A stretch of DNA of 49,780 bases from Candidatus Celaenobacter antarcticus. Its GTDB lineage: Bacteria; Cloacimonadota; Cloacimonadia; JGIOTU-2. Location: NCBI GenBank assembly GCA_030765865.1, contig JAVCDK010000038.1:1-49780 (forward strand), given 5' to 3'. The notes below the pieces were generated by a model. The model did no database searches. It had not been told where the DNA came from and saw nothing but the letters and a program-made list of their open reading frames with translations. The position numbers and the translations under genes are program-made. Of this stretch, positions 1 through 49,780 are shown piece by piece. Each line of letters begins with the position of its first letter. Position 1 is the stretch's first letter.

Positions 1-791
1 AATCGGAAACCGTTGTCTCCGTTGATATCAAAATCAATCGGCACTTCCGTACCAGACCAGGGTTCGGTATAAGTATATTTCGCTTTGAGTTGCGTGCTTT
101 CATATCCAATACCACCGTAAAAAGTGACAGGAAGAACAACCAGTCCCCTGCTTGCATGAATATTTACAAACGCACTGTTTACTGTTACAACATCACCCAA
201 CTTCAGTTGTTGATATGAACCTTGAATAGAAATCGGAAGTAACGCAGAAAGCATGGGGATAAGTTTGCTTACTTGATATTTCACACCACCACCCACAAAG
301 GAGATTTTGCCCATATCTTTAATTTCATAGGGAGGAATATAACGGACTTCTACTTCGAATCCACCGGGCAAACCAAGATGTGCCTGGGGTACTATAAGAG
401 GAACAGCTTTAATATCAACACCACCGGGTAAGAAAAGCTCAGGGTATTCGTCAGAAGTAAAAAAACCACCGTTGTTGCCAAAAACTGTAGCCGAAACCAC
501 TTCCGTTTCTTTGTATCGAAGAGTATCTGGATTTTGAGCCAAGAATGTTTTATCATCATCAGGAACAACTGCTAGCATAGCATTAAAAGTCAAGCCAAAA
601 CTTAGGGGGCTGGTCTTTGCAGTACTGAACCAGCCGGAATTCAGGTCGCTTCCAAAAGCATTCACAAATGGCTTCATATACTCTTTGCCGTTCACTTCTC
701 CAAAGTTTTTTAAATCATTAATAATATCTCCTTGTGCTATAGATATTATACCGAACAAAATAATCAGAAAAATCGATACTATCTTCTTCAT
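1..791 (-). CDS. Exported protein, DUF6588-like / putative outer-membrane protein, C-terminus cut by window edge
   Basis: Reverse-strand reading from ATG at 791 gives MKKIVSIFLIILFGIISIAQGDIINDLKNFGEVNGKEYMKPFVNAFGSDLNSGW..., open to position 1; N-terminal signal peptide. Confidence 0.6.
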   Translation of the reverse strand, partial: MKKIVSIFLIILFGIISIAQGDIINDLKNFGEVNGKEYMKPFVNAFGSDLNSGWFSTAKTSPLSFGLTFNAMLAVVPDDDKTFLAQNPDTLRYKETEVVSATVFGNNGGFFTSDEYPELFLPGGVDIKAVPLIVPQAHLGLPGGFEVEVRYIPPYEIKDMGKISFVGGGVKYQVSKLIPMLSALLPISIQGSYQQLKLGDVVTVNSAFVNIHASRGLVVLPVTFYGGIGYESTQLKAKYTYTEPWSGTEVPIDFDINGDNGFR

Positions 792-840
792 GTGTACCTC
801 CATAAATTTTAATTTGAACACATATTTTTACATTTAAGTG

Positions 841-2091
841 TCAAGAAATTCTGAATTTCTTAATCAGTTTTATTTTCAAAAATTTTCTTTTTCCTACCTT
901 TATTATCATATCATTTTTGACTTCAATATCAGCGCTACTATCAGAAATAGTATTTCCATTAATATGAACAGCACCCTGTTTTATTAATGCTTTTGCTTGA
1001 TTGCCGGAGTTGCTTAAATTATTATTCCTTAATAAATCAACAATCCAAATCTTTTGTTGTGACATATTTACTGTTGGTATTTCATCGGGAATTTCTTTCC
1101 GGGTAAAGACAGTGTTAAAATGATTCTCGGCTTTCTCAGCAGCTTCTTTATTATGATAAAGCTCAACGACCCGGCGAGCCAGGTTTTGTTTGATAAGCTT
1201 TGGATTTATCCCTTTTTCGAGTTCTTTTTTCATGGCTGCGATCTCTTCTGGTGATGAAAAGGCGGCATAAAGAAAATAATTTTCGATAAGCTCGTCAGGA
1301 ATGGACATGATCTTGCCGTATTTATCTTCCGGTGAATCAAAAATTGCGATGTAGTTGCCAAGACTTTTGCTCATTTTTTCCACACCGTCCGTACCGATGA
1401 GAATGGGCATCAGCACTGCAACCTGTTCCGGCATATTGAAGTATCTTTGCATATCCCGTCCTGCAAGAATATTGAATTTCTGCTCGGTTGCACCAAGTTC
1501 GACATCAGCTTTGATGGCTACGGAATCATACGCCTGCAAAATAGGATACATCAGCTCATGTAAGCCAAAAGGAAGACTCTCTTCATAGCGTCTGCGGAAT
1601 GTGTCGTGCGCCATGATCTGCGCCATTGTAAATTTTCCGAGTAATGAAATGAATTCAGAAAGCTGCATCGGACCAAACCACTCGCTTTGATAACGAACTT
1701 CAGTTTTATCTTTATCAAGCACATGGTAAAGCTGTTCCATATATTTCTCGGCATTTTGTTTTACCTCTTCGGCAGAAAGATGTGGTCTGGACTCGTTCTT
1801 ACCGGTCGGATCACCAATCTGTGCAGTATAGTCACCGATAACGATCACGCCGACATGTCCAAGGTCCTGAAATCTTCGCATGATCCGGATGGGCACCATA
1901 TGCCCGATATGAACATCTGAAGCAGTAGGATCGATGCCGTATTTTATCCTGAGTGGAATATTTTTCTTGTGAGAATAATTGAGTTTTTTAATGAGTTCAT
2001 TTTCGGGAATGATCTCTTCAACTCCCTGCTTAATGATCTCCATTTGCTTTTGTATATCCAAAATTTCTCCCGATTTCATAATCTTATTCAT
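841..2091 (-). CDS. tyrS: Tyrosyl-tRNA synthetase (start trimmed to MNKIMKSGEIL; the longer ORF runs into the tRNA)
   Basis: Class I aaRS motifs YGIDPTASDVHIGHMVPIRIMRRFQDLGH and KMSKSLGN; C-terminal S4-like RNA-binding domain. Confidence 0.93.
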   Translation of the reverse strand: MNKIMKSGEILDIQKQMEIIKQGVEEIIPENELIKKLNYSHKKNIPLRIKYGIDPTASDVHIGHMVPIRIMRRFQDLGHVGVIVIGDYTAQIGDPTGKNESRPHLSAEEVKQNAEKYMEQLYHVLDKDKTEVRYQSEWFGPMQLSEFISLLGKFTMAQIMAHDTFRRRYEESLPFGLHELMYPILQAYDSVAIKADVELGATEQKFNILAGRDMQRYFNMPEQVAVLMPILIGTDGVEKMSKSLGNYIAIFDSPEDKYGKIMSIPDELIENYFLYAAFSSPEEIAAMKKELEKGINPKLIKQNLARRVVELYHNKEAAEKAENHFNTVFTRKEIPDEIPTVNMSQQKIWIVDLLRNNNLSNSGNQAKALIKQGAVHINGNTISDSSADIEVKNDMIIKVGKRKFLKIKLIKKFRIS

Positions 2092-2145
2092 AGGTTTATT
2101 CTTGACAACAGATATGCTCCTTTTAAGAGCTGAATCATAAATAAT

Positions 2146-2233
2146 TGGTGCTGAAGAGGGGACTCGAACCCCTAAATCCATAATGGACACTAGGTCCTGA
2201 ACCTAGCGCGTCTACCACTTCCGCCACTTCAGC
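2146..2233 (-). tRNA. tRNA-Leu (anticodon CAG), CCA encoded
   Basis: Reverse complement GCTGAAGTGGCGGAAGTGGTAGACGCGCTAGGTTCAGGACCTAGTG...GGGTTCGAGTCCCCTCTTCAGCACCA: acceptor stem, long variable arm, GGTTCGAGTCC T-arm, anticodon loop with CAG. Confidence 0.93.
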
Positions 2234-2325
2234 ACGAGTGAGAAAATTCAGATACTCATGATTGAGCGTCAAGAAAATCACGTTTCGAAAATAATGAAGA
2301 ATAGATCGGTGACGAGAGATTACTT

Positions 2326-2901
2326 ATGAACAGCAAAGAAATTGAAAAAATATTAGTAGATTCCGGTGCCTTCCTTGAAGGGCATTTCAAACTTACATCA
2401 GGTAAGCATAGTAAGTATTATGTCGAAAAAATAAAACTCATCCAGATACCTGAAGATGTAGTAAAGATCGGGAGAGCTTTTGCAAGGAAATGTAACCATC
2501 TTGATTTTGATGTCGTCGTAAGTCCCGCCCTTGGTGCAATCGTACTCGGTTATGAAGTTGCAAGGCAGATGGGTAAGAGATTTGTTTTCACTCAGAGAAA
2601 AGATGGAAAGATGTCGATCCGCAGCGGATTCGATCTGCAACCCCACGAGAAAGTTCTTATAATCGAAGATGTGACCACAACAGGCGGAAGCGTTTTCGAG
2701 GTGATAGATTGTATAAAAGAGAGAAATGTAGATATTGTCGGAGTGGGGCTCGTTGTTGATAGAAGCGGAGGTACGATTGATTTCAGAGTGCCCGTATTTC
2801 CCTTATTGACATTGAAGATCGAAGCTTACGAACCTTATGAATGCCCTTTGTGCAAAGAGAATATCCCCATCACAAAACCCGGTTCGGGCGGTAGAAAGTA
2901 G
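2326..2901 (+). CDS. pyrE: Orotate phosphoribosyltransferase
   Basis: PRPP-binding motif VLIIEDVTTTGGSV; HFKLTSGKHSKYYVEK N-terminus. Confidence 0.93.
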   Translation: MNSKEIEKILVDSGAFLEGHFKLTSGKHSKYYVEKIKLIQIPEDVVKIGRAFARKCNHLDFDVVVSPALGAIVLGYEVARQMGKRFVFTQRKDGKMSIRSGFDLQPHEKVLIIEDVTTTGGSVFEVIDCIKERNVDIVGVGLVVDRSGGTIDFRVPVFPLLTLKIEAYEPYECPLCKENIPITKPGSGGRK

Positions 2902-2909
2902 GAGAATAC

Positions 2910-3185
2910 ATGGAGAATATAGATGCTTTCAAACAGATAATATTGTCCTTTCAATTGCAGGGATTGATTGCTCTCGGGAAGATTGAACATCCATCCTTAA
3001 AAAAGTCTGAAATGAAACCGGAAGTAGCCCAATCTTCTATTGAAATGCTGGTAACTCTGAGAGAGAAAACAAAAGGGAATCTGGATAAAGATGAAGAAGC
3101 AATTCTCAATGAAGCGATCTCAAATTTGAAGATGCTGTATGTAGGGGAATTGAAAAAGAGCGAATCGAAAGAGGATGATAAATAG
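2910..3185 (+). CDS. DUF1844 family small protein
   Basis: 91 aa, FQLQGLIALGKIEHP...LREKTKGNLDKDEEAILNEAISNLKMLYV pattern typical of DUF1844. Confidence 0.7.
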   Translation: MENIDAFKQIILSFQLQGLIALGKIEHPSLKKSEMKPEVAQSSIEMLVTLREKTKGNLDKDEEAILNEAISNLKMLYVGELKKSESKEDDK

Positions 3186-3210
3186 AGAATATTTAAGGAG
3201 TTTATAAAGT

Positions 3211-4902
3211 ATGAAAATTGTTGAATGTGTTCCAAATTTTAGTGAAGGGCGCGACGAAGCGATAATCAAACAGATCACTGACCAGATCGAGGAAGTCGAT
3301 GGTGTGGTGCTGCTCGATGTTGATCCCGGTAAAGATACGAATAGAACTGTTGTAACCTTAGTGGGAACTCCCGAAGGTGTCGAGGAAGCTGCGTTCAGAG
3401 CAATTAAAAAAGCATCTGAGATAATTGATATGCAGCAGCATTCCGGCGCTCATCCGCGAATGGGAGCAACCGATGTCTGTCCTTTTGTACCTGTAGCAGG
3501 TGTTACGACCGAAGACTGCATCGAAATATCTAAAAAGCTTGGAAAAAGAGTTGGAGACGAATTAAAAATTCCCGTGTTTCTTTATGAGCATTCTGCATCA
3601 ACAAAAGAGAGACAGAACCTTGCAAATATACGGCAGGGAGAATTTGAAGGAATGGCTAAGAAACTTGAAGATCCTCACTGGAAACCCGATTTCGGTCCTG
3701 CTAAAATACACAAAAATGCTGGTGCTCTGGCAACCGGTGCTCGTGAATTCCTTATCGCATATAACATAGACCTGAACACCAGAGATACACAAAAAGCAAA
3801 GGAGCTTGCACTGACGATCCGTGAAAAGGGGCGCAGGATGCGTGATGAAAATTACCAGCCCGTCAAAGACGATGAGGGAAATCTCATCATGACCCCCGGC
3901 ATTTTTAATCATGTGAAGGCGATCGGTTGGTATATCCCGGAATATGGACAGGCACAAATTTCAATAAATCTTACCAATTACAAAATTGCACCTCCCCATC
4001 TTGTGTTCGACAAAGTTCGCGAGATTGCATTTGAAAAAGGATTGGTCGTCACAGGCAGCGAGCTTGTGGGACTGATCCCTCTTGAAGCAATGCTAAACGC
4101 AGGAAGATATTTTCTGGAAAAACAGGGCTCATCTTATGCGGTGTCTGATAAAGAGCTGGTTCATACTGCTATTGTTTCTCTCGGATTGAATGACATTTCA
4201 GAATTCGATCCAAACGAAAAGATAATCGAGTATAAAATTGCAAAGCATAATTTATTGGTAAATTTCACCGTAAAAGATTTTGTTGATGAACTTGCATCTG
4301 ATTCTCCTGCACCTGGTGGAGGAAGCGTTGCTGCGTTGTGCGGTAGTCTTGCCGCAGGTTTGACTGCAATGGTCGGCAATCTCACAACTGGAAAATATAA
4401 ATTTAAAAACTCTGAAGAGAGAATCGCTTACAAAGAAAATGAAGCACGAATGTTCACAATGGCGTGGGAAGCACAGCAGATGAAGAAGCAGCTTATTGAA
4501 GCGATCGATAAAGATACCGAAGCATTCAATAATTATATGGCTGCAATGAAGCTTCCAAAGAAGACTGAAGAAGATAAGATAAGAAGATCAGAAGCAATTC
4601 AAAAAGCGATAAAGGATGCCACCCTGGTTCCGTTACACACGATGAAGTTGTGCTGGGAAGTCATTGTCCTGGCTGAGACTGCAGCAAAATATGGAAATCA
4701 AAATGCACTTTCCGATGCAGGCGTTTCTGCAATAACAGCTCTTACCGGCTTGAAAAGTGCGTATTTCAATGTGCTCATAAACCTGCCCGGCGTAAAAGAT
4801 AAAAAGTTCCAAAATAAAACCCGCGAAGAAGCAGAAAAAATCCTTAAGCAATCCGTTGAATTAACAGACAAAATTGAAAAAAACGTTTTAGAGAAATTAT
4901 AA
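3211..4902 (+). CDS. ftcD: Bifunctional glutamate formimidoyltransferase / formimidoyltetrahydrofolate cyclodeaminase
   Basis: N-terminal MKIVECVPNFSEGRDEAIIKQI (formiminotransferase) fused to C-terminal cyclodeaminase DSPAPGGGSVAALCGSLAAGLTAMVGNLT. Confidence 0.92.
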   Translation: MKIVECVPNFSEGRDEAIIKQITDQIEEVDGVVLLDVDPGKDTNRTVVTLVGTPEGVEEAAFRAIKKASEIIDMQQHSGAHPRMGATDVCPFVPVAGVTTEDCIEISKKLGKRVGDELKIPVFLYEHSASTKERQNLANIRQGEFEGMAKKLEDPHWKPDFGPAKIHKNAGALATGAREFLIAYNIDLNTRDTQKAKELALTIREKGRRMRDENYQPVKDDEGNLIMTPGIFNHVKAIGWYIPEYGQAQISINLTNYKIAPPHLVFDKVREIAFEKGLVVTGSELVGLIPLEAMLNAGRYFLEKQGSSYAVSDKELVHTAIVSLGLNDISEFDPNEKIIEYKIAKHNLLVNFTVKDFVDELASDSPAPGGGSVAALCGSLAAGLTAMVGNLTTGKYKFKNSEERIAYKENEARMFTMAWEAQQMKKQLIEAIDKDTEAFNNYMAAMKLPKKTEEDKIRRSEAIQKAIKDATLVPLHTMKLCWEVIVLAETAAKYGNQNALSDAGVSAITALTGLKSAYFNVLINLPGVKDKKFQNKTREEAEKILKQSVELTDKIEKNVLEKL

Positions 4903-4921
4903 AATCTCTTATGGAAATTTG

Positions 4922-4958
4922 GATGCACATGAATGAATAATTTGTGTGCATCTTTTTT
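4922..4958 (+). terminator. Rho-independent terminator-like hairpin after ftcD
   Basis: GATGCACA (4922-4929) / TGTGCATC (4945-4952) perfect 8-bp stem followed by T6 (4953-4958). Confidence 0.75.
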
Positions 4959-4961
4959 ATT

Positions 4962-5804
4962 ATGAAATATATCGGAGCGCATGTAAGTGCTAGCAAGGGT
5001 GTGCAGAATGCCCCGCTTAATGCTCATGAAATTGGAGCAAAAGCTTTTGCTATGTTCACAAAGAATCAAAGGCAATGGCACGCAAAACCGCTTGAATACC
5101 AGGTTATTGCAAATTTCAAAGAAAATTGCTCCAAACATGGATTTTCATCAAAATATATTATGCCACATGACAGCTATCTGATAAATCTCGGTCATCCGCA
5201 AAAAGATGCTCTTGAAAAATCCCGTGCTGCTTTTCTCGATGAAGTTGAACGGTGTGAATTATTGGGGTTGGATTACCTGAACTTTCATCCCGGCAACGCA
5301 TTGAATACAATTACTTCCAAAGAATGCCTTGAAATTATTGCAGAATCAATCAACATCACGATTGAGAAAACCCGGAATCTGATACTCGCGATAGAAACAA
5401 CAGCTGGAATGGGTTCGAGTGTGGGTTCTTCTTTCAAAGAACTTGCACAGATTATCGAGAAAATTCAGAATAAATCCAGAGTTGGCGTGTGCATCGATAC
5501 ATGCCATATTTTCGCAGCAGGATACGATATCAGCACTAAAATGAAATATGAAGATACAATGAAGCGGTTCGAAGATGAGATTGGTATTGATTATCTTAAG
5601 GGAGCTCATCTCAATGATTCAAAAAAAGAATGTGGCAGCAGAATTGATAGACATGCTCCTATTGGTAAAGGTTTCATCGGCATAGATGGTTTCAGGTATA
5701 TCATGAATGATGAAAGATTTGATGATATACCTCTCATTCTGGAAACACCCGATAGAGAAAATTGGAAAAACGAAATAAAATTTCTCTATGGCCTCATTGA
5801 ATAG
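4962..5804 (+). CDS. nfo: Endonuclease IV (AP endonuclease), start trimmed to MKYIGAHVSASKG
   Basis: MKYIGAHVSASKG, NFHPGN, CIDTCHIFAAGYD, HLNDSKKECGSRIDRHAPIGKG: canonical Nfo motifs. Confidence 0.94.
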   Translation: MKYIGAHVSASKGVQNAPLNAHEIGAKAFAMFTKNQRQWHAKPLEYQVIANFKENCSKHGFSSKYIMPHDSYLINLGHPQKDALEKSRAAFLDEVERCELLGLDYLNFHPGNALNTITSKECLEIIAESINITIEKTRNLILAIETTAGMGSSVGSSFKELAQIIEKIQNKSRVGVCIDTCHIFAAGYDISTKMKYEDTMKRFEDEIGIDYLKGAHLNDSKKECGSRIDRHAPIGKGFIGIDGFRYIMNDERFDDIPLILETPDRENWKNEIKFLYGLIE

Positions 5805-5817
5805 AGAAGGAGGTTCA

Positions 5818-6957
5818 ATGAATAAAAATATCGCAGTATTTGGAGCCGGACTTGTCGGTCATGAGATCGTGAGAGATCTGGCAAAAGATGAAAAATATCA
5901 TATTACTGTTTTTGACAAGGACGCAAGCAAACTCACTCAGTTTGAAGGCATAGACAAATTAGAAGTTCGGCATGTAGACCTTGTAATAGAAACGGATTTT
6001 ACCGAATTATTAAAAGGGGTTGATCTTGCAATTTCGGCAGTACCCGGTTTCATGGGATTTGAAACACTGTTGAAAATTATCAAGACAGGAACAAATGTAG
6101 TTGATATTGCCTTTTTTCCAGAGGATCCTTTTCCCCTCAATGAGTTTGCAAAAGAGCAAAATGTGACAGCAGTAATAGACTGCGGAGTCGCTCCCGGTCT
6201 ATGCAATATCATATTGGGCTATCAAAATGCCCAAATGGATGATATAACAAGATATGAATGTTTTGTAGGTGGATTGCCAAAAGTTCGAAAAATGCCTTTC
6301 CAGTACAAAGCGGGATTTTCCCCGATAGATGTGCTGGAGGAGTATATACGACCTGCACGCTTTATCGAGTTTGATAAAGAAATCATAAAACCTGCTCTTT
6401 CTGATATAGAACATATCGAGGTGCCTGGAGTTGGGACACTGGAAGCGTTTAATACGGATGGGCTTCGAACTTTGTTGAGAACCGTTCAAATCCCATTTAT
6501 GAAAGAAAAAACATTAAGATATCCCGGGCATGCCCAGATCATGAAAGTACTGCGGGACAATGATTTCCTGAGCTACAAGGAGATGGATGTGAATGGCAAA
6601 AAGATCAAGCCGATAGAGATGACATCAAAGCTGCTTTTCAAGAACTGGCAATTTGCCCAAGGCGAAGAAGATATTACCTTTATGAGAGTTATCATTGATG
6701 CCAAAAAGGGCAATTCGAATTATTCATTCACCTATGATCTGCTAGATTCTTATGATAAGAAAACAGGCACGACTTCCATGGCACGAACTACCGGTTACAC
6801 ATGTACGGCTGTTGCCCGGCTTCTGCTCCAAGAGAAAAAACTACCAAAGGGTATATGCCCTCCGGAATATATCGGAATGGATGAGAGCAACTACAACTTT
6901 ATAATAAATAAATTGGCAGAAAGAAATGTCGTTTTACATAAAAAGGAAATCGTATAG
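5818..6957 (+). CDS. Saccharopine dehydrogenase / lysine 6-dehydrogenase-like protein
   Basis: Rossmann motif NIAVFGAGLVGHEIVRDL; CGVAPGLCN; start at 5818 after AGGAGG. Confidence 0.8.
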   Translation: MNKNIAVFGAGLVGHEIVRDLAKDEKYHITVFDKDASKLTQFEGIDKLEVRHVDLVIETDFTELLKGVDLAISAVPGFMGFETLLKIIKTGTNVVDIAFFPEDPFPLNEFAKEQNVTAVIDCGVAPGLCNIILGYQNAQMDDITRYECFVGGLPKVRKMPFQYKAGFSPIDVLEEYIRPARFIEFDKEIIKPALSDIEHIEVPGVGTLEAFNTDGLRTLLRTVQIPFMKEKTLRYPGHAQIMKVLRDNDFLSYKEMDVNGKKIKPIEMTSKLLFKNWQFAQGEEDITFMRVIIDAKKGNSNYSFTYDLLDSYDKKTGTTSMARTTGYTCTAVARLLLQEKKLPKGICPPEYIGMDESNYNFIINKLAERNVVLHKKEIV

Positions 6958-6966
6958 GAGGTAAGC

Positions 6967-7185
6967 ATGGCAGCGTTTGAGGTATTATTGCTGGTTTTCG
7001 GCATTGTGCTCCTGCTGTATTGTTTCTATGCTTTGACATCAGGCAGGTTGCGTATTAAGCGCCCGAGAAAGTGGAAAGAAAATCTAAAAGAGTTCAAAAG
7101 AGAAAAATTACCATTCATATATTATTTTATGATACTGGTATGTTTTCTTATCGGAATCATTTTAATAATGATCGCACTAATATAG
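6967..7185 (+). CDS. Small two-TM membrane protein of unknown function
   Basis: 72 aa ORF with SD (aggaggtaagc) immediately upstream and two hydrophobic segments. Confidence 0.6.
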   Translation: MAAFEVLLLVFGIVLLLYCFYALTSGRLRIKRPRKWKENLKEFKREKLPFIYYFMILVCFLIGIILIMIALI

Positions 7186-7197
7186 GGAGATTCGAAT

Positions 7198-7290
7198 ATG
7201 AACAATAAAATTTTACTTGGTGTGAAGTTGGGTAATATTCAGCTCGTTGAATTGAAGGTTGTACAATTGGGACTTGAATGTTGCGAATAA
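7198..7290 (+). pseudogene. Short ORF (MNNKILLGVKLGNIQLVELKVVQLGLECCE) resembling the 5' end of the 8711 polyferredoxin gene
   Basis: 28/33 nt identity by eye between 7198-7230 and 8711-8743 including the ATG. Confidence 0.35.
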
Positions 7291-7402
7291 AAAAACAGTT
7301 GACATTAATCTTAAGGGGTCACAAAAATACGTATCGTAAAACAGTGAGTTGATTGGGTCGTTAAATAGCGAGTCGTAAAACGACGACCTGAAAAGAGGTT
7401 TG

Positions 7403-8545
7403 ATGGAAAATCCTTTTAAATACGGAGAAATTGTTTCGGGAGAAAATTTCTGTAACAGGGAAAAAGAATTAAAAGAAATCAAGAGGGCAATTGTCAACGG
7501 ATATTCTTTTTGGATGTATTCTCCTCGAAGGTTCGGTAAATCTTCACTAATTTTGAAAGCATTTGATGAACTGGATGATAAGAATATTATCACGATATAT
7601 TTCGATATGTATAAGCTCGAAACATTGGATAATTTTGCCAGAGAGTATTCTGCCTTATTAGCAAAAGAACTTTTCAATTGGAAAACAGGAATAAAGAAAT
7701 TAACCCAGAAAATCGGAAAATTATTTAACAATCTTTATCCGAAAATTTCATTTGATTCTTATGGAAATCCGTCAGTCTCTCTCGAAATTCAGAATATAGA
7801 AGATCATGCCGATATTGAAACTATTCTAAATATTCCCGATAAAGTCGCTGAAAAAAAAGATATCCAAATATGTATTGCTTTTGATGAATTTCAGGAAGTT
7901 CAAAGAATAAAACCTTTTCTGATCAATTGGATGCGTTCTCTTTTCCAATTCCATAAGAAAGTGTCATACATTTTTTTAGGAAGCAAACAATCTCTTATGG
8001 AGTTTATATTTACGGATATGAATTCACCATTTTATGAGTTCGGTTTCAAAATGCCGATTTATCCGATATCAAATAGTGATCTGACATCTTATATCAAAAA
8101 CAGGTTCAGAAAAACAAAGCTGAAAATCAGCAATAATACAATCTCAAATATTTTGGAAAGATCAAGAAGTCACCCGCATTTCACGCAATATTTTGCGGCT
8201 GTGATCTGGGAAATGATACTGGAGGGTTTTGATAATAAAAACATCGCTTTTAATACTTTATGGATGAAAAGGATTATTGATAGTCAGTCCTTTATTTTTG
8301 AGAATATATATGACCAATTAAGTTTAAATCAAAGAAAAACTCTAATTGCAATATCAAATTTAAAATATGAAAAACTATTTTCAGGAGAATATCGAAAAAA
8401 GTATGATCTGCCTGAAACATCTTCGTTAACTTCAACTATAAATAGTTTAATAAAAAAGAATTTGGTTCAAAAGGCAAAAGGGAGTTATGAAATCATAAAT
8501 CCTGTTTTTGAGGAGTGGATAAAATTATTGCATACAGAGTATTAA
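7403..8545 (+). CDS. Archaeal-type AAA ATPase (ATPase_2 family)
   Basis: MENPFKYGEIVSGENFCNREKELKEIKRAI...YSPRRFGKSSLI (Walker A-like), IQICIAFDEFQEV (Walker B), GSKQSLM, C-terminal winged-helix-like region. Confidence 0.85.
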   Translation: MENPFKYGEIVSGENFCNREKELKEIKRAIVNGYSFWMYSPRRFGKSSLILKAFDELDDKNIITIYFDMYKLETLDNFAREYSALLAKELFNWKTGIKKLTQKIGKLFNNLYPKISFDSYGNPSVSLEIQNIEDHADIETILNIPDKVAEKKDIQICIAFDEFQEVQRIKPFLINWMRSLFQFHKKVSYIFLGSKQSLMEFIFTDMNSPFYEFGFKMPIYPISNSDLTSYIKNRFRKTKLKISNNTISNILERSRSHPHFTQYFAAVIWEMILEGFDNKNIAFNTLWMKRIIDSQSFIFENIYDQLSLNQRKTLIAISNLKYEKLFSGEYRKKYDLPETSSLTSTINSLIKKNLVQKAKGSYEIINPVFEEWIKLLHTEY

Positions 8546-8710
8546 ATAAGAGTTGCAAATAATCCCCAATGGCAAAATAGTAAAAATCGAATTGGAAAAT
8601 TAATAAAAAATTTAATAAAGCTAAAAGGATATGAATGAAAAGAAAGAAACCTGAAGAAAATGATCAATGGTTGTTTGATGTTTGTATTATTATAGAATGA
8701 GAGGAATAAT

Positions 8711-9883
8711 ATGAAAGATAAAATTTTACTTAGTTTGAAGTTACTACTGGTCATTCTGTTCGTTGTTGTTGGTTCAATTATTTCTGTGCGATTGTGGTCA
8801 GGAAAAGGAGAGAAACTCGCAAAGCCAGCCGAACTCATTATCAAAAGCAATATGACCATTGCAGAAATCGGGAAAGCGAATGATATTGAGAATATCGTAC
8901 TTAAGAAAGCATTTGGACTTCAGACAAAAGAAGAACTGAAAAGGAATTTCTCAGAATTCTCACTCACGCAGGAAGAAGCGATAAGCAGGATAAACAAATT
9001 TATGGCGCTGCAAGCAGAAGATGCTTCTAAGAATTGGATGAAAATTGTCATCAAGTTCGGTCTCTGGGTTGCTTTCCTGATCTTCATGTTTGTGATGGTG
9101 AAAAAGAAAAAAGTCAAAACTACAAACAGGAAATGGTTCTATTTCATCGCAGTGATGATATTCGGCGTAATCCTCAGCGCAGATCCCTCACCGATGGGAA
9201 CTATAAAAGATAATTTCACACTCTTTGGCGCTTACCATGTCCTTTTCCCGCCAAGGTTGGTCGCTCTCGCACTCATGCTGCTCATGGTAATTCTCGCGAA
9301 TAAATTCATCTGCTCGTGGGGATGCCAGCTTGGCACCTTGCAGGATCTTATCTTCAGGATAAACAAAGATAATAAAGGAAAGCCGGTTGTTCCACAGATT
9401 AAAATTCCATTCATTATAACCAATACAATACGAATTATATTTTTCATCATATTTGCCGCAATTGCCCTGATCTGGGCTTTTGATATTATTGAACCCGTCG
9501 ACCTTTTTAAAATATTCAAGCCGGCAACACTCGGCATTATTGGAATTATTTTTGCAGCGATTATTTTCAGTTTATCATTGGTCGTATATCGTCCATGGTG
9601 CCATTTATTTTGCCCGTTCGGACTGATTGGCTGGATCGCAGAAAAGATCAGTCTGAACAATATTAAGGTTGATTATGATAAATGTATTGCATGCGGAACG
9701 TGTATAAAAAAATGTCCCTCAACTGTGATGGAAGCAATCATAAAGCATAAGAAAACGATCCCCGATTGTTTTTCGTGCGCGTCCTGCATAGAGAGTTGCC
9801 CTGTCGATGCGATCAGTTTCAACAGCGGGAAACGTGCAAATCCGCCGAAAGAGATTTTAGAGAAACTAGGGGAGAAAGGTTAA
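8711..9883 (+). CDS. Membrane-bound 4Fe-4S polyferredoxin (NapH/NosR/CcoG-like)
   Basis: Multiple TM helices, CSWGCQLGTLQDLIF, CHLFCPFGLIGW, then CIACGTCIKKCPS and CFSCASCIESCPVDAI. Confidence 0.85.
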   Translation: MKDKILLSLKLLLVILFVVVGSIISVRLWSGKGEKLAKPAELIIKSNMTIAEIGKANDIENIVLKKAFGLQTKEELKRNFSEFSLTQEEAISRINKFMALQAEDASKNWMKIVIKFGLWVAFLIFMFVMVKKKKVKTTNRKWFYFIAVMIFGVILSADPSPMGTIKDNFTLFGAYHVLFPPRLVALALMLLMVILANKFICSWGCQLGTLQDLIFRINKDNKGKPVVPQIKIPFIITNTIRIIFFIIFAAIALIWAFDIIEPVDLFKIFKPATLGIIGIIFAAIIFSLSLVVYRPWCHLFCPFGLIGWIAEKISLNNIKVDYDKCIACGTCIKKCPSTVMEAIIKHKKTIPDCFSCASCIESCPVDAISFNSGKRANPPKEILEKLGEKG

Positions 9884-9967
9884 GTGTGGAGTGTTCCGCC
9901 TTCATTACATTACGCCGCGATAAAAGGTTGAAAGGCTAGAAGGTTAGAAAAACCAAAATAAAAAAAG

Positions 9968-9995
9968 GGGAGAAAGCTCGTAAGAACTTTCTCCC
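9968..9995. terminator. Hairpin that reads as an intrinsic terminator on the minus strand
   Basis: GGGAGAAAG / CTTTCTCCC 9-bp stem; minus-strand 3' flank is CTTTTTTATTTTGG. Confidence 0.45.
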
Positions 9996-10019
9996 GACTT
10001 TCCTTGAGCGGAAAGAGAA

Positions 10020-10061
10020 GATGTATCTGATTGGGTTTTGGGGTCCAATCAATAATACATC
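10020..10061. repeat. Hairpin upstream of an orphan Shine-Dalgarno
   Basis: GATGTAT-ct-GATTGG ... CCAATC-aata-ATACATC, followed by AAGGAGGgaattATG. Confidence 0.5.
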
Positions 10062-10202
10062 AAGGAGGGAATTATGAGGACTTTAATATAAGGTTATTAT
10101 GATAAATGATGTCAAGAAAATGATATAACGGGTTGCGGGTTGCAAGAATTACATTACAGCGTGACGAAGAAGGGACCAACCCGGAAGCTGATCCCATGAG
10201 TA

Positions 10203-10245
10203 TCAATCTCAGATTCTTCATGCTCATTGAGTTAACTGAGATTGA
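10203..10245. repeat. Perfect 10-bp inverted repeat
   Basis: TCAATCTCAG (10203-10212) / CTGAGATTGA (10236-10245). Confidence 0.6.
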
Positions 10246-10474
10246 ACAAAAGAACACCATAATTATATGGTAAATTTATAGAATACAATGTTATAAAAAT
10301 GTCAAGAAATATGCTGGGATAAGAAAGAATTGACAAAAAGGTGAAGAAATTAAATAAATGTTTCAACATTGAGGTGAATACTGTTTTTACAAATGAAAAT
10401 GAGCGGAAATAGATGTGGAAGTAATAAAATGAATAAAAAAATAGAAGAAAAATGACGAATAATCTAAAAGCGAA

Positions 10475-10550
10475 ATCCCCGACATATGTCGTAGACACCA
10501 CGAATTTGGCTGAGTTCACGACATTAATGGCGGGGATACAACCGTTATGC
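10475..10550. repeat. Imperfect palindrome ending in GTTATGC (attC-like candidate 1)
   Basis: ATCCCCG(10475-10481)/CGGGGAT(10531-10537) and nested ATGTCGT(10486-10492)/ACGACAT(10518-10524), then GTTATGC 10544-10550. Confidence 0.45.
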
Positions 10551-10573
10551 ACAACCCAAAAACAGAGTACTAA

Positions 10574-11704
10574 ATGAATCTTGAATCTGAAATATTAAGC
10601 TTAATAGAATCTAAAATAGAAGGTGATTACTGGGATTTTAAGCAAGAACCCCACGATAATAAAGCTTCTCTTCTGCATGATATTCTTTGCATGTCGAATA
10701 GCCTTCACCGCGGAAATAGATTCTTAATTTACGGAGTATCAGACCCCAAAGTGGGAACCGAAGTAATTGGATTAACTAGAGAGCAGAACGGTCGGAAGAC
10801 ACAAGTCAAGTTCATAGATTTCTTGAGGACTAAACCATTTGCAGGTGATTGCCGTCCAGAAATAGAGCTACATACATTAGAGATTTATGGTAAAGAGATT
10901 GATGTTTTAATAATATTTGATAATCCGTTAAAACCATATTATTTAACAGAGGACTACAGAGATAAAGATAAAAATGTAAAAGTTAATTCTATCTATACAC
11001 GAACAAATGATACAAATACACCAATTGATAAATCTGCAGATGTTGGAGTCATAGAAAAAATGTGGATACAAAGGTTTGGGCTTGACTTATCTCCATTAGA
11101 ACGAATGAAATTATTATTGCTTCAACCGAAAGAATGGTTTAAAGACATTGGGAATAAAACATATGCCTACCATCTAGATTTTCCTGAATTCAGGATAGAA
11201 TTTTCCGAGGTTCATGAGTTTTGGGAAGTTTTTAGTTTCTTTTTTACAAATGAAAAATCATACTTAGGAACTGCTACTTGCAAATATCACTCAACAACAC
11301 TTTTTGAGCTCGAGTATATGTATTGTGACGAGATGAGAATAGAATTATCTGTTCCTAAAACTGCATATGTCAAGTTGAAGAATTCTGAAAATTGGTTTTA
11401 TTATTACAATCTTGAGGAATTAGACGGAATATTCCTGTATTTTATGACAAACGGATTGACGCATTTGCATTCAAGAAGTCCTGCATTCCCTTTTGTTTTG
11501 TTTAACAATAAAGTGCAGATGAAAAAATTCATAGAATACCTTGAAGCAAATGAGAATAATTTGAATAAAATAAAGCCAGACTTTTATGCAGAACATGCAA
11601 AAGACAGAATGAAAAAACAGGATAAAAATTCAGTTATTGACCCTCTATTTATTGATAGGGTAATACAGTTGAACAAAAAATGGGCAGGGCATAACAATGT
11701 ATAA
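10574..11704 (+). CDS. AlbA_2 / Schlafen-like ATP-binding domain protein
   Basis: ESKIEGDYWDFKQEPHDNKASLLHDILCMSNSLHRGNRFLIYGVSD matches the AlbA_2 domain pattern. Confidence 0.75.
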   Translation: MNLESEILSLIESKIEGDYWDFKQEPHDNKASLLHDILCMSNSLHRGNRFLIYGVSDPKVGTEVIGLTREQNGRKTQVKFIDFLRTKPFAGDCRPEIELHTLEIYGKEIDVLIIFDNPLKPYYLTEDYRDKDKNVKVNSIYTRTNDTNTPIDKSADVGVIEKMWIQRFGLDLSPLERMKLLLLQPKEWFKDIGNKTYAYHLDFPEFRIEFSEVHEFWEVFSFFFTNEKSYLGTATCKYHSTTLFELEYMYCDEMRIELSVPKTAYVKLKNSENWFYYYNLEELDGIFLYFMTNGLTHLHSRSPAFPFVLFNNKVQMKKFIEYLEANENNLNKIKPDFYAEHAKDRMKKQDKNSVIDPLFIDRVIQLNKKWAGHNNV

Positions 11705-11705
11705 A

Positions 11706-11818
11706 AATAATAGCCGAGATAGTAGTAAATTAAGGTATTGTAGCACGCTTCAACTTTATTGTAACTTGAAAGGGATGAAGCCCGCAATCGGCTACTATTC
11801 TTATACTAAACGTTATGT
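11706..11818. repeat. Imperfect palindrome ending in GTTATGT (attC-like candidate 2)
   Basis: AATAATAGCCGA (11706-11717) / TCGGCTACTATT (11788-11799), 11 of 12 paired; nested GCTTCA/TGAAGC; GTTATGT at 11812-11818. Confidence 0.45.
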
Positions 11819-11888
11819 AAAAAAAGGAAAAAAGAAAAGAATAATTATGAAAAATTGTACGAAGTACATATACACGCAAAAATTGGGA

Positions 11889-11947
11889 GTATCCCCGAAA
11901 TTTTTGGTAGATTTATTGGTGATATCACCGAACATGTTCGGGGATAC
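11889..11947. repeat. Nested palindromic element
   Basis: GTATCCCCGAA / TTCGGGGATAC perfect 11-bp inverted repeat enclosing two perfect 12-bp palindromes, GGTGATATCACC (11918-11929) and CGAACATGTTCG (11929-11940). Confidence 0.7.
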
Positions 11948-12009
11948 ATTCATTAGCAGAAATATAGTAAATAGCTAAATAAAAGATTAATGTTTTGAAA
12001 AAAAGGGAT

Positions 12010-14259
12010 AATGTAATGCGTAGATTTATAAAAATCGTACTTTGTATTTTATGTATATTGTTGTTAACTTCAACGGTATATGGGAAAAAGAAGAAAATTA
12101 ATGCTTCTGATAAATTGATCATTCATTTCTCAAGAGAAGGATTTTATCCTCTAACATCTTGGCAGTATGCACATGGTTGTAAAGAGGAAACTAAATATGA
12201 GGATTACCTATGGTATGAATTCAATGATTGGTTTTTTGAGGGAACCATCTGGGAGACACAGATTGTTTTAAAAACTAAGGAACCAGGAAATTATGATTTG
12301 ATTATAAAACCTTTTTTTAACATCAATGTTATTAAAAGTGGAAAAAATTGGAAATATTCTTGGGATATTACATTGGATATATATAACTTTTCTGACACTA
12401 AATTATTTACTATAAAGCGTAATATTACAAAATATTTCGATCGTCATTATGGACCAGGAGATCTAATAGCTAAATATATGAGAGATGATTCTCAAATAAC
12501 TTCAATTGAAAATGAATTTATTGCACATCCCCTATTTATGCTTGCAACCTTTTGGAAAAATGAAAATTCTAAACTGTCATCAAAAAATAATAAAAACTCA
12601 TCAATAATCTGGAATGGATACTCCTGCGAAAATAATAATAGTTCAATTCAAGACCCCTTTTCTAAAATCAGAGAAAATATCCAAAAACAAATTGATGAAT
12701 ACTTAACACCAAGAAATCCTGTTGATATTAACTCGAGAATTCCAAATATAGTGAGTAAACCTATACTTCCTGATTTACCAAAATTAGTGAAAGGACAATT
12801 TGAAACAATAACTATGTTTGATGAACGTGTTAGAAAAGCAATGGATGAAAGACAAATTCAAATGGATGAAAGACAAATTCAAATTGTTGAACTTCAAGAA
12901 AAATATCGAATTGATGTTGAAAACCGGAACAAAATAATTGAAAATTTACAAATAGAATACAGCAATGATTTGGAAAAAATTAAGAATGAACAAAAATTAA
13001 AAAAAGACATACTTACCCAGAAAATTAACGAATTTACTCAAAAATCATTTTTCGAAGTAATGGGCTTTCCTTTACTAGAAAATCCTGTTTATGATTCAGA
13101 GACTGAGATCATGTATGTTGATTTAAAAGCTTCAAATGCTGACTATCAGAAGAAAATTGCATTGAATTTACCCCTTTCAGAAGCAGAAACATTTTATAAT
13201 AATGTAAAAGCAGAATACGCAATGCCAATAGTAATATATTCAATTGAAGAAAATTCTATTAATCTAAATCAAATAAAAATCTACTCTAATGAAAAATTTT
13301 ACTCGGCTACTTTGACTGATGAAGATTTTGAACCAGAAATATTTGAAATAGCGTTAGAAGATAAAAAAGTAGAATTTGATTCTGAGCAGCAAATATACTT
13401 AGAATTACAAAACCCCAACCTTATAGATACTTATCGAGTAAGTGCAATCCAATATGGAGAGAACCCTGAATCAAAAGGAATAGAATATGATGATGATTTA
13501 ACTCCCATTATTGATAAATTAGAGAGAAAACCTGAAGATTCAAGAAATTGGCTTTTCATTATTGCAGTGGAAAATTATGATGAAACAGATCCTGTGATCT
13601 TTTCTAAAAACAGTGCTGTGCTTTTTAAAAAAACTGCTCAGAAAGTATTCGGAATAAAAGATAGAAATACTTATGCATTAATAGAAAATGATGCAACAAG
13701 TGGAAAAATCAAAGATAAACTACAACGTTTATTTGATAATGTCAAAGAAGGAGATGTAATTTATTTCTATTATAGCGGTCATGGTGTTCCAGTGCCACAA
13801 ACTGAAGACTCTTTTATCTTACCTAAAGATAAAATTGTGGATTATATTTCAAAGGAATCCGAATTCAATTTATCTAACATTTATAAGAATCTCTCAGATT
13901 CAAAAGCTGAAAAAGTATTTGTATTTATTGATGCTTGTTTTAGTGGTAAAACTGATAATGTCCCAATTTTTAAGGGTGTTGCTCCCGGTCTAATCAAAAC
14001 TAAGAAAATTCAGTTTAATAAAGACAAAATGGCAATAATTACAGCTGGCAAAGACAATCAATTCTCAAATAGTTTTGATGAAAAGGGTCATAGAATGTTT
14101 AGTTATTATCTCATAAAAAGTTTGGCAGAGAGAGGAGACATTGAAATAAATTTGCTATATAAAGATATTAGTGTTAAGGTTCATGACACATCTTTTGAAA
14201 AAGGTGATACTTATATTCAGGAACCACAGATTTATGGTAATAAAAAATTGAAACTGTGA
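12010..14259 (+). CDS. Secreted caspase-like (peptidase C14) protein; start could also be the ATG at 11995
   Basis: Signal peptide-like MRRFIKIVLCILCILLLTSTVYG; catalytic dyad motifs YYSGHGVPVP and VFIDACFSGK. Confidence 0.85.
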   Translation, partial: NVMRRFIKIVLCILCILLLTSTVYGKKKKINASDKLIIHFSREGFYPLTSWQYAHGCKEETKYEDYLWYEFNDWFFEGTIWETQIVLKTKEPGNYDLIIKPFFNINVIKSGKNWKYSWDITLDIYNFSDTKLFTIKRNITKYFDRHYGPGDLIAKYMRDDSQITSIENEFIAHPLFMLATFWKNENSKLSSKNNKNSSIIWNGYSCENNNSSIQDPFSKIRENIQKQIDEYLTPRNPVDINSRIPNIVSKPILPDLPKLVKGQFETITMFDERVRKAMDERQIQMDERQIQIVELQEKYRIDVENRNKIIENLQIEYSNDLEKIKNEQKLKKDILTQKINEFTQKSFFEVMGFPLLENPVYDSETEIMYVDLKASNADYQKKIALNLPLSEAETFYNNVKAEYAMPIVIYSIEENSINLNQIKIYSNEKFYSATLTDEDFEPEIFEIALEDKKVEFDSEQQIYLELQNPNLIDTYRVSAIQYGENPESKGIEYDDDLTPIIDKLERKPEDSRNWLFIIAVENYDETDPVIFSKNSAVLFKKTAQKVFGIKDRNTYALIENDATSGKIKDKLQRLFDNVKEGDVIYFYYSGHGVPVPQTEDSFILPKDKIVDYISKESEFNLSNIYKNLSDSKAEKVFVFIDACFSGKTDNVPIFKGVAPGLIKTKKIQFNKDKMAIITAGKDNQFSNSFDEKGHRMFSYYLIKSLAERGDIEINLLYKDISVKVHDTSFEKGDTYIQEPQIYGNKKLKL
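12841..12882. repeat. Perfect 2 x 21-bp in-frame tandem repeat within the caspase-like gene
   Basis: atggatgaaagacaaattcaa repeated twice, encoding MDERQIQ MDERQIQ. Confidence 0.95.
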
Positions 14260-14273
14260 AATTGGGGTAATCA

Positions 14274-15269
14274 ATGAAACAAACTTTAATTTTTGTAATT
14301 TTAATTTTCTCTTTCAGCTTATTGTTCGCTTCACAACCAGATTGGTATCGTAAATTATCTCAGAAAGATTTTGAGATCATCGGTTATGGTAGCAGTAAAG
14401 ACCTCGAAGAAGCAAGATCTATGGCTAAAAAAGAAATTGCAAATTCAATTCAAGCTCAAATAATTTCTGAAAACATTTTTGAAACTTCCGAAATTAATAG
14501 CGTCGTGAGCGAGAAAGCAAACCTGTATTTAGCAGCAAAAACTGATGTTGTTTTAAGTGATCTGAAAACTATCAAAGAAGAACAAAAGAAAAAGGTTTGG
14601 TATGTAGCCCTATGTTATGACAACCTTCCAATTGAGAAGAAATTTGCCCAGAAAGTATCATTATCAAAGCATAAATCAGAAAATCAGAATAAATATTTTA
14701 TTAAATCACCCTTAATACAATCAATCAATGAAGAATTGAATTGTATTTTGGACATCAAATTAAAAAGAAAGAATAAGATTTGGTATTTGGCTTATGGAAA
14801 TGTTATGCTACCATTATGCCCTGATGAATTTGAGAAATTATTTATTAGCTATGAATCAGAAAATATTTCAATAATTCCATCTAAATCTTCAGTTCTTACA
14901 GAAGGCGATGTTTTTTCTTTTTCAATTGAATCAAAAAAGAATGGTTATTTGTCTATAATTAATGTATATGAAGACGGCGAATGTTTTATCATAACTTCTA
15001 ATCAACCAGTGATGACTAATCAACTTATCAGTATTCCCGATAAATCTTCCGATAATGAATTAATTGCAGGATTGTTTACTGAAAAACAACCAACTTACGA
15101 CTTATACGTAGCTCTATTTGATAACAAAGAAATTAACCTCAGTAGATTACAAACTGCAGGGAGCAAAATTGAAAAAGAAGAATGGCATTATAAATTTAAT
15201 GAAGTTTTAGAGATGATGAATGAATACGAATTTTGCACTGTTTTAATAAGAACAAGACCAAAAATGTGA
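14274..15269 (+). CDS. LPP20-like / DUF4384-containing exported protein, partner of the caspase-like gene
   Basis: Signal peptide; WYRKLSQKDFEIIGYGSSKDLEEARSMAKKEIANSIQAQI (LPP20-like) and VLTEGDVFSFSIESKKNGYLSIINVYEDGECFII (DUF4384-like). Confidence 0.7.
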   Translation: MKQTLIFVILIFSFSLLFASQPDWYRKLSQKDFEIIGYGSSKDLEEARSMAKKEIANSIQAQIISENIFETSEINSVVSEKANLYLAAKTDVVLSDLKTIKEEQKKKVWYVALCYDNLPIEKKFAQKVSLSKHKSENQNKYFIKSPLIQSINEELNCILDIKLKRKNKIWYLAYGNVMLPLCPDEFEKLFISYESENISIIPSKSSVLTEGDVFSFSIESKKNGYLSIINVYEDGECFIITSNQPVMTNQLISIPDKSSDNELIAGLFTEKQPTYDLYVALFDNKEINLSRLQTAGSKIEKEEWHYKFNEVLEMMNEYEFCTVLIRTRPKM

Positions 15270-15324
15270 TTATGCCAACAAGCGTGACCACGCGAAAAAA
15301 TGCTTGGTGCAAGCCAAACATTAT

Positions 15325-15519
15325 ATGAAGAAATTGAAAAGATATGTTTTAGTTGTTTGTATGATTTTGATGGGTTGTAGGTGTGTGAGAGCTGATAATC
15401 TAAAAGTGCATTTTATTGATGTGAGGTAAGGGGACGCGATATTGGTGCAGTATGAGGGAGAGAATTATTTGATCGACTCGGGGCGGAATTTGAGCTCGGA
15501 TAAGCTGATAAATATGTAG
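15325..15519 (+). pseudogene. Decayed and truncated ComEC/Rec2-related metallo-beta-lactamase-fold gene
   Basis: MKKLKRYVLVVCMILMGCRCVRADNLKVHFIDVR*GDAILVQYEGENYLIDSGRN...*: family motif VHFIDVGQGDAILVQ with internal TAA at the Q codon. Confidence 0.75.
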
Positions 15520-15551
15520 CCACTATTCGATTTCCTCCGAGGTTTTTTTAA

Positions 15552-15585
15552 AAAAGCACGGAATCAAAATCGAATTCGTGCTTTT
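15552..15585. terminator. Bidirectional terminator between the pseudogene and hppA
   Basis: AAAAGCACgGAAT ... ATTCGTGCTTTT hairpin between convergent units. Confidence 0.7.
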
Positions 15586-15609
15586 ATTTATGTTTGGGGG
15601 TTAAGAGAT

Positions 15610-17814
15610 TTACATTATTCCAAGAAACTGCTGAATTGCAGGTGAAAACGCAACGATCAAACCTGCAAAAACAATACTTACCATGCTCATCAGTTTAATT
15701 AAAATATTAATAGAAGGACCGGCAGTATCTTTGAACGGATCTCCGACAGTATCACCAACTACACATGCCTTGTGAATTTCCGAACCCTTGCCGCCGTAGT
15801 GTCCGATTTCGACATATTTTTTTGCATTATCCCATGCGCCGCCCGAGTTATTCATCATAACTGCAAGAGTAAAACCGGTTGTCAGTCCTCCGACGAGGAG
15901 TCCCATCACTCCGGCAACACCAAGAATTAGACCAACAACAATAGGAGTGAGAATGCCTAGAATTGCTGGGGCAACCATTTCTTTCTGAGCCCCTTTAGTT
16001 GAAATGGATACGCACTTTGCATATTCAGGTTCGGCCGTGCCTTCCATAATGCCGGGAATTTCTTTAAATTGTCTACGAACTTCAGCAACCATATCACCCG
16101 CCGCACGACCAACCGCCTTGAGCGTCATCGCTGCAAAGACAAAGGTTACCATGGCACCAATAAATATGCCTATGAGCGCTTTGGGGTTCATAAGTGTAAT
16201 ATTATAATAATCAACAAAATTGGCAATAGAGGCAGTACTCAGGTCAACGCCTGCGATCATCGTTTTTCCTGCGAATTCCAAACCCTTTCGAACTTCTTCT
16301 AAATAAGCTGCAAGAAGTGCCATTGCAGTAAGCGCAGCAGAACCGATTGCAAATCCTTTTCCTGTTGCAGCAGTTGTATTTCCGACTGAGTCGAGGGCAT
16401 CGGTGCGTTCCCGTACCTCTTTTGGAAGTTTGGACATCTCGGCATTTCCACCGGCATTGTCCGCTATAGGACCAAAGGCGTCCATCGCGAGGGTGACACC
16501 GAGTGTAGAAAGCATGCCGACAGCACCAAAACCGATTCCGTACAATCCCATTTCCGGAATGCTGAAACCCTTACTCACTGCAAATGCAGAAAGAATGGCA
16601 ATGGCAATTATGATAACTGGAGCACCTGTGGATTTCATCCCAACTGCAAGTCCGTCTATTATCACAGTTGCAGGTCCGTATTCCGCCTGTTTTACTATTC
16701 CTCGGGTTGCTTTAAAGCTATAAGATGTTGAGCGTTCAGTAAAAACTCCGATCAGAATACCCGCAAGCAATCCTATTACCATAGCAAAAAATACGCCAAG
16801 TGAATATTCAGGAGGAAGCATCCATTTGGTGACAAAGAATGCAACAATTGCAATGAGGATCGAGCTGCCATACACTCCTTTATTCAGTGCGGACATAAGG
16901 TCTTTTGTGGTGGCATCTTCTTTTGTTGAAACCAGGTAAATGCCAAGTATTGAGAGGAATGCACCGATGCCGGCAAGGATCATAGGGGTTGTAACGAAAC
17001 GGATAGCAATGCCCTGCAATGCTGGTATTTTTATAGAGATTTGTGTGAACGCAGCCATGCCGAGTGCGGCAGTAGCTAATATAGAACCACAATAAGATTC
17101 ATACAGATCTGCACCCATACCTGCGACATCACCGACGTTATCACCTACATTATCTGCGATAGTGGCAGGATTACGAGGATCGTCTTCAGGAATACCAGCT
17201 TCTATTTTGCCAACTAGGTCGGCTCCCACATCAGCAGCTTTAGTATAAATACCTCCGCCGAGACGGGCAAAAAGCGCCTGTGTTGAAGCACCCATTCCGA
17301 AACTCAGCATGATCACGGTTATTGTATGAAGATCAACCTTGAAGAGATTCAGCACAAAGAACCATGTAGAGATGTCGATCAGTGCAAGTCCGACAACTAC
17401 GAGCCCCATCACACCACCGGCACGGAACGCGATAGTCAAACCCTTATTAAGACTTTGACGCGCACCCTGAGCGGTTCTGTTTGAGGCAAGGGTTGCTGTG
17501 TTCATTCCGATCCATCCTGCAAGTCCACTGAAAAATCCACCGGTCAAAAACGCCCATGGAATAAGCGGGTGGAGCACTTTCAGCACCCATGCCATGATAT
17601 TAAATACAATGAATGCACCAATGAAGAATTTTCCCACACCTTTATATTGCTGCTTGAGATATGCGAATGCTCCTTCGCGCACATACTTGGCGATTTTCTG
17701 CATCTGTTCATTACCCGGGTCTTCTTTCTTTACACTCTTATAAAGAACGAAAGAGAATATGAGGGCAATGATAGCACCAGCGGGAGCTACAATCCATAAC
17801 AAGGGGATATTCAT
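15610..17814 (-). CDS. hppA: Membrane-bound ion-pumping pyrophosphatase, K+-dependent type
   Basis: [69 protein letters not shown] (Ala at the K+-dependence position); [15 protein letters not shown]. Confidence 0.95.
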
Positions 17815-18035
17815 AGAGGATCCTCCTGAAATTAATGTTAATATGGCGACAGATTTCTAACCCCATTTAGCTTTGTCAAGGATTGGAAGTCGATAACATA
17901 CACACCCTCAAAATATTTTAATTACATGACACTTTTTGATAAGATGTCGATGAATTATCAAGAAAAGTGGAAGCACTTTTGTAACACAAGACTCCGATCT
18001 TGCGAAGATATTCGACATCCATCTTCATTTCATTA

Positions 18036-18118
18036 CGTCGTGACAGGTCCTTCTTCATTTCATTTCAGTCTTCTCCGCCAGCTGGCGGATACACCCAGAC
18101 AAGACGCCGTGACAGGTC
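18036..18118. repeat. Direct repeats CGYCGTGACAGGTC x2 flanking a 16-bp palindrome
   Basis: CGTCGTGACAGGTC 18036-18049; CGCCGTGACAGGTC 18105-18118; TCCGCCAGCTGGCGGA 18074-18089. Confidence 0.7.
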
Positions 18119-18433
18119 GGAATGTTGATCTACTCCCACACCTCTAAACCAAGTCCCAGTTTACCAGGGCATAATTTAATGTAGATAAACACAAGGGGAA
18201 TTAAGATATTTATACGCTATATTGGTGTGTCTTTATATTCAAATTTAAAGATATTTTGTGTCATAAAAGAAAAATGTAATTTTAAAATGCTATTGATTTT
18301 TAAATAAAAAAATCTTTCTCAGAAAAACTTGACACGTTAACAAATACCAAATGTTTTACCGACCAAATAATTTAATTCGAAAATTAATTTATTATATGAT
18401 CAGACCTAAACGCTTGAGTGAGAAAGGACAGAA

Positions 18434-19456
18434 ATGGTCGTTTCAAAATCCGATCTAATTAAATTTTTCGATACAGTACAATCTGAATTTGATATTTTTG
18501 TTCCCTATCAAACTGAGAGGGAAAAGGACGATCTCGTATTCAAGCAATATGATTCTGAAAAGGAATTTGTGCTCGATAAATACCGTACTATTGATCCAGT
18601 GCGAACTCTATTTTATTTGCCTTCAGAAAGTGTGCTTCCCCCTTCTGCAAAAACTAATAAAAGAATTATTGCAGGTGTGAAAAACTGTGATCTTCTCGGG
18701 CTTGCTGTTCTGGACGATGCACTTCTCAATGATAATTTTGTAGAGCCAAATTACAAAATCTGGAGAGATAGTTCCTATATCATAAGCTGCGATTGTACAG
18801 ATGCATTGCAGACATGTCATTGTGTTTTGCTTGATAATAATCCATATCCAAATAATGACACAGAAGGCGATGCATTATTTGATCTAAATGTTTCTCCAGT
18901 TGAAGATAAATTCATTATTGAGGTTGGCAGCAAGAAGGGAGAAGAACTTCTTGAGAAGATCAAGGAAGTTTGTACGCTTACAGAAGTCACTAATAATGAT
19001 AAAGAAATTCGCGAAGCAAATCATGCTGAGGTTCTCAAAAAAGTCCGTGATATAAATTCTGATTTTACACAGGACAGACATTATGATGTCATCACAGAGA
19101 ACAAGGAAGCTTCTGTATGGAAAGAGTTCTGCAATGAATGTGTGCAGTGCGGCGCATGTACAAATATTTGCCCGACGTGTTACTGCCTAATTCTTAATGA
19201 TGAAAGCACGAAAGAAGAATTCCGCAAGGTTCGTTCGTGGGATTCCTGTCAGCTTGTAGGATATGCAGAAGTTGCCGGCGGAGGAACTCCCCGCGAGCAC
19301 AGATGGGAAACCTTCAGAAACCGCTATCAGTGCAAATACAATTTCATGAAATTCAATTTCGATAAATTAGGATGCACAGGATGTGGGCGTTGTATTTCCG
19401 CCTGTCCTGCTGAAATCGATTTACGAGAAGTTATTCAAAGTTTACAGGAGGTTTAG
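18434..19456 (+). CDS. 4Fe-4S dicluster protein, sulfhydrogenase beta (HydB)-like / AsrA-like
   Basis: CNECVQCGACTNICPTCYCL and CTGCGRCISACPAEIDLREV ferredoxin motifs. Confidence 0.8.
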   Translation: MVVSKSDLIKFFDTVQSEFDIFVPYQTEREKDDLVFKQYDSEKEFVLDKYRTIDPVRTLFYLPSESVLPPSAKTNKRIIAGVKNCDLLGLAVLDDALLNDNFVEPNYKIWRDSSYIISCDCTDALQTCHCVLLDNNPYPNNDTEGDALFDLNVSPVEDKFIIEVGSKKGEELLEKIKEVCTLTEVTNNDKEIREANHAEVLKKVRDINSDFTQDRHYDVITENKEASVWKEFCNECVQCGACTNICPTCYCLILNDESTKEEFRKVRSWDSCQLVGYAEVAGGGTPREHRWETFRNRYQCKYNFMKFNFDKLGCTGCGRCISACPAEIDLREVIQSLQEV

Positions 19457-19457
19457 G

Positions 19458-20285
19458 TTGCCAGACAAAAACCCCTACGAAGTATTAAAAGCAGATGTCC
19501 TTGATGTCATCGAAGAATCTCCAACGATCAAATCTTTCTATCTTAAACCCGAAAGCCCCTTTGAGTTTGCCACAGGTCAGTTTATTGAGCTCTCATTACC
19601 AGGAATTGGTGAGGCGCCATTCACTCCATCATCATCTCATTATGAAACGGAAAAAATGTGGGTGACCATCATGAATGCCGGATTTGTGACAAATGAAATT
19701 CACAAAGTTCAAAAAGGTGATGTCATGGGTATTCGCGGACCCTATGGAAAGGGTTATCCTCTTGATAAGTTCAATGGAAAAGATGTCCTTCTTCTTGGTG
19801 GTGGTGTAGGACTTGCGCCTCTTCGGTGCCTGCTCCAAACCATGATCCATGATGCCAAAGATTACAAAAGTATCACTGTATGCTTTGGTGCAAGAACTCC
19901 TGCGGATATGATCTACCAGGATCAGATCGATGACTGGAAGAGTGTTGGCGGAGTTCGTCATCTCTGTACAGTCGACAAATGCTCTGAAGGTGACAAATGG
20001 CATGGAAAGACAGGCGTGGTCACAGTTCTGTTGGATGACGTCATTATTGATCCCAAAGATGCTATCGCAATTGTTTGTGGACCTCCTATCATGATGAAGT
20101 TTGGAACTTTCTCTTTGATTGATAAAGGTTTCAAGCCGGAGAATATTTATCTCTCAATGGAGAAAAAGATGTACTGCGGATTTGGCCAGTGCAGGCATTG
20201 CGTGATTGGTAAATATTATGCCTGCAAAGATGGTCCCGTGTTCACCTATGAACAGATCAAAGACGAAGAAAAGATCTGGGATTAA
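19458..20285 (+). CDS. FAD/NAD(P)-binding oxidoreductase, sulfhydrogenase gamma (HydG)-like / AsrB-like, TTG start
   Basis: CAGGAGGtttaggTTG; GQFIELSLPGIGEAPFTPSS, VLLLGGGVGLAPLRCLL, [2Fe-2S] motif MYCGFGQCRHCVIGKYYACKDGP. Confidence 0.85.
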   Translation: MPDKNPYEVLKADVLDVIEESPTIKSFYLKPESPFEFATGQFIELSLPGIGEAPFTPSSSHYETEKMWVTIMNAGFVTNEIHKVQKGDVMGIRGPYGKGYPLDKFNGKDVLLLGGGVGLAPLRCLLQTMIHDAKDYKSITVCFGARTPADMIYQDQIDDWKSVGGVRHLCTVDKCSEGDKWHGKTGVVTVLLDDVIIDPKDAIAIVCGPPIMMKFGTFSLIDKGFKPENIYLSMEKKMYCGFGQCRHCVIGKYYACKDGPVFTYEQIKDEEKIWD

Positions 20286-20308
20286 TTATTTTCGTGAGAG
20301 GATTTTAA

Positions 20309-20830
20309 ATGTTAGAAAAGGAAGTTGAAAAGAGATTTGGGTTGAAAAACTTTTTATATCTCTTTTTCTTTTTGATTGTTATATGGCTTGCCCTTACCAC
20401 AACATTTCAATGGCAAGAACTTATTGTCGGTATTTTCATCAGTTTGGTTCTCGCATTATTTTTAAATAAGAACTATATTGAATTAGGACTTCCTTCTTTA
20501 ACCATAAAAAAAGTCGCATTTATTATTGTATATATATTTGTCCTTTTTACAGAAATAATAAAAGCTAATTTTGATGTAGCATATAGGGTAATTCATCCAA
20601 AGATGCCGATAAAACCAGGAATTGTAATCATCAAGACAGAATTGAAGCAGGATATTGCCAAAATGATTCTGGCAAATTCGATTACTTTGACTCCTGGCAC
20701 ATTTACGCTGGACATTAAAGGGGACAAGCTTCTTATACATTGGATATATGTCCGTTCCGAAGGTATAGAAGAGTCTACAAAAAATATTGGTGAACGATTT
20801 GAAAAATATTTAAAGGTGATATTTGCATGA
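20309..20830 (+). CDS. Mrp antiporter subunit E-like (MbxA position)
   Basis: ANFDVAYRVIHPKMPIKPGIV..ANSITLTPGTFTLDIKGDKLLIHWIYV is the MnhE signature. Confidence 0.9.
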   Translation: MLEKEVEKRFGLKNFLYLFFFLIVIWLALTTTFQWQELIVGIFISLVLALFLNKNYIELGLPSLTIKKVAFIIVYIFVLFTEIIKANFDVAYRVIHPKMPIKPGIVIIKTELKQDIAKMILANSITLTPGTFTLDIKGDKLLIHWIYVRSEGIEESTKNIGERFEKYLKVIFA

Positions 20831-20840
20831 AGGATTTATT

Positions 20841-22193
20841 ATGTGTAAAAAAGAGATATTGATTATAGGCGGAAGTGCAGCAGGTATTACTGCCGCTATT
20901 ACTGCAAGAAGATATTATTCGGACGCTAGGATTACTATCATTCGTAAAGAAAAGGAAGTCTTAATTCCTTGTGGTATTCCATATATTTTTGGAACTCTTG
21001 GGTCGGCAGAGGAAGATATTATTGCTGATACTGTGCTATCAAAAAATAATATAGAGCTGATTATAGACGAAGTCATTTCTATAAATAAAGGCAACAGAAT
21101 TGTTAAAACTGCTGATGGGAAAACTCTTAAATATGATAAAATGATTTTAGCAACAGGGTCTTCGCCATCTATACCACCGATACCTGGCAGTGATATTGAG
21201 AATGTATTTCCTATAAAGAAAGAAATAAATTATATAAAGAAAATTCTAAGTAGAGTAAATGTGTCAAAGAATGTGTTAATAATCGGCGGCGGATTTATTG
21301 GTCTTGAGTTTGCTGATGAATTAAACAAAAAGAAGAATTTAAATGTTACAGTAATAGAACTTCTCCCATATTGTCTTCTTTTGGCCTGTGACGATGAATT
21401 TTGTAAAAAAGTAGAAAAAGCACTTATAGATAGAGGTATTAATCTATTAACTGAAAGAAAATCAAAAGCAATTTTAGGAGATAAAAAAGTAGAAGCTGTA
21501 GAATTAGAAAATGGTCAAAGAATCAATGCGGATTTAGTAATTTTGTGTACTGGGATTCATCCAAATATTAATTTAGCATTAAATGCTGGTTTAATGGTAG
21601 ATCGAAGAAAGGGTATAGTGGTTAATGATTTCATGATGACAAGTGATAATAATATTTTTGCTGCAGGTGATTGTACTCAAAAAAGATGTTATCTTAGCGG
21701 GGCACCGATTGTAATGGGATTAGCATCTATAGGTTCTACTCAAGCCAGGATAGCAGGAGCGAACTTATTTGGAGTCCGCCGAAGAATGGAATGTGCTGTT
21801 GGCATATTTTCTACACGTTTTGGTGAACTTGCGGTAGGTTCTGCCGGATTGACCCAGAGAGCTGCAGAAGGTAATAATATCGATGTGATAATAAGCCAGG
21901 CGATTGCACCAGATAAACATCCGGGTTATCTTCCTGAGACTTGTGAGACCGGTGTAAAATTGATTTTTGAAAGGGATACAGGTTTACTTATAGGTGGACA
22001 GGTTTATGGTGGCGCATCAGTTGGAGAATTAATCAATTTTATAGGTTCTCTTATCCAAACTAAAAAAAGGGCAGATGAAATATGTACTTTCCAAATAGGC
22101 ACTCACCCTTTATTAACCGCTTCCCCGATGGCATATCAGATTATTAATGCATCTCAAGTTGCTTTAACAGATTTGAGAAAAGTGAGGTTATAA
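20841..22193 (+). CDS. CoA-disulfide reductase / NAD(P)H sulfur reductase (NSR)-like flavoprotein, no rhodanese domain
   Basis: ILIIGGSAAGITAAITAR, active-site region VLIPCGIPYIFG (Cys44), VLIIGGGFIGLEFADEL, IFAAGDCTQ. Confidence 0.82.
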   Translation: MCKKEILIIGGSAAGITAAITARRYYSDARITIIRKEKEVLIPCGIPYIFGTLGSAEEDIIADTVLSKNNIELIIDEVISINKGNRIVKTADGKTLKYDKMILATGSSPSIPPIPGSDIENVFPIKKEINYIKKILSRVNVSKNVLIIGGGFIGLEFADELNKKKNLNVTVIELLPYCLLLACDDEFCKKVEKALIDRGINLLTERKSKAILGDKKVEAVELENGQRINADLVILCTGIHPNINLALNAGLMVDRRKGIVVNDFMMTSDNNIFAAGDCTQKRCYLSGAPIVMGLASIGSTQARIAGANLFGVRRRMECAVGIFSTRFGELAVGSAGLTQRAAEGNNIDVIISQAIAPDKHPGYLPETCETGVKLIFERDTGLLIGGQVYGGASVGELINFIGSLIQTKKRADEICTFQIGTHPLLTASPMAYQIINASQVALTDLRKVRL

Positions 22194-22450
22194 TGGATTC
22201 AACATTGCTTGTTTTTATGGTAATTATAGGAATAGGCATTTTTCTAAGTTTTTTGCGTATGTTAATTGGTCCTACTGCATCTGATAGAGCTGTTGCAGTT
22301 GATACTATTACCACAACTGTAGTTGCTTTACTGGTTCTATTAGGTTTTGTTTTCAAAAGATATGTTTACCTCGATGTTTCACTGGTATATTCTTTATTGG
22401 CTTTTGTTGGACTAGTCGCTATTGCAAGATTTCTGGAAAAGGGGATTTAA
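22193..22450 (+). CDS. Mrp antiporter subunit F-like (MbxB position)
   Basis: FLRMLIGPTASDRAVAVDTITTTVVALLVL; MnhF-like. Confidence 0.88.
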   Translation: MDSTLLVFMVIIGIGIFLSFLRMLIGPTASDRAVAVDTITTTVVALLVLLGFVFKRYVYLDVSLVYSLLAFVGLVAIARFLEKGI

Positions 22451-22783
22451 ATGGAATTATTTGGTGTGATAATTACAGGAATTGGTGTAATGTTTTTATT
22501 TCTTGGAAATCTTGGCATTCTGCGACTACCTGATGTTTACAATCGGATTCAAGCAGGGACAAAATGCACAACTCTGGGTGCTGTTCTCACTATTATGGGT
22601 GTTGGGATAATGCAGCCAGCCTGGCTCTGGAAATGTCTGCTTATTGCATTATTTGTTTTGGTGACAAATCCCATTTCCAGCCATGCAATAGCCAGGGGTT
22701 CCCATAAAAGTGGAGTTCCTCTATGTGATAGAAGCGTTGTGGATAAGTCGGAAGAATTTGAGGAATATAAGGAGGAAAAATGA
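22451..22783 (+). CDS. Mrp antiporter subunit G-like (MbxC position)
   Basis: LGILRLPDVYNRIQAGTKCTTLGAV..NPISSHAIARGSHKSG; MnhG signature. Confidence 0.9.
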   Translation: MELFGVIITGIGVMFLFLGNLGILRLPDVYNRIQAGTKCTTLGAVLTIMGVGIMQPAWLWKCLLIALFVLVTNPISSHAIARGSHKSGVPLCDRSVVDKSEEFEEYKEEK

Positions 22784-23019
22784 TAATTGTGGTTTCTTTG
22801 TTGATAATCTTAATGCTAATTTCCGCAATTGCAGCACTTATTTATAAGGATTTGATTAGTGCAGTGATTGCTGCTTGTATGGTCAGTTTAATAGCAGCAG
22901 TACTATTCTATTTTCTTCAAGCGCCTGATGTAGCGATGGCTGAAGCATCTATTGGAGCAGCATTGGTCACTGCTATATTTGTTATAGCAATCCGAAGAAC
23001 AAGAAGGCATGAAGAATGA
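22780..23019 (+). CDS. DUF4040 / MbhD-like subunit (MbxD position)
   Basis: 79 aa, YFLQAPDVAMAEASIGAALVTAIFVIAIRRTRRHEE; 4-nt overlap with upstream gene. Confidence 0.85.
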   Translation: MIIVVSLLIILMLISAIAALIYKDLISAVIAACMVSLIAAVLFYFLQAPDVAMAEASIGAALVTAIFVIAIRRTRRHEE

Positions 23020-23699
23020 GAAAAATTATCGGTATTATCTTATTAATTATTATTTGTTGGGGAATTATTTTAGCCCTACATAAAATCCCTTTTGGAATAC
23101 CAAAAACAAAAGTTGGCGAATATTATATAGATAAAGGAAGGGAAGAAACGGGAGCTGCAAATATTGTTACGTCAGTAGTAGTTAATTATCGTGGATTTGA
23201 TACACTGGGCGAAGTTACAATACTTTTTTTGGCAGCAATTGGATTGGGAGCTGTTTTGTCGAACTTCAAGGAAAAAGGAAAAAGGAAAATTGAACTGGCC
23301 AGTTTAATACTGAAAACAGGTTGTCGTTTCTTATTTCCTTTAATACTTCTTTTTGGTGCGTATATTTTTATTCATGGACATCTTACTCCTGGGGGCGGCT
23401 TCCAGGGGGGAGCTATTATTGCGTCCGCTTTCCTTCTCGTTTATCTTGGTTGCCGTGGAAGGATATTCAATGAAGTTGGTTGTAAAATTACTGAATCCCT
23501 AAGCGGTTTGGTTTTTATCGTGATGGGATTAATTGGTTTGACAGTTGGGGGACACTATTTTCTATCCAATTTCATGCTGACAGGTCAGATAAATACTTTA
23601 TTCAGTGCAGGCATAATACCAATAATTTATATCGCAATCGGACTGAAAGTCGGTTCGGAATTGACGGGGGTTATTGATAATTTAATGGAGAAAAGTTAA
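23016..23699 (+). CDS. MbhE + MnhB/MbhF-like fused subunit (MbxF position)
   Basis: ANIVTSVVVNYRGFDTLGEVTILFLAAIGLGAVL followed by IHGHLTPGGGFQGGAIIASAFLLVYL. Confidence 0.88.
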   Translation: MRKIIGIILLIIICWGIILALHKIPFGIPKTKVGEYYIDKGREETGAANIVTSVVVNYRGFDTLGEVTILFLAAIGLGAVLSNFKEKGKRKIELASLILKTGCRFLFPLILLFGAYIFIHGHLTPGGGFQGGAIIASAFLLVYLGCRGRIFNEVGCKITESLSGLVFIVMGLIGLTVGGHYFLSNFMLTGQINTLFSAGIIPIIYIAIGLKVGSELTGVIDNLMEKS

Positions 23700-24058
23700 T
23701 GGATTTTTTATCTAATTATATTTATTACATTGGTGCTTTCGGACTTATATTTATTGGTCTTTTTATTATACTGGTAAAGCATAACCTGATCAAAGTAATA
23801 ATAGGAATAGGCATTCTTGATACGGGGGTAAATCTATTTATCGTTGCTGTGGGTTATATAAGCAAAGGAACTGCTCCTATATTTTCCAAATCCGGTCTCG
23901 ATGCTAAGAATATGGTTGATCCGGTTCCTCAGGCTTTGGTGCTGACATCTATTGTAATCGGAGTTGCGATATTAGCTCTTGCTCTTTCTTTAGCAATAAG
24001 ATTATATCAGCATTACGGAACACTTGATCTTCGTAAGATAAAGGAGCAAAGATGGTAA
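23699..24058 (+). CDS. Mrp subunit C / NuoK-like (MbxG position)
   Basis: HNLIKVIIGIGILDTGVNLFIVAVG...DPVPQALVLTSIVIGVAILALAL. Confidence 0.9.
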   Translation: MDFLSNYIYYIGAFGLIFIGLFIILVKHNLIKVIIGIGILDTGVNLFIVAVGYISKGTAPIFSKSGLDAKNMVDPVPQALVLTSIVIGVAILALALSLAIRLYQHYGTLDLRKIKEQRW

Positions 24059-25521
24059 ATCCTGTTCTGTTAATTGTTGTACCGCTTGTACTTGCTTTTG
24101 CATTACCCTTGGTGGGTTTGATCTCAAAAAAGAATATCAAATATATTCCGGTTCTTGCTTTTCTTTTTAATTTTGTTATTTCATTACTATTAATACCTAA
24201 AGTTCTGCATCAAGCCATCATTGTAAAAATCGGTGGTTTTCTTCCTCCCTTTGGGATCAATCTGTTCGTAGGACCTGTTGGCATTTTATTTTCTACTTTG
24301 ATTGCATTAGCGGGATTATTAGTTTCCATTTACGCTTTATCATATATTAAAGAGGGTTCGAAAGAAAAATACCATATCCTTTATCTTCTACTATTAACCG
24401 GAGCAACAGGTGTAGTTCTTACAGGAGATATGTTTAATCTTTTTGTTTTTTTTGAAATTCTCTGCATTTCATCTTATGCCCTTGTGGCCTATCTCGGGAA
24501 CAAAGCGGGAATTGAATCTTCAATAAAATATCTTATTCAGGGTTCGGTTGGTTCCAGTCTCCTTTTGTTGGGTATAGGTTTACTTTACGGACAATTAGGT
24601 ACTCTTAATATGGCAGACATTGCTAACCAAATTCATTCTTCAAGTTCACCATCGATATTTGTTCCAATGGTACTTATGATAACAGGTTTAGGAGTTGAAG
24701 CAGCAATATTTCCACTTAATGCCTGGCTGCCTGATGCACACTCTTCTGCTCCTTCATCCATTAGTGCGATTCTTTCCGGTATTGCTATTGAAGTGGGGCT
24801 TTATGCTGTAATTAGAATTATATTCACAATATTTAATGCATCAAGTTTCTTGATGTTTTTCATTTTCTTAGGTGTATTAACACTTCTAATCGGTGAGATG
24901 TCTGCATTCAGTCAGAAGAATATAAAAAGAATGCTGGCTTATTCAAGTATTGGCCAAATTGGTTTAATCATGTTTGCAGTTTCGCTTAATACACAATACG
25001 GAGTAAGTGCCGGACTTTTCCAGATGATAAGTCATACTCTCGGCAAAGGGTTATTGTTTTTGGCAGCAGGATATATGATCTATCGCAGCGGTTCTATGGA
25101 TATTTCTTCTTTTGAAGGTATAGGTAAAAAAATGCCTTATACATCATTGGCTTTTACAATTGGTACTTTTTCTATTATAGGATTACCGCCGTTTATTGGA
25201 TTCGCAAGTAAATTTATGGTTATAAAAGCGGCTCTTGCAAAAGAAGGGATAATATTTACCGTTCTTATAGGACTTGCTCTTATAGGAACTATTATTGAAA
25301 GTGCGTATTTTTTCAGAGTTGTGCAGGTGATTTATTTTAAGAAAGGAAATGGAAATCAGGTAAGGAAAGAAGCTCCTATCACTGGATTAATTCCAATGTT
25401 TATATTTGCACTCTTGATAATATTTATCGGAGTTTATCCAAATTTTATAATCAAGATTTTAAATTCAGCGGCTTCAGAGCTTCTTAATCGAATAGACTAC
25501 ATAAGGAGTGTTTTAGGATGA
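24052..25521 (+). CDS. Mrp subunit D / NuoN-like antiporter subunit (MbxH position)
   Basis: GDMFNLFVFFEILCISSYALVA, PLNAWLPDAHSSAPSSISAILSGI proton/ion-translocating module motifs. Confidence 0.9.
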   Translation: MVNPVLLIVVPLVLAFALPLVGLISKKNIKYIPVLAFLFNFVISLLLIPKVLHQAIIVKIGGFLPPFGINLFVGPVGILFSTLIALAGLLVSIYALSYIKEGSKEKYHILYLLLLTGATGVVLTGDMFNLFVFFEILCISSYALVAYLGNKAGIESSIKYLIQGSVGSSLLLLGIGLLYGQLGTLNMADIANQIHSSSSPSIFVPMVLMITGLGVEAAIFPLNAWLPDAHSSAPSSISAILSGIAIEVGLYAVIRIIFTIFNASSFLMFFIFLGVLTLLIGEMSAFSQKNIKRMLAYSSIGQIGLIMFAVSLNTQYGVSAGLFQMISHTLGKGLLFLAAGYMIYRSGSMDISSFEGIGKKMPYTSLAFTIGTFSIIGLPPFIGFASKFMVIKAALAKEGIIFTVLIGLALIGTIIESAYFFRVVQVIYFKKGNGNQVRKEAPITGLIPMFIFALLIIFIGVYPNFIIKILNSAASELLNRIDYIRSVLG

Positions 25522-27377
25522 CTTTGGAACTTTTACTTATAGTTGCTTTTGGCGGTGCATTTCTTACATATTTTTTAGGCAAGATTTCCTCTAGTCTTAG
25601 GAATGGTTTTGCAGTACTCAATGCATTAGCATTAGTGGTTATGACTGCTTTTTTATACGGTCAAACTGTGGAGAAAAATCTCCATTTCGGATTTTTAGGT
25701 ATGCCATTTGTCCTGAGAATAAATATGCTCTCATGGTTCTTTGCTATTACAATTGTTGGTATTGGTCTATTATCAATTATTTATTCTCTTAAATATATAG
25801 AAAATGGGAAAAAGTTGGATTTTTATTATTTTACGACATTACTTATTAATGCCAGTATGTTGGGAACTGTAATTTGTGGTGATTTAATATCATTTTATAT
25901 GTTCTGGGAGATAATGAGTTGGAGCACTTATCTGTTAATAAGTTACAAGGGGGGGGACAAGGCACTTTTTGCTGGAATAAAATATATAATTATGTCAATT
26001 ATTGGATCACTTGCGATGCTTGTTGGTATTATTAGTTTATATACTCATTTTGGGACTCTGGAGATATCAACCTTAGCTATCCAGATACAAGGTGCTTCCC
26101 TAAATTATATTCTCTTCATTTTAATTATGTTCTCTACGGCTTTTATAATTATTAATGCGTTTTGGCCCCTCCATATCTGGCTTCCTGATGCACATGCAGA
26201 AGCTGTATCCCCATTTTCATCAATACTTTCTGCGGTATTAGTAAGAAAAGGTATGTATGGACTCTATCTGTTTATGTATGTTATATTGGGATTAAATATT
26301 CTGAATAGATTAAAATTCGGTTTCATAAGTTTTACTGGAGTATTTTGCTGGATAGGAGCTATTACCATAGTATTTGCAGCATTAACTGCTTTATTACAAA
26401 ATGATTCTAAGAGAATTCTTGCATGGAGTACTGTCGGACAAGGTGGTTATATGATTTTAGGGGTTGCTTTTGTAACTCCTTTGGGAATGGCAGGTGGTAC
26501 ATTTCATATTCTAAATCACTGTATTTATATAGCCTTACTTTTTTTTGTCGCTGGAGCCATTGAATACCGAACCGGAGGTATTAGAGACTTAAATTCACTT
26601 GGTGGTTTGATTAAAAAGATGCCTGTAACTTTTATAGGAGGTTTAGTCGGCATATTTGGTTTAATTGGCTTGCCGTTGACTAATGGTTTCGTTTCAAAAT
26701 GGTTAATATATAAAACATTAATACTTGGAAATCGTCCATTTTTAGCTTTCGCTGCATTTCTGGGTACATGGGGTACTGTTTTATATGGATACAAATTTAT
26801 TCATAATATATTTTTAGGACAGTTACCCGAAAAGTATAAAAATATTAAAGAAGTTCCTTTTACGATGCGAATACCAATAATTATATTAACAATATTGGTT
26901 TTTTTATTTGGCATACTTCCTGGTATTCCTCTAAAAGTAATTAATGCTATTGGTATTTCTTTAGGTTTTGAATCATTAGATGTTACATTATGGGGGATTG
27001 CTTCAGAAACTGGTACATTGAATACTATAAATATTTTTGCTGCAATACTAATCGTTGGAATAATCATTTGGTTAATTTTTAAAGCAGGTAGAAAAGCTCC
27101 CAAAGTTGACCAATATGATAATTATGCTGCTGGTTCAGCTATCCCCAAAAATAAATATAACTACACAGTTGATTATTATTATCCCTTTACTAAAATGATT
27201 TCTCCTTACCTCAAGGATATTTTTGATCTATTTTACACGAAGATTGCAAACACAGTACAGAAACTCTGCAATAGCACAAGAAAAATTTACACTGGATATG
27301 TTGGTAGTTATGTAATGTATATCGTTCTGTTTTTGGCTATACTGATTTTAGTACAATTAAAATGGGGTGTATTCTAA
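25518..27377 (+). CDS. Second antiporter-like NuoL/M subunit (MbxH' position)
   Basis: GDLISFYMFWEIMSWSTYLLISY, PLHIWLPDAHAEAVSPFSSILSAVLVRKGMYG, SKRILAWSTVGQGGYMILG. Confidence 0.9.
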   Translation: MTLELLLIVAFGGAFLTYFLGKISSSLRNGFAVLNALALVVMTAFLYGQTVEKNLHFGFLGMPFVLRINMLSWFFAITIVGIGLLSIIYSLKYIENGKKLDFYYFTTLLINASMLGTVICGDLISFYMFWEIMSWSTYLLISYKGGDKALFAGIKYIIMSIIGSLAMLVGIISLYTHFGTLEISTLAIQIQGASLNYILFILIMFSTAFIIINAFWPLHIWLPDAHAEAVSPFSSILSAVLVRKGMYGLYLFMYVILGLNILNRLKFGFISFTGVFCWIGAITIVFAALTALLQNDSKRILAWSTVGQGGYMILGVAFVTPLGMAGGTFHILNHCIYIALLFFVAGAIEYRTGGIRDLNSLGGLIKKMPVTFIGGLVGIFGLIGLPLTNGFVSKWLIYKTLILGNRPFLAFAAFLGTWGTVLYGYKFIHNIFLGQLPEKYKNIKEVPFTMRIPIIILTILVFLFGILPGIPLKVINAIGISLGFESLDVTLWGIASETGTLNTINIFAAILIVGIIIWLIFKAGRKAPKVDQYDNYAAGSAIPKNKYNYTVDYYYPFTKMISPYLKDIFDLFYTKIANTVQKLCNSTRKIYTGYVGSYVMYIVLFLAILILVQLKWGVF

Positions 27378-28312
27378 TGCAAATTTCGGAATTTATTCTA
27401 TCACCACTTTTAGCTTTGATTATTGGTATATTCTTTTTAGGTTTAGCAAGAAAGATAATGGCAAGAATACATTGGCGTTATGGTCCTCCCATTACTCAAC
27501 CAGTTATAGATATTATCAGGATGTTCAGTCAAAAAGCAATAAGTCATGGATCAATATTCAATTTTGGATTAATTTTTTCGTTAACAGGATCTATTGTTGT
27601 CATCTTATTTCTTCCAATCGGGAAAATGTGTCCATTAAGTTCTGGGGGTTTATTGGTAATATTGTATCTTATGCTTTTAGCTCCTTTAGGAATAGCACTA
27701 AGCAGTGGTGAAGCAGCTAATCCTAATTCCAGTATCGGAGTATCAAGAAAATTTCTTCTGGCTCTGGGATATGAGGTTCCGTTTCTGCTTATTCTTCTTG
27801 CAGTTATGGCACATTATCATACTATTTCATTAATTGAAATAGTGAGAATACAAGCAAATACAGGATGGTCTTTTGGTTCTTTACCTTTGGTATTATCTGG
27901 GATTGCTTATTTTTTGATACTTCCAGCTATATTAGGTATGAGACCTTTTGAAATTTCGGGCGCAGCTCAGGAAATTTCTTCAGGTCCAAAGGTAGAATTT
28001 GGCGGAAAATTTTTAGCTTTTTCTACAATACAACATGCCTTACATGAATTTATTGGTATTTCGCTTTTTGTAAATCTATTTCTTGGAGGTTGGGATTTGT
28101 TTGGGATTTTAGAACCCATCTCAAATACAATATGGGGTATTATTTTGGGGATAATCATTTTCTTAATAAAAATGGTAATAATATTTATTATAGAACTTTT
28201 TATAAATGCAGTGTTTCCCCGCTTCAGAATTGAGCAAGCAATGAAATATTTATGGAAATGGCCTACATTATTATCTTTTATCGGGCTTCTTATAGTAGTT
28301 TTATTTAATTAA
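27377..28312 (+). CDS. NuoH-like membrane subunit (MbxM position)
   Basis: ARIHWRYGPPITQPVIDIIRMF, MRPFEISGAAQEISSGPKVEFGGK; TAATG start overlap. Confidence 0.9.
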   Translation: MQISEFILSPLLALIIGIFFLGLARKIMARIHWRYGPPITQPVIDIIRMFSQKAISHGSIFNFGLIFSLTGSIVVILFLPIGKMCPLSSGGLLVILYLMLLAPLGIALSSGEAANPNSSIGVSRKFLLALGYEVPFLLILLAVMAHYHTISLIEIVRIQANTGWSFGSLPLVLSGIAYFLILPAILGMRPFEISGAAQEISSGPKVEFGGKFLAFSTIQHALHEFIGISLFVNLFLGGWDLFGILEPISNTIWGIILGIIIFLIKMVIIFIIELFINAVFPRFRIEQAMKYLWKWPTLLSFIGLLIVVLFN

Positions 28313-28330
28313 CAATTAAAGGTAATTTAT

Positions 28331-28888
28331 ATGGATAGAAATAAAATTAGTAAATGGTTGAAAAATCCCGGTAAAATGGCACACAAATATTCATTTCATG
28401 TTGTATATTTTTGTACGGGATGTGGAATTATTGAAATCCCACCTTCTATCACTGCAAGATGGGATGCAGAACGATTTGGTATAATACCCGTAGCTACACC
28501 CAGACAGGCAAACCTGTTTTTAATTACAGGATATGTTTCAACAAAAACATTAAAAGCAATCATAAGAACTTACGAGCAAATGCCTGACCCTAAATATACG
28601 GTTGCATTAGGTTCCTGTCCCATAAATGGTGGAATGTACTATGATTCCTATAATACTATCACAAGCTTGGATAAGTACATTCCTGTAGATGGTTATATCG
28701 CAGGCTGTATGCCACGCCCGGAAGCAATATTTATTGGAGTTACTCATTTATGGAAGTTGATCGATATGGATAAAGCTGACGGATATAAAAGATACAGAGA
28801 AGATTATGTGCATTACCGTGCAAACCAGGAACAACTTTTTGGTGAGTTGGAATGGCCTCCATTATTCATAAAGGAAATAGTAAAATGA
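28331..28888 (+). CDS. NuoB-like small subunit carrying proximal 4Fe-4S cluster (MbxJ position)
   Basis: YFCTGCGIIEIPPSIT, ALGSCPINGGMYYD, IAGCMPRPEA: four conserved Cys. Confidence 0.92.
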   Translation: MDRNKISKWLKNPGKMAHKYSFHVVYFCTGCGIIEIPPSITARWDAERFGIIPVATPRQANLFLITGYVSTKTLKAIIRTYEQMPDPKYTVALGSCPINGGMYYDSYNTITSLDKYIPVDGYIAGCMPRPEAIFIGVTHLWKLIDMDKADGYKRYREDYVHYRANQEQLFGELEWPPLFIKEIVK

Positions 28889-29406
28889 CTGATTTAAAGC
28901 AAATGCTTTTATCCGGGTTTGACGATATTAATATCAATATTCCTGAAGATAACAGAATGGTTGTAAGTACAAAAAAAGAAAGTGTATTATCAATATTAAT
29001 CTATCTGAAAAAATTTGGATATAACCATTTTGCACTTGTTTCTTGTAATGATTGGATTGATGATAACGAGTTTGAATTAATCTATATAGTTTCTGCTTAT
29101 CAAAAAAATGACGAACAATATCAAGATATTGAAAAAAGTAGTATCATAGTAAAAACAAGAATTTCCCGAGAAAAGGCAAAGTTTATAACAATCATAGATA
29201 TTTTTGAAAATGCAGAACCTTATGAACGAGAAATCCATGAAATGTTCGGAATAAATTTTGAAGGACATCCACGATTAACACCGCTAATGCTTGAAAGAAA
29301 TTACAAGATTCCCCCTTTCAGAAAAGATTTTGATACAAATAAATATGTAGAAAACACTTTTGGAAAAATTCCTTCTATTAAAGAAAGGAAAGAAGGAAAT
29401 AAATGA
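28885..29406 (+). CDS. NuoC-like subunit (MbxK position)
   Basis: IDIFENAEPYEREIHEMFGINFEGHPRLTPLMLERNYKIPPFRKDF. Confidence 0.9.
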   Translation: MTDLKQMLLSGFDDININIPEDNRMVVSTKKESVLSILIYLKKFGYNHFALVSCNDWIDDNEFELIYIVSAYQKNDEQYQDIEKSSIIVKTRISREKAKFITIIDIFENAEPYEREIHEMFGINFEGHPRLTPLMLERNYKIPPFRKDFDTNKYVENTFGKIPSIKERKEGNK

Positions 29407-30503
29407 GAGAACTTGAATTATATTTTGGACCTCAGCATCTCGGAATGGTGGGGAACTTTAGCATAACACTCAAAGTGGAAGGTGATAGAATAATAAAAGC
29501 AAGTGCGAACCCGGGATATTTACACCGTGGATTTGAAAAACTGATGGAACAGAGAACCTGGATACAAAACTTCCCATTAGTATGCCGAATAAATGTTGTG
29601 GAACCTGATCACATGGAATTGATTTATTCCATGGGTGTGGAAAAATTGGCAGGGATTGAAGTTCCGAAAAAAGGTAAATATATCAGAAGTATCTACTGTG
29701 AGATGGCTCGAGTTGCATCACATTTATTTGGAGCATGGGCTTATGCTAATATGCTTGGCTTTGACACTGTTGCGAATTGGGCAATGTATCATAGGGATCT
29801 TCTGCTGGATATGTTCGAAGAACTTACCGGTGCAAGAGTTTATCATATTTACATACGTCCCGGTGGAGTAAGACGGGATTTTCCAGATGGATTTACTGAT
29901 AGATTAGTAAAAACATTACACAAAATCGGCGGGAAAGTACCAGATTATAATGCTCTTTTTTTTGAAAATAGATTGTTTAAAGAAAGAGCAGAAGGAATCG
30001 GAGTTGTTACACGTGAAGAAGCAATTCGTATGGGTGCTGTAGGGCATACCATAAAAGCAATTGGAATGGAGTATGACATTAGAAAAATAGAGCCCTACGC
30101 TGCATATGATCAGGTGGATTTTAATATTCCAACCAGAACTGGCGGAGATGCTTATTCTCGGCTTTTAGCAATCCGAGATGATATGATCGAAAGTGTTCAT
30201 ATGATATTCAAGCTTATAGATAAAATGCCCACTAATGGTGAGGTTTGTACTAAAACCCCAAATCCGTTCAAATGGAAAGTACCAGCCGGAGAAGCTTATG
30301 TAAGATGTGAATCATCCCGTGGTGAATTGGGACTTTACATGGTGAGTAATGGGGGAGATAAACCTTATAGAGTTCATTTTAATACACCATCGTATAATCA
30401 CGGTCTTACGGTTTTGGAAAAAGCGCTTGAAGGTGAAAGCATTGCTGATGTAGGCAATATTATGATTAGTTTGTATGTAGTACCTCCAGAAATAGATCGA
30501 TAA
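29403..30503 (+). CDS. NuoD / group 4 hydrogenase large-subunit homolog lacking [NiFe] ligands (MbxL position)
   Basis: LYFGPQHLGMVGNFSITLKVEGDRI; N-terminal motif is LVCRINVVEPDH instead of RICGIC; C-terminus SLYVVPPEIDR instead of DPCxxC. Confidence 0.92.
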   Translation: MRELELYFGPQHLGMVGNFSITLKVEGDRIIKASANPGYLHRGFEKLMEQRTWIQNFPLVCRINVVEPDHMELIYSMGVEKLAGIEVPKKGKYIRSIYCEMARVASHLFGAWAYANMLGFDTVANWAMYHRDLLLDMFEELTGARVYHIYIRPGGVRRDFPDGFTDRLVKTLHKIGGKVPDYNALFFENRLFKERAEGIGVVTREEAIRMGAVGHTIKAIGMEYDIRKIEPYAAYDQVDFNIPTRTGGDAYSRLLAIRDDMIESVHMIFKLIDKMPTNGEVCTKTPNPFKWKVPAGEAYVRCESSRGELGLYMVSNGGDKPYRVHFNTPSYNHGLTVLEKALEGESIADVGNIMISLYVVPPEIDR

Positions 30504-30522
30504 TAAAAAAATGGAATGATAT

Positions 30523-32382
30523 ATGAATAAGACAAATTTTTTAAATCCTTTTAAGGCAATAAAATATCTTTTTGAAAAACCAAAAACACTAAGATACCCG
30601 TTTGAAACAAAAGAGATTGCTGACAGATATAGAGGATTTCATAAAAATGACTGGGATAAATGTACCGGATGCGGAAATTGCGCTGATATATGTCCTAATA
30701 AAGCTATCATTATGGTTAAAATTGATGAACTGATAGCAAAACCGGAAGAAGGCATGAAAGATGAAAGGCCTCAATTAGATTATGGAAGGTGCTGTTTCTG
30801 TGGTTTGTGCGTTGATATTTGTCCACCCGGATCCCTATCTCTCACTAAAGATTTTTTTCATATTCATTTTGATACAGATACTTTTAAATTTATTCCAAAA
30901 GATGAAAAAAATAATAAAGAAATTTTTAAATCTGAGGATGATTATTCCATTTTTAATGCAAGCCTTTCTCACCGAAAAGAGAATTATGGAGGATTCTCCC
31001 CTGATATACGTTATGCTTTGTTTGAACCTGATAGAATAGAAATGCCTGAGATAGAACCTGATGAGCGTAAATTATCTTTTATTGAGCAGGTGATTGGATA
31101 TGATAAAGATCAGGCCAGAGAAGAAGCAGGGCGATGTTTGGAATGTAAACTTTGTGAAGAAGCTTGTCCTGCTCATCTTAAAATATCAGATTATATTGAT
31201 GCAATATATCGCGAAGAACCAAAAGAATCACTTGAGAAAATATTTGAGGATAATCCAATTCCTTCAATCTGCGGAAGAATATGTATGGCACATTGTGAAG
31301 ATGCCTGTTCATTACATATAAGAGGAGATTCACTTGCTATCAGATGGATTAAAAGATATGCTGCTGATACTATTAAAAATTTCAAAGAAGAACTTGAGAT
31401 ACATCCAGGCAAACCTACAGGAAAGAAAATTGGTATCATAGGTGCCGGTCCAAGTGGCTTGTCATTGGCATACTTTCTACGGCTTCAAGGTCATGAAGTT
31501 GTTGTTTATGATGAATTAACTGGTGGCGGGGGAGCAATCAGAATAGGTCCACCAGCATATAGACTTCCTCTTGAGGCAATTGATAAAGATGTTAATTATA
31601 TAAAATCTTTGGGAGTTGAGTTTAATTTTAATACTAAAGTAGGAAGAGATGTAAAATTTGAAGATATATTTAAGAGTAATGATGCTGTCTTCATTGGAAT
31701 TGGAAACACAATAAGTTTTTCTACAAGAGTTCCAAATTCAGATAAATGCATATTTGCTCTTGATTTTCTAAAAGATAATAAAATTGGCGAAATGAGGAAA
31801 GTTGATAAAAATGTTATAGTCATTGGTGGTGGAAATGTAGCAATGGATGTGGCAAGAGAAACTACAAGACTTCAGCATATTCAATATCCAGGACAAGAAG
31901 TAGTAACTAAAACAGTCTCATTAGAAGATTGGGATGAATTGCCGGCTACGGATTTGGAAATAAAAGAAGCAAAAGAAGAAGGTATTAAATTTAATCCAGC
32001 TTGGGGTCCAAAAGAAGTTGTACTTGATGATAAAGGAAACATTTCTGGACTTTTATGTAAGAAAGTGAAGTCAGTGTTTGACGAAGATGGAAAATTTTCT
32101 CCTACTTTTTACGAAGAAAAGGAAAAATTTTTAGAAGGTGGTATGATAATCGAAGCAATTGGGCAAAGACCTGATTTTTCATTTCTTCCTGATGAACTGA
32201 ATAAAAAACTGGAATTCACAGAAAGAAGGAAAGTAAAAGTAGATGAAAATGGGATGACAACTATCCCCAAAATCTTTGCCGGAGGCGATATAGTTAACAT
32301 TAATTTAGATGCAGTTACAGCAATTGCAGATGCAAAAATCGCCGCAGAGGGCATAAATAAATATTTTAACAAAAATCAATAA
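30523..32382 (+). CDS. Fusion of a NuoI/MbxN-like 2x[4Fe-4S] subunit to a GltD/NfnB-like NAD(P)H flavoprotein
   Basis: CTGCGNCADICPNKAI...CCFCGLCVDICPPGSL, then CLECKLCEEACPA, CGRICMAHCEDAC, KKIGIIGAGPSGLSLAYFLRLQGHEVVVYD, VIVIGGGNVAMDVARE, IFAGGDIVN. Confidence 0.92.
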   Translation: MNKTNFLNPFKAIKYLFEKPKTLRYPFETKEIADRYRGFHKNDWDKCTGCGNCADICPNKAIIMVKIDELIAKPEEGMKDERPQLDYGRCCFCGLCVDICPPGSLSLTKDFFHIHFDTDTFKFIPKDEKNNKEIFKSEDDYSIFNASLSHRKENYGGFSPDIRYALFEPDRIEMPEIEPDERKLSFIEQVIGYDKDQAREEAGRCLECKLCEEACPAHLKISDYIDAIYREEPKESLEKIFEDNPIPSICGRICMAHCEDACSLHIRGDSLAIRWIKRYAADTIKNFKEELEIHPGKPTGKKIGIIGAGPSGLSLAYFLRLQGHEVVVYDELTGGGGAIRIGPPAYRLPLEAIDKDVNYIKSLGVEFNFNTKVGRDVKFEDIFKSNDAVFIGIGNTISFSTRVPNSDKCIFALDFLKDNKIGEMRKVDKNVIVIGGGNVAMDVARETTRLQHIQYPGQEVVTKTVSLEDWDELPATDLEIKEAKEEGIKFNPAWGPKEVVLDDKGNISGLLCKKVKSVFDEDGKFSPTFYEEKEKFLEGGMIIEAIGQRPDFSFLPDELNKKLEFTERRKVKVDENGMTTIPKIFAGGDIVNINLDAVTAIADAKIAAEGINKYFNKNQ

Positions 32383-32399
32383 CATCAAAAGGAGTTATT

Positions 32400-32786
32400 A
32401 TGCTAAAATTGTTAAAAGCAAAAGATATCATGATGAAGGAAGTAATAACTATTGGACCAGATATTCTATTAAAAAAAGCAATAAAAAAATTACTTGAGAA
32501 TGAAATTAGTAGTATGCCTGTAGTAGATGACACAGGGGAAATGGTAGGTATTATTTCTTGTGTAGATATTCTTAATTTAGCATTCGATGGTTATCTCAGT
32601 AATACAAAAGTTGAAATGGTTATGACAAAGAATGTTGTTTATTTTAAACCTGACACAAATGTAGAGGAAATTGCTTTTGCTATTTCTAAAAACCATTTCC
32701 ATAGAATACCAATTGTTAAGGATGGTAGAATAGTAGGAATTGTTTCGCGAAGAGATATTATTAAAAGTGTGCTTTCGTTTATATGA
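32400..32786 (+). CDS. Stand-alone tandem CBS domain protein
   Basis: KAKDIMMKEVITIGPDILLKKAIKKLLENEISSMPVVDDTGEMVGIIS...HFHRIPIVKDGRIVGIVSRRDIIKSV. Confidence 0.92.
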   Translation: MLKLLKAKDIMMKEVITIGPDILLKKAIKKLLENEISSMPVVDDTGEMVGIISCVDILNLAFDGYLSNTKVEMVMTKNVVYFKPDTNVEEIAFAISKNHFHRIPIVKDGRIVGIVSRRDIIKSVLSFI

Positions 32787-32952
32787 AAATTGAATTAATT
32801 ATTAAAATCTCAATTGAGACACATAACATATATTGATGAAAAATGAAAATAAAATTTGCGAAAAAGAATAGCCACGAGATCATACCAAGAGAGTTTATCC
32901 TAAGTATTGTCAGTGTTAGCTTGTGGCATAATTACGAAGGAAAGACAGTATC

Positions 32953-33459
32953 ATGAAAAGATTATTTGTAGATATACCTAAGCTTCTAAAAGAAGAAAGT
33001 CTCGAATGCATTGATTGTGAATATCTGTATCACGAAGGGGCTAATCGCGGTGTATTTTCTATTGTAGAAATCGCAGAATTCGGTGCTTATTGCCGCCAGT
33101 GCAAGGAATCTTTCTGCATCGAAGCGTGCCCCAATGACGCACTTGAGCATAGCAAGACCAACATGATATTGCGTCATAATATGCGCTGCGTTGGTTGTAA
33201 AAGCTGTATACTTGCATGCCCTTTTGGTACGATCTTTCCAGAGGTTATTAACTATATTTCTCAAAAATGTGATTTCTGTTTAAATCAATTGGAAATTGAT
33301 CCAAACTATGTTCCGCTTTGTGTAAAAACTGCACCAAATGAGACTTTGAAAATGGTCGATATAGATAAAGATGATCCTGAAAATAATATTTATCTTGTCG
33401 GCAGCAGAATGGCAGTAAAGACACATCATTGGCGCAACAAAGTCGGGAAAAATAAATAG
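32953..33459 (+). CDS. HycB/CooF-like 4Fe-4S electron-transfer protein
   Basis: CRQCKESFCIEACPNDALEHS, CVGCKSCILACPFGTIFP, CDFCLNQLE. Confidence 0.88.
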   Translation: MKRLFVDIPKLLKEESLECIDCEYLYHEGANRGVFSIVEIAEFGAYCRQCKESFCIEACPNDALEHSKTNMILRHNMRCVGCKSCILACPFGTIFPEVINYISQKCDFCLNQLEIDPNYVPLCVKTAPNETLKMVDIDKDDPENNIYLVGSRMAVKTHHWRNKVGKNK

Positions 33460-33487
33460 TGTAGGATGGCAAGGTTCAGGAGATAAT

Positions 33488-34417
33488 ATGCTAAAATATT
33501 TGTTCTATTTGCTCGTGTTCCCGGGTTTTCTGTTTGCATCTGTATTCGGTCTTATCGTAGGATGGATAGAGAGAAAGGTCAGCGCACGAGTACAATTCCG
33601 TGTTGGTCCTCCATTTTTTCAGAATTTTTATGATGTATTCAAGCTGTGGGGAAAAGAGATCATTCTTATAAGGAGTACACCCTATTTCATATTTGTCATT
33701 GCACCGATCATTGCCTTTGCAACAGTAGTTATGACCTCTACGATCGTGGGTGTGGCTTTTTTCTACCGAGTCGGCATCGGGGGAGATCTGATTTTCATAG
33801 TATATCTCATGGTCATATACTCCGTCGCGCTGATACTTGGAGCATCCTCGACCGGTAATGTATATTGCAGCATCGGCGCCGGAAGAGAAATGAAAATGCT
33901 CATTGCCGACGAACTGGCTTTCATACTGGTTATTTTTGTCCCGATCATTCGGGCAGGATATAAGATCGATCTTACACAAATTTTGGCATATCAAAGCGAC
34001 AATGGCATGATCGTTGGAACTGCATCAGGTATTATTGCATTCATTGTCGGGATACTCTGCCTTCAAGCGAAAATGGGTATGGTGCCCTTTGATATTGCGG
34101 AAGCAGAAACTGAAATTGTCGGAGGTCCGCTCATGGAGTATTCCGGTCCATTGCTTGCATTCTGGAAACTGGCGCATTATATGATGTATGTTTTTCTGCC
34201 AATGCTACTTGTGATCCTTTTCTGTGGCGGCATGAGCTTTGCATCCTTTGGCACGATCATGGCAGGGATAGGAAAGTATCTACTTATTGTTGTGCTTATG
34301 ATACTGATAAGAAATACAAATCCCCGTGTGCGTATTGATTCTGCAATTAATTTCTTCTGGAAATGGGCAAGCCCCCTTGCTCTTATCGCCGTAATTCTGG
34401 CAATCATAGGAGTGTAA
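33488..34417 (+). CDS. NuoH-like membrane subunit of hydrogenase complex 2 (MbhM-type)
   Basis: ERKVSARVQFRVGPPFFQNFYDVFKLWGKE; MVPFDIAEAETEIVGGPLMEYSG. Confidence 0.92.
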   Translation: MLKYLFYLLVFPGFLFASVFGLIVGWIERKVSARVQFRVGPPFFQNFYDVFKLWGKEIILIRSTPYFIFVIAPIIAFATVVMTSTIVGVAFFYRVGIGGDLIFIVYLMVIYSVALILGASSTGNVYCSIGAGREMKMLIADELAFILVIFVPIIRAGYKIDLTQILAYQSDNGMIVGTASGIIAFIVGILCLQAKMGMVPFDIAEAETEIVGGPLMEYSGPLLAFWKLAHYMMYVFLPMLLVILFCGGMSFASFGTIMAGIGKYLLIVVLMILIRNTNPRVRIDSAINFFWKWASPLALIAVILAIIGV

Positions 34418-34420
34418 ATT

Positions 34421-34840
34421 ATGGCTTTTTATAATAAAATTATTAAGAAATCAATCTGGGTTTTCCATGTAAGTGCAAGCCCTTGTAACAACTGCGATAT
34501 AGAAATTCTCGATCTGATCACACCCGGATATGATGTGGAGCGCTTCGGTATCAAACTGGTCGGCTCAGTCCGGCATGCTGATGTACTTCTTGTGACTGGC
34601 ATAGTATCTTATAAAGTTGCACCCCGTATCAAACAGTTGTACGAACAAGCTGCCAAACCTATTTTTGTAATCGGTATCGGGACGTGCACAGCAGGTGGCG
34701 CAACCTTCAAAACAAGTTATAATAAAGCAGGAGTCCCACTTGATAAAGTTATTCCTGTAAATGCCTATGTGACGGGATGCCCTCCCAAACCAGAAGCTAT
34801 GATCGACGGCGTATTAAAATTGTTAGGAACATTAAAATGA
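34421..34840 (+). CDS. [NiFe] hydrogenase small subunit, NuoB-like (MbhJ-type)
   Basis: SASPCNNCDIEILDLITPGYDVERFG, GIGTCTAGG, VTGCPPKPEAMIDGVLKLLG. Confidence 0.92.
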   Translation: MAFYNKIIKKSIWVFHVSASPCNNCDIEILDLITPGYDVERFGIKLVGSVRHADVLLVTGIVSYKVAPRIKQLYEQAAKPIFVIGIGTCTAGGATFKTSYNKAGVPLDKVIPVNAYVTGCPPKPEAMIDGVLKLLGTLK

Positions 34841-35286
34841 GCGATAAAGGCACAGAATTTTTTGAAAAATTTCAAGATAAAATAACGAGAGTTATTAAGA
34901 AGCCAAGAAGAAATTATTTCAATGTAAAGAACGAGGACATTTGGGAGATTGCAGATTATCTCTTCAATACAATGGGCTGCCGCCTCTCTGTCTGCACTGC
35001 TACTGAGGTGTATGACGGGCTCGAAGTTCTTTACCATTTCTCTGATGATACAACTGGAATTTATTATAATCCACGTGTGAAAACCAGTCTTGAAAATCCT
35101 GAAATAAATTCAATAACACCACTGATCGAAGGTGCAAACTGGATCGAAAGAGAAATGTACGATCTTTTTGGTATTAAGTTCAAAGGACATCCCGATTTGA
35201 AAAAATTGCTGACCATCAACAATCCGCATTTTAGTGAGGATGACCATCCAATGCGTTTTAATCGCAACAGAACAAAAGAGAAGTAA
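34837..35286 (+). CDS. NuoC-like subunit (MbhK-type)
   Basis: EGANWIEREMYDLFGIKFKGHPDLKKLL; ATGA overlap with upstream gene. Confidence 0.88.
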   Translation: MSDKGTEFFEKFQDKITRVIKKPRRNYFNVKNEDIWEIADYLFNTMGCRLSVCTATEVYDGLEVLYHFSDDTTGIYYNPRVKTSLENPEINSITPLIEGANWIEREMYDLFGIKFKGHPDLKKLLTINNPHFSEDDHPMRFNRNRTKEK

Positions 35287-35310
35287 CAGGTTTATGCAGA
35301 GGAGCATGTA

Positions 35311-36528
35311 ATGAGTAAATGCAGAATTCCTTTAGGTCCTTTTCATCCTTTGTTGGAAGAAGCGGAATTCTTTGATATAAAAGTCGAAGGTGAAAAAGTC
35401 GTTGATATTGAGATGGAAACCGGTTGGATGCATAGAGGTCATGAGAAAATCTCGGAAACCAAGTCATATACGCAGTCAATCTTCTTGGTGGAGCGTATTT
35501 GCGGGATTTGTTCGACTTCGCATCCCTTTGCCGCAACCCATGCGATGGAAGATATAGATAATGTAGAAATACCTGAACGGGCACAATATATACGAATTTT
35601 TATCGGAGAGATGGAAAGAATTCACAGCCATCTTCTCTGGCTCGGTCTTGCGGGACATTTTATAGGATATGACACTCTCTGGATGTGGGCATGGAGATAC
35701 CGCGAACCGGTTCTTCAAATTTTTGAAAAGGTATCGGGCAACAGAAATCATTATGCAATGTTCCGTGTCGGTGGAGTAAGCAGAGATTTCGATAATGCAT
35801 TAATCCCCGAAATTCATCCTACACTCGATATGATTGAAAAGAAAATGCTCATGATCGCCGGTGCCGCTAAAGATGATCCTGTTTTGCGTTCACGCCTTAA
35901 AGGAGTTGGTGTCCTGACAAAAGAAGATGCAATAAATTACTGCGCAACTGGTCCTACTGCCCGTGCATCCGGTGTGGATATTGATGTGCGACGTGATGAC
36001 GGTCTGGAGTATGATCTAATAAATCTTGATGTTATAGTATTGCCTAATGGCGATGTATATGATAAGCTTGTTTTACGTGTACTGGAAATTATTGAATCGG
36101 TAAAAATTGCACGGCAATGTCTTGATGCATTCCCGAAAGTTGGAGGAGAATATCTTAATAAGGTAAAACACATTTCTCCTGGTGAAGGAATAGGACGTTA
36201 TGAAGCTCCTCGCGGTGAAGTGTTTCATTATATTCGCAGTGATGGTTCGAACCGTCCTCTTCGTCATAAAGTGCGTGCTCCCAGTTTTTCAAACATCCCA
36301 ACTTACAAAGCATCCTGTGTAGGCATTCCACTTGCTGACGCACTTATCACTCTTGCTGCTGTCGATCCTTGCTATTGCTGTACAGAGCGCAGTATTCGTG
36401 TTGTCGATAAAAATAACAAAAAATTAGAACATAATCTATTAACCATGTCTCGTGAGAAAACTGCACATATTAAGAAAGTAGTTGCCGGCAGCGAGAAAAC
36501 ACCCATCGATAGAATTTTTGAAGATTAG
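35311..36528 (+). CDS. Group 4 [NiFe] hydrogenase catalytic large subunit (MbhL/HycE-type)
   Basis: ERICGICSTSHPFAATHAME and DPCYCCTERSIRVV: both CxxC metal-binding motifs intact, with C-terminal extension after CTER. Confidence 0.94.
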   Translation: MSKCRIPLGPFHPLLEEAEFFDIKVEGEKVVDIEMETGWMHRGHEKISETKSYTQSIFLVERICGICSTSHPFAATHAMEDIDNVEIPERAQYIRIFIGEMERIHSHLLWLGLAGHFIGYDTLWMWAWRYREPVLQIFEKVSGNRNHYAMFRVGGVSRDFDNALIPEIHPTLDMIEKKMLMIAGAAKDDPVLRSRLKGVGVLTKEDAINYCATGPTARASGVDIDVRRDDGLEYDLINLDVIVLPNGDVYDKLVLRVLEIIESVKIARQCLDAFPKVGGEYLNKVKHISPGEGIGRYEAPRGEVFHYIRSDGSNRPLRHKVRAPSFSNIPTYKASCVGIPLADALITLAAVDPCYCCTERSIRVVDKNNKKLEHNLLTMSREKTAHIKKVVAGSEKTPIDRIFED

Positions 36529-36553
36529 GATTTCAAGAAGAAAGGGTACATAA

Positions 36554-38368
36554 ATGTGGAATAATTATCTATTTTTGCTTGTCGTTATCCCGATAATTGC
36601 AACCATTATTAATCTTTTTGTACCAAAGATTATAAAGAAGCTTATCACTCTTGCAGCTGTGATATGGTCGCTCGTGCTGAGCATCAAAGTGTTCAGCGCA
36701 ACTACATTGAGCTTTTCCTTATTTGGCTCAACGATTTTCCAGACTGATACATTATCAAAGTTCATTTTGCTTTTTATAAACATTTTGAGCACGATCATAT
36801 TGATTTACTGTCTTAAAAATGTAAAAAAGGAATATGAAGGAAATTTCTTCTTACTTTTCGCACTGACTGTCAGTTTCTGCAATGGCGTTGCCCTGAGTTC
36901 CAATATGATCGCTTTCCTTATTTTCTGGGGACTTTCCGGTTTGCTTGTGTATCTATTCGGTATTTTGAATGCTCCGAGAAGTGCAGAAAGTTCACGAAAA
37001 GCATTTATCGTCCTTGGAACATCAGACGTGCTTCTTCTTTTTGGTTTGGCTGTCATGTATGTTATGACGCAGAATAGCAATTTATACTTAACGAAAATTG
37101 CATTATCAAATGTTTTAACTTATATTGCATTTTTCTGTTTATTACTTGCCTCATTTGCAAAGGCAGGGGCATTTCCTATGCATACATGGGTGCCCGATTT
37201 TGCCAAGGATGCACCTATCGAAAGTGTCGCACTTCTTCCTGCTGCTTTAGACAAACTTTTAGGTATATATCTTCTTGCACGTATAATGAATTCTTTATTC
37301 GTTTATCCATTTGTGATAAGGGCAATTGTTATGATACTTGGTGCGTTGACCATTATCATTGCCGTTATGATGGCTTTAGTTCAACATAACGGACGGAAAC
37401 TTCTTGGATATCACGCAGTGAGCCAGGTCGGTTACATGGTACTCGGTCTTGGAACAGGCAATCCGATCGGCATAATTGGTGGTTTGTTTCACATGGTAAA
37501 CCATGCAATATATAAATCAAGCTTATTTCTATCATTCGGCTCAGTTGAAAAGAGAACCGGCACTCCCGAACTCGATAAATTAGGGGGGCTTGCAAAGAAA
37601 ATGCCACTCACTTTTGTCGCCGCACTGATTGGGGCACTATCAATTTCTGGCGTTCCGCCATTTAACGGATTCTTTTCAAAATGGATGGTTTACCAGGGAG
37701 TTCTTATTACAGCTTCTCAACAGGGCAAAATATGGCAGATCGTGATGAATGTGTGCTTTGTTCTTGCCATATTCGGAAGTGCATTAACACTTGCAAGTTT
37801 TATTAAATTTCTCCACTCTACCTTCCTTGGCAAATTGCCGAAAAAATATGAAGGCGTGAAGGAGATCAGCTTCAATAACTGGTTTGCAAATCTTTTACTA
37901 GGAGCTCTTTGTCTGATCTTCGGTGTGTTTGTTTTTGCAATTCCTGTAAAATTATTCTTGCTGCCAATAATTGGCGCGGGTACTATTAAAACATTGCTTC
38001 TTGGATTTTACAGTTCAAAGATTATACTTTACTTCTTTGCAGCATCCATACTGCTCGGTCTTATCATCTATATTGTATTTAAGAAGATCAGATTCGATGA
38101 TGAATATGTCGGCACCTATCCTACAACCGACGAGCACAGGGCTACAGGTGTAGAGTTCTACAATGAAGTCTCTTCGATGAAACCATTCGATAAGATCTTC
38201 GAGTGGGCAAATAAGAAATATTTTGATATATATAAATGGGGAACGATGTTTTCCCTATGGCTTGGTGGCGTGTTCCATAAGCTGCATTCGGGTTTATTAC
38301 ACACTTATGCGATTTGGACGCTTGCGGGTTTAGTTGTTGTCACCATAATTTTGTTAAGTGCAATTTAG
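36554..38368 (+). CDS. NuoL/HyfB-like antiporter subunit of complex 2 with C-terminal MbhI-like helix region
   Basis: HTWVPDFAKDAPIESVALLPAALDKLLGIYLLARI, GRKLLGYHAVSQVGYMVLGLGTGNPIGIIGGLFHMVNHAIYKSSLF. Confidence 0.9.
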   Translation: MWNNYLFLLVVIPIIATIINLFVPKIIKKLITLAAVIWSLVLSIKVFSATTLSFSLFGSTIFQTDTLSKFILLFINILSTIILIYCLKNVKKEYEGNFFLLFALTVSFCNGVALSSNMIAFLIFWGLSGLLVYLFGILNAPRSAESSRKAFIVLGTSDVLLLFGLAVMYVMTQNSNLYLTKIALSNVLTYIAFFCLLLASFAKAGAFPMHTWVPDFAKDAPIESVALLPAALDKLLGIYLLARIMNSLFVYPFVIRAIVMILGALTIIIAVMMALVQHNGRKLLGYHAVSQVGYMVLGLGTGNPIGIIGGLFHMVNHAIYKSSLFLSFGSVEKRTGTPELDKLGGLAKKMPLTFVAALIGALSISGVPPFNGFFSKWMVYQGVLITASQQGKIWQIVMNVCFVLAIFGSALTLASFIKFLHSTFLGKLPKKYEGVKEISFNNWFANLLLGALCLIFGVFVFAIPVKLFLLPIIGAGTIKTLLLGFYSSKIILYFFAASILLGLIIYIVFKKIRFDDEYVGTYPTTDEHRATGVEFYNEVSSMKPFDKIFEWANKKYFDIYKWGTMFSLWLGGVFHKLHSGLLHTYAIWTLAGLVVVTIILLSAI

Positions 38369-38384
38369 TTTTAAGGAGGCTTAA

Positions 38385-38924
38385 GTGCCAGTTGATGTTT
38401 GGTTGTACTTTATTTTAGGATTCATGATAGTCGGTTCGATTGCATGTCTGGAGATAAAGAATATACTTTCTTCGATCATTACCATTGGGGTGGTTGGATT
38501 GGGTTTGTCCTTAGCGTTCCTCTTCTTAGGAGCTCCGGACCTTGCTCTTGTTCAGTTCGTGTTTGAAATTCTCTGCATGATCATATTGATCCGTGCATTT
38601 GCAAAACGTTCTATCGAAGTTCGTGCGCTTCGTAGAGATGTGCCGGAAACAATTATTGCAATTGTTATACTTGCAAGCATTTTTGTGCTGAGCATCTTTG
38701 CATTCAAGGATCTGCCCTCATTCGGCAAACCGATCGTACGCGTTGCAGAGCGTTATCTTACACAAGCAGGAGTGGAAACCGGTTCTCAAAATATCGTCAC
38801 CTCCGTTATTCTAAACTATAGAATATATGACACATTAGGTGAGGTTACAGTACTCTTTACCGCAATTTTAGGTGCACTCACTGTATTACGTAAAACAGGG
38901 AGGAAAAAAAGACATGCAGAATAA
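38385..38924 (+). CDS. DUF4040 MbhD + MbhE-like fused subunit
   Basis: FLGAPDLALVQFVFEILCMIILIRAFAKR...QNIVTSVILNYRIYDTLGEVTVLFTAILGALTVL. Confidence 0.88.
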   Translation: MPVDVWLYFILGFMIVGSIACLEIKNILSSIITIGVVGLGLSLAFLFLGAPDLALVQFVFEILCMIILIRAFAKRSIEVRALRRDVPETIIAIVILASIFVLSIFAFKDLPSFGKPIVRVAERYLTQAGVETGSQNIVTSVILNYRIYDTLGEVTVLFTAILGALTVLRKTGRKKRHAE

Positions 38925-39363
38925 TTTTCCCAATGAAGGTATGTCCGTAATTGTCAAAACAATTACCCGTTTTACTGTGTGGCTGATTTTCCTATATGGT
39001 CTTTATATTGTTATTCATGGTCATCTTTCCCCAGGTGGTGGTTTTGCGGGCGGTGTGATCATTGCACTTTCTTATGTTCACTTGACTCTTGCATATGGTA
39101 AGAATTTTGTGTTAGCCCGAGTAGATAAGTTTGCAATGCACAATTTGGAAGCTCTTGCAGGGATCCTCATCGTGCTCACAGGTATTATCGGCTTATATGT
39201 GACAGGACATTTCCTCGCAAATTTTATGGGAATCGGCGAACTATATACACTTATCAGTGCCGGCTACATCCCTATGCTGAATATCTTTATTTGTGTGAAG
39301 GTCGGCATGGGATTGTATCTCGTGTTCTACTATTTAGCCAGTTTTAAAACGCAGGAAGGATAA
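38914..39363 (+). CDS. Mrp subunit B-like (MbhF-type)
   Basis: YIVIHGHLSPGGGFAGGVIIALSYVHLTL. Confidence 0.9.
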   Translation: MQNNFPNEGMSVIVKTITRFTVWLIFLYGLYIVIHGHLSPGGGFAGGVIIALSYVHLTLAYGKNFVLARVDKFAMHNLEALAGILIVLTGIIGLYVTGHFLANFMGIGELYTLISAGYIPMLNIFICVKVGMGLYLVFYYLASFKTQEG

Positions 39364-39366
39364 AAT

Positions 39367-39702
39367 ATGATATTATATATAATGTGCTTTTTCCTCTTTT
39401 TGGTCGGTGTGTATGGTACGATCACCAAAAGAGATCTGATTAAGATAATACTTGGAATTGGTATCATGGGTTATTCCGTAAATCTATTCCTCGTGCTGCT
39501 TGCATATCGTACTGGAGCTCTTGCACCGATACTTAAAAAAGGATTCAATGTGACAATGGTTGATCCTATTCCTCAGGCAATGGTGCTTACATCCATCGTT
39601 ATCGAACTTGGAATCACGGCACTCATGGCTGCACTTGCGATCAGGATCTATCAAAAATATGACACCTTTGATATTACGAAGATCAGGAGACTACAAGGAT
39701 GA
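39367..39702 (+). CDS. Mrp subunit C / NuoK-like (MbhG-type)
   Basis: KRDLIKIILGIGIMGYSVNLFLVLLAYR..DPIPQAMVLTSIVIELGITALMAAL. Confidence 0.9.
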   Translation: MILYIMCFFLFLVGVYGTITKRDLIKIILGIGIMGYSVNLFLVLLAYRTGALAPILKKGFNVTMVDPIPQAMVLTSIVIELGITALMAALAIRIYQKYDTFDITKIRRLQG

Positions 39703-41204
39703 TATTATCACAGTTTATTTTCGTCCCCTTACTCGCCGCATTTCTCATTGTTCTCATTGCCCGTAAAAAAGAAAATATCGCTGCTGTTATTGCCCTTGCT
39801 GCCTGTGCGTGGATTTTGATCGTTTCGTTCATTGCGTTCTTTAAGCTCCCTGCCCACGGAGGTATGATCCTAAACAATACTAGTGGATGGAGAATGCCCT
39901 ATACGATCAGTTTGATCTTGGATAATCTTTCTTCATTTATGCTGATAGTGGTGAACCTTGTTTCCTTTCTCTCTGCATTCTATGCGATGCAGTACATAAA
40001 TCATTTCACAGGTAAATGGAATTTCTTCGCACTCTTTATGCTGATGGTGACCGGAATGAATGGAGTGATACTTACAGGCGACTTCTTCAACTTGTATGTT
40101 TTCATGGAGATATCACTCATTTCTGCCTATGCTCTTGTTGCCTTTGGTACGGAATCCGAAGAACTGGAGGCAGCATTCAAATATGCCTTGATGGGTGCGA
40201 TCACTTCCACAATGATATTGTTCGGTATTGGAATTCTTTACAGTTATACTTCCACACTTACAATGGCAGATGTAGGTCTTCATCTGAGAAGTGCAGGAAC
40301 CCCCAAAATGATTTTTCTTGTTTATGGTTTATTTATTGCAGGTTTTGGATTGAAAACAGCACTCGTTCCTTTCCATGCATGGCTTCCAGATGCGCATCCA
40401 TCAGCTCCCGCACCGATCTCAGCAATGCTTTCCGGTGTACTTATCAAAACGCTTGGCGTATATGCTTTAGTAAGGATTTTCTTCAATGTATTCGGAGCTC
40501 CCACAGTTGTATTGCAGATACTTATGCTGCTTGGAACACTCTCGATTGTGATTGGGGGATTTCTTTCTGTCGTGCAATGGGATTTTAAACGGTTGCTGGG
40601 ATTTAGCAGTATCAGTCAGATAGGATATGTAGTGATTGGTTTTGCGCTTGGTACACCTCTCGGCATTCTTGGTGGTATTCTTCATCTTTTCTATCATTCG
40701 ATCTTCAAATCCCTTCTTTTCCTGAACAGCGGAGCTATCGAATATGCAACCGATACGCGGGATCTGCGGCAGTTGGGTGGGCTTTCGAAAGAAATGAAGG
40801 TAACTTCCGCAACAACAATGGTGGGTACTTTATCAATTGCAGGAATTCCACCTTTTAACGGTTTCTTCAGCAAGCTCATCATTATCATTGCTTGTATTTC
40901 AGCAGGGCAGATAGTTGTAGGTATTATTGCAGCACTGGTGAGTATTGTTACTCTCGCCTACTTCCTGAAAGTTCAAAAGCATGCATTCTTTGGCAAAAAG
41001 GGATCTGCAAAAGTGCTTGAGAAAGTTCCCTTTGCCATGAAAACCGCGATGATCATTTTAGCGGCACTTTGCCTTATCAGTTCCGCCATTATGATTCCTT
41101 CGATTCGAAAAAATTATCTAAATCCCATAGTGAATACCGTTATGGGAAGAACTTCATATATCGACAAAGTCGAGCCCTATTTTGATAAAGGGAGTGTTAA
41201 ATGA
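39699..41204 (+). CDS. Mrp subunit D / NuoN-like (MbhH-type)
   Basis: GDFFNLYVFMEISLISAYALVAFG, PFHAWLPDAHPSAPAPISAMLSGVLIKTLGVYAL. Confidence 0.92.
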   Translation: MILSQFIFVPLLAAFLIVLIARKKENIAAVIALAACAWILIVSFIAFFKLPAHGGMILNNTSGWRMPYTISLILDNLSSFMLIVVNLVSFLSAFYAMQYINHFTGKWNFFALFMLMVTGMNGVILTGDFFNLYVFMEISLISAYALVAFGTESEELEAAFKYALMGAITSTMILFGIGILYSYTSTLTMADVGLHLRSAGTPKMIFLVYGLFIAGFGLKTALVPFHAWLPDAHPSAPAPISAMLSGVLIKTLGVYALVRIFFNVFGAPTVVLQILMLLGTLSIVIGGFLSVVQWDFKRLLGFSSISQIGYVVIGFALGTPLGILGGILHLFYHSIFKSLLFLNSGAIEYATDTRDLRQLGGLSKEMKVTSATTMVGTLSIAGIPPFNGFFSKLIIIIACISAGQIVVGIIAALVSIVTLAYFLKVQKHAFFGKKGSAKVLEKVPFAMKTAMIILAALCLISSAIMIPSIRKNYLNPIVNTVMGRTSYIDKVEPYFDKGSVK

Positions 41205-41704
41205 AGACGGAAACAAAAAGCAGGATCGTTGTTTTTTTTCTATCCTTATTAGTGTGGATATTCATAACCATGGTTTTCAGTATTTCCTCCTTAATCGCAG
41301 GCATCATCATAGCGCTGATAACTACGATCTTTGCAGGCGAGATGCTGATCGTAACAGAAAGAAAATTTCGTCTTAAACGAGTATGGTACACAATTGAATA
41401 TTTTATTAAATTCATCTGGGAACTGATGAAAGCTAATTTACATGTTGCATATATTGTCATTCATCCTCTTCTTCCAATCAAACCCGGTATCATTAAAGTG
41501 AGAACAAAACTTAAAAGAGATTCTGCACTTACCATGCTTGCAAATTCAATAACCTTAACTCCCGGAACACTAACGGTAGATATTGATGTTGATAATCAGG
41601 TATTATATGTACACTGGATCTATGTGAAATTTACCGATATAGATCAAACCACAGAATATGTGGGTGGTCGCTTTGAAAAACTACTCGAGGAGATCTTTGA
41701 ATGA
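41201..41704 (+). CDS. Mrp subunit E-like
   Basis: MKANLHVAYIVIHPLLPIKPGIIKVRT..ANSITLTPGTLTVDIDVDNQVLYVHWIYV. Confidence 0.92.
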   Translation: MKTETKSRIVVFFLSLLVWIFITMVFSISSLIAGIIIALITTIFAGEMLIVTERKFRLKRVWYTIEYFIKFIWELMKANLHVAYIVIHPLLPIKPGIIKVRTKLKRDSALTMLANSITLTPGTLTVDIDVDNQVLYVHWIYVKFTDIDQTTEYVGGRFEKLLEEIFE

Positions 41705-42042
41705 GAGTTTTTAGATGGTTTATAGGTTTACTTTTCATTGCAGCATTCTTTGTGATAAATTTTGTTGTATTTACTGAAATTCCCTTCAACTATAAGTTGA
41801 TCAATGTGCTCCTTTTCTGCTCGCTTTTCATACTTATACGAGTAGTGAAAGGACCTTCAGTTGCAGATCGTATTGTAGCTATTGATATTCTTGGTATTTT
41901 GATCATAGGAATATGTGCAATCCTTGCGATTGCATTGCAACGCTCATATTTCATAGATATTGGTATTGCCTGGGGTCTTCAAAGTTTCATTGGAGCTTTG
42001 GCGCTTGCCAAATTCTTGGAAGGGAGGTCGCTTGATGCCTGA
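41701..42042 (+). CDS. Mrp subunit F-like
   Basis: LIRVVKGPSVADRIVAIDILGILIIGICAILAI. Confidence 0.88.
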   Translation: MRVFRWFIGLLFIAAFFVINFVVFTEIPFNYKLINVLLFCSLFILIRVVKGPSVADRIVAIDILGILIIGICAILAIALQRSYFIDIGIAWGLQSFIGALALAKFLEGRSLDA

Positions 42043-42394
42043 TCTAGCAATTAATCAAATTATCGGATATGTTATCATTTGCATTGGCGTTATTTTTGAC
42101 CTTTTTGGTGTGCTCGGACTTGTGCGCCTTCCTGATGTATATAATCGTCTCCAGGCTGCCACAAAAAGTGTGACTTTTGGCTCTGCGGGAATCCTGTTCG
42201 GCGTGTTTGTTTACTCCGGTTTTACTGCAATGGGTTTCAAGGCAATTCTCTGCGCAGTATTCATACTTTTAACCTCTCCTGTTTCTGCACATGCGGTTGC
42301 AAGAGCAGCACACAAAGCAGGAATCAAATTGACTGACAAGACAATCATTGATCTGTATCGCCAAGACAAAGAAAAGAGTGAGGAACAGAAATGA
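42035..42394 (+). CDS. Mrp subunit G-like
   Basis: LGLVRLPDVYNRLQAATKSVTFGSAGILFG..SPVSAHAVARAAHKAG. Confidence 0.9.
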   Translation: MPDLAINQIIGYVIICIGVIFDLFGVLGLVRLPDVYNRLQAATKSVTFGSAGILFGVFVYSGFTAMGFKAILCAVFILLTSPVSAHAVARAAHKAGIKLTDKTIIDLYRQDKEKSEEQK

Positions 42395-43002
42395 TTATTC
42401 CAAAACTTCGAGAATTAGGTGAAGCAATTGTATCACTTTTTTCAAAACCAGTAACGAGTAAATATCCCTTTACAAAGAAGCCCTATGAGCCGGTCAAACA
42501 GTTCAAGGGGAAACCAATATTTAATGAAGAAGAATGCATTGGCTGTGGTGCCTGTGCTCAGGTCTGTCCTGCCAGCGCAATCGATCTTACTGATATTCCT
42601 GAGGAAGGCAAGCGCATATTACAGGTAAATTATACTAGTTGCATTTATTGTGGACAATGCGAAGAACACTGTATAACTCAAAAGGGCATACAGCTTTCTA
42701 ATGAATACATTACCGCTACTTTCAGCCCGGACAAAGAAGCAGACTTCATGAGGATCGAAAAGAAACTCATTGTCTGTCCGGTTTGTGGAACAACGATCGC
42801 TACGGAAGATCACATGAATTGGCTGGTAGAAAAATTAGGACCCAAAGCTTATGGTAATCCTAATCTTCTCGCCTTCATTCAACTTCGATACCAGGACCTG
42901 CCGGACTCTAAGATCAAGAATGACAAGCTCCGTAGAGAAGATTATTATAAATTGATGTGTCCACGTTGTAGACACCAGGTTGTTGTCGAAGATGCATTCT
43001 GA
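42391..43002 (+). CDS. HycF/NuoI-like 2x[4Fe-4S] subunit with C-terminal split CxxC pair
   Basis: CIGCGACAQVCPASAI, CIYCGQCEEHCITQKGI, then CPVCGTT ... CPRCRHQ. Confidence 0.9.
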   Translation: MIIPKLRELGEAIVSLFSKPVTSKYPFTKKPYEPVKQFKGKPIFNEEECIGCGACAQVCPASAIDLTDIPEEGKRILQVNYTSCIYCGQCEEHCITQKGIQLSNEYITATFSPDKEADFMRIEKKLIVCPVCGTTIATEDHMNWLVEKLGPKAYGNPNLLAFIQLRYQDLPDSKIKNDKLRREDYYKLMCPRCRHQVVVEDAF

Positions 43003-43472
43003 CGAGTTAAAGAAATTATTTACATCTATAAAAGATAAACGAACCCTATTTGTAGGGCTGGGAAATTATCAGCGCGGTGATGACGCCATTGGATTATATA
43101 TTGTTGAACAACTGCAATCAAAATATAAAAAAAAAAATTACGTACCTGATCGCAGAAACAACTCCCGAAAATTATTTTAGCATACTCACTTCACGAGATT
43201 TGGATGTAATAATATTCTTTGACGCATGCCGATTTTCATCAATTATAGGAGAGATTAAAATTTTGCAACATAAAGAAATAAGTACCTTTGCAACCTCAAC
43301 CCATACGAGCTCGATTAGTGTAATTATTTCATATATTAACAAGTTTTCAGATGTGAAAGTTGAAGTGATCGGTATAAATATAAAGAGTGCAGATTTTGCA
43401 TCTGAAATTTCATCTGAACTTAAAGAGAGCGCTGATTCTCTTATAACTATGATACAAGATGCAACACGCTGA
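42992..43472 (+). pseudogene. hycI: HycI-type hydrogenase maturation protease, frameshifted at an A11 run (possible slippage gene)
   Basis: Frame 1: MHSDELKKLFTSIKDKRTLFVGLGNYQRGDDAIGLYIVEQLQSKYKK; continues in the +1 frame as KITYLIAETTPENYFSILTSRDLDVIIFFDACRFS...; A11 at 43127-43137. Confidence 0.8.
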
Positions 43473-45729
43473 GATACTACTTACAGGAATAGTGCAAGGG
43501 GTTGGATTTCGTCCTTTTGTAAAGAGAACTGCCCTGGAGCATGGCATCAAGGGTTACGTTGAGAATAGAGAATTCGGTGTAAAAATAATTGCCCAGGCAC
43601 CGAAGAAATCTATTGATAAATTTTTGAAGGATATTCTCAATAACGCCCCAGCAGTCTCAACAATTCTAACTCATTCAATGAAGTATCTTGAAGATGATGT
43701 GTCCGACTTCGAAACATTTGAAATTGCACCAAGCAAGAAGAAGGGGGAGATATCGGCGCTAATCCCGCCTGATATTGCTACATGCGAGAAATGTGCTCAA
43801 GAGATAATTGATAAAAATGATAGACATTTTTCTTACCCTTTTACAAATTGTACGAATTGCGGGCCTAGATTTTCAATAATTCAGTCAATTCCTTATGACA
43901 GAAAAAACACAACAATGGGGAAGTTTATTATGTGTGATGACTGCAATCGGGAATATACAACAATTGCAGATAGAAGATATCATGCGCAACCGAATGCCTG
44001 TCCTAAATGCGGTCCGGAATTACGTTTTATAGAAATTGCAGACGAAAGCCCCGTTGTCACTGCGAGGAGAGAAAAGGCGTTTGATAAAACCATATCGCTT
44101 CTTCAGATGGGAGAGATCGTTGCGATCAAAGGGATTGGGGGCTACCATCTTGTGTGCAATGCTATGAATAAAGATGTTGTGGAAAAACTCGGAATTTTGA
44201 AGTACAGACCGCAAAAACCTTTTGCGCTCATGGCAAAGGATATAGAAACTATAGAAGAATATTGTGCGGTAAATAAGGATGAAAAGAATATGCTGGAAGG
44301 TCAGCAAAAGCCGATAGTGCTGCTTACTAAGGAAAATGAAATTCTGGAGCATGTAGCTCAGGGTGTTAAAGATCTCGGTTTTATGCTTCCCTATACCCCA
44401 TTACATTACCTGCTTTTCAAACATTTCAGTTTGCTTGTATTTACAAGTGGGAATATATCCGAAGAAGCCCTTGAAAATAATGACGATTCTGCATATCAAA
44501 ATCTTGCAAATATCACCCAATATTATCTTTCCTACAACAGAGAAATATATAATCGTATCGATGACTCAATTGTTACTTTTGCGGGTGATCAAAAAATTCT
44601 AATACGGAAGGCTCGAGGATTTGTACCCAAACCAATTAATATTGCAAGAGGAATCGGAAAACCGCAGATATTCGCTTCGGGTGCAGACATGAAGGGTTCA
44701 TTTGGACTTACAAAGGAGAATATATTTATTGGCAGTCAATATCTCGGCGACCTTGCGTTTGCATCAAATACTAAATTTTACAAGGAATCCCTTGAGTACT
44801 TTCAATCGATATTCGAGATGAAACCGCAGATTGTCATGACGGATTCTCATCCAAATTATTTCTCGACCCGGCTTGCTCAAGAATTTGCAGAAAATAACGA
44901 ATTACCCATTCACTTTATTCAGCATCATAAAGCTCATATCTATAGTGTAATGGCGGAAAATGATCTTGAAAATGTGTTAGGGGTTTCATTTGACGGGACC
45001 GGCTATGGAGATGATGGAAATATTTGGGGTGGCGAATTTTTTATTATTAACAACACAGAGTCTGAGAGATTTGCTCATTTGAATTATGTGCCTATGATTT
45101 CTGGGGAGCGCGCTGCGAAAGAGCCCTGGAGAATGGCATTGATATATTTATATAAATATTATCCTGAGATAGTTGATAGTATTATTACGGAAAAAAAATT
45201 CCCGCAGAAAGATATGATCATTCTTCAACTCCTCAACGATTCGGTCAGACTTCAAACTTCGAGCATGGGGAGATTCTTTGATGCTGTTGCAAGTCTTATA
45301 GATGTGTGCCATTTCAATTCTTATGAAGGCGAAGCTCCCATGAAGTTGGAAGCACTGGCAGATGAGAACTTTTCAGAATATTATCATTTTGTTTTTGATA
45401 AACAAAGGTCACTTATTGAAGTTGATTTGATAATTAAGGGTATTGTGAACGATATTCAAGAGCAGAAGTCGAAAAAATATATTTCATCAAAATTTCACTT
45501 TACAATTGCAAAGATGGTTTTCGATTTATGTAAAAAAATGAAGAATGAATCCGGCATAGATGCAGTAGCGCTTTCCGGTGGTGTGTTTCAGAATGTCGTG
45601 CTTGTTAATATGATAAAAAGAGTATTTGCCGGCAGTGAGCTTAAGTTATTTTGGAACACAAAAGTGCCTCCTAATGATGCAGGAATTGCGCTCGGTCAGG
45701 TTTATTCATATCTATTGAAAAGCAGGTAA
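43459..45729 (+). CDS. hypF: Carbamoyltransferase HypF
   Basis: Acylphosphatase GIVQGVGFRPFVKRTA, zinc fingers CEKCAQE..CTNCGPRF and CDDCNRE..CPKCGPE, YrdC-like and Kae1-like domains. Confidence 0.95.
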   Translation: MQHAEILLTGIVQGVGFRPFVKRTALEHGIKGYVENREFGVKIIAQAPKKSIDKFLKDILNNAPAVSTILTHSMKYLEDDVSDFETFEIAPSKKKGEISALIPPDIATCEKCAQEIIDKNDRHFSYPFTNCTNCGPRFSIIQSIPYDRKNTTMGKFIMCDDCNREYTTIADRRYHAQPNACPKCGPELRFIEIADESPVVTARREKAFDKTISLLQMGEIVAIKGIGGYHLVCNAMNKDVVEKLGILKYRPQKPFALMAKDIETIEEYCAVNKDEKNMLEGQQKPIVLLTKENEILEHVAQGVKDLGFMLPYTPLHYLLFKHFSLLVFTSGNISEEALENNDDSAYQNLANITQYYLSYNREIYNRIDDSIVTFAGDQKILIRKARGFVPKPINIARGIGKPQIFASGADMKGSFGLTKENIFIGSQYLGDLAFASNTKFYKESLEYFQSIFEMKPQIVMTDSHPNYFSTRLAQEFAENNELPIHFIQHHKAHIYSVMAENDLENVLGVSFDGTGYGDDGNIWGGEFFIINNTESERFAHLNYVPMISGERAAKEPWRMALIYLYKYYPEIVDSIITEKKFPQKDMIILQLLNDSVRLQTSSMGRFFDAVASLIDVCHFNSYEGEAPMKLEALADENFSEYYHFVFDKQRSLIEVDLIIKGIVNDIQEQKSKKYISSKFHFTIAKMVFDLCKKMKNESGIDAVALSGGVFQNVVLVNMIKRVFAGSELKLFWNTKVPPNDAGIALGQVYSYLLKSR

Positions 45730-45731
45730 TA

Positions 45732-45953
45732 ATGTGCTTAGCAGTACCGTATAGAATAATTTCAAAAGACGGCAACAAAGCCATTGCAGATGTCTTCGGC
45801 ATGAAAAAGGAGATAGACATCCGCATTATAGAAGATGTTGAAATCGATGAATATGTGCTTGTTCATGCGGGCTTTGCTATTCAAAGGGTAAACCAAGAGG
45901 ATGCAAAAGAAACCCTTGAACTACTTACCGAGTTGTGTGAAGCCGAAGAGTGA
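45732..45953 (+). CDS. hypC: Hydrogenase assembly chaperone HypC
   Basis: MCLAVPYRI start, VLVHAGFAIQRVNQEDA. Confidence 0.95.
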   Translation: MCLAVPYRIISKDGNKAIADVFGMKKEIDIRIIEDVEIDEYVLVHAGFAIQRVNQEDAKETLELLTELCEAEE

Positions 45954-45956
45954 GTT

Positions 45957-47045
45957 ATGAGCGATAAGTTCCGAAACAATCCCGAACTAAAACCTCTTCT
46001 AAAAAAAATCAAGAATGAGGTCGTAGCATTGGATGGGAAAGCACTTCCGTTGAAATTTATGGAAGTGTGTGGTACTCATACTGTATCAATACTCAAATTT
46101 GGCTTCAGGCATTTTTTCAAGGACTCAATTAAATTTCTATCAGGACCTGGTTGTCCTGTATGCGTTACTTCAACAAAAGATATTGATAAAATAATATTTT
46201 TAGCACAACAGGGTCATCATATTGTCACATTCGGGGATCTGATCAAGGTTCCCGGAACACATTCAAGTTTAGAAAAAGAAGTTGCAAAAGGCGCGTTGGT
46301 CAGTGTCGTGTACAGTCCGTTGGACGCACTTAAGATCGCAAAAATTACATCTAAAGAAGTGATTTTCATTGCAGTCGGGTTTGAAACTACGATACCCTCT
46401 ATTGCAAGCTTAGTACTGGATGCGTATGCTCAACAAATCAACAATATCAGCATTCTTTGTCTGGTAAAAACGATGCCGAATGTGTTAAAATACCTTCTTT
46501 CACAACTGCAAGGTGAAATAGATGGATTTATTATGCCCGGGCATGTAAGTGTGATAATTGGTGCCGAGCCATACGAGTTTATTCCAAAGGAATATAATAT
46601 CCCCTGTACCGTAGCCGGGTTCGAACCGGTAGATCTTGGATTAGGCGTTGAATCCTTAGTATCCCAGATCAAAAACAAGAATCCATTTGTTGATAATCGA
46701 TATACAAGAATGGTTAAACCAGAGGGTAACAGAGCAGCACAGGAATTGATTTCAGTAGTATTTCAGGAATGTGATGTGTCATGGCGAGGTTTTGGCTCAA
46801 TTCCGAATAGCGGATTATGCGTGATTGAGGAATTCAAACAATTTGATGCCGAGAAAAAATTTCAGATCGAAGTAAAAGATGAAGTTGTACAATCTGCCTG
46901 CATCTGCGGAGATATCATAGCAGGAAAGAAATCACCTCTTGATTGCACCTTGTTTAGAAAAAAATGCACTCCAGAGAACCCGATCGGACCCTGCATGGTT
47001 TCCTTCGAAGGTGCATGTGCTGCATATTATAAGTATGGAGAATGA
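45957..47045 (+). CDS. hypD: Hydrogenase formation protein HypD
   Basis: MEVCGTHTVSILKFG, SGPGCPVCVT, GFETTIPS, CICGDIIAGKKSPLDC. Confidence 0.95.
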   Translation: MSDKFRNNPELKPLLKKIKNEVVALDGKALPLKFMEVCGTHTVSILKFGFRHFFKDSIKFLSGPGCPVCVTSTKDIDKIIFLAQQGHHIVTFGDLIKVPGTHSSLEKEVAKGALVSVVYSPLDALKIAKITSKEVIFIAVGFETTIPSIASLVLDAYAQQINNISILCLVKTMPNVLKYLLSQLQGEIDGFIMPGHVSVIIGAEPYEFIPKEYNIPCTVAGFEPVDLGLGVESLVSQIKNKNPFVDNRYTRMVKPEGNRAAQELISVVFQECDVSWRGFGSIPNSGLCVIEEFKQFDAEKKFQIEVKDEVVQSACICGDIIAGKKSPLDCTLFRKKCTPENPIGPCMVSFEGACAAYYKYGE

Positions 47046-48049
47046 TGGATAAAAATACGATTTTTCTCTCCCATGGAAGCGGTGGCAAACAGAGCCAAGA
47101 ATTATTAGAACTTATCTACAATACGCTCAATGAGGTTGTCATAAACCATGGGGAAGATAGCGGCGTCTTTCAAGCAGTCGAAGGCAAGGCAGCTATTACT
47201 ACAGATAGCTACACGGTTGATCCCATATTTTTCCCGGGTGGTAATATCGGGAAATTAGCTATTTGCGGAACCACAAATGACCTCGCAATGGTTGGTGCGA
47301 TACCTAAATTAATTACTTTATCATTAATGATCGAAGAGGGATTCAGCTTTGATGATCTAAATAAGATACTGATCTCGATAAAAGACGAGACAAAAAAGGG
47401 GAATATCTCTATCATTGCGGGAGACACTAAAATTGTGAGCAGGGGCAAGATAGATAAAATATTTATCAATACAGCAGGATATGGAGTTTTAGCAACAAAT
47501 GAATCAATATCATCGAAGAATGCAAAACCGCAGGATGATGTTATTATCACAGGTGATATTGGAGATCACGGTGCCTCAATAATGGCTTACAGGAATGGGT
47601 TCGAATCATCTTTAAAATCAGATTGTGCAAATGTTGCCCCTCTTATAAAAGCTCTTCTGGAACAGGAAGCGATAATTCATGCCCTAAGAGATCCCACCCG
47701 CGGGGGGCTGGCATCGATTCTTAATGAGATCGTCGCTTCTTCAAAAGTGAATATTATTCTTGAGGAAGAGAGGTTGCCTATAAAAGAAAGTGTGTCCGGA
47801 GTGTGCGATGCACTCGGTATTGATCCGCTTTATATGGCATGCGAGGGAAGGGCTGTCATAATTTGTCCCCAGGATGAAACTAATGAAGTGCTGAAAATTT
47901 TACATAACGAACCTCTAGGGAGCAACGCACAGGTTATAGGACGGGTTACTGAAAGATCAGATACACCAAAATTGTTTTTGAAAACCTTTATTGGAGCAAA
48001 GAGAATATTACCGCTACTTTCACGCGAACAAACACCAAGAATTTGTTAA
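47042..48049 (+). CDS. hypE: Hydrogenase expression/formation protein HypE
   Basis: LSHGSGGKQSQELL, TDSYTVDPIFFPGGNIGKLAICGTTNDLAMVGA; C-terminus ends PRIC. Confidence 0.95.
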   Translation: MMDKNTIFLSHGSGGKQSQELLELIYNTLNEVVINHGEDSGVFQAVEGKAAITTDSYTVDPIFFPGGNIGKLAICGTTNDLAMVGAIPKLITLSLMIEEGFSFDDLNKILISIKDETKKGNISIIAGDTKIVSRGKIDKIFINTAGYGVLATNESISSKNAKPQDDVIITGDIGDHGASIMAYRNGFESSLKSDCANVAPLIKALLEQEAIIHALRDPTRGGLASILNEIVASSKVNIILEEERLPIKESVSGVCDALGIDPLYMACEGRAVIICPQDETNEVLKILHNEPLGSNAQVIGRVTERSDTPKLFLKTFIGAKRILPLLSREQTPRIC

Positions 48050-48060
48050 TAGGAATATAA

Positions 48061-49224
48061 ATGCCGGACCAGAATACTACAAATCTGAATAAAATTTTTA
48101 AAATCCTTCTGCTGATCATACTGATCTATTTCTTTTTCCTCAGTATCGTGATGATGGGAGCAGGCTTTAAGAGCTTTAGCGGTCTTTCTGAAAACCTTAT
48201 TGCAAGCGTAAGCAATCCTATAATGGGATTGCTTATTGGAATTCTTACCACAAGCATTGTACAGAGTTCATCTACTACAACGTCAATTGTCGTGGGTTTA
48301 GTTGCCAGTAATATTCTTGGCGCTGATTCTATACGAATTGCCATCCCGATCATTATGGGGGCGAATATTGGCACCACTATCACAAATACTATCGTATCAC
48401 TGGGACATATTTCAAGAACAGATGAATTTAAGAGGGCTTATGGCTGTGCGATAGTACACGATATATTCAATATTATTGTGGTTGCTATTCTTTTGCCTTT
48501 GGAAATATATTTCGGGTTCATAGAAAAAATATCTCTTAAGCTTGGTTCCTTCATTCTGCACGCAAATATTGGGGGTGCAGAGTTCAAGAGTCCAATCGGA
48601 ATGATCACAAAACCCATTGTAGGATTTCTATATGATCCAAAATATCCTGATGCATCACCGGGATTCTTGCAGAAATTATTTTCTCAACCTGTCGCACAGA
48701 TATTGATCCTTGTTATAGCTATGATATTTCTATTTATTGCATTAAAATATATGGTCAAAGTCATCCGACAACTGGTTATCGGCAAGGTTGAAAATTTCTT
48801 TTCCGATTACATTTTCCGCAATGGTGTGCTTGCATTGCTTCTCGGTTTGGTTCTCACCGCCATCGTCCAAAGCAGCTCGATCACGACCTCCATTATGGTA
48901 CCCCTGGCAGGTGCAGGTATTGTAAATATCTATCAGATTTTTCCCTATACAGTAGGCGCAAATATTGGAACAACAGTAACTACCCTATTGGCAGCTATGG
49001 CGACGGGCTCGCCGGCAGCGCTTGTGGTAGCGCTTTCTCATTTCACCTTTAACGTACTTGGAATGATACTGATACTGCCCTTGAAACCGATAAGAATGAT
49101 CCCGATAAAAATCGCTTTATGGGTATCAAATTTGACAACTAAAAGCAAGATATATCCAATTTTATTTATCATTATGATATTTTTTGTTATACCAATATTT
49201 ATTCTTCTTATAACAAAAAGATGA
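48061..49224 (+). CDS. Na+/phosphate cotransporter family protein (NptA/PNaS)
   Basis: Duplicated QSSSTTTSIVVGL and QSSSITTSIMVPL motifs, GANIGTT x2. Confidence 0.9.
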   Translation: MPDQNTTNLNKIFKILLLIILIYFFFLSIVMMGAGFKSFSGLSENLIASVSNPIMGLLIGILTTSIVQSSSTTTSIVVGLVASNILGADSIRIAIPIIMGANIGTTITNTIVSLGHISRTDEFKRAYGCAIVHDIFNIIVVAILLPLEIYFGFIEKISLKLGSFILHANIGGAEFKSPIGMITKPIVGFLYDPKYPDASPGFLQKLFSQPVAQILILVIAMIFLFIALKYMVKVIRQLVIGKVENFFSDYIFRNGVLALLLGLVLTAIVQSSSITTSIMVPLAGAGIVNIYQIFPYTVGANIGTTVTTLLAAMATGSPAALVVALSHFTFNVLGMILILPLKPIRMIPIKIALWVSNLTTKSKIYPILFIIMIFFVIPIFILLITKR

Positions 49225-49249
49225 GTAAATTCTTAAATACGAGGTACAT

Positions 49250-49780
49250 ATGTTAAAAGAATTAATTAAATTATTCAAAAAAAGTAATCTCTATAAAGAG
49301 GCACACAAGGACGCCTGTGTTATGCTTAATCGGGCAAATAATATGTTTGATAATGCTAGCGCTCAACTGCGGGGAAGGGAGATCCCTCATCCCGATGTTG
49401 ATATTTATTATGAGGAAAGAAAGGTCGATAAAACGGAACGCGCTGTACGAAAGAAAGTTTTAATACATCTATCTGCCACGGGTGCTATGGACTCAACCGA
49501 GGCGATCATTCTTATCGGTATAGTAATAGACATTGAGCGAGTGGGTGATTATACTACAAACATCCTTGAACTTGCACGTGCAGCAAATATGAAGCTGGAT
49601 GCAGGAATTCTTGAAGATGAACTGACCAATATTGAGCTGGAGATAGAGCGCCTTTTTGATGTAGTGAGCACGGCTTTTGAAGAGTATGATAAGGATGTTG
49701 CCGAGTCTGTTATCAATAAAAAATTAACCGGAAGATGCGAGATAATCCTACATCAACTTATGACAGAAGATATTGGTTTG
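49250..49780 (+). CDS. PhoU-like protein, C-terminus cut by window edge
   Basis: Open from ATG 49250 to window end: MLKELIKLFKKSNLYKEAHKDACVMLNRANNMFDNASAQLRG...DIERVGDYTTNILELA. Confidence 0.75.
   Translation, partial: MLKELIKLFKKSNLYKEAHKDACVMLNRANNMFDNASAQLRGREIPHPDVDIYYEERKVDKTERAVRKKVLIHLSATGAMDSTEAIILIGIVIDIERVGDYTTNILELARAANMKLDAGILEDELTNIELEIERLFDVVSTAFEEYDKDVAESVINKKLTGRCEIILHQLMTEDIGL

Follow-up and report, generated by a model that had tools for sequence, protein, structure and literature searches.

MBS has been discussed chiefly as a complex for sulfur respiration in archaea and as connecting hydrogenases with complex I. The Pyrococcus furiosus MBS (MBX; PDB 6u8y, PMC7684303) consists of 13 subunits, with two antiporter-like pumps, a small-subunit cluster held by a characteristic set of ligands and loop, and neither NiFe nor quinone residues. 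A bacterial MBX occurs in Thermotoga maritima together with NSR (TM0379; PMC9431562), an enzyme of the CoA-disulfide reductase (CoADR) type; the MbxN of this organism is presumably a fusion protein, as in its Thermotogaceae relatives. Clusters of asrAB, Mbh, and molybdopterin enzyme genes in Saganbacteria and Zixibacteria (PMC6349859) place hydBG/asrAB beside a group 4 hydrogenase that includes Mrp subunits. Finally, NfnL/NfnB (5jca, 4ylf) and DsrL (PMC7596348) are flavoproteins that contain a pair of [4Fe-4S] clusters as well as FAD and nucleotide domains.

The window analyzed here, 49,780 nucleotides of a contig of “Candidatus Celaenobacter antarcticus” (Cloacimonadota; assembly GCA_030765865.1), shares features with each of these systems. 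It encodes all 13 MBS subunits in the same order as P. furiosus and shares the features of that complex listed above. Unlike in P. furiosus, the N subunit is fused to an NfnL-like flavoprotein, L lacks the cysteines corresponding to MbsL C85 and C385, a CoADR-like gene lies between mbsA and mbsB, a CBS gene is appended, and the whole is nested in a hydrogenase operon. The CoADR-like gene is inside the operon, whereas in T. maritima nsr (THEMA_RS02810) is far from mbxA (THEMA_RS08165), judging by locus tags. The window's hydrogenase operon differs from those of Saganbacteria and Zixibacteria in that it encodes no molybdopterin enzyme and is interrupted by the MBS operon.

An MBS/MBX operon nested in a hydrogenase operon

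The 17 genes between 18434 and 32786 lie on one strand and mostly overlap or are separated by a few bases; their list, order, and coordinates all agreed with the original prediction. The boundaries of that prediction, which treated them as one unit, did not hold. The genes form two units, an MBS/MBX operon (20309-32786) and hydBG (18434-20285). The former is a complete 13-subunit operon plus a CoADR-like and a CBS gene, and its order (E F G D E/B C H H' M J K L N) corresponds to MbsA B C D E G H H' M J K L N of P. furiosus (PMC7684303), confirming the predicted archaeal arrangement. The CBS-pair protein, probably a nucleotide sensor, is also encoded 3' of N at another locus (L074; 68%).

Table 1 Features of the MBS/MBX operon and the surrounding hydrogenase operon (positions in the window)
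Feature	Position	Strand	Evidence or remark
hydB/asrA-like Fe-S subunit	18434..19456	+	NCBIfam ShyB/HydB/AsrA; first gene of HydBG-Mbh operon
hydG/asrB-like FAD/NAD(P)/[2Fe-2S] subunit	19383..20285	+	likely start TTG 19458
Nested insert, ~12.6 kb (Mbx operon incl. CoADR, CBS)	20287..32927	+	ends accurate to a few bases
mbsA (MnhE)	20309..20830	+	Pfam MNHE, 142 bits
CoA-disulfide reductase/NSR-like flavoprotein	20841..22193	+	between mbsA and mbsB; PCGIPY active-site Cys conserved
mbsB (MnhF)	22193..22450	+	
mbsC (MnhG)	22451..22783	+	
mbsD (MbhD/DUF4040)	22780..23019	+	Pfam MbhD
mbsE (MbhE+MnhB fusion)	23016..23699	+	Pfam MbhE, MnhB
mbsG (MnhC)	23699..24058	+	
mbsH (MnhD-like proton pump)	24052..25521	+	
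mbsH' (second antiporter-like pump)	25518..27377	+	best PDB match MbsH' 6u8y_X
mbsM (NuoH-like anchor)	27362..28312	+	
mbsJ (NuoB-like; MBS-type three-Cys proximal cluster)	28331..28888	+	MbsJ 6u8y_J match
mbsK (NuoC-like)	28852..29406	+	Pfam Complex1_30kDa
mbsL (NuoD-like; without NiFe cysteines or quinone residues)	29403..30503	+	MbsL match, residues, tree
mbsN-NfnL fusion	30523..32382	+	two-cluster MbsN-type ferredoxin domain + NfnL-like domain (two clusters, FAD, predicted NAD site)
CBS-pair protein	32400..32786	+	profile matches
HydBG-Mbh second half: ferredoxin, M, J, K, catalytic L	32953..36528	+	L 35311-36528, RICGIC, DPCYCC intact
Remaining Mbh: H'-like, D/E, B, C, H, E, F, G, N	36554..43002	+	
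Hydrogenase maturation: HycI-type protease, hypF, hypD, hypE	43077..48049	+	hypF/D/E read from sequence

The hydBG pair forms the 5' end of an MBH-type [NiFe] hydrogenase operon, the remainder of which lies at 32953-43002. This downstream unit is of group 4, with both CxxC pairs in L and a Pfam NiFe match, and its small subunit matches MbhJ best (151 bits). In two genomes of the same genus (L209 and L211), only 28 to 31 bp separate the hydG stop from the start of the ferredoxin gene found at 32953 in the window, and both flanks align across the junction. Because hydG directly precedes the hydrogenase operon there, the MBS operon, located between hydG and the ferredoxin gene, is nested within it. 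The window's hydB is 84 to 90% identical to its same-genus counterparts with contiguous hydBG-Mbh, and for its hydG, TTG 19458, preceded by AGGAGG, is a likelier start than GTG 19383. Six other genomes, from several phyla, also have hydBG contiguous with Mbh, as do same-genus genomes without the Mbx insert; hydBG tracked Mbh and did not co-occur with Mbx independently of it. This contiguity and the same-genus empty site led us to reject HydBG as an Mbx module, so that its predicted role as an addition to Mbx was not borne out.

The contig truly derives from Cloacimonadota: its flanking genes show ∼71 to 95% identity to, and synteny with, those of same-genus genomes, and this synteny rules out mis-binning. 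Promoter and terminator scans gave background-level signals only, and an Rfam search returned one tRNA and no other match.

MBS family membership and the fused N subunit

For J, L, H', and N, the P. furiosus MBS subunits were the best matches among solved structures, in the case of N through its N-terminal domain. The J subunit scored 227 bits against MbsJ (6u8y_J), compared to 124 for complex I and 117 for MBH, and aligned gap-free across FCTGCG. Its proximal cluster has the three-cysteine ligation and short loop of the MBS type (PMC7684303), with C28, C93, and C123 kept in all 68 J sequences; the CC pair of complex I (NuoB) was looked for in J and not found. Scores for H' were 244 bits against MbsH' (6u8y_X) and 200 against MbhH. 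The L subunit likewise favored MbsL (345 bits) over complex I (241) and MBH (134), and in the L tree MbsL fell inside the bacterial set and complex I outside (SH-aLRT 99), MbsL itself being a long branch. The window's L has none of the NiFe ligands, nor the glutamate of MBH or H38/Y87 of complex I; N, V, V, and V occupy the positions of MbsL C85/C385 and Nqo4 H38/Y87. Thus, the two of the four NiFe cysteines that MBS retains are missing, as they are throughout the window's L clade (N plus V, T, or I in 31 of 31). Since MBS mutants of C85/C385 are still active (PMC7684303), this loss is a clade difference and no bar to membership in the MBS family. Matches, residues, and tree together uphold the predicted MBS/MBX-type complex, with L grouping with MbsL and not with quinone-reducing complex I.

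The N subunit had been described as a NuoI-GltD fusion and counted among the extra genes. It is, in fact, the form that N normally takes in bacterial MBX, not an added gene: the fusion is found across at least 15 phyla of bacteria, with the cultured Halanaerobium kushneri and Prolixibacter among the carriers, and the Thermotogaceae loci that carry it match the suggestion of a related locus in Thermotogae. NCBIfam PRK13984 (NF010590), a “putative oxidoreductase” model that names no function, matched it over residues 2-618 with 683 bits, below the family cut-off of 946. Its parts scored 126 bits (MbsN) and 388 bits (NfnL), and the fused domain, which is closer to NfnL/NfnB than to GltD, is present in 93 of 93 N subunits. 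The literature searched yielded no paper on an Mbx with a GltD/NuoI fusion.

Like NfnL/NfnB and DsrL, the fused domain has FAD and nucleotide domains and retains both clusters, with all eight cysteines kept in 93/93 sequences; unlike them, it is placed behind a NuoI/MbsN domain. The NADP-phosphate motif YRR is replaced by SLE in the window and by SLE or CLE in 83 of 93 sequences (YRR is kept in the other 10). This loss predicts NAD(H) use by the fused domain; in DsrL, of the same protein class, YRR loss goes with NAD(H) use (PMC7596348). The position of NfnB Glu117, a ligand of the flavin-proximal cluster, is occupied by Lys in every one of the 93. Both replacements look like new features of the fusion; Lys at the Glu117 position is also found in 9n5u. 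An additional cysteine (C250) was considered as a fusion-specific stand-in for the lost Glu ligand, a proposal weakened by T. maritima NfnB and DPD, which share a Cys there.

The CoADR-like gene

The true oddity of the locus is the CoADR gene between mbsA and mbsB, not the GltD fusion. The protein, for whose gene ATG 20841 is a likelier start than TTG 20823, matches PDB entries 6pfz, 8a56, and 5l1n and has the single active-site Cys of the CGxPY motif. With 250 bits against TIGR03385, under the curated cut-off of 579 (578.8), it is a relative of the CoADR family, not a confirmed CoADR. Its predicted location inside the operon was verified, and the gene recurs beyond this assembly, at the same junction in a Bacteroidales metagenome-assembled genome (MAG) and an unclassified MAG (L171 and L172), accompanied there by a two-Cys ArsR regulator. 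Two unrelated assemblies sharing the junction rule out an assembly artifact or chimera, and the junction CoADRs of the three lineages form one clade (support, 99). Among 80 loci fetched by the fusion alone, 6 have a CoADR-like gene within ∼10 kb, compared to an expectation of well under 1, a rough estimate from ∼0.6 copies per genome. The nearest operons (L052, L054, L073, and L074) lack the gene, and the complex therefore does not require it. No paper characterizing the same full gene set was found in the literature searched.

Proposed function and alternatives

We hold with moderate confidence that the product of 20309-32786 is of the MBS/MBX kind, an ion-pumping membrane complex that reduces S-S bonds (sulfane/polysulfide or organic persulfide) and operates as follows. 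Electrons would enter at the fused N, from reduced ferredoxin and/or NADH via the NfnL-like FAD domain, and pass along [4Fe-4S] clusters until they reach the proximal cluster of J with its three cysteines; an S-S bond would be cleaved in the L/J/M chamber, and the energy released would power both proton pumps (H and H') as well as the Mrp-type Na+/H+ module. Since NADH-to-polysulfide transfer yields little energy, NADH alone would hardly drive pumping, and ferredoxin would be needed. The embedded CoADR/NSR may use NAD(P)H to reduce CoA disulfide or CoA-polysulfide, thereby regenerating CoA and controlling how much soluble sulfane sulfur is available. HydBG would partner the downstream MBH hydrogenase, not the MBS complex, and nesting would place an H2 sink beside a sulfide sink, as in the MBH/MBS pair of P. 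furiosus. The sulfur and NAD theme of the original prediction is likely, and induction of both T. maritima nsr and mbxA by S0 (PMC9431562) counts for an S-S reductase. Against it, the two MBS-retained L cysteines are lost in the window's clade and the substrate may differ, although the activity of the MBS cysteine mutants (PMC7684303) means that this loss is not decisive.

Fusion of the NfnL-like domain in all 93 N subunits also suits an ion-coupled ferredoxin:NAD+ oxidoreductase, in which ferredoxin would reduce NAD+ through N and the fused FAD domain and NADH would feed a sulfur-reducing CoADR. This is possible but not probable: CoADR/NSR is nearby in several lineages, and an older model of P. 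furiosus MBX as an Fd:NADP oxidoreductase is cited in PMC6349859, but coupling in the superfamily needs electrons to reach J/L, both of which keep the MBS active-site layout. Flavin-based bifurcation at the same domain, splitting NADH electrons between sulfane (N to J) and ferredoxin, is unlikely. NfnL/NfnB are the closest solved relatives and the eight cluster cysteines are intact, but the Glu117 ligand is uniformly Lys and the Mbx operon has no NfnS partner, the only NfnS-like protein here, HydG, belonging to the hydrogenase operon.

That all 17 genes, HydBG included, encode a single NAD(P)H-ferredoxin-sulfur complex, as originally proposed, is very unlikely. The genes are co-directional, only 23 bp separate hydG from mbsA, and the nesting is identical at one other locus (G009/L054), but in many genomes, including the same-genus empty sites, hydBG runs directly into Mbh with no Mbx alongside, and most Mbx operons have no adjoining hydBG. 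Extremely improbable is a quinone-reducing relative of complex I. L exceeds the NCBIfam NuoD cut-off (PRK06075; 416 versus 360 bits), all four NiFe cysteines are lost as in complex I, and the genome has a UbiA-family gene; the L residues, with H38 and Y87 absent, the J ligands, without a CC pair, and the L tree, with complex I outside, disfavor quinone reduction. A more specific form of the S-S reductase reading, for the CoADR-bearing members of the clade, is doubtful. They would constitute a distinct respiratory complex in which CoA-bound sulfane sulfur (CoA persulfide, polysulfide, or disulfide) serves as carrier to an ion pump that both NADH and ferredoxin feed, CoADR is a dedicated partner or bound subunit, and the loss of all four L cysteines and the NAD-type, Lys-for-Glu NfnL module are adaptations.

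An MBS with an NfnL-like flavoprotein in its electron-entry subunit spans at least 15 bacterial phyla, and cultured carriers such as H. kushneri and Prolixibacter make its redox partners directly testable. Concrete mutant targets are the loss of the four NiFe cysteines with the MBS cluster kept, the NAD-type site, and the Lys in place of the Nfn glutamate. That CoADR and ArsR recur at the same junction suggests CoA-linked sulfur chemistry next to an ion pump, and the nested arrangement offers a possible route by which some anaerobes link sulfur, NADH, and hydrogen chemistry to energy conservation.

A hydrogenase operon split by Mbx genes

The genes named in the original prediction were all recovered in ORF lists and family scans, tightly packed on the plus strand, with the hydG and CoA-disulfide reductase (CoADR) gene starts refined by eye from the sequence. 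Gene set and packing are real; however, gene maps and same-genus synteny divide the single operon originally proposed into two units, an Mbx operon nested in a HydBG-Mbh operon. HydG homologues elsewhere lie immediately upstream of MBH genes, even where the Mbx operon is on a separate contig, and hydB-hydG-ferredoxin-M-J-K-L is unbroken in gene maps of two Neomarinimicrobiota, one WOR-3, one Bacteroidales, one Cloacimonadota (G034) and one Aegiribacteria genome. Two genomes of the same genus, G003 and G001, are syntenic with the locus from tyrS through hppA to hydB and hydG, and then pass straight to the 32953 gene across a junction of 28 to 31 bp. Both flanks in the window align to this empty junction, so that the nested Mbx operon measures ∼12.6 kb (roughly 20287-32927). 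Identical nesting occurs in a different genus of the same family (G009). Because contiguous hydBG-Mbh is widespread, insertion of Mbx would be the simpler direction; if the ancestor of the genus had the nested arrangement, loss of Mbx from some of its members could also have produced the empty junctions.

Besides being nested, the two operons also occur in tandem, as in Zixibacteria (L078 and L080) and CSMAG_1143 (L085). As reported previously in PMC6349859, Saganbacteria RX5A has an asrAB-Mbh neighborhood, and its hydrogenase clusters with Zixibacteria. In both Zixibacteria loci, a molybdopterin oxidoreductase (FdhA/Nas-like) separates hydG from the Mbh genes, forming a three-part hydrogenase module. 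In two other Cloacimonadota genomes (L054 and L053), a histidine-kinase-like gene, missing in the window, lies between ferredoxin and M of the nested Mbh. This Cloacimonadota contig encodes the HydBG-Mbh [NiFe] hydrogenase in full, together with hyp genes; ferredoxin-dependent hydrogenase is apparently absent from the phylum according to PMC13082233, and group 4g Mbh was reported within it by PMC8542988. Unrelated to the operon is a gene whose product looks secreted and matches a caspase-type (EACC1-associated) domain weakly, at 55 bits; a 331-amino-acid gene comes next.

Coordinates of features in the window and in comparison loci (L)
Feature	Locus	Position	Strand	Remark
Caspase-type-domain gene	window	11995-14259		
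hydG probable start	window	19458		TTG
CoADR gene probable start	window	20841		ATG
MBH-type hydrogenase, complete	window	32953-43002	+	both CxxC pairs present; downstream of the originally described region
HycI-type protease, then hypF, hypD, hypE	window			maturation genes after Mbh; hyp genes identified by reading translations
Hydrogenase with hyp genes	window	32953-48049		
ArsR	L171	8241-8507		
ArsR	L172	7019-7231		
ArsR	L082	1364-1630		
ArsR	L096	1371-1637		
ArsR	L089	1319-1555		
ArsR	L055	3346-3594		
ArsR	L077	3764-4018		
Molybdopterin oxidoreductase	L080	13748-15673		
Molybdopterin oxidoreductase	L078	5337-7214		
Histidine-kinase-like gene	L054	15191-16165		

MBS-type subunits with an NfnL-fused N

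The proposed MBS/MBX-type identity holds: the best solved relatives of L, J, H′ and the N domain all belong to Pyrococcus furiosus MBS (6u8y). Scores against MBS, complex I and MBH were 345, 241 and 134 bits for L and 227, 124 and 117 for J; H′ scored 244 against MBS and 200 against MBH H, and the N domain, as a profile, 126 against MBS and 56 against MBH N. The L tree unites MbsL with all bacterial sequences, to the exclusion of complex I (SH-aLRT 99); MbsL sits on a long branch, which leaves its exact placement unsure. MBS hallmarks are a three-cysteine-ligated J cluster, itself the S-S bond reductant, and an L without NiFe, proton or quinone residues (PMC7684303). C28, C93 and C123 of J are kept in 68/68 fused-group sequences, with the loop shortened and the CC pair absent. 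The window L has N, V, V and V at MbsL C85, MbsL C385, Nqo4 H38 and Nqo4 Y87, respectively, and all 31 L sequences of its clade have lost both cysteines that MBS retains.

The NuoI-GltD fusion, originally regarded as an addition, instead accompanies Mbx genes throughout and matches NCBIfam PRK13984. It is present alongside them in 41 of 125 genomes of the phylum, and likewise in the best 80 of 548 confirmed matches from a wider, species-wide collection, which by record title span Thermotogae (as had been guessed), Halanaerobiales, Spirochaetes, Bacteroidota, Caldiserica, Zixibacteria and others. The closest relative of its C-terminal part is NfnL. The NADP-phosphate-binding YRR triad of NfnB is replaced by SLE or CLE in 83/93 fused N subunits, a change that goes with NAD(H) use among DsrL relatives (PMC7596348). 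Glu117, the odd ligand of the NfnB flavin-proximal cluster, is Lys in 93/93 (as also in 9n5u), with all eight cluster cysteines retained. The first replacement thus predicts a preference for NAD, the second that canonical bifurcation has been lost. The remaining 10/93 (e.g., in L062, L065, L066 and L067) retain the NADP-type YRR, and the family seems split by nucleotide preference.

Other variants were seen among relatives. In a Spirochaetales MAG (L136) and a MAG grouping with it (L120), the order is permuted, with M J K L N (at least L N) ahead of E, F and all other genes. Short contigs of MAGs labeled Thermoplasmata (L077) and Aenigmatarchaeota (L097) also carry fused-N Mbx genes of the typical bacterial kind, reflecting either mis-binning or transfer to archaea.

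The embedded CoADR gene and regulators

The product of the embedded gene is a flavoprotein of CoADR/NSR type; it has the PCGIPY cysteine but scores far under the curated CoADR level. The gene recurs: genes 63% identical to it likewise lie between mbsA and mbsB in L171 (a Bacteroidales MAG) and in CSMAG_1143 (L172), and the three copies form one clade (support 99). CoADR-like genes also lie directly after N in L110 and L114, near N in Thermosipho and, 38% identical, elsewhere in the window genome. None was found in the operons of the closest Mbx relatives, which points to repeated gain or loss, in either direction.

In L171 and L172, CoADR is followed by an ArsR-type regulator (HTH_5) with two conserved cysteines; G034 (L055) has a CoADR-ArsR pair upstream of mbsA, and ArsR without CoADR occupies the mbsA/mbsB junction in L082, L089 and L096. 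In several phyla, genes for this small protein lie inside Mbx operons or next to them, its two cysteines (in NEC[NS]V and CY[KRQ]) being invariant; the window's Mbx operon has none. Its closest solved structure is BigR, the biofilm growth-associated repressor, with YgaV among others. BigR and YgaV are persulfide sensors, but the ArsR cysteines lie at positions other than BigR's; the protein is a candidate sulfur or redox sensor. Several clade-B Mbx operons (L056, L057, L059, L060 and L062) open with a gene read as TetR-like, upstream of mbsA, whereas several clade-A operons have ArsR or no regulator, suggesting different control.

Proposed function

A literature search that covered a minority of subscription journals returned no paper describing the fused-N/CoADR/nested MBS combination. 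New here would be a bacterial MBS with a predicted NAD-type, NfnL-fused N, an L clade that has lost all four NiFe cysteines, a recurrent CoADR(-ArsR) insert and the nesting of Mbx in HydBG-Mbh. Alongside the observed subunit identities, active-site signatures, nesting and CoADR recurrence, we propose that ferredoxin and/or NADH would deliver electrons into N, from where they would reach the J cluster for S-S bond cleavage; ions would be pumped via H, H′ and the Mrp-type module, and CoADR may handle CoA-linked sulfane sulfur. Culture work supports this mechanism: nsr and mbxA both rise in T. maritima on S0 (PMC9431562), as do MBS genes and Nfn2 in strain 3DAC with S0 (PMC10356935). For MBS, ferredoxin as donor provides 41 kJ per 2 e− (PMC7684303). 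The yield from NADH by itself would be far smaller, so that the energizing role probably falls to ferredoxin and that of a redox link to the NAD-type module.
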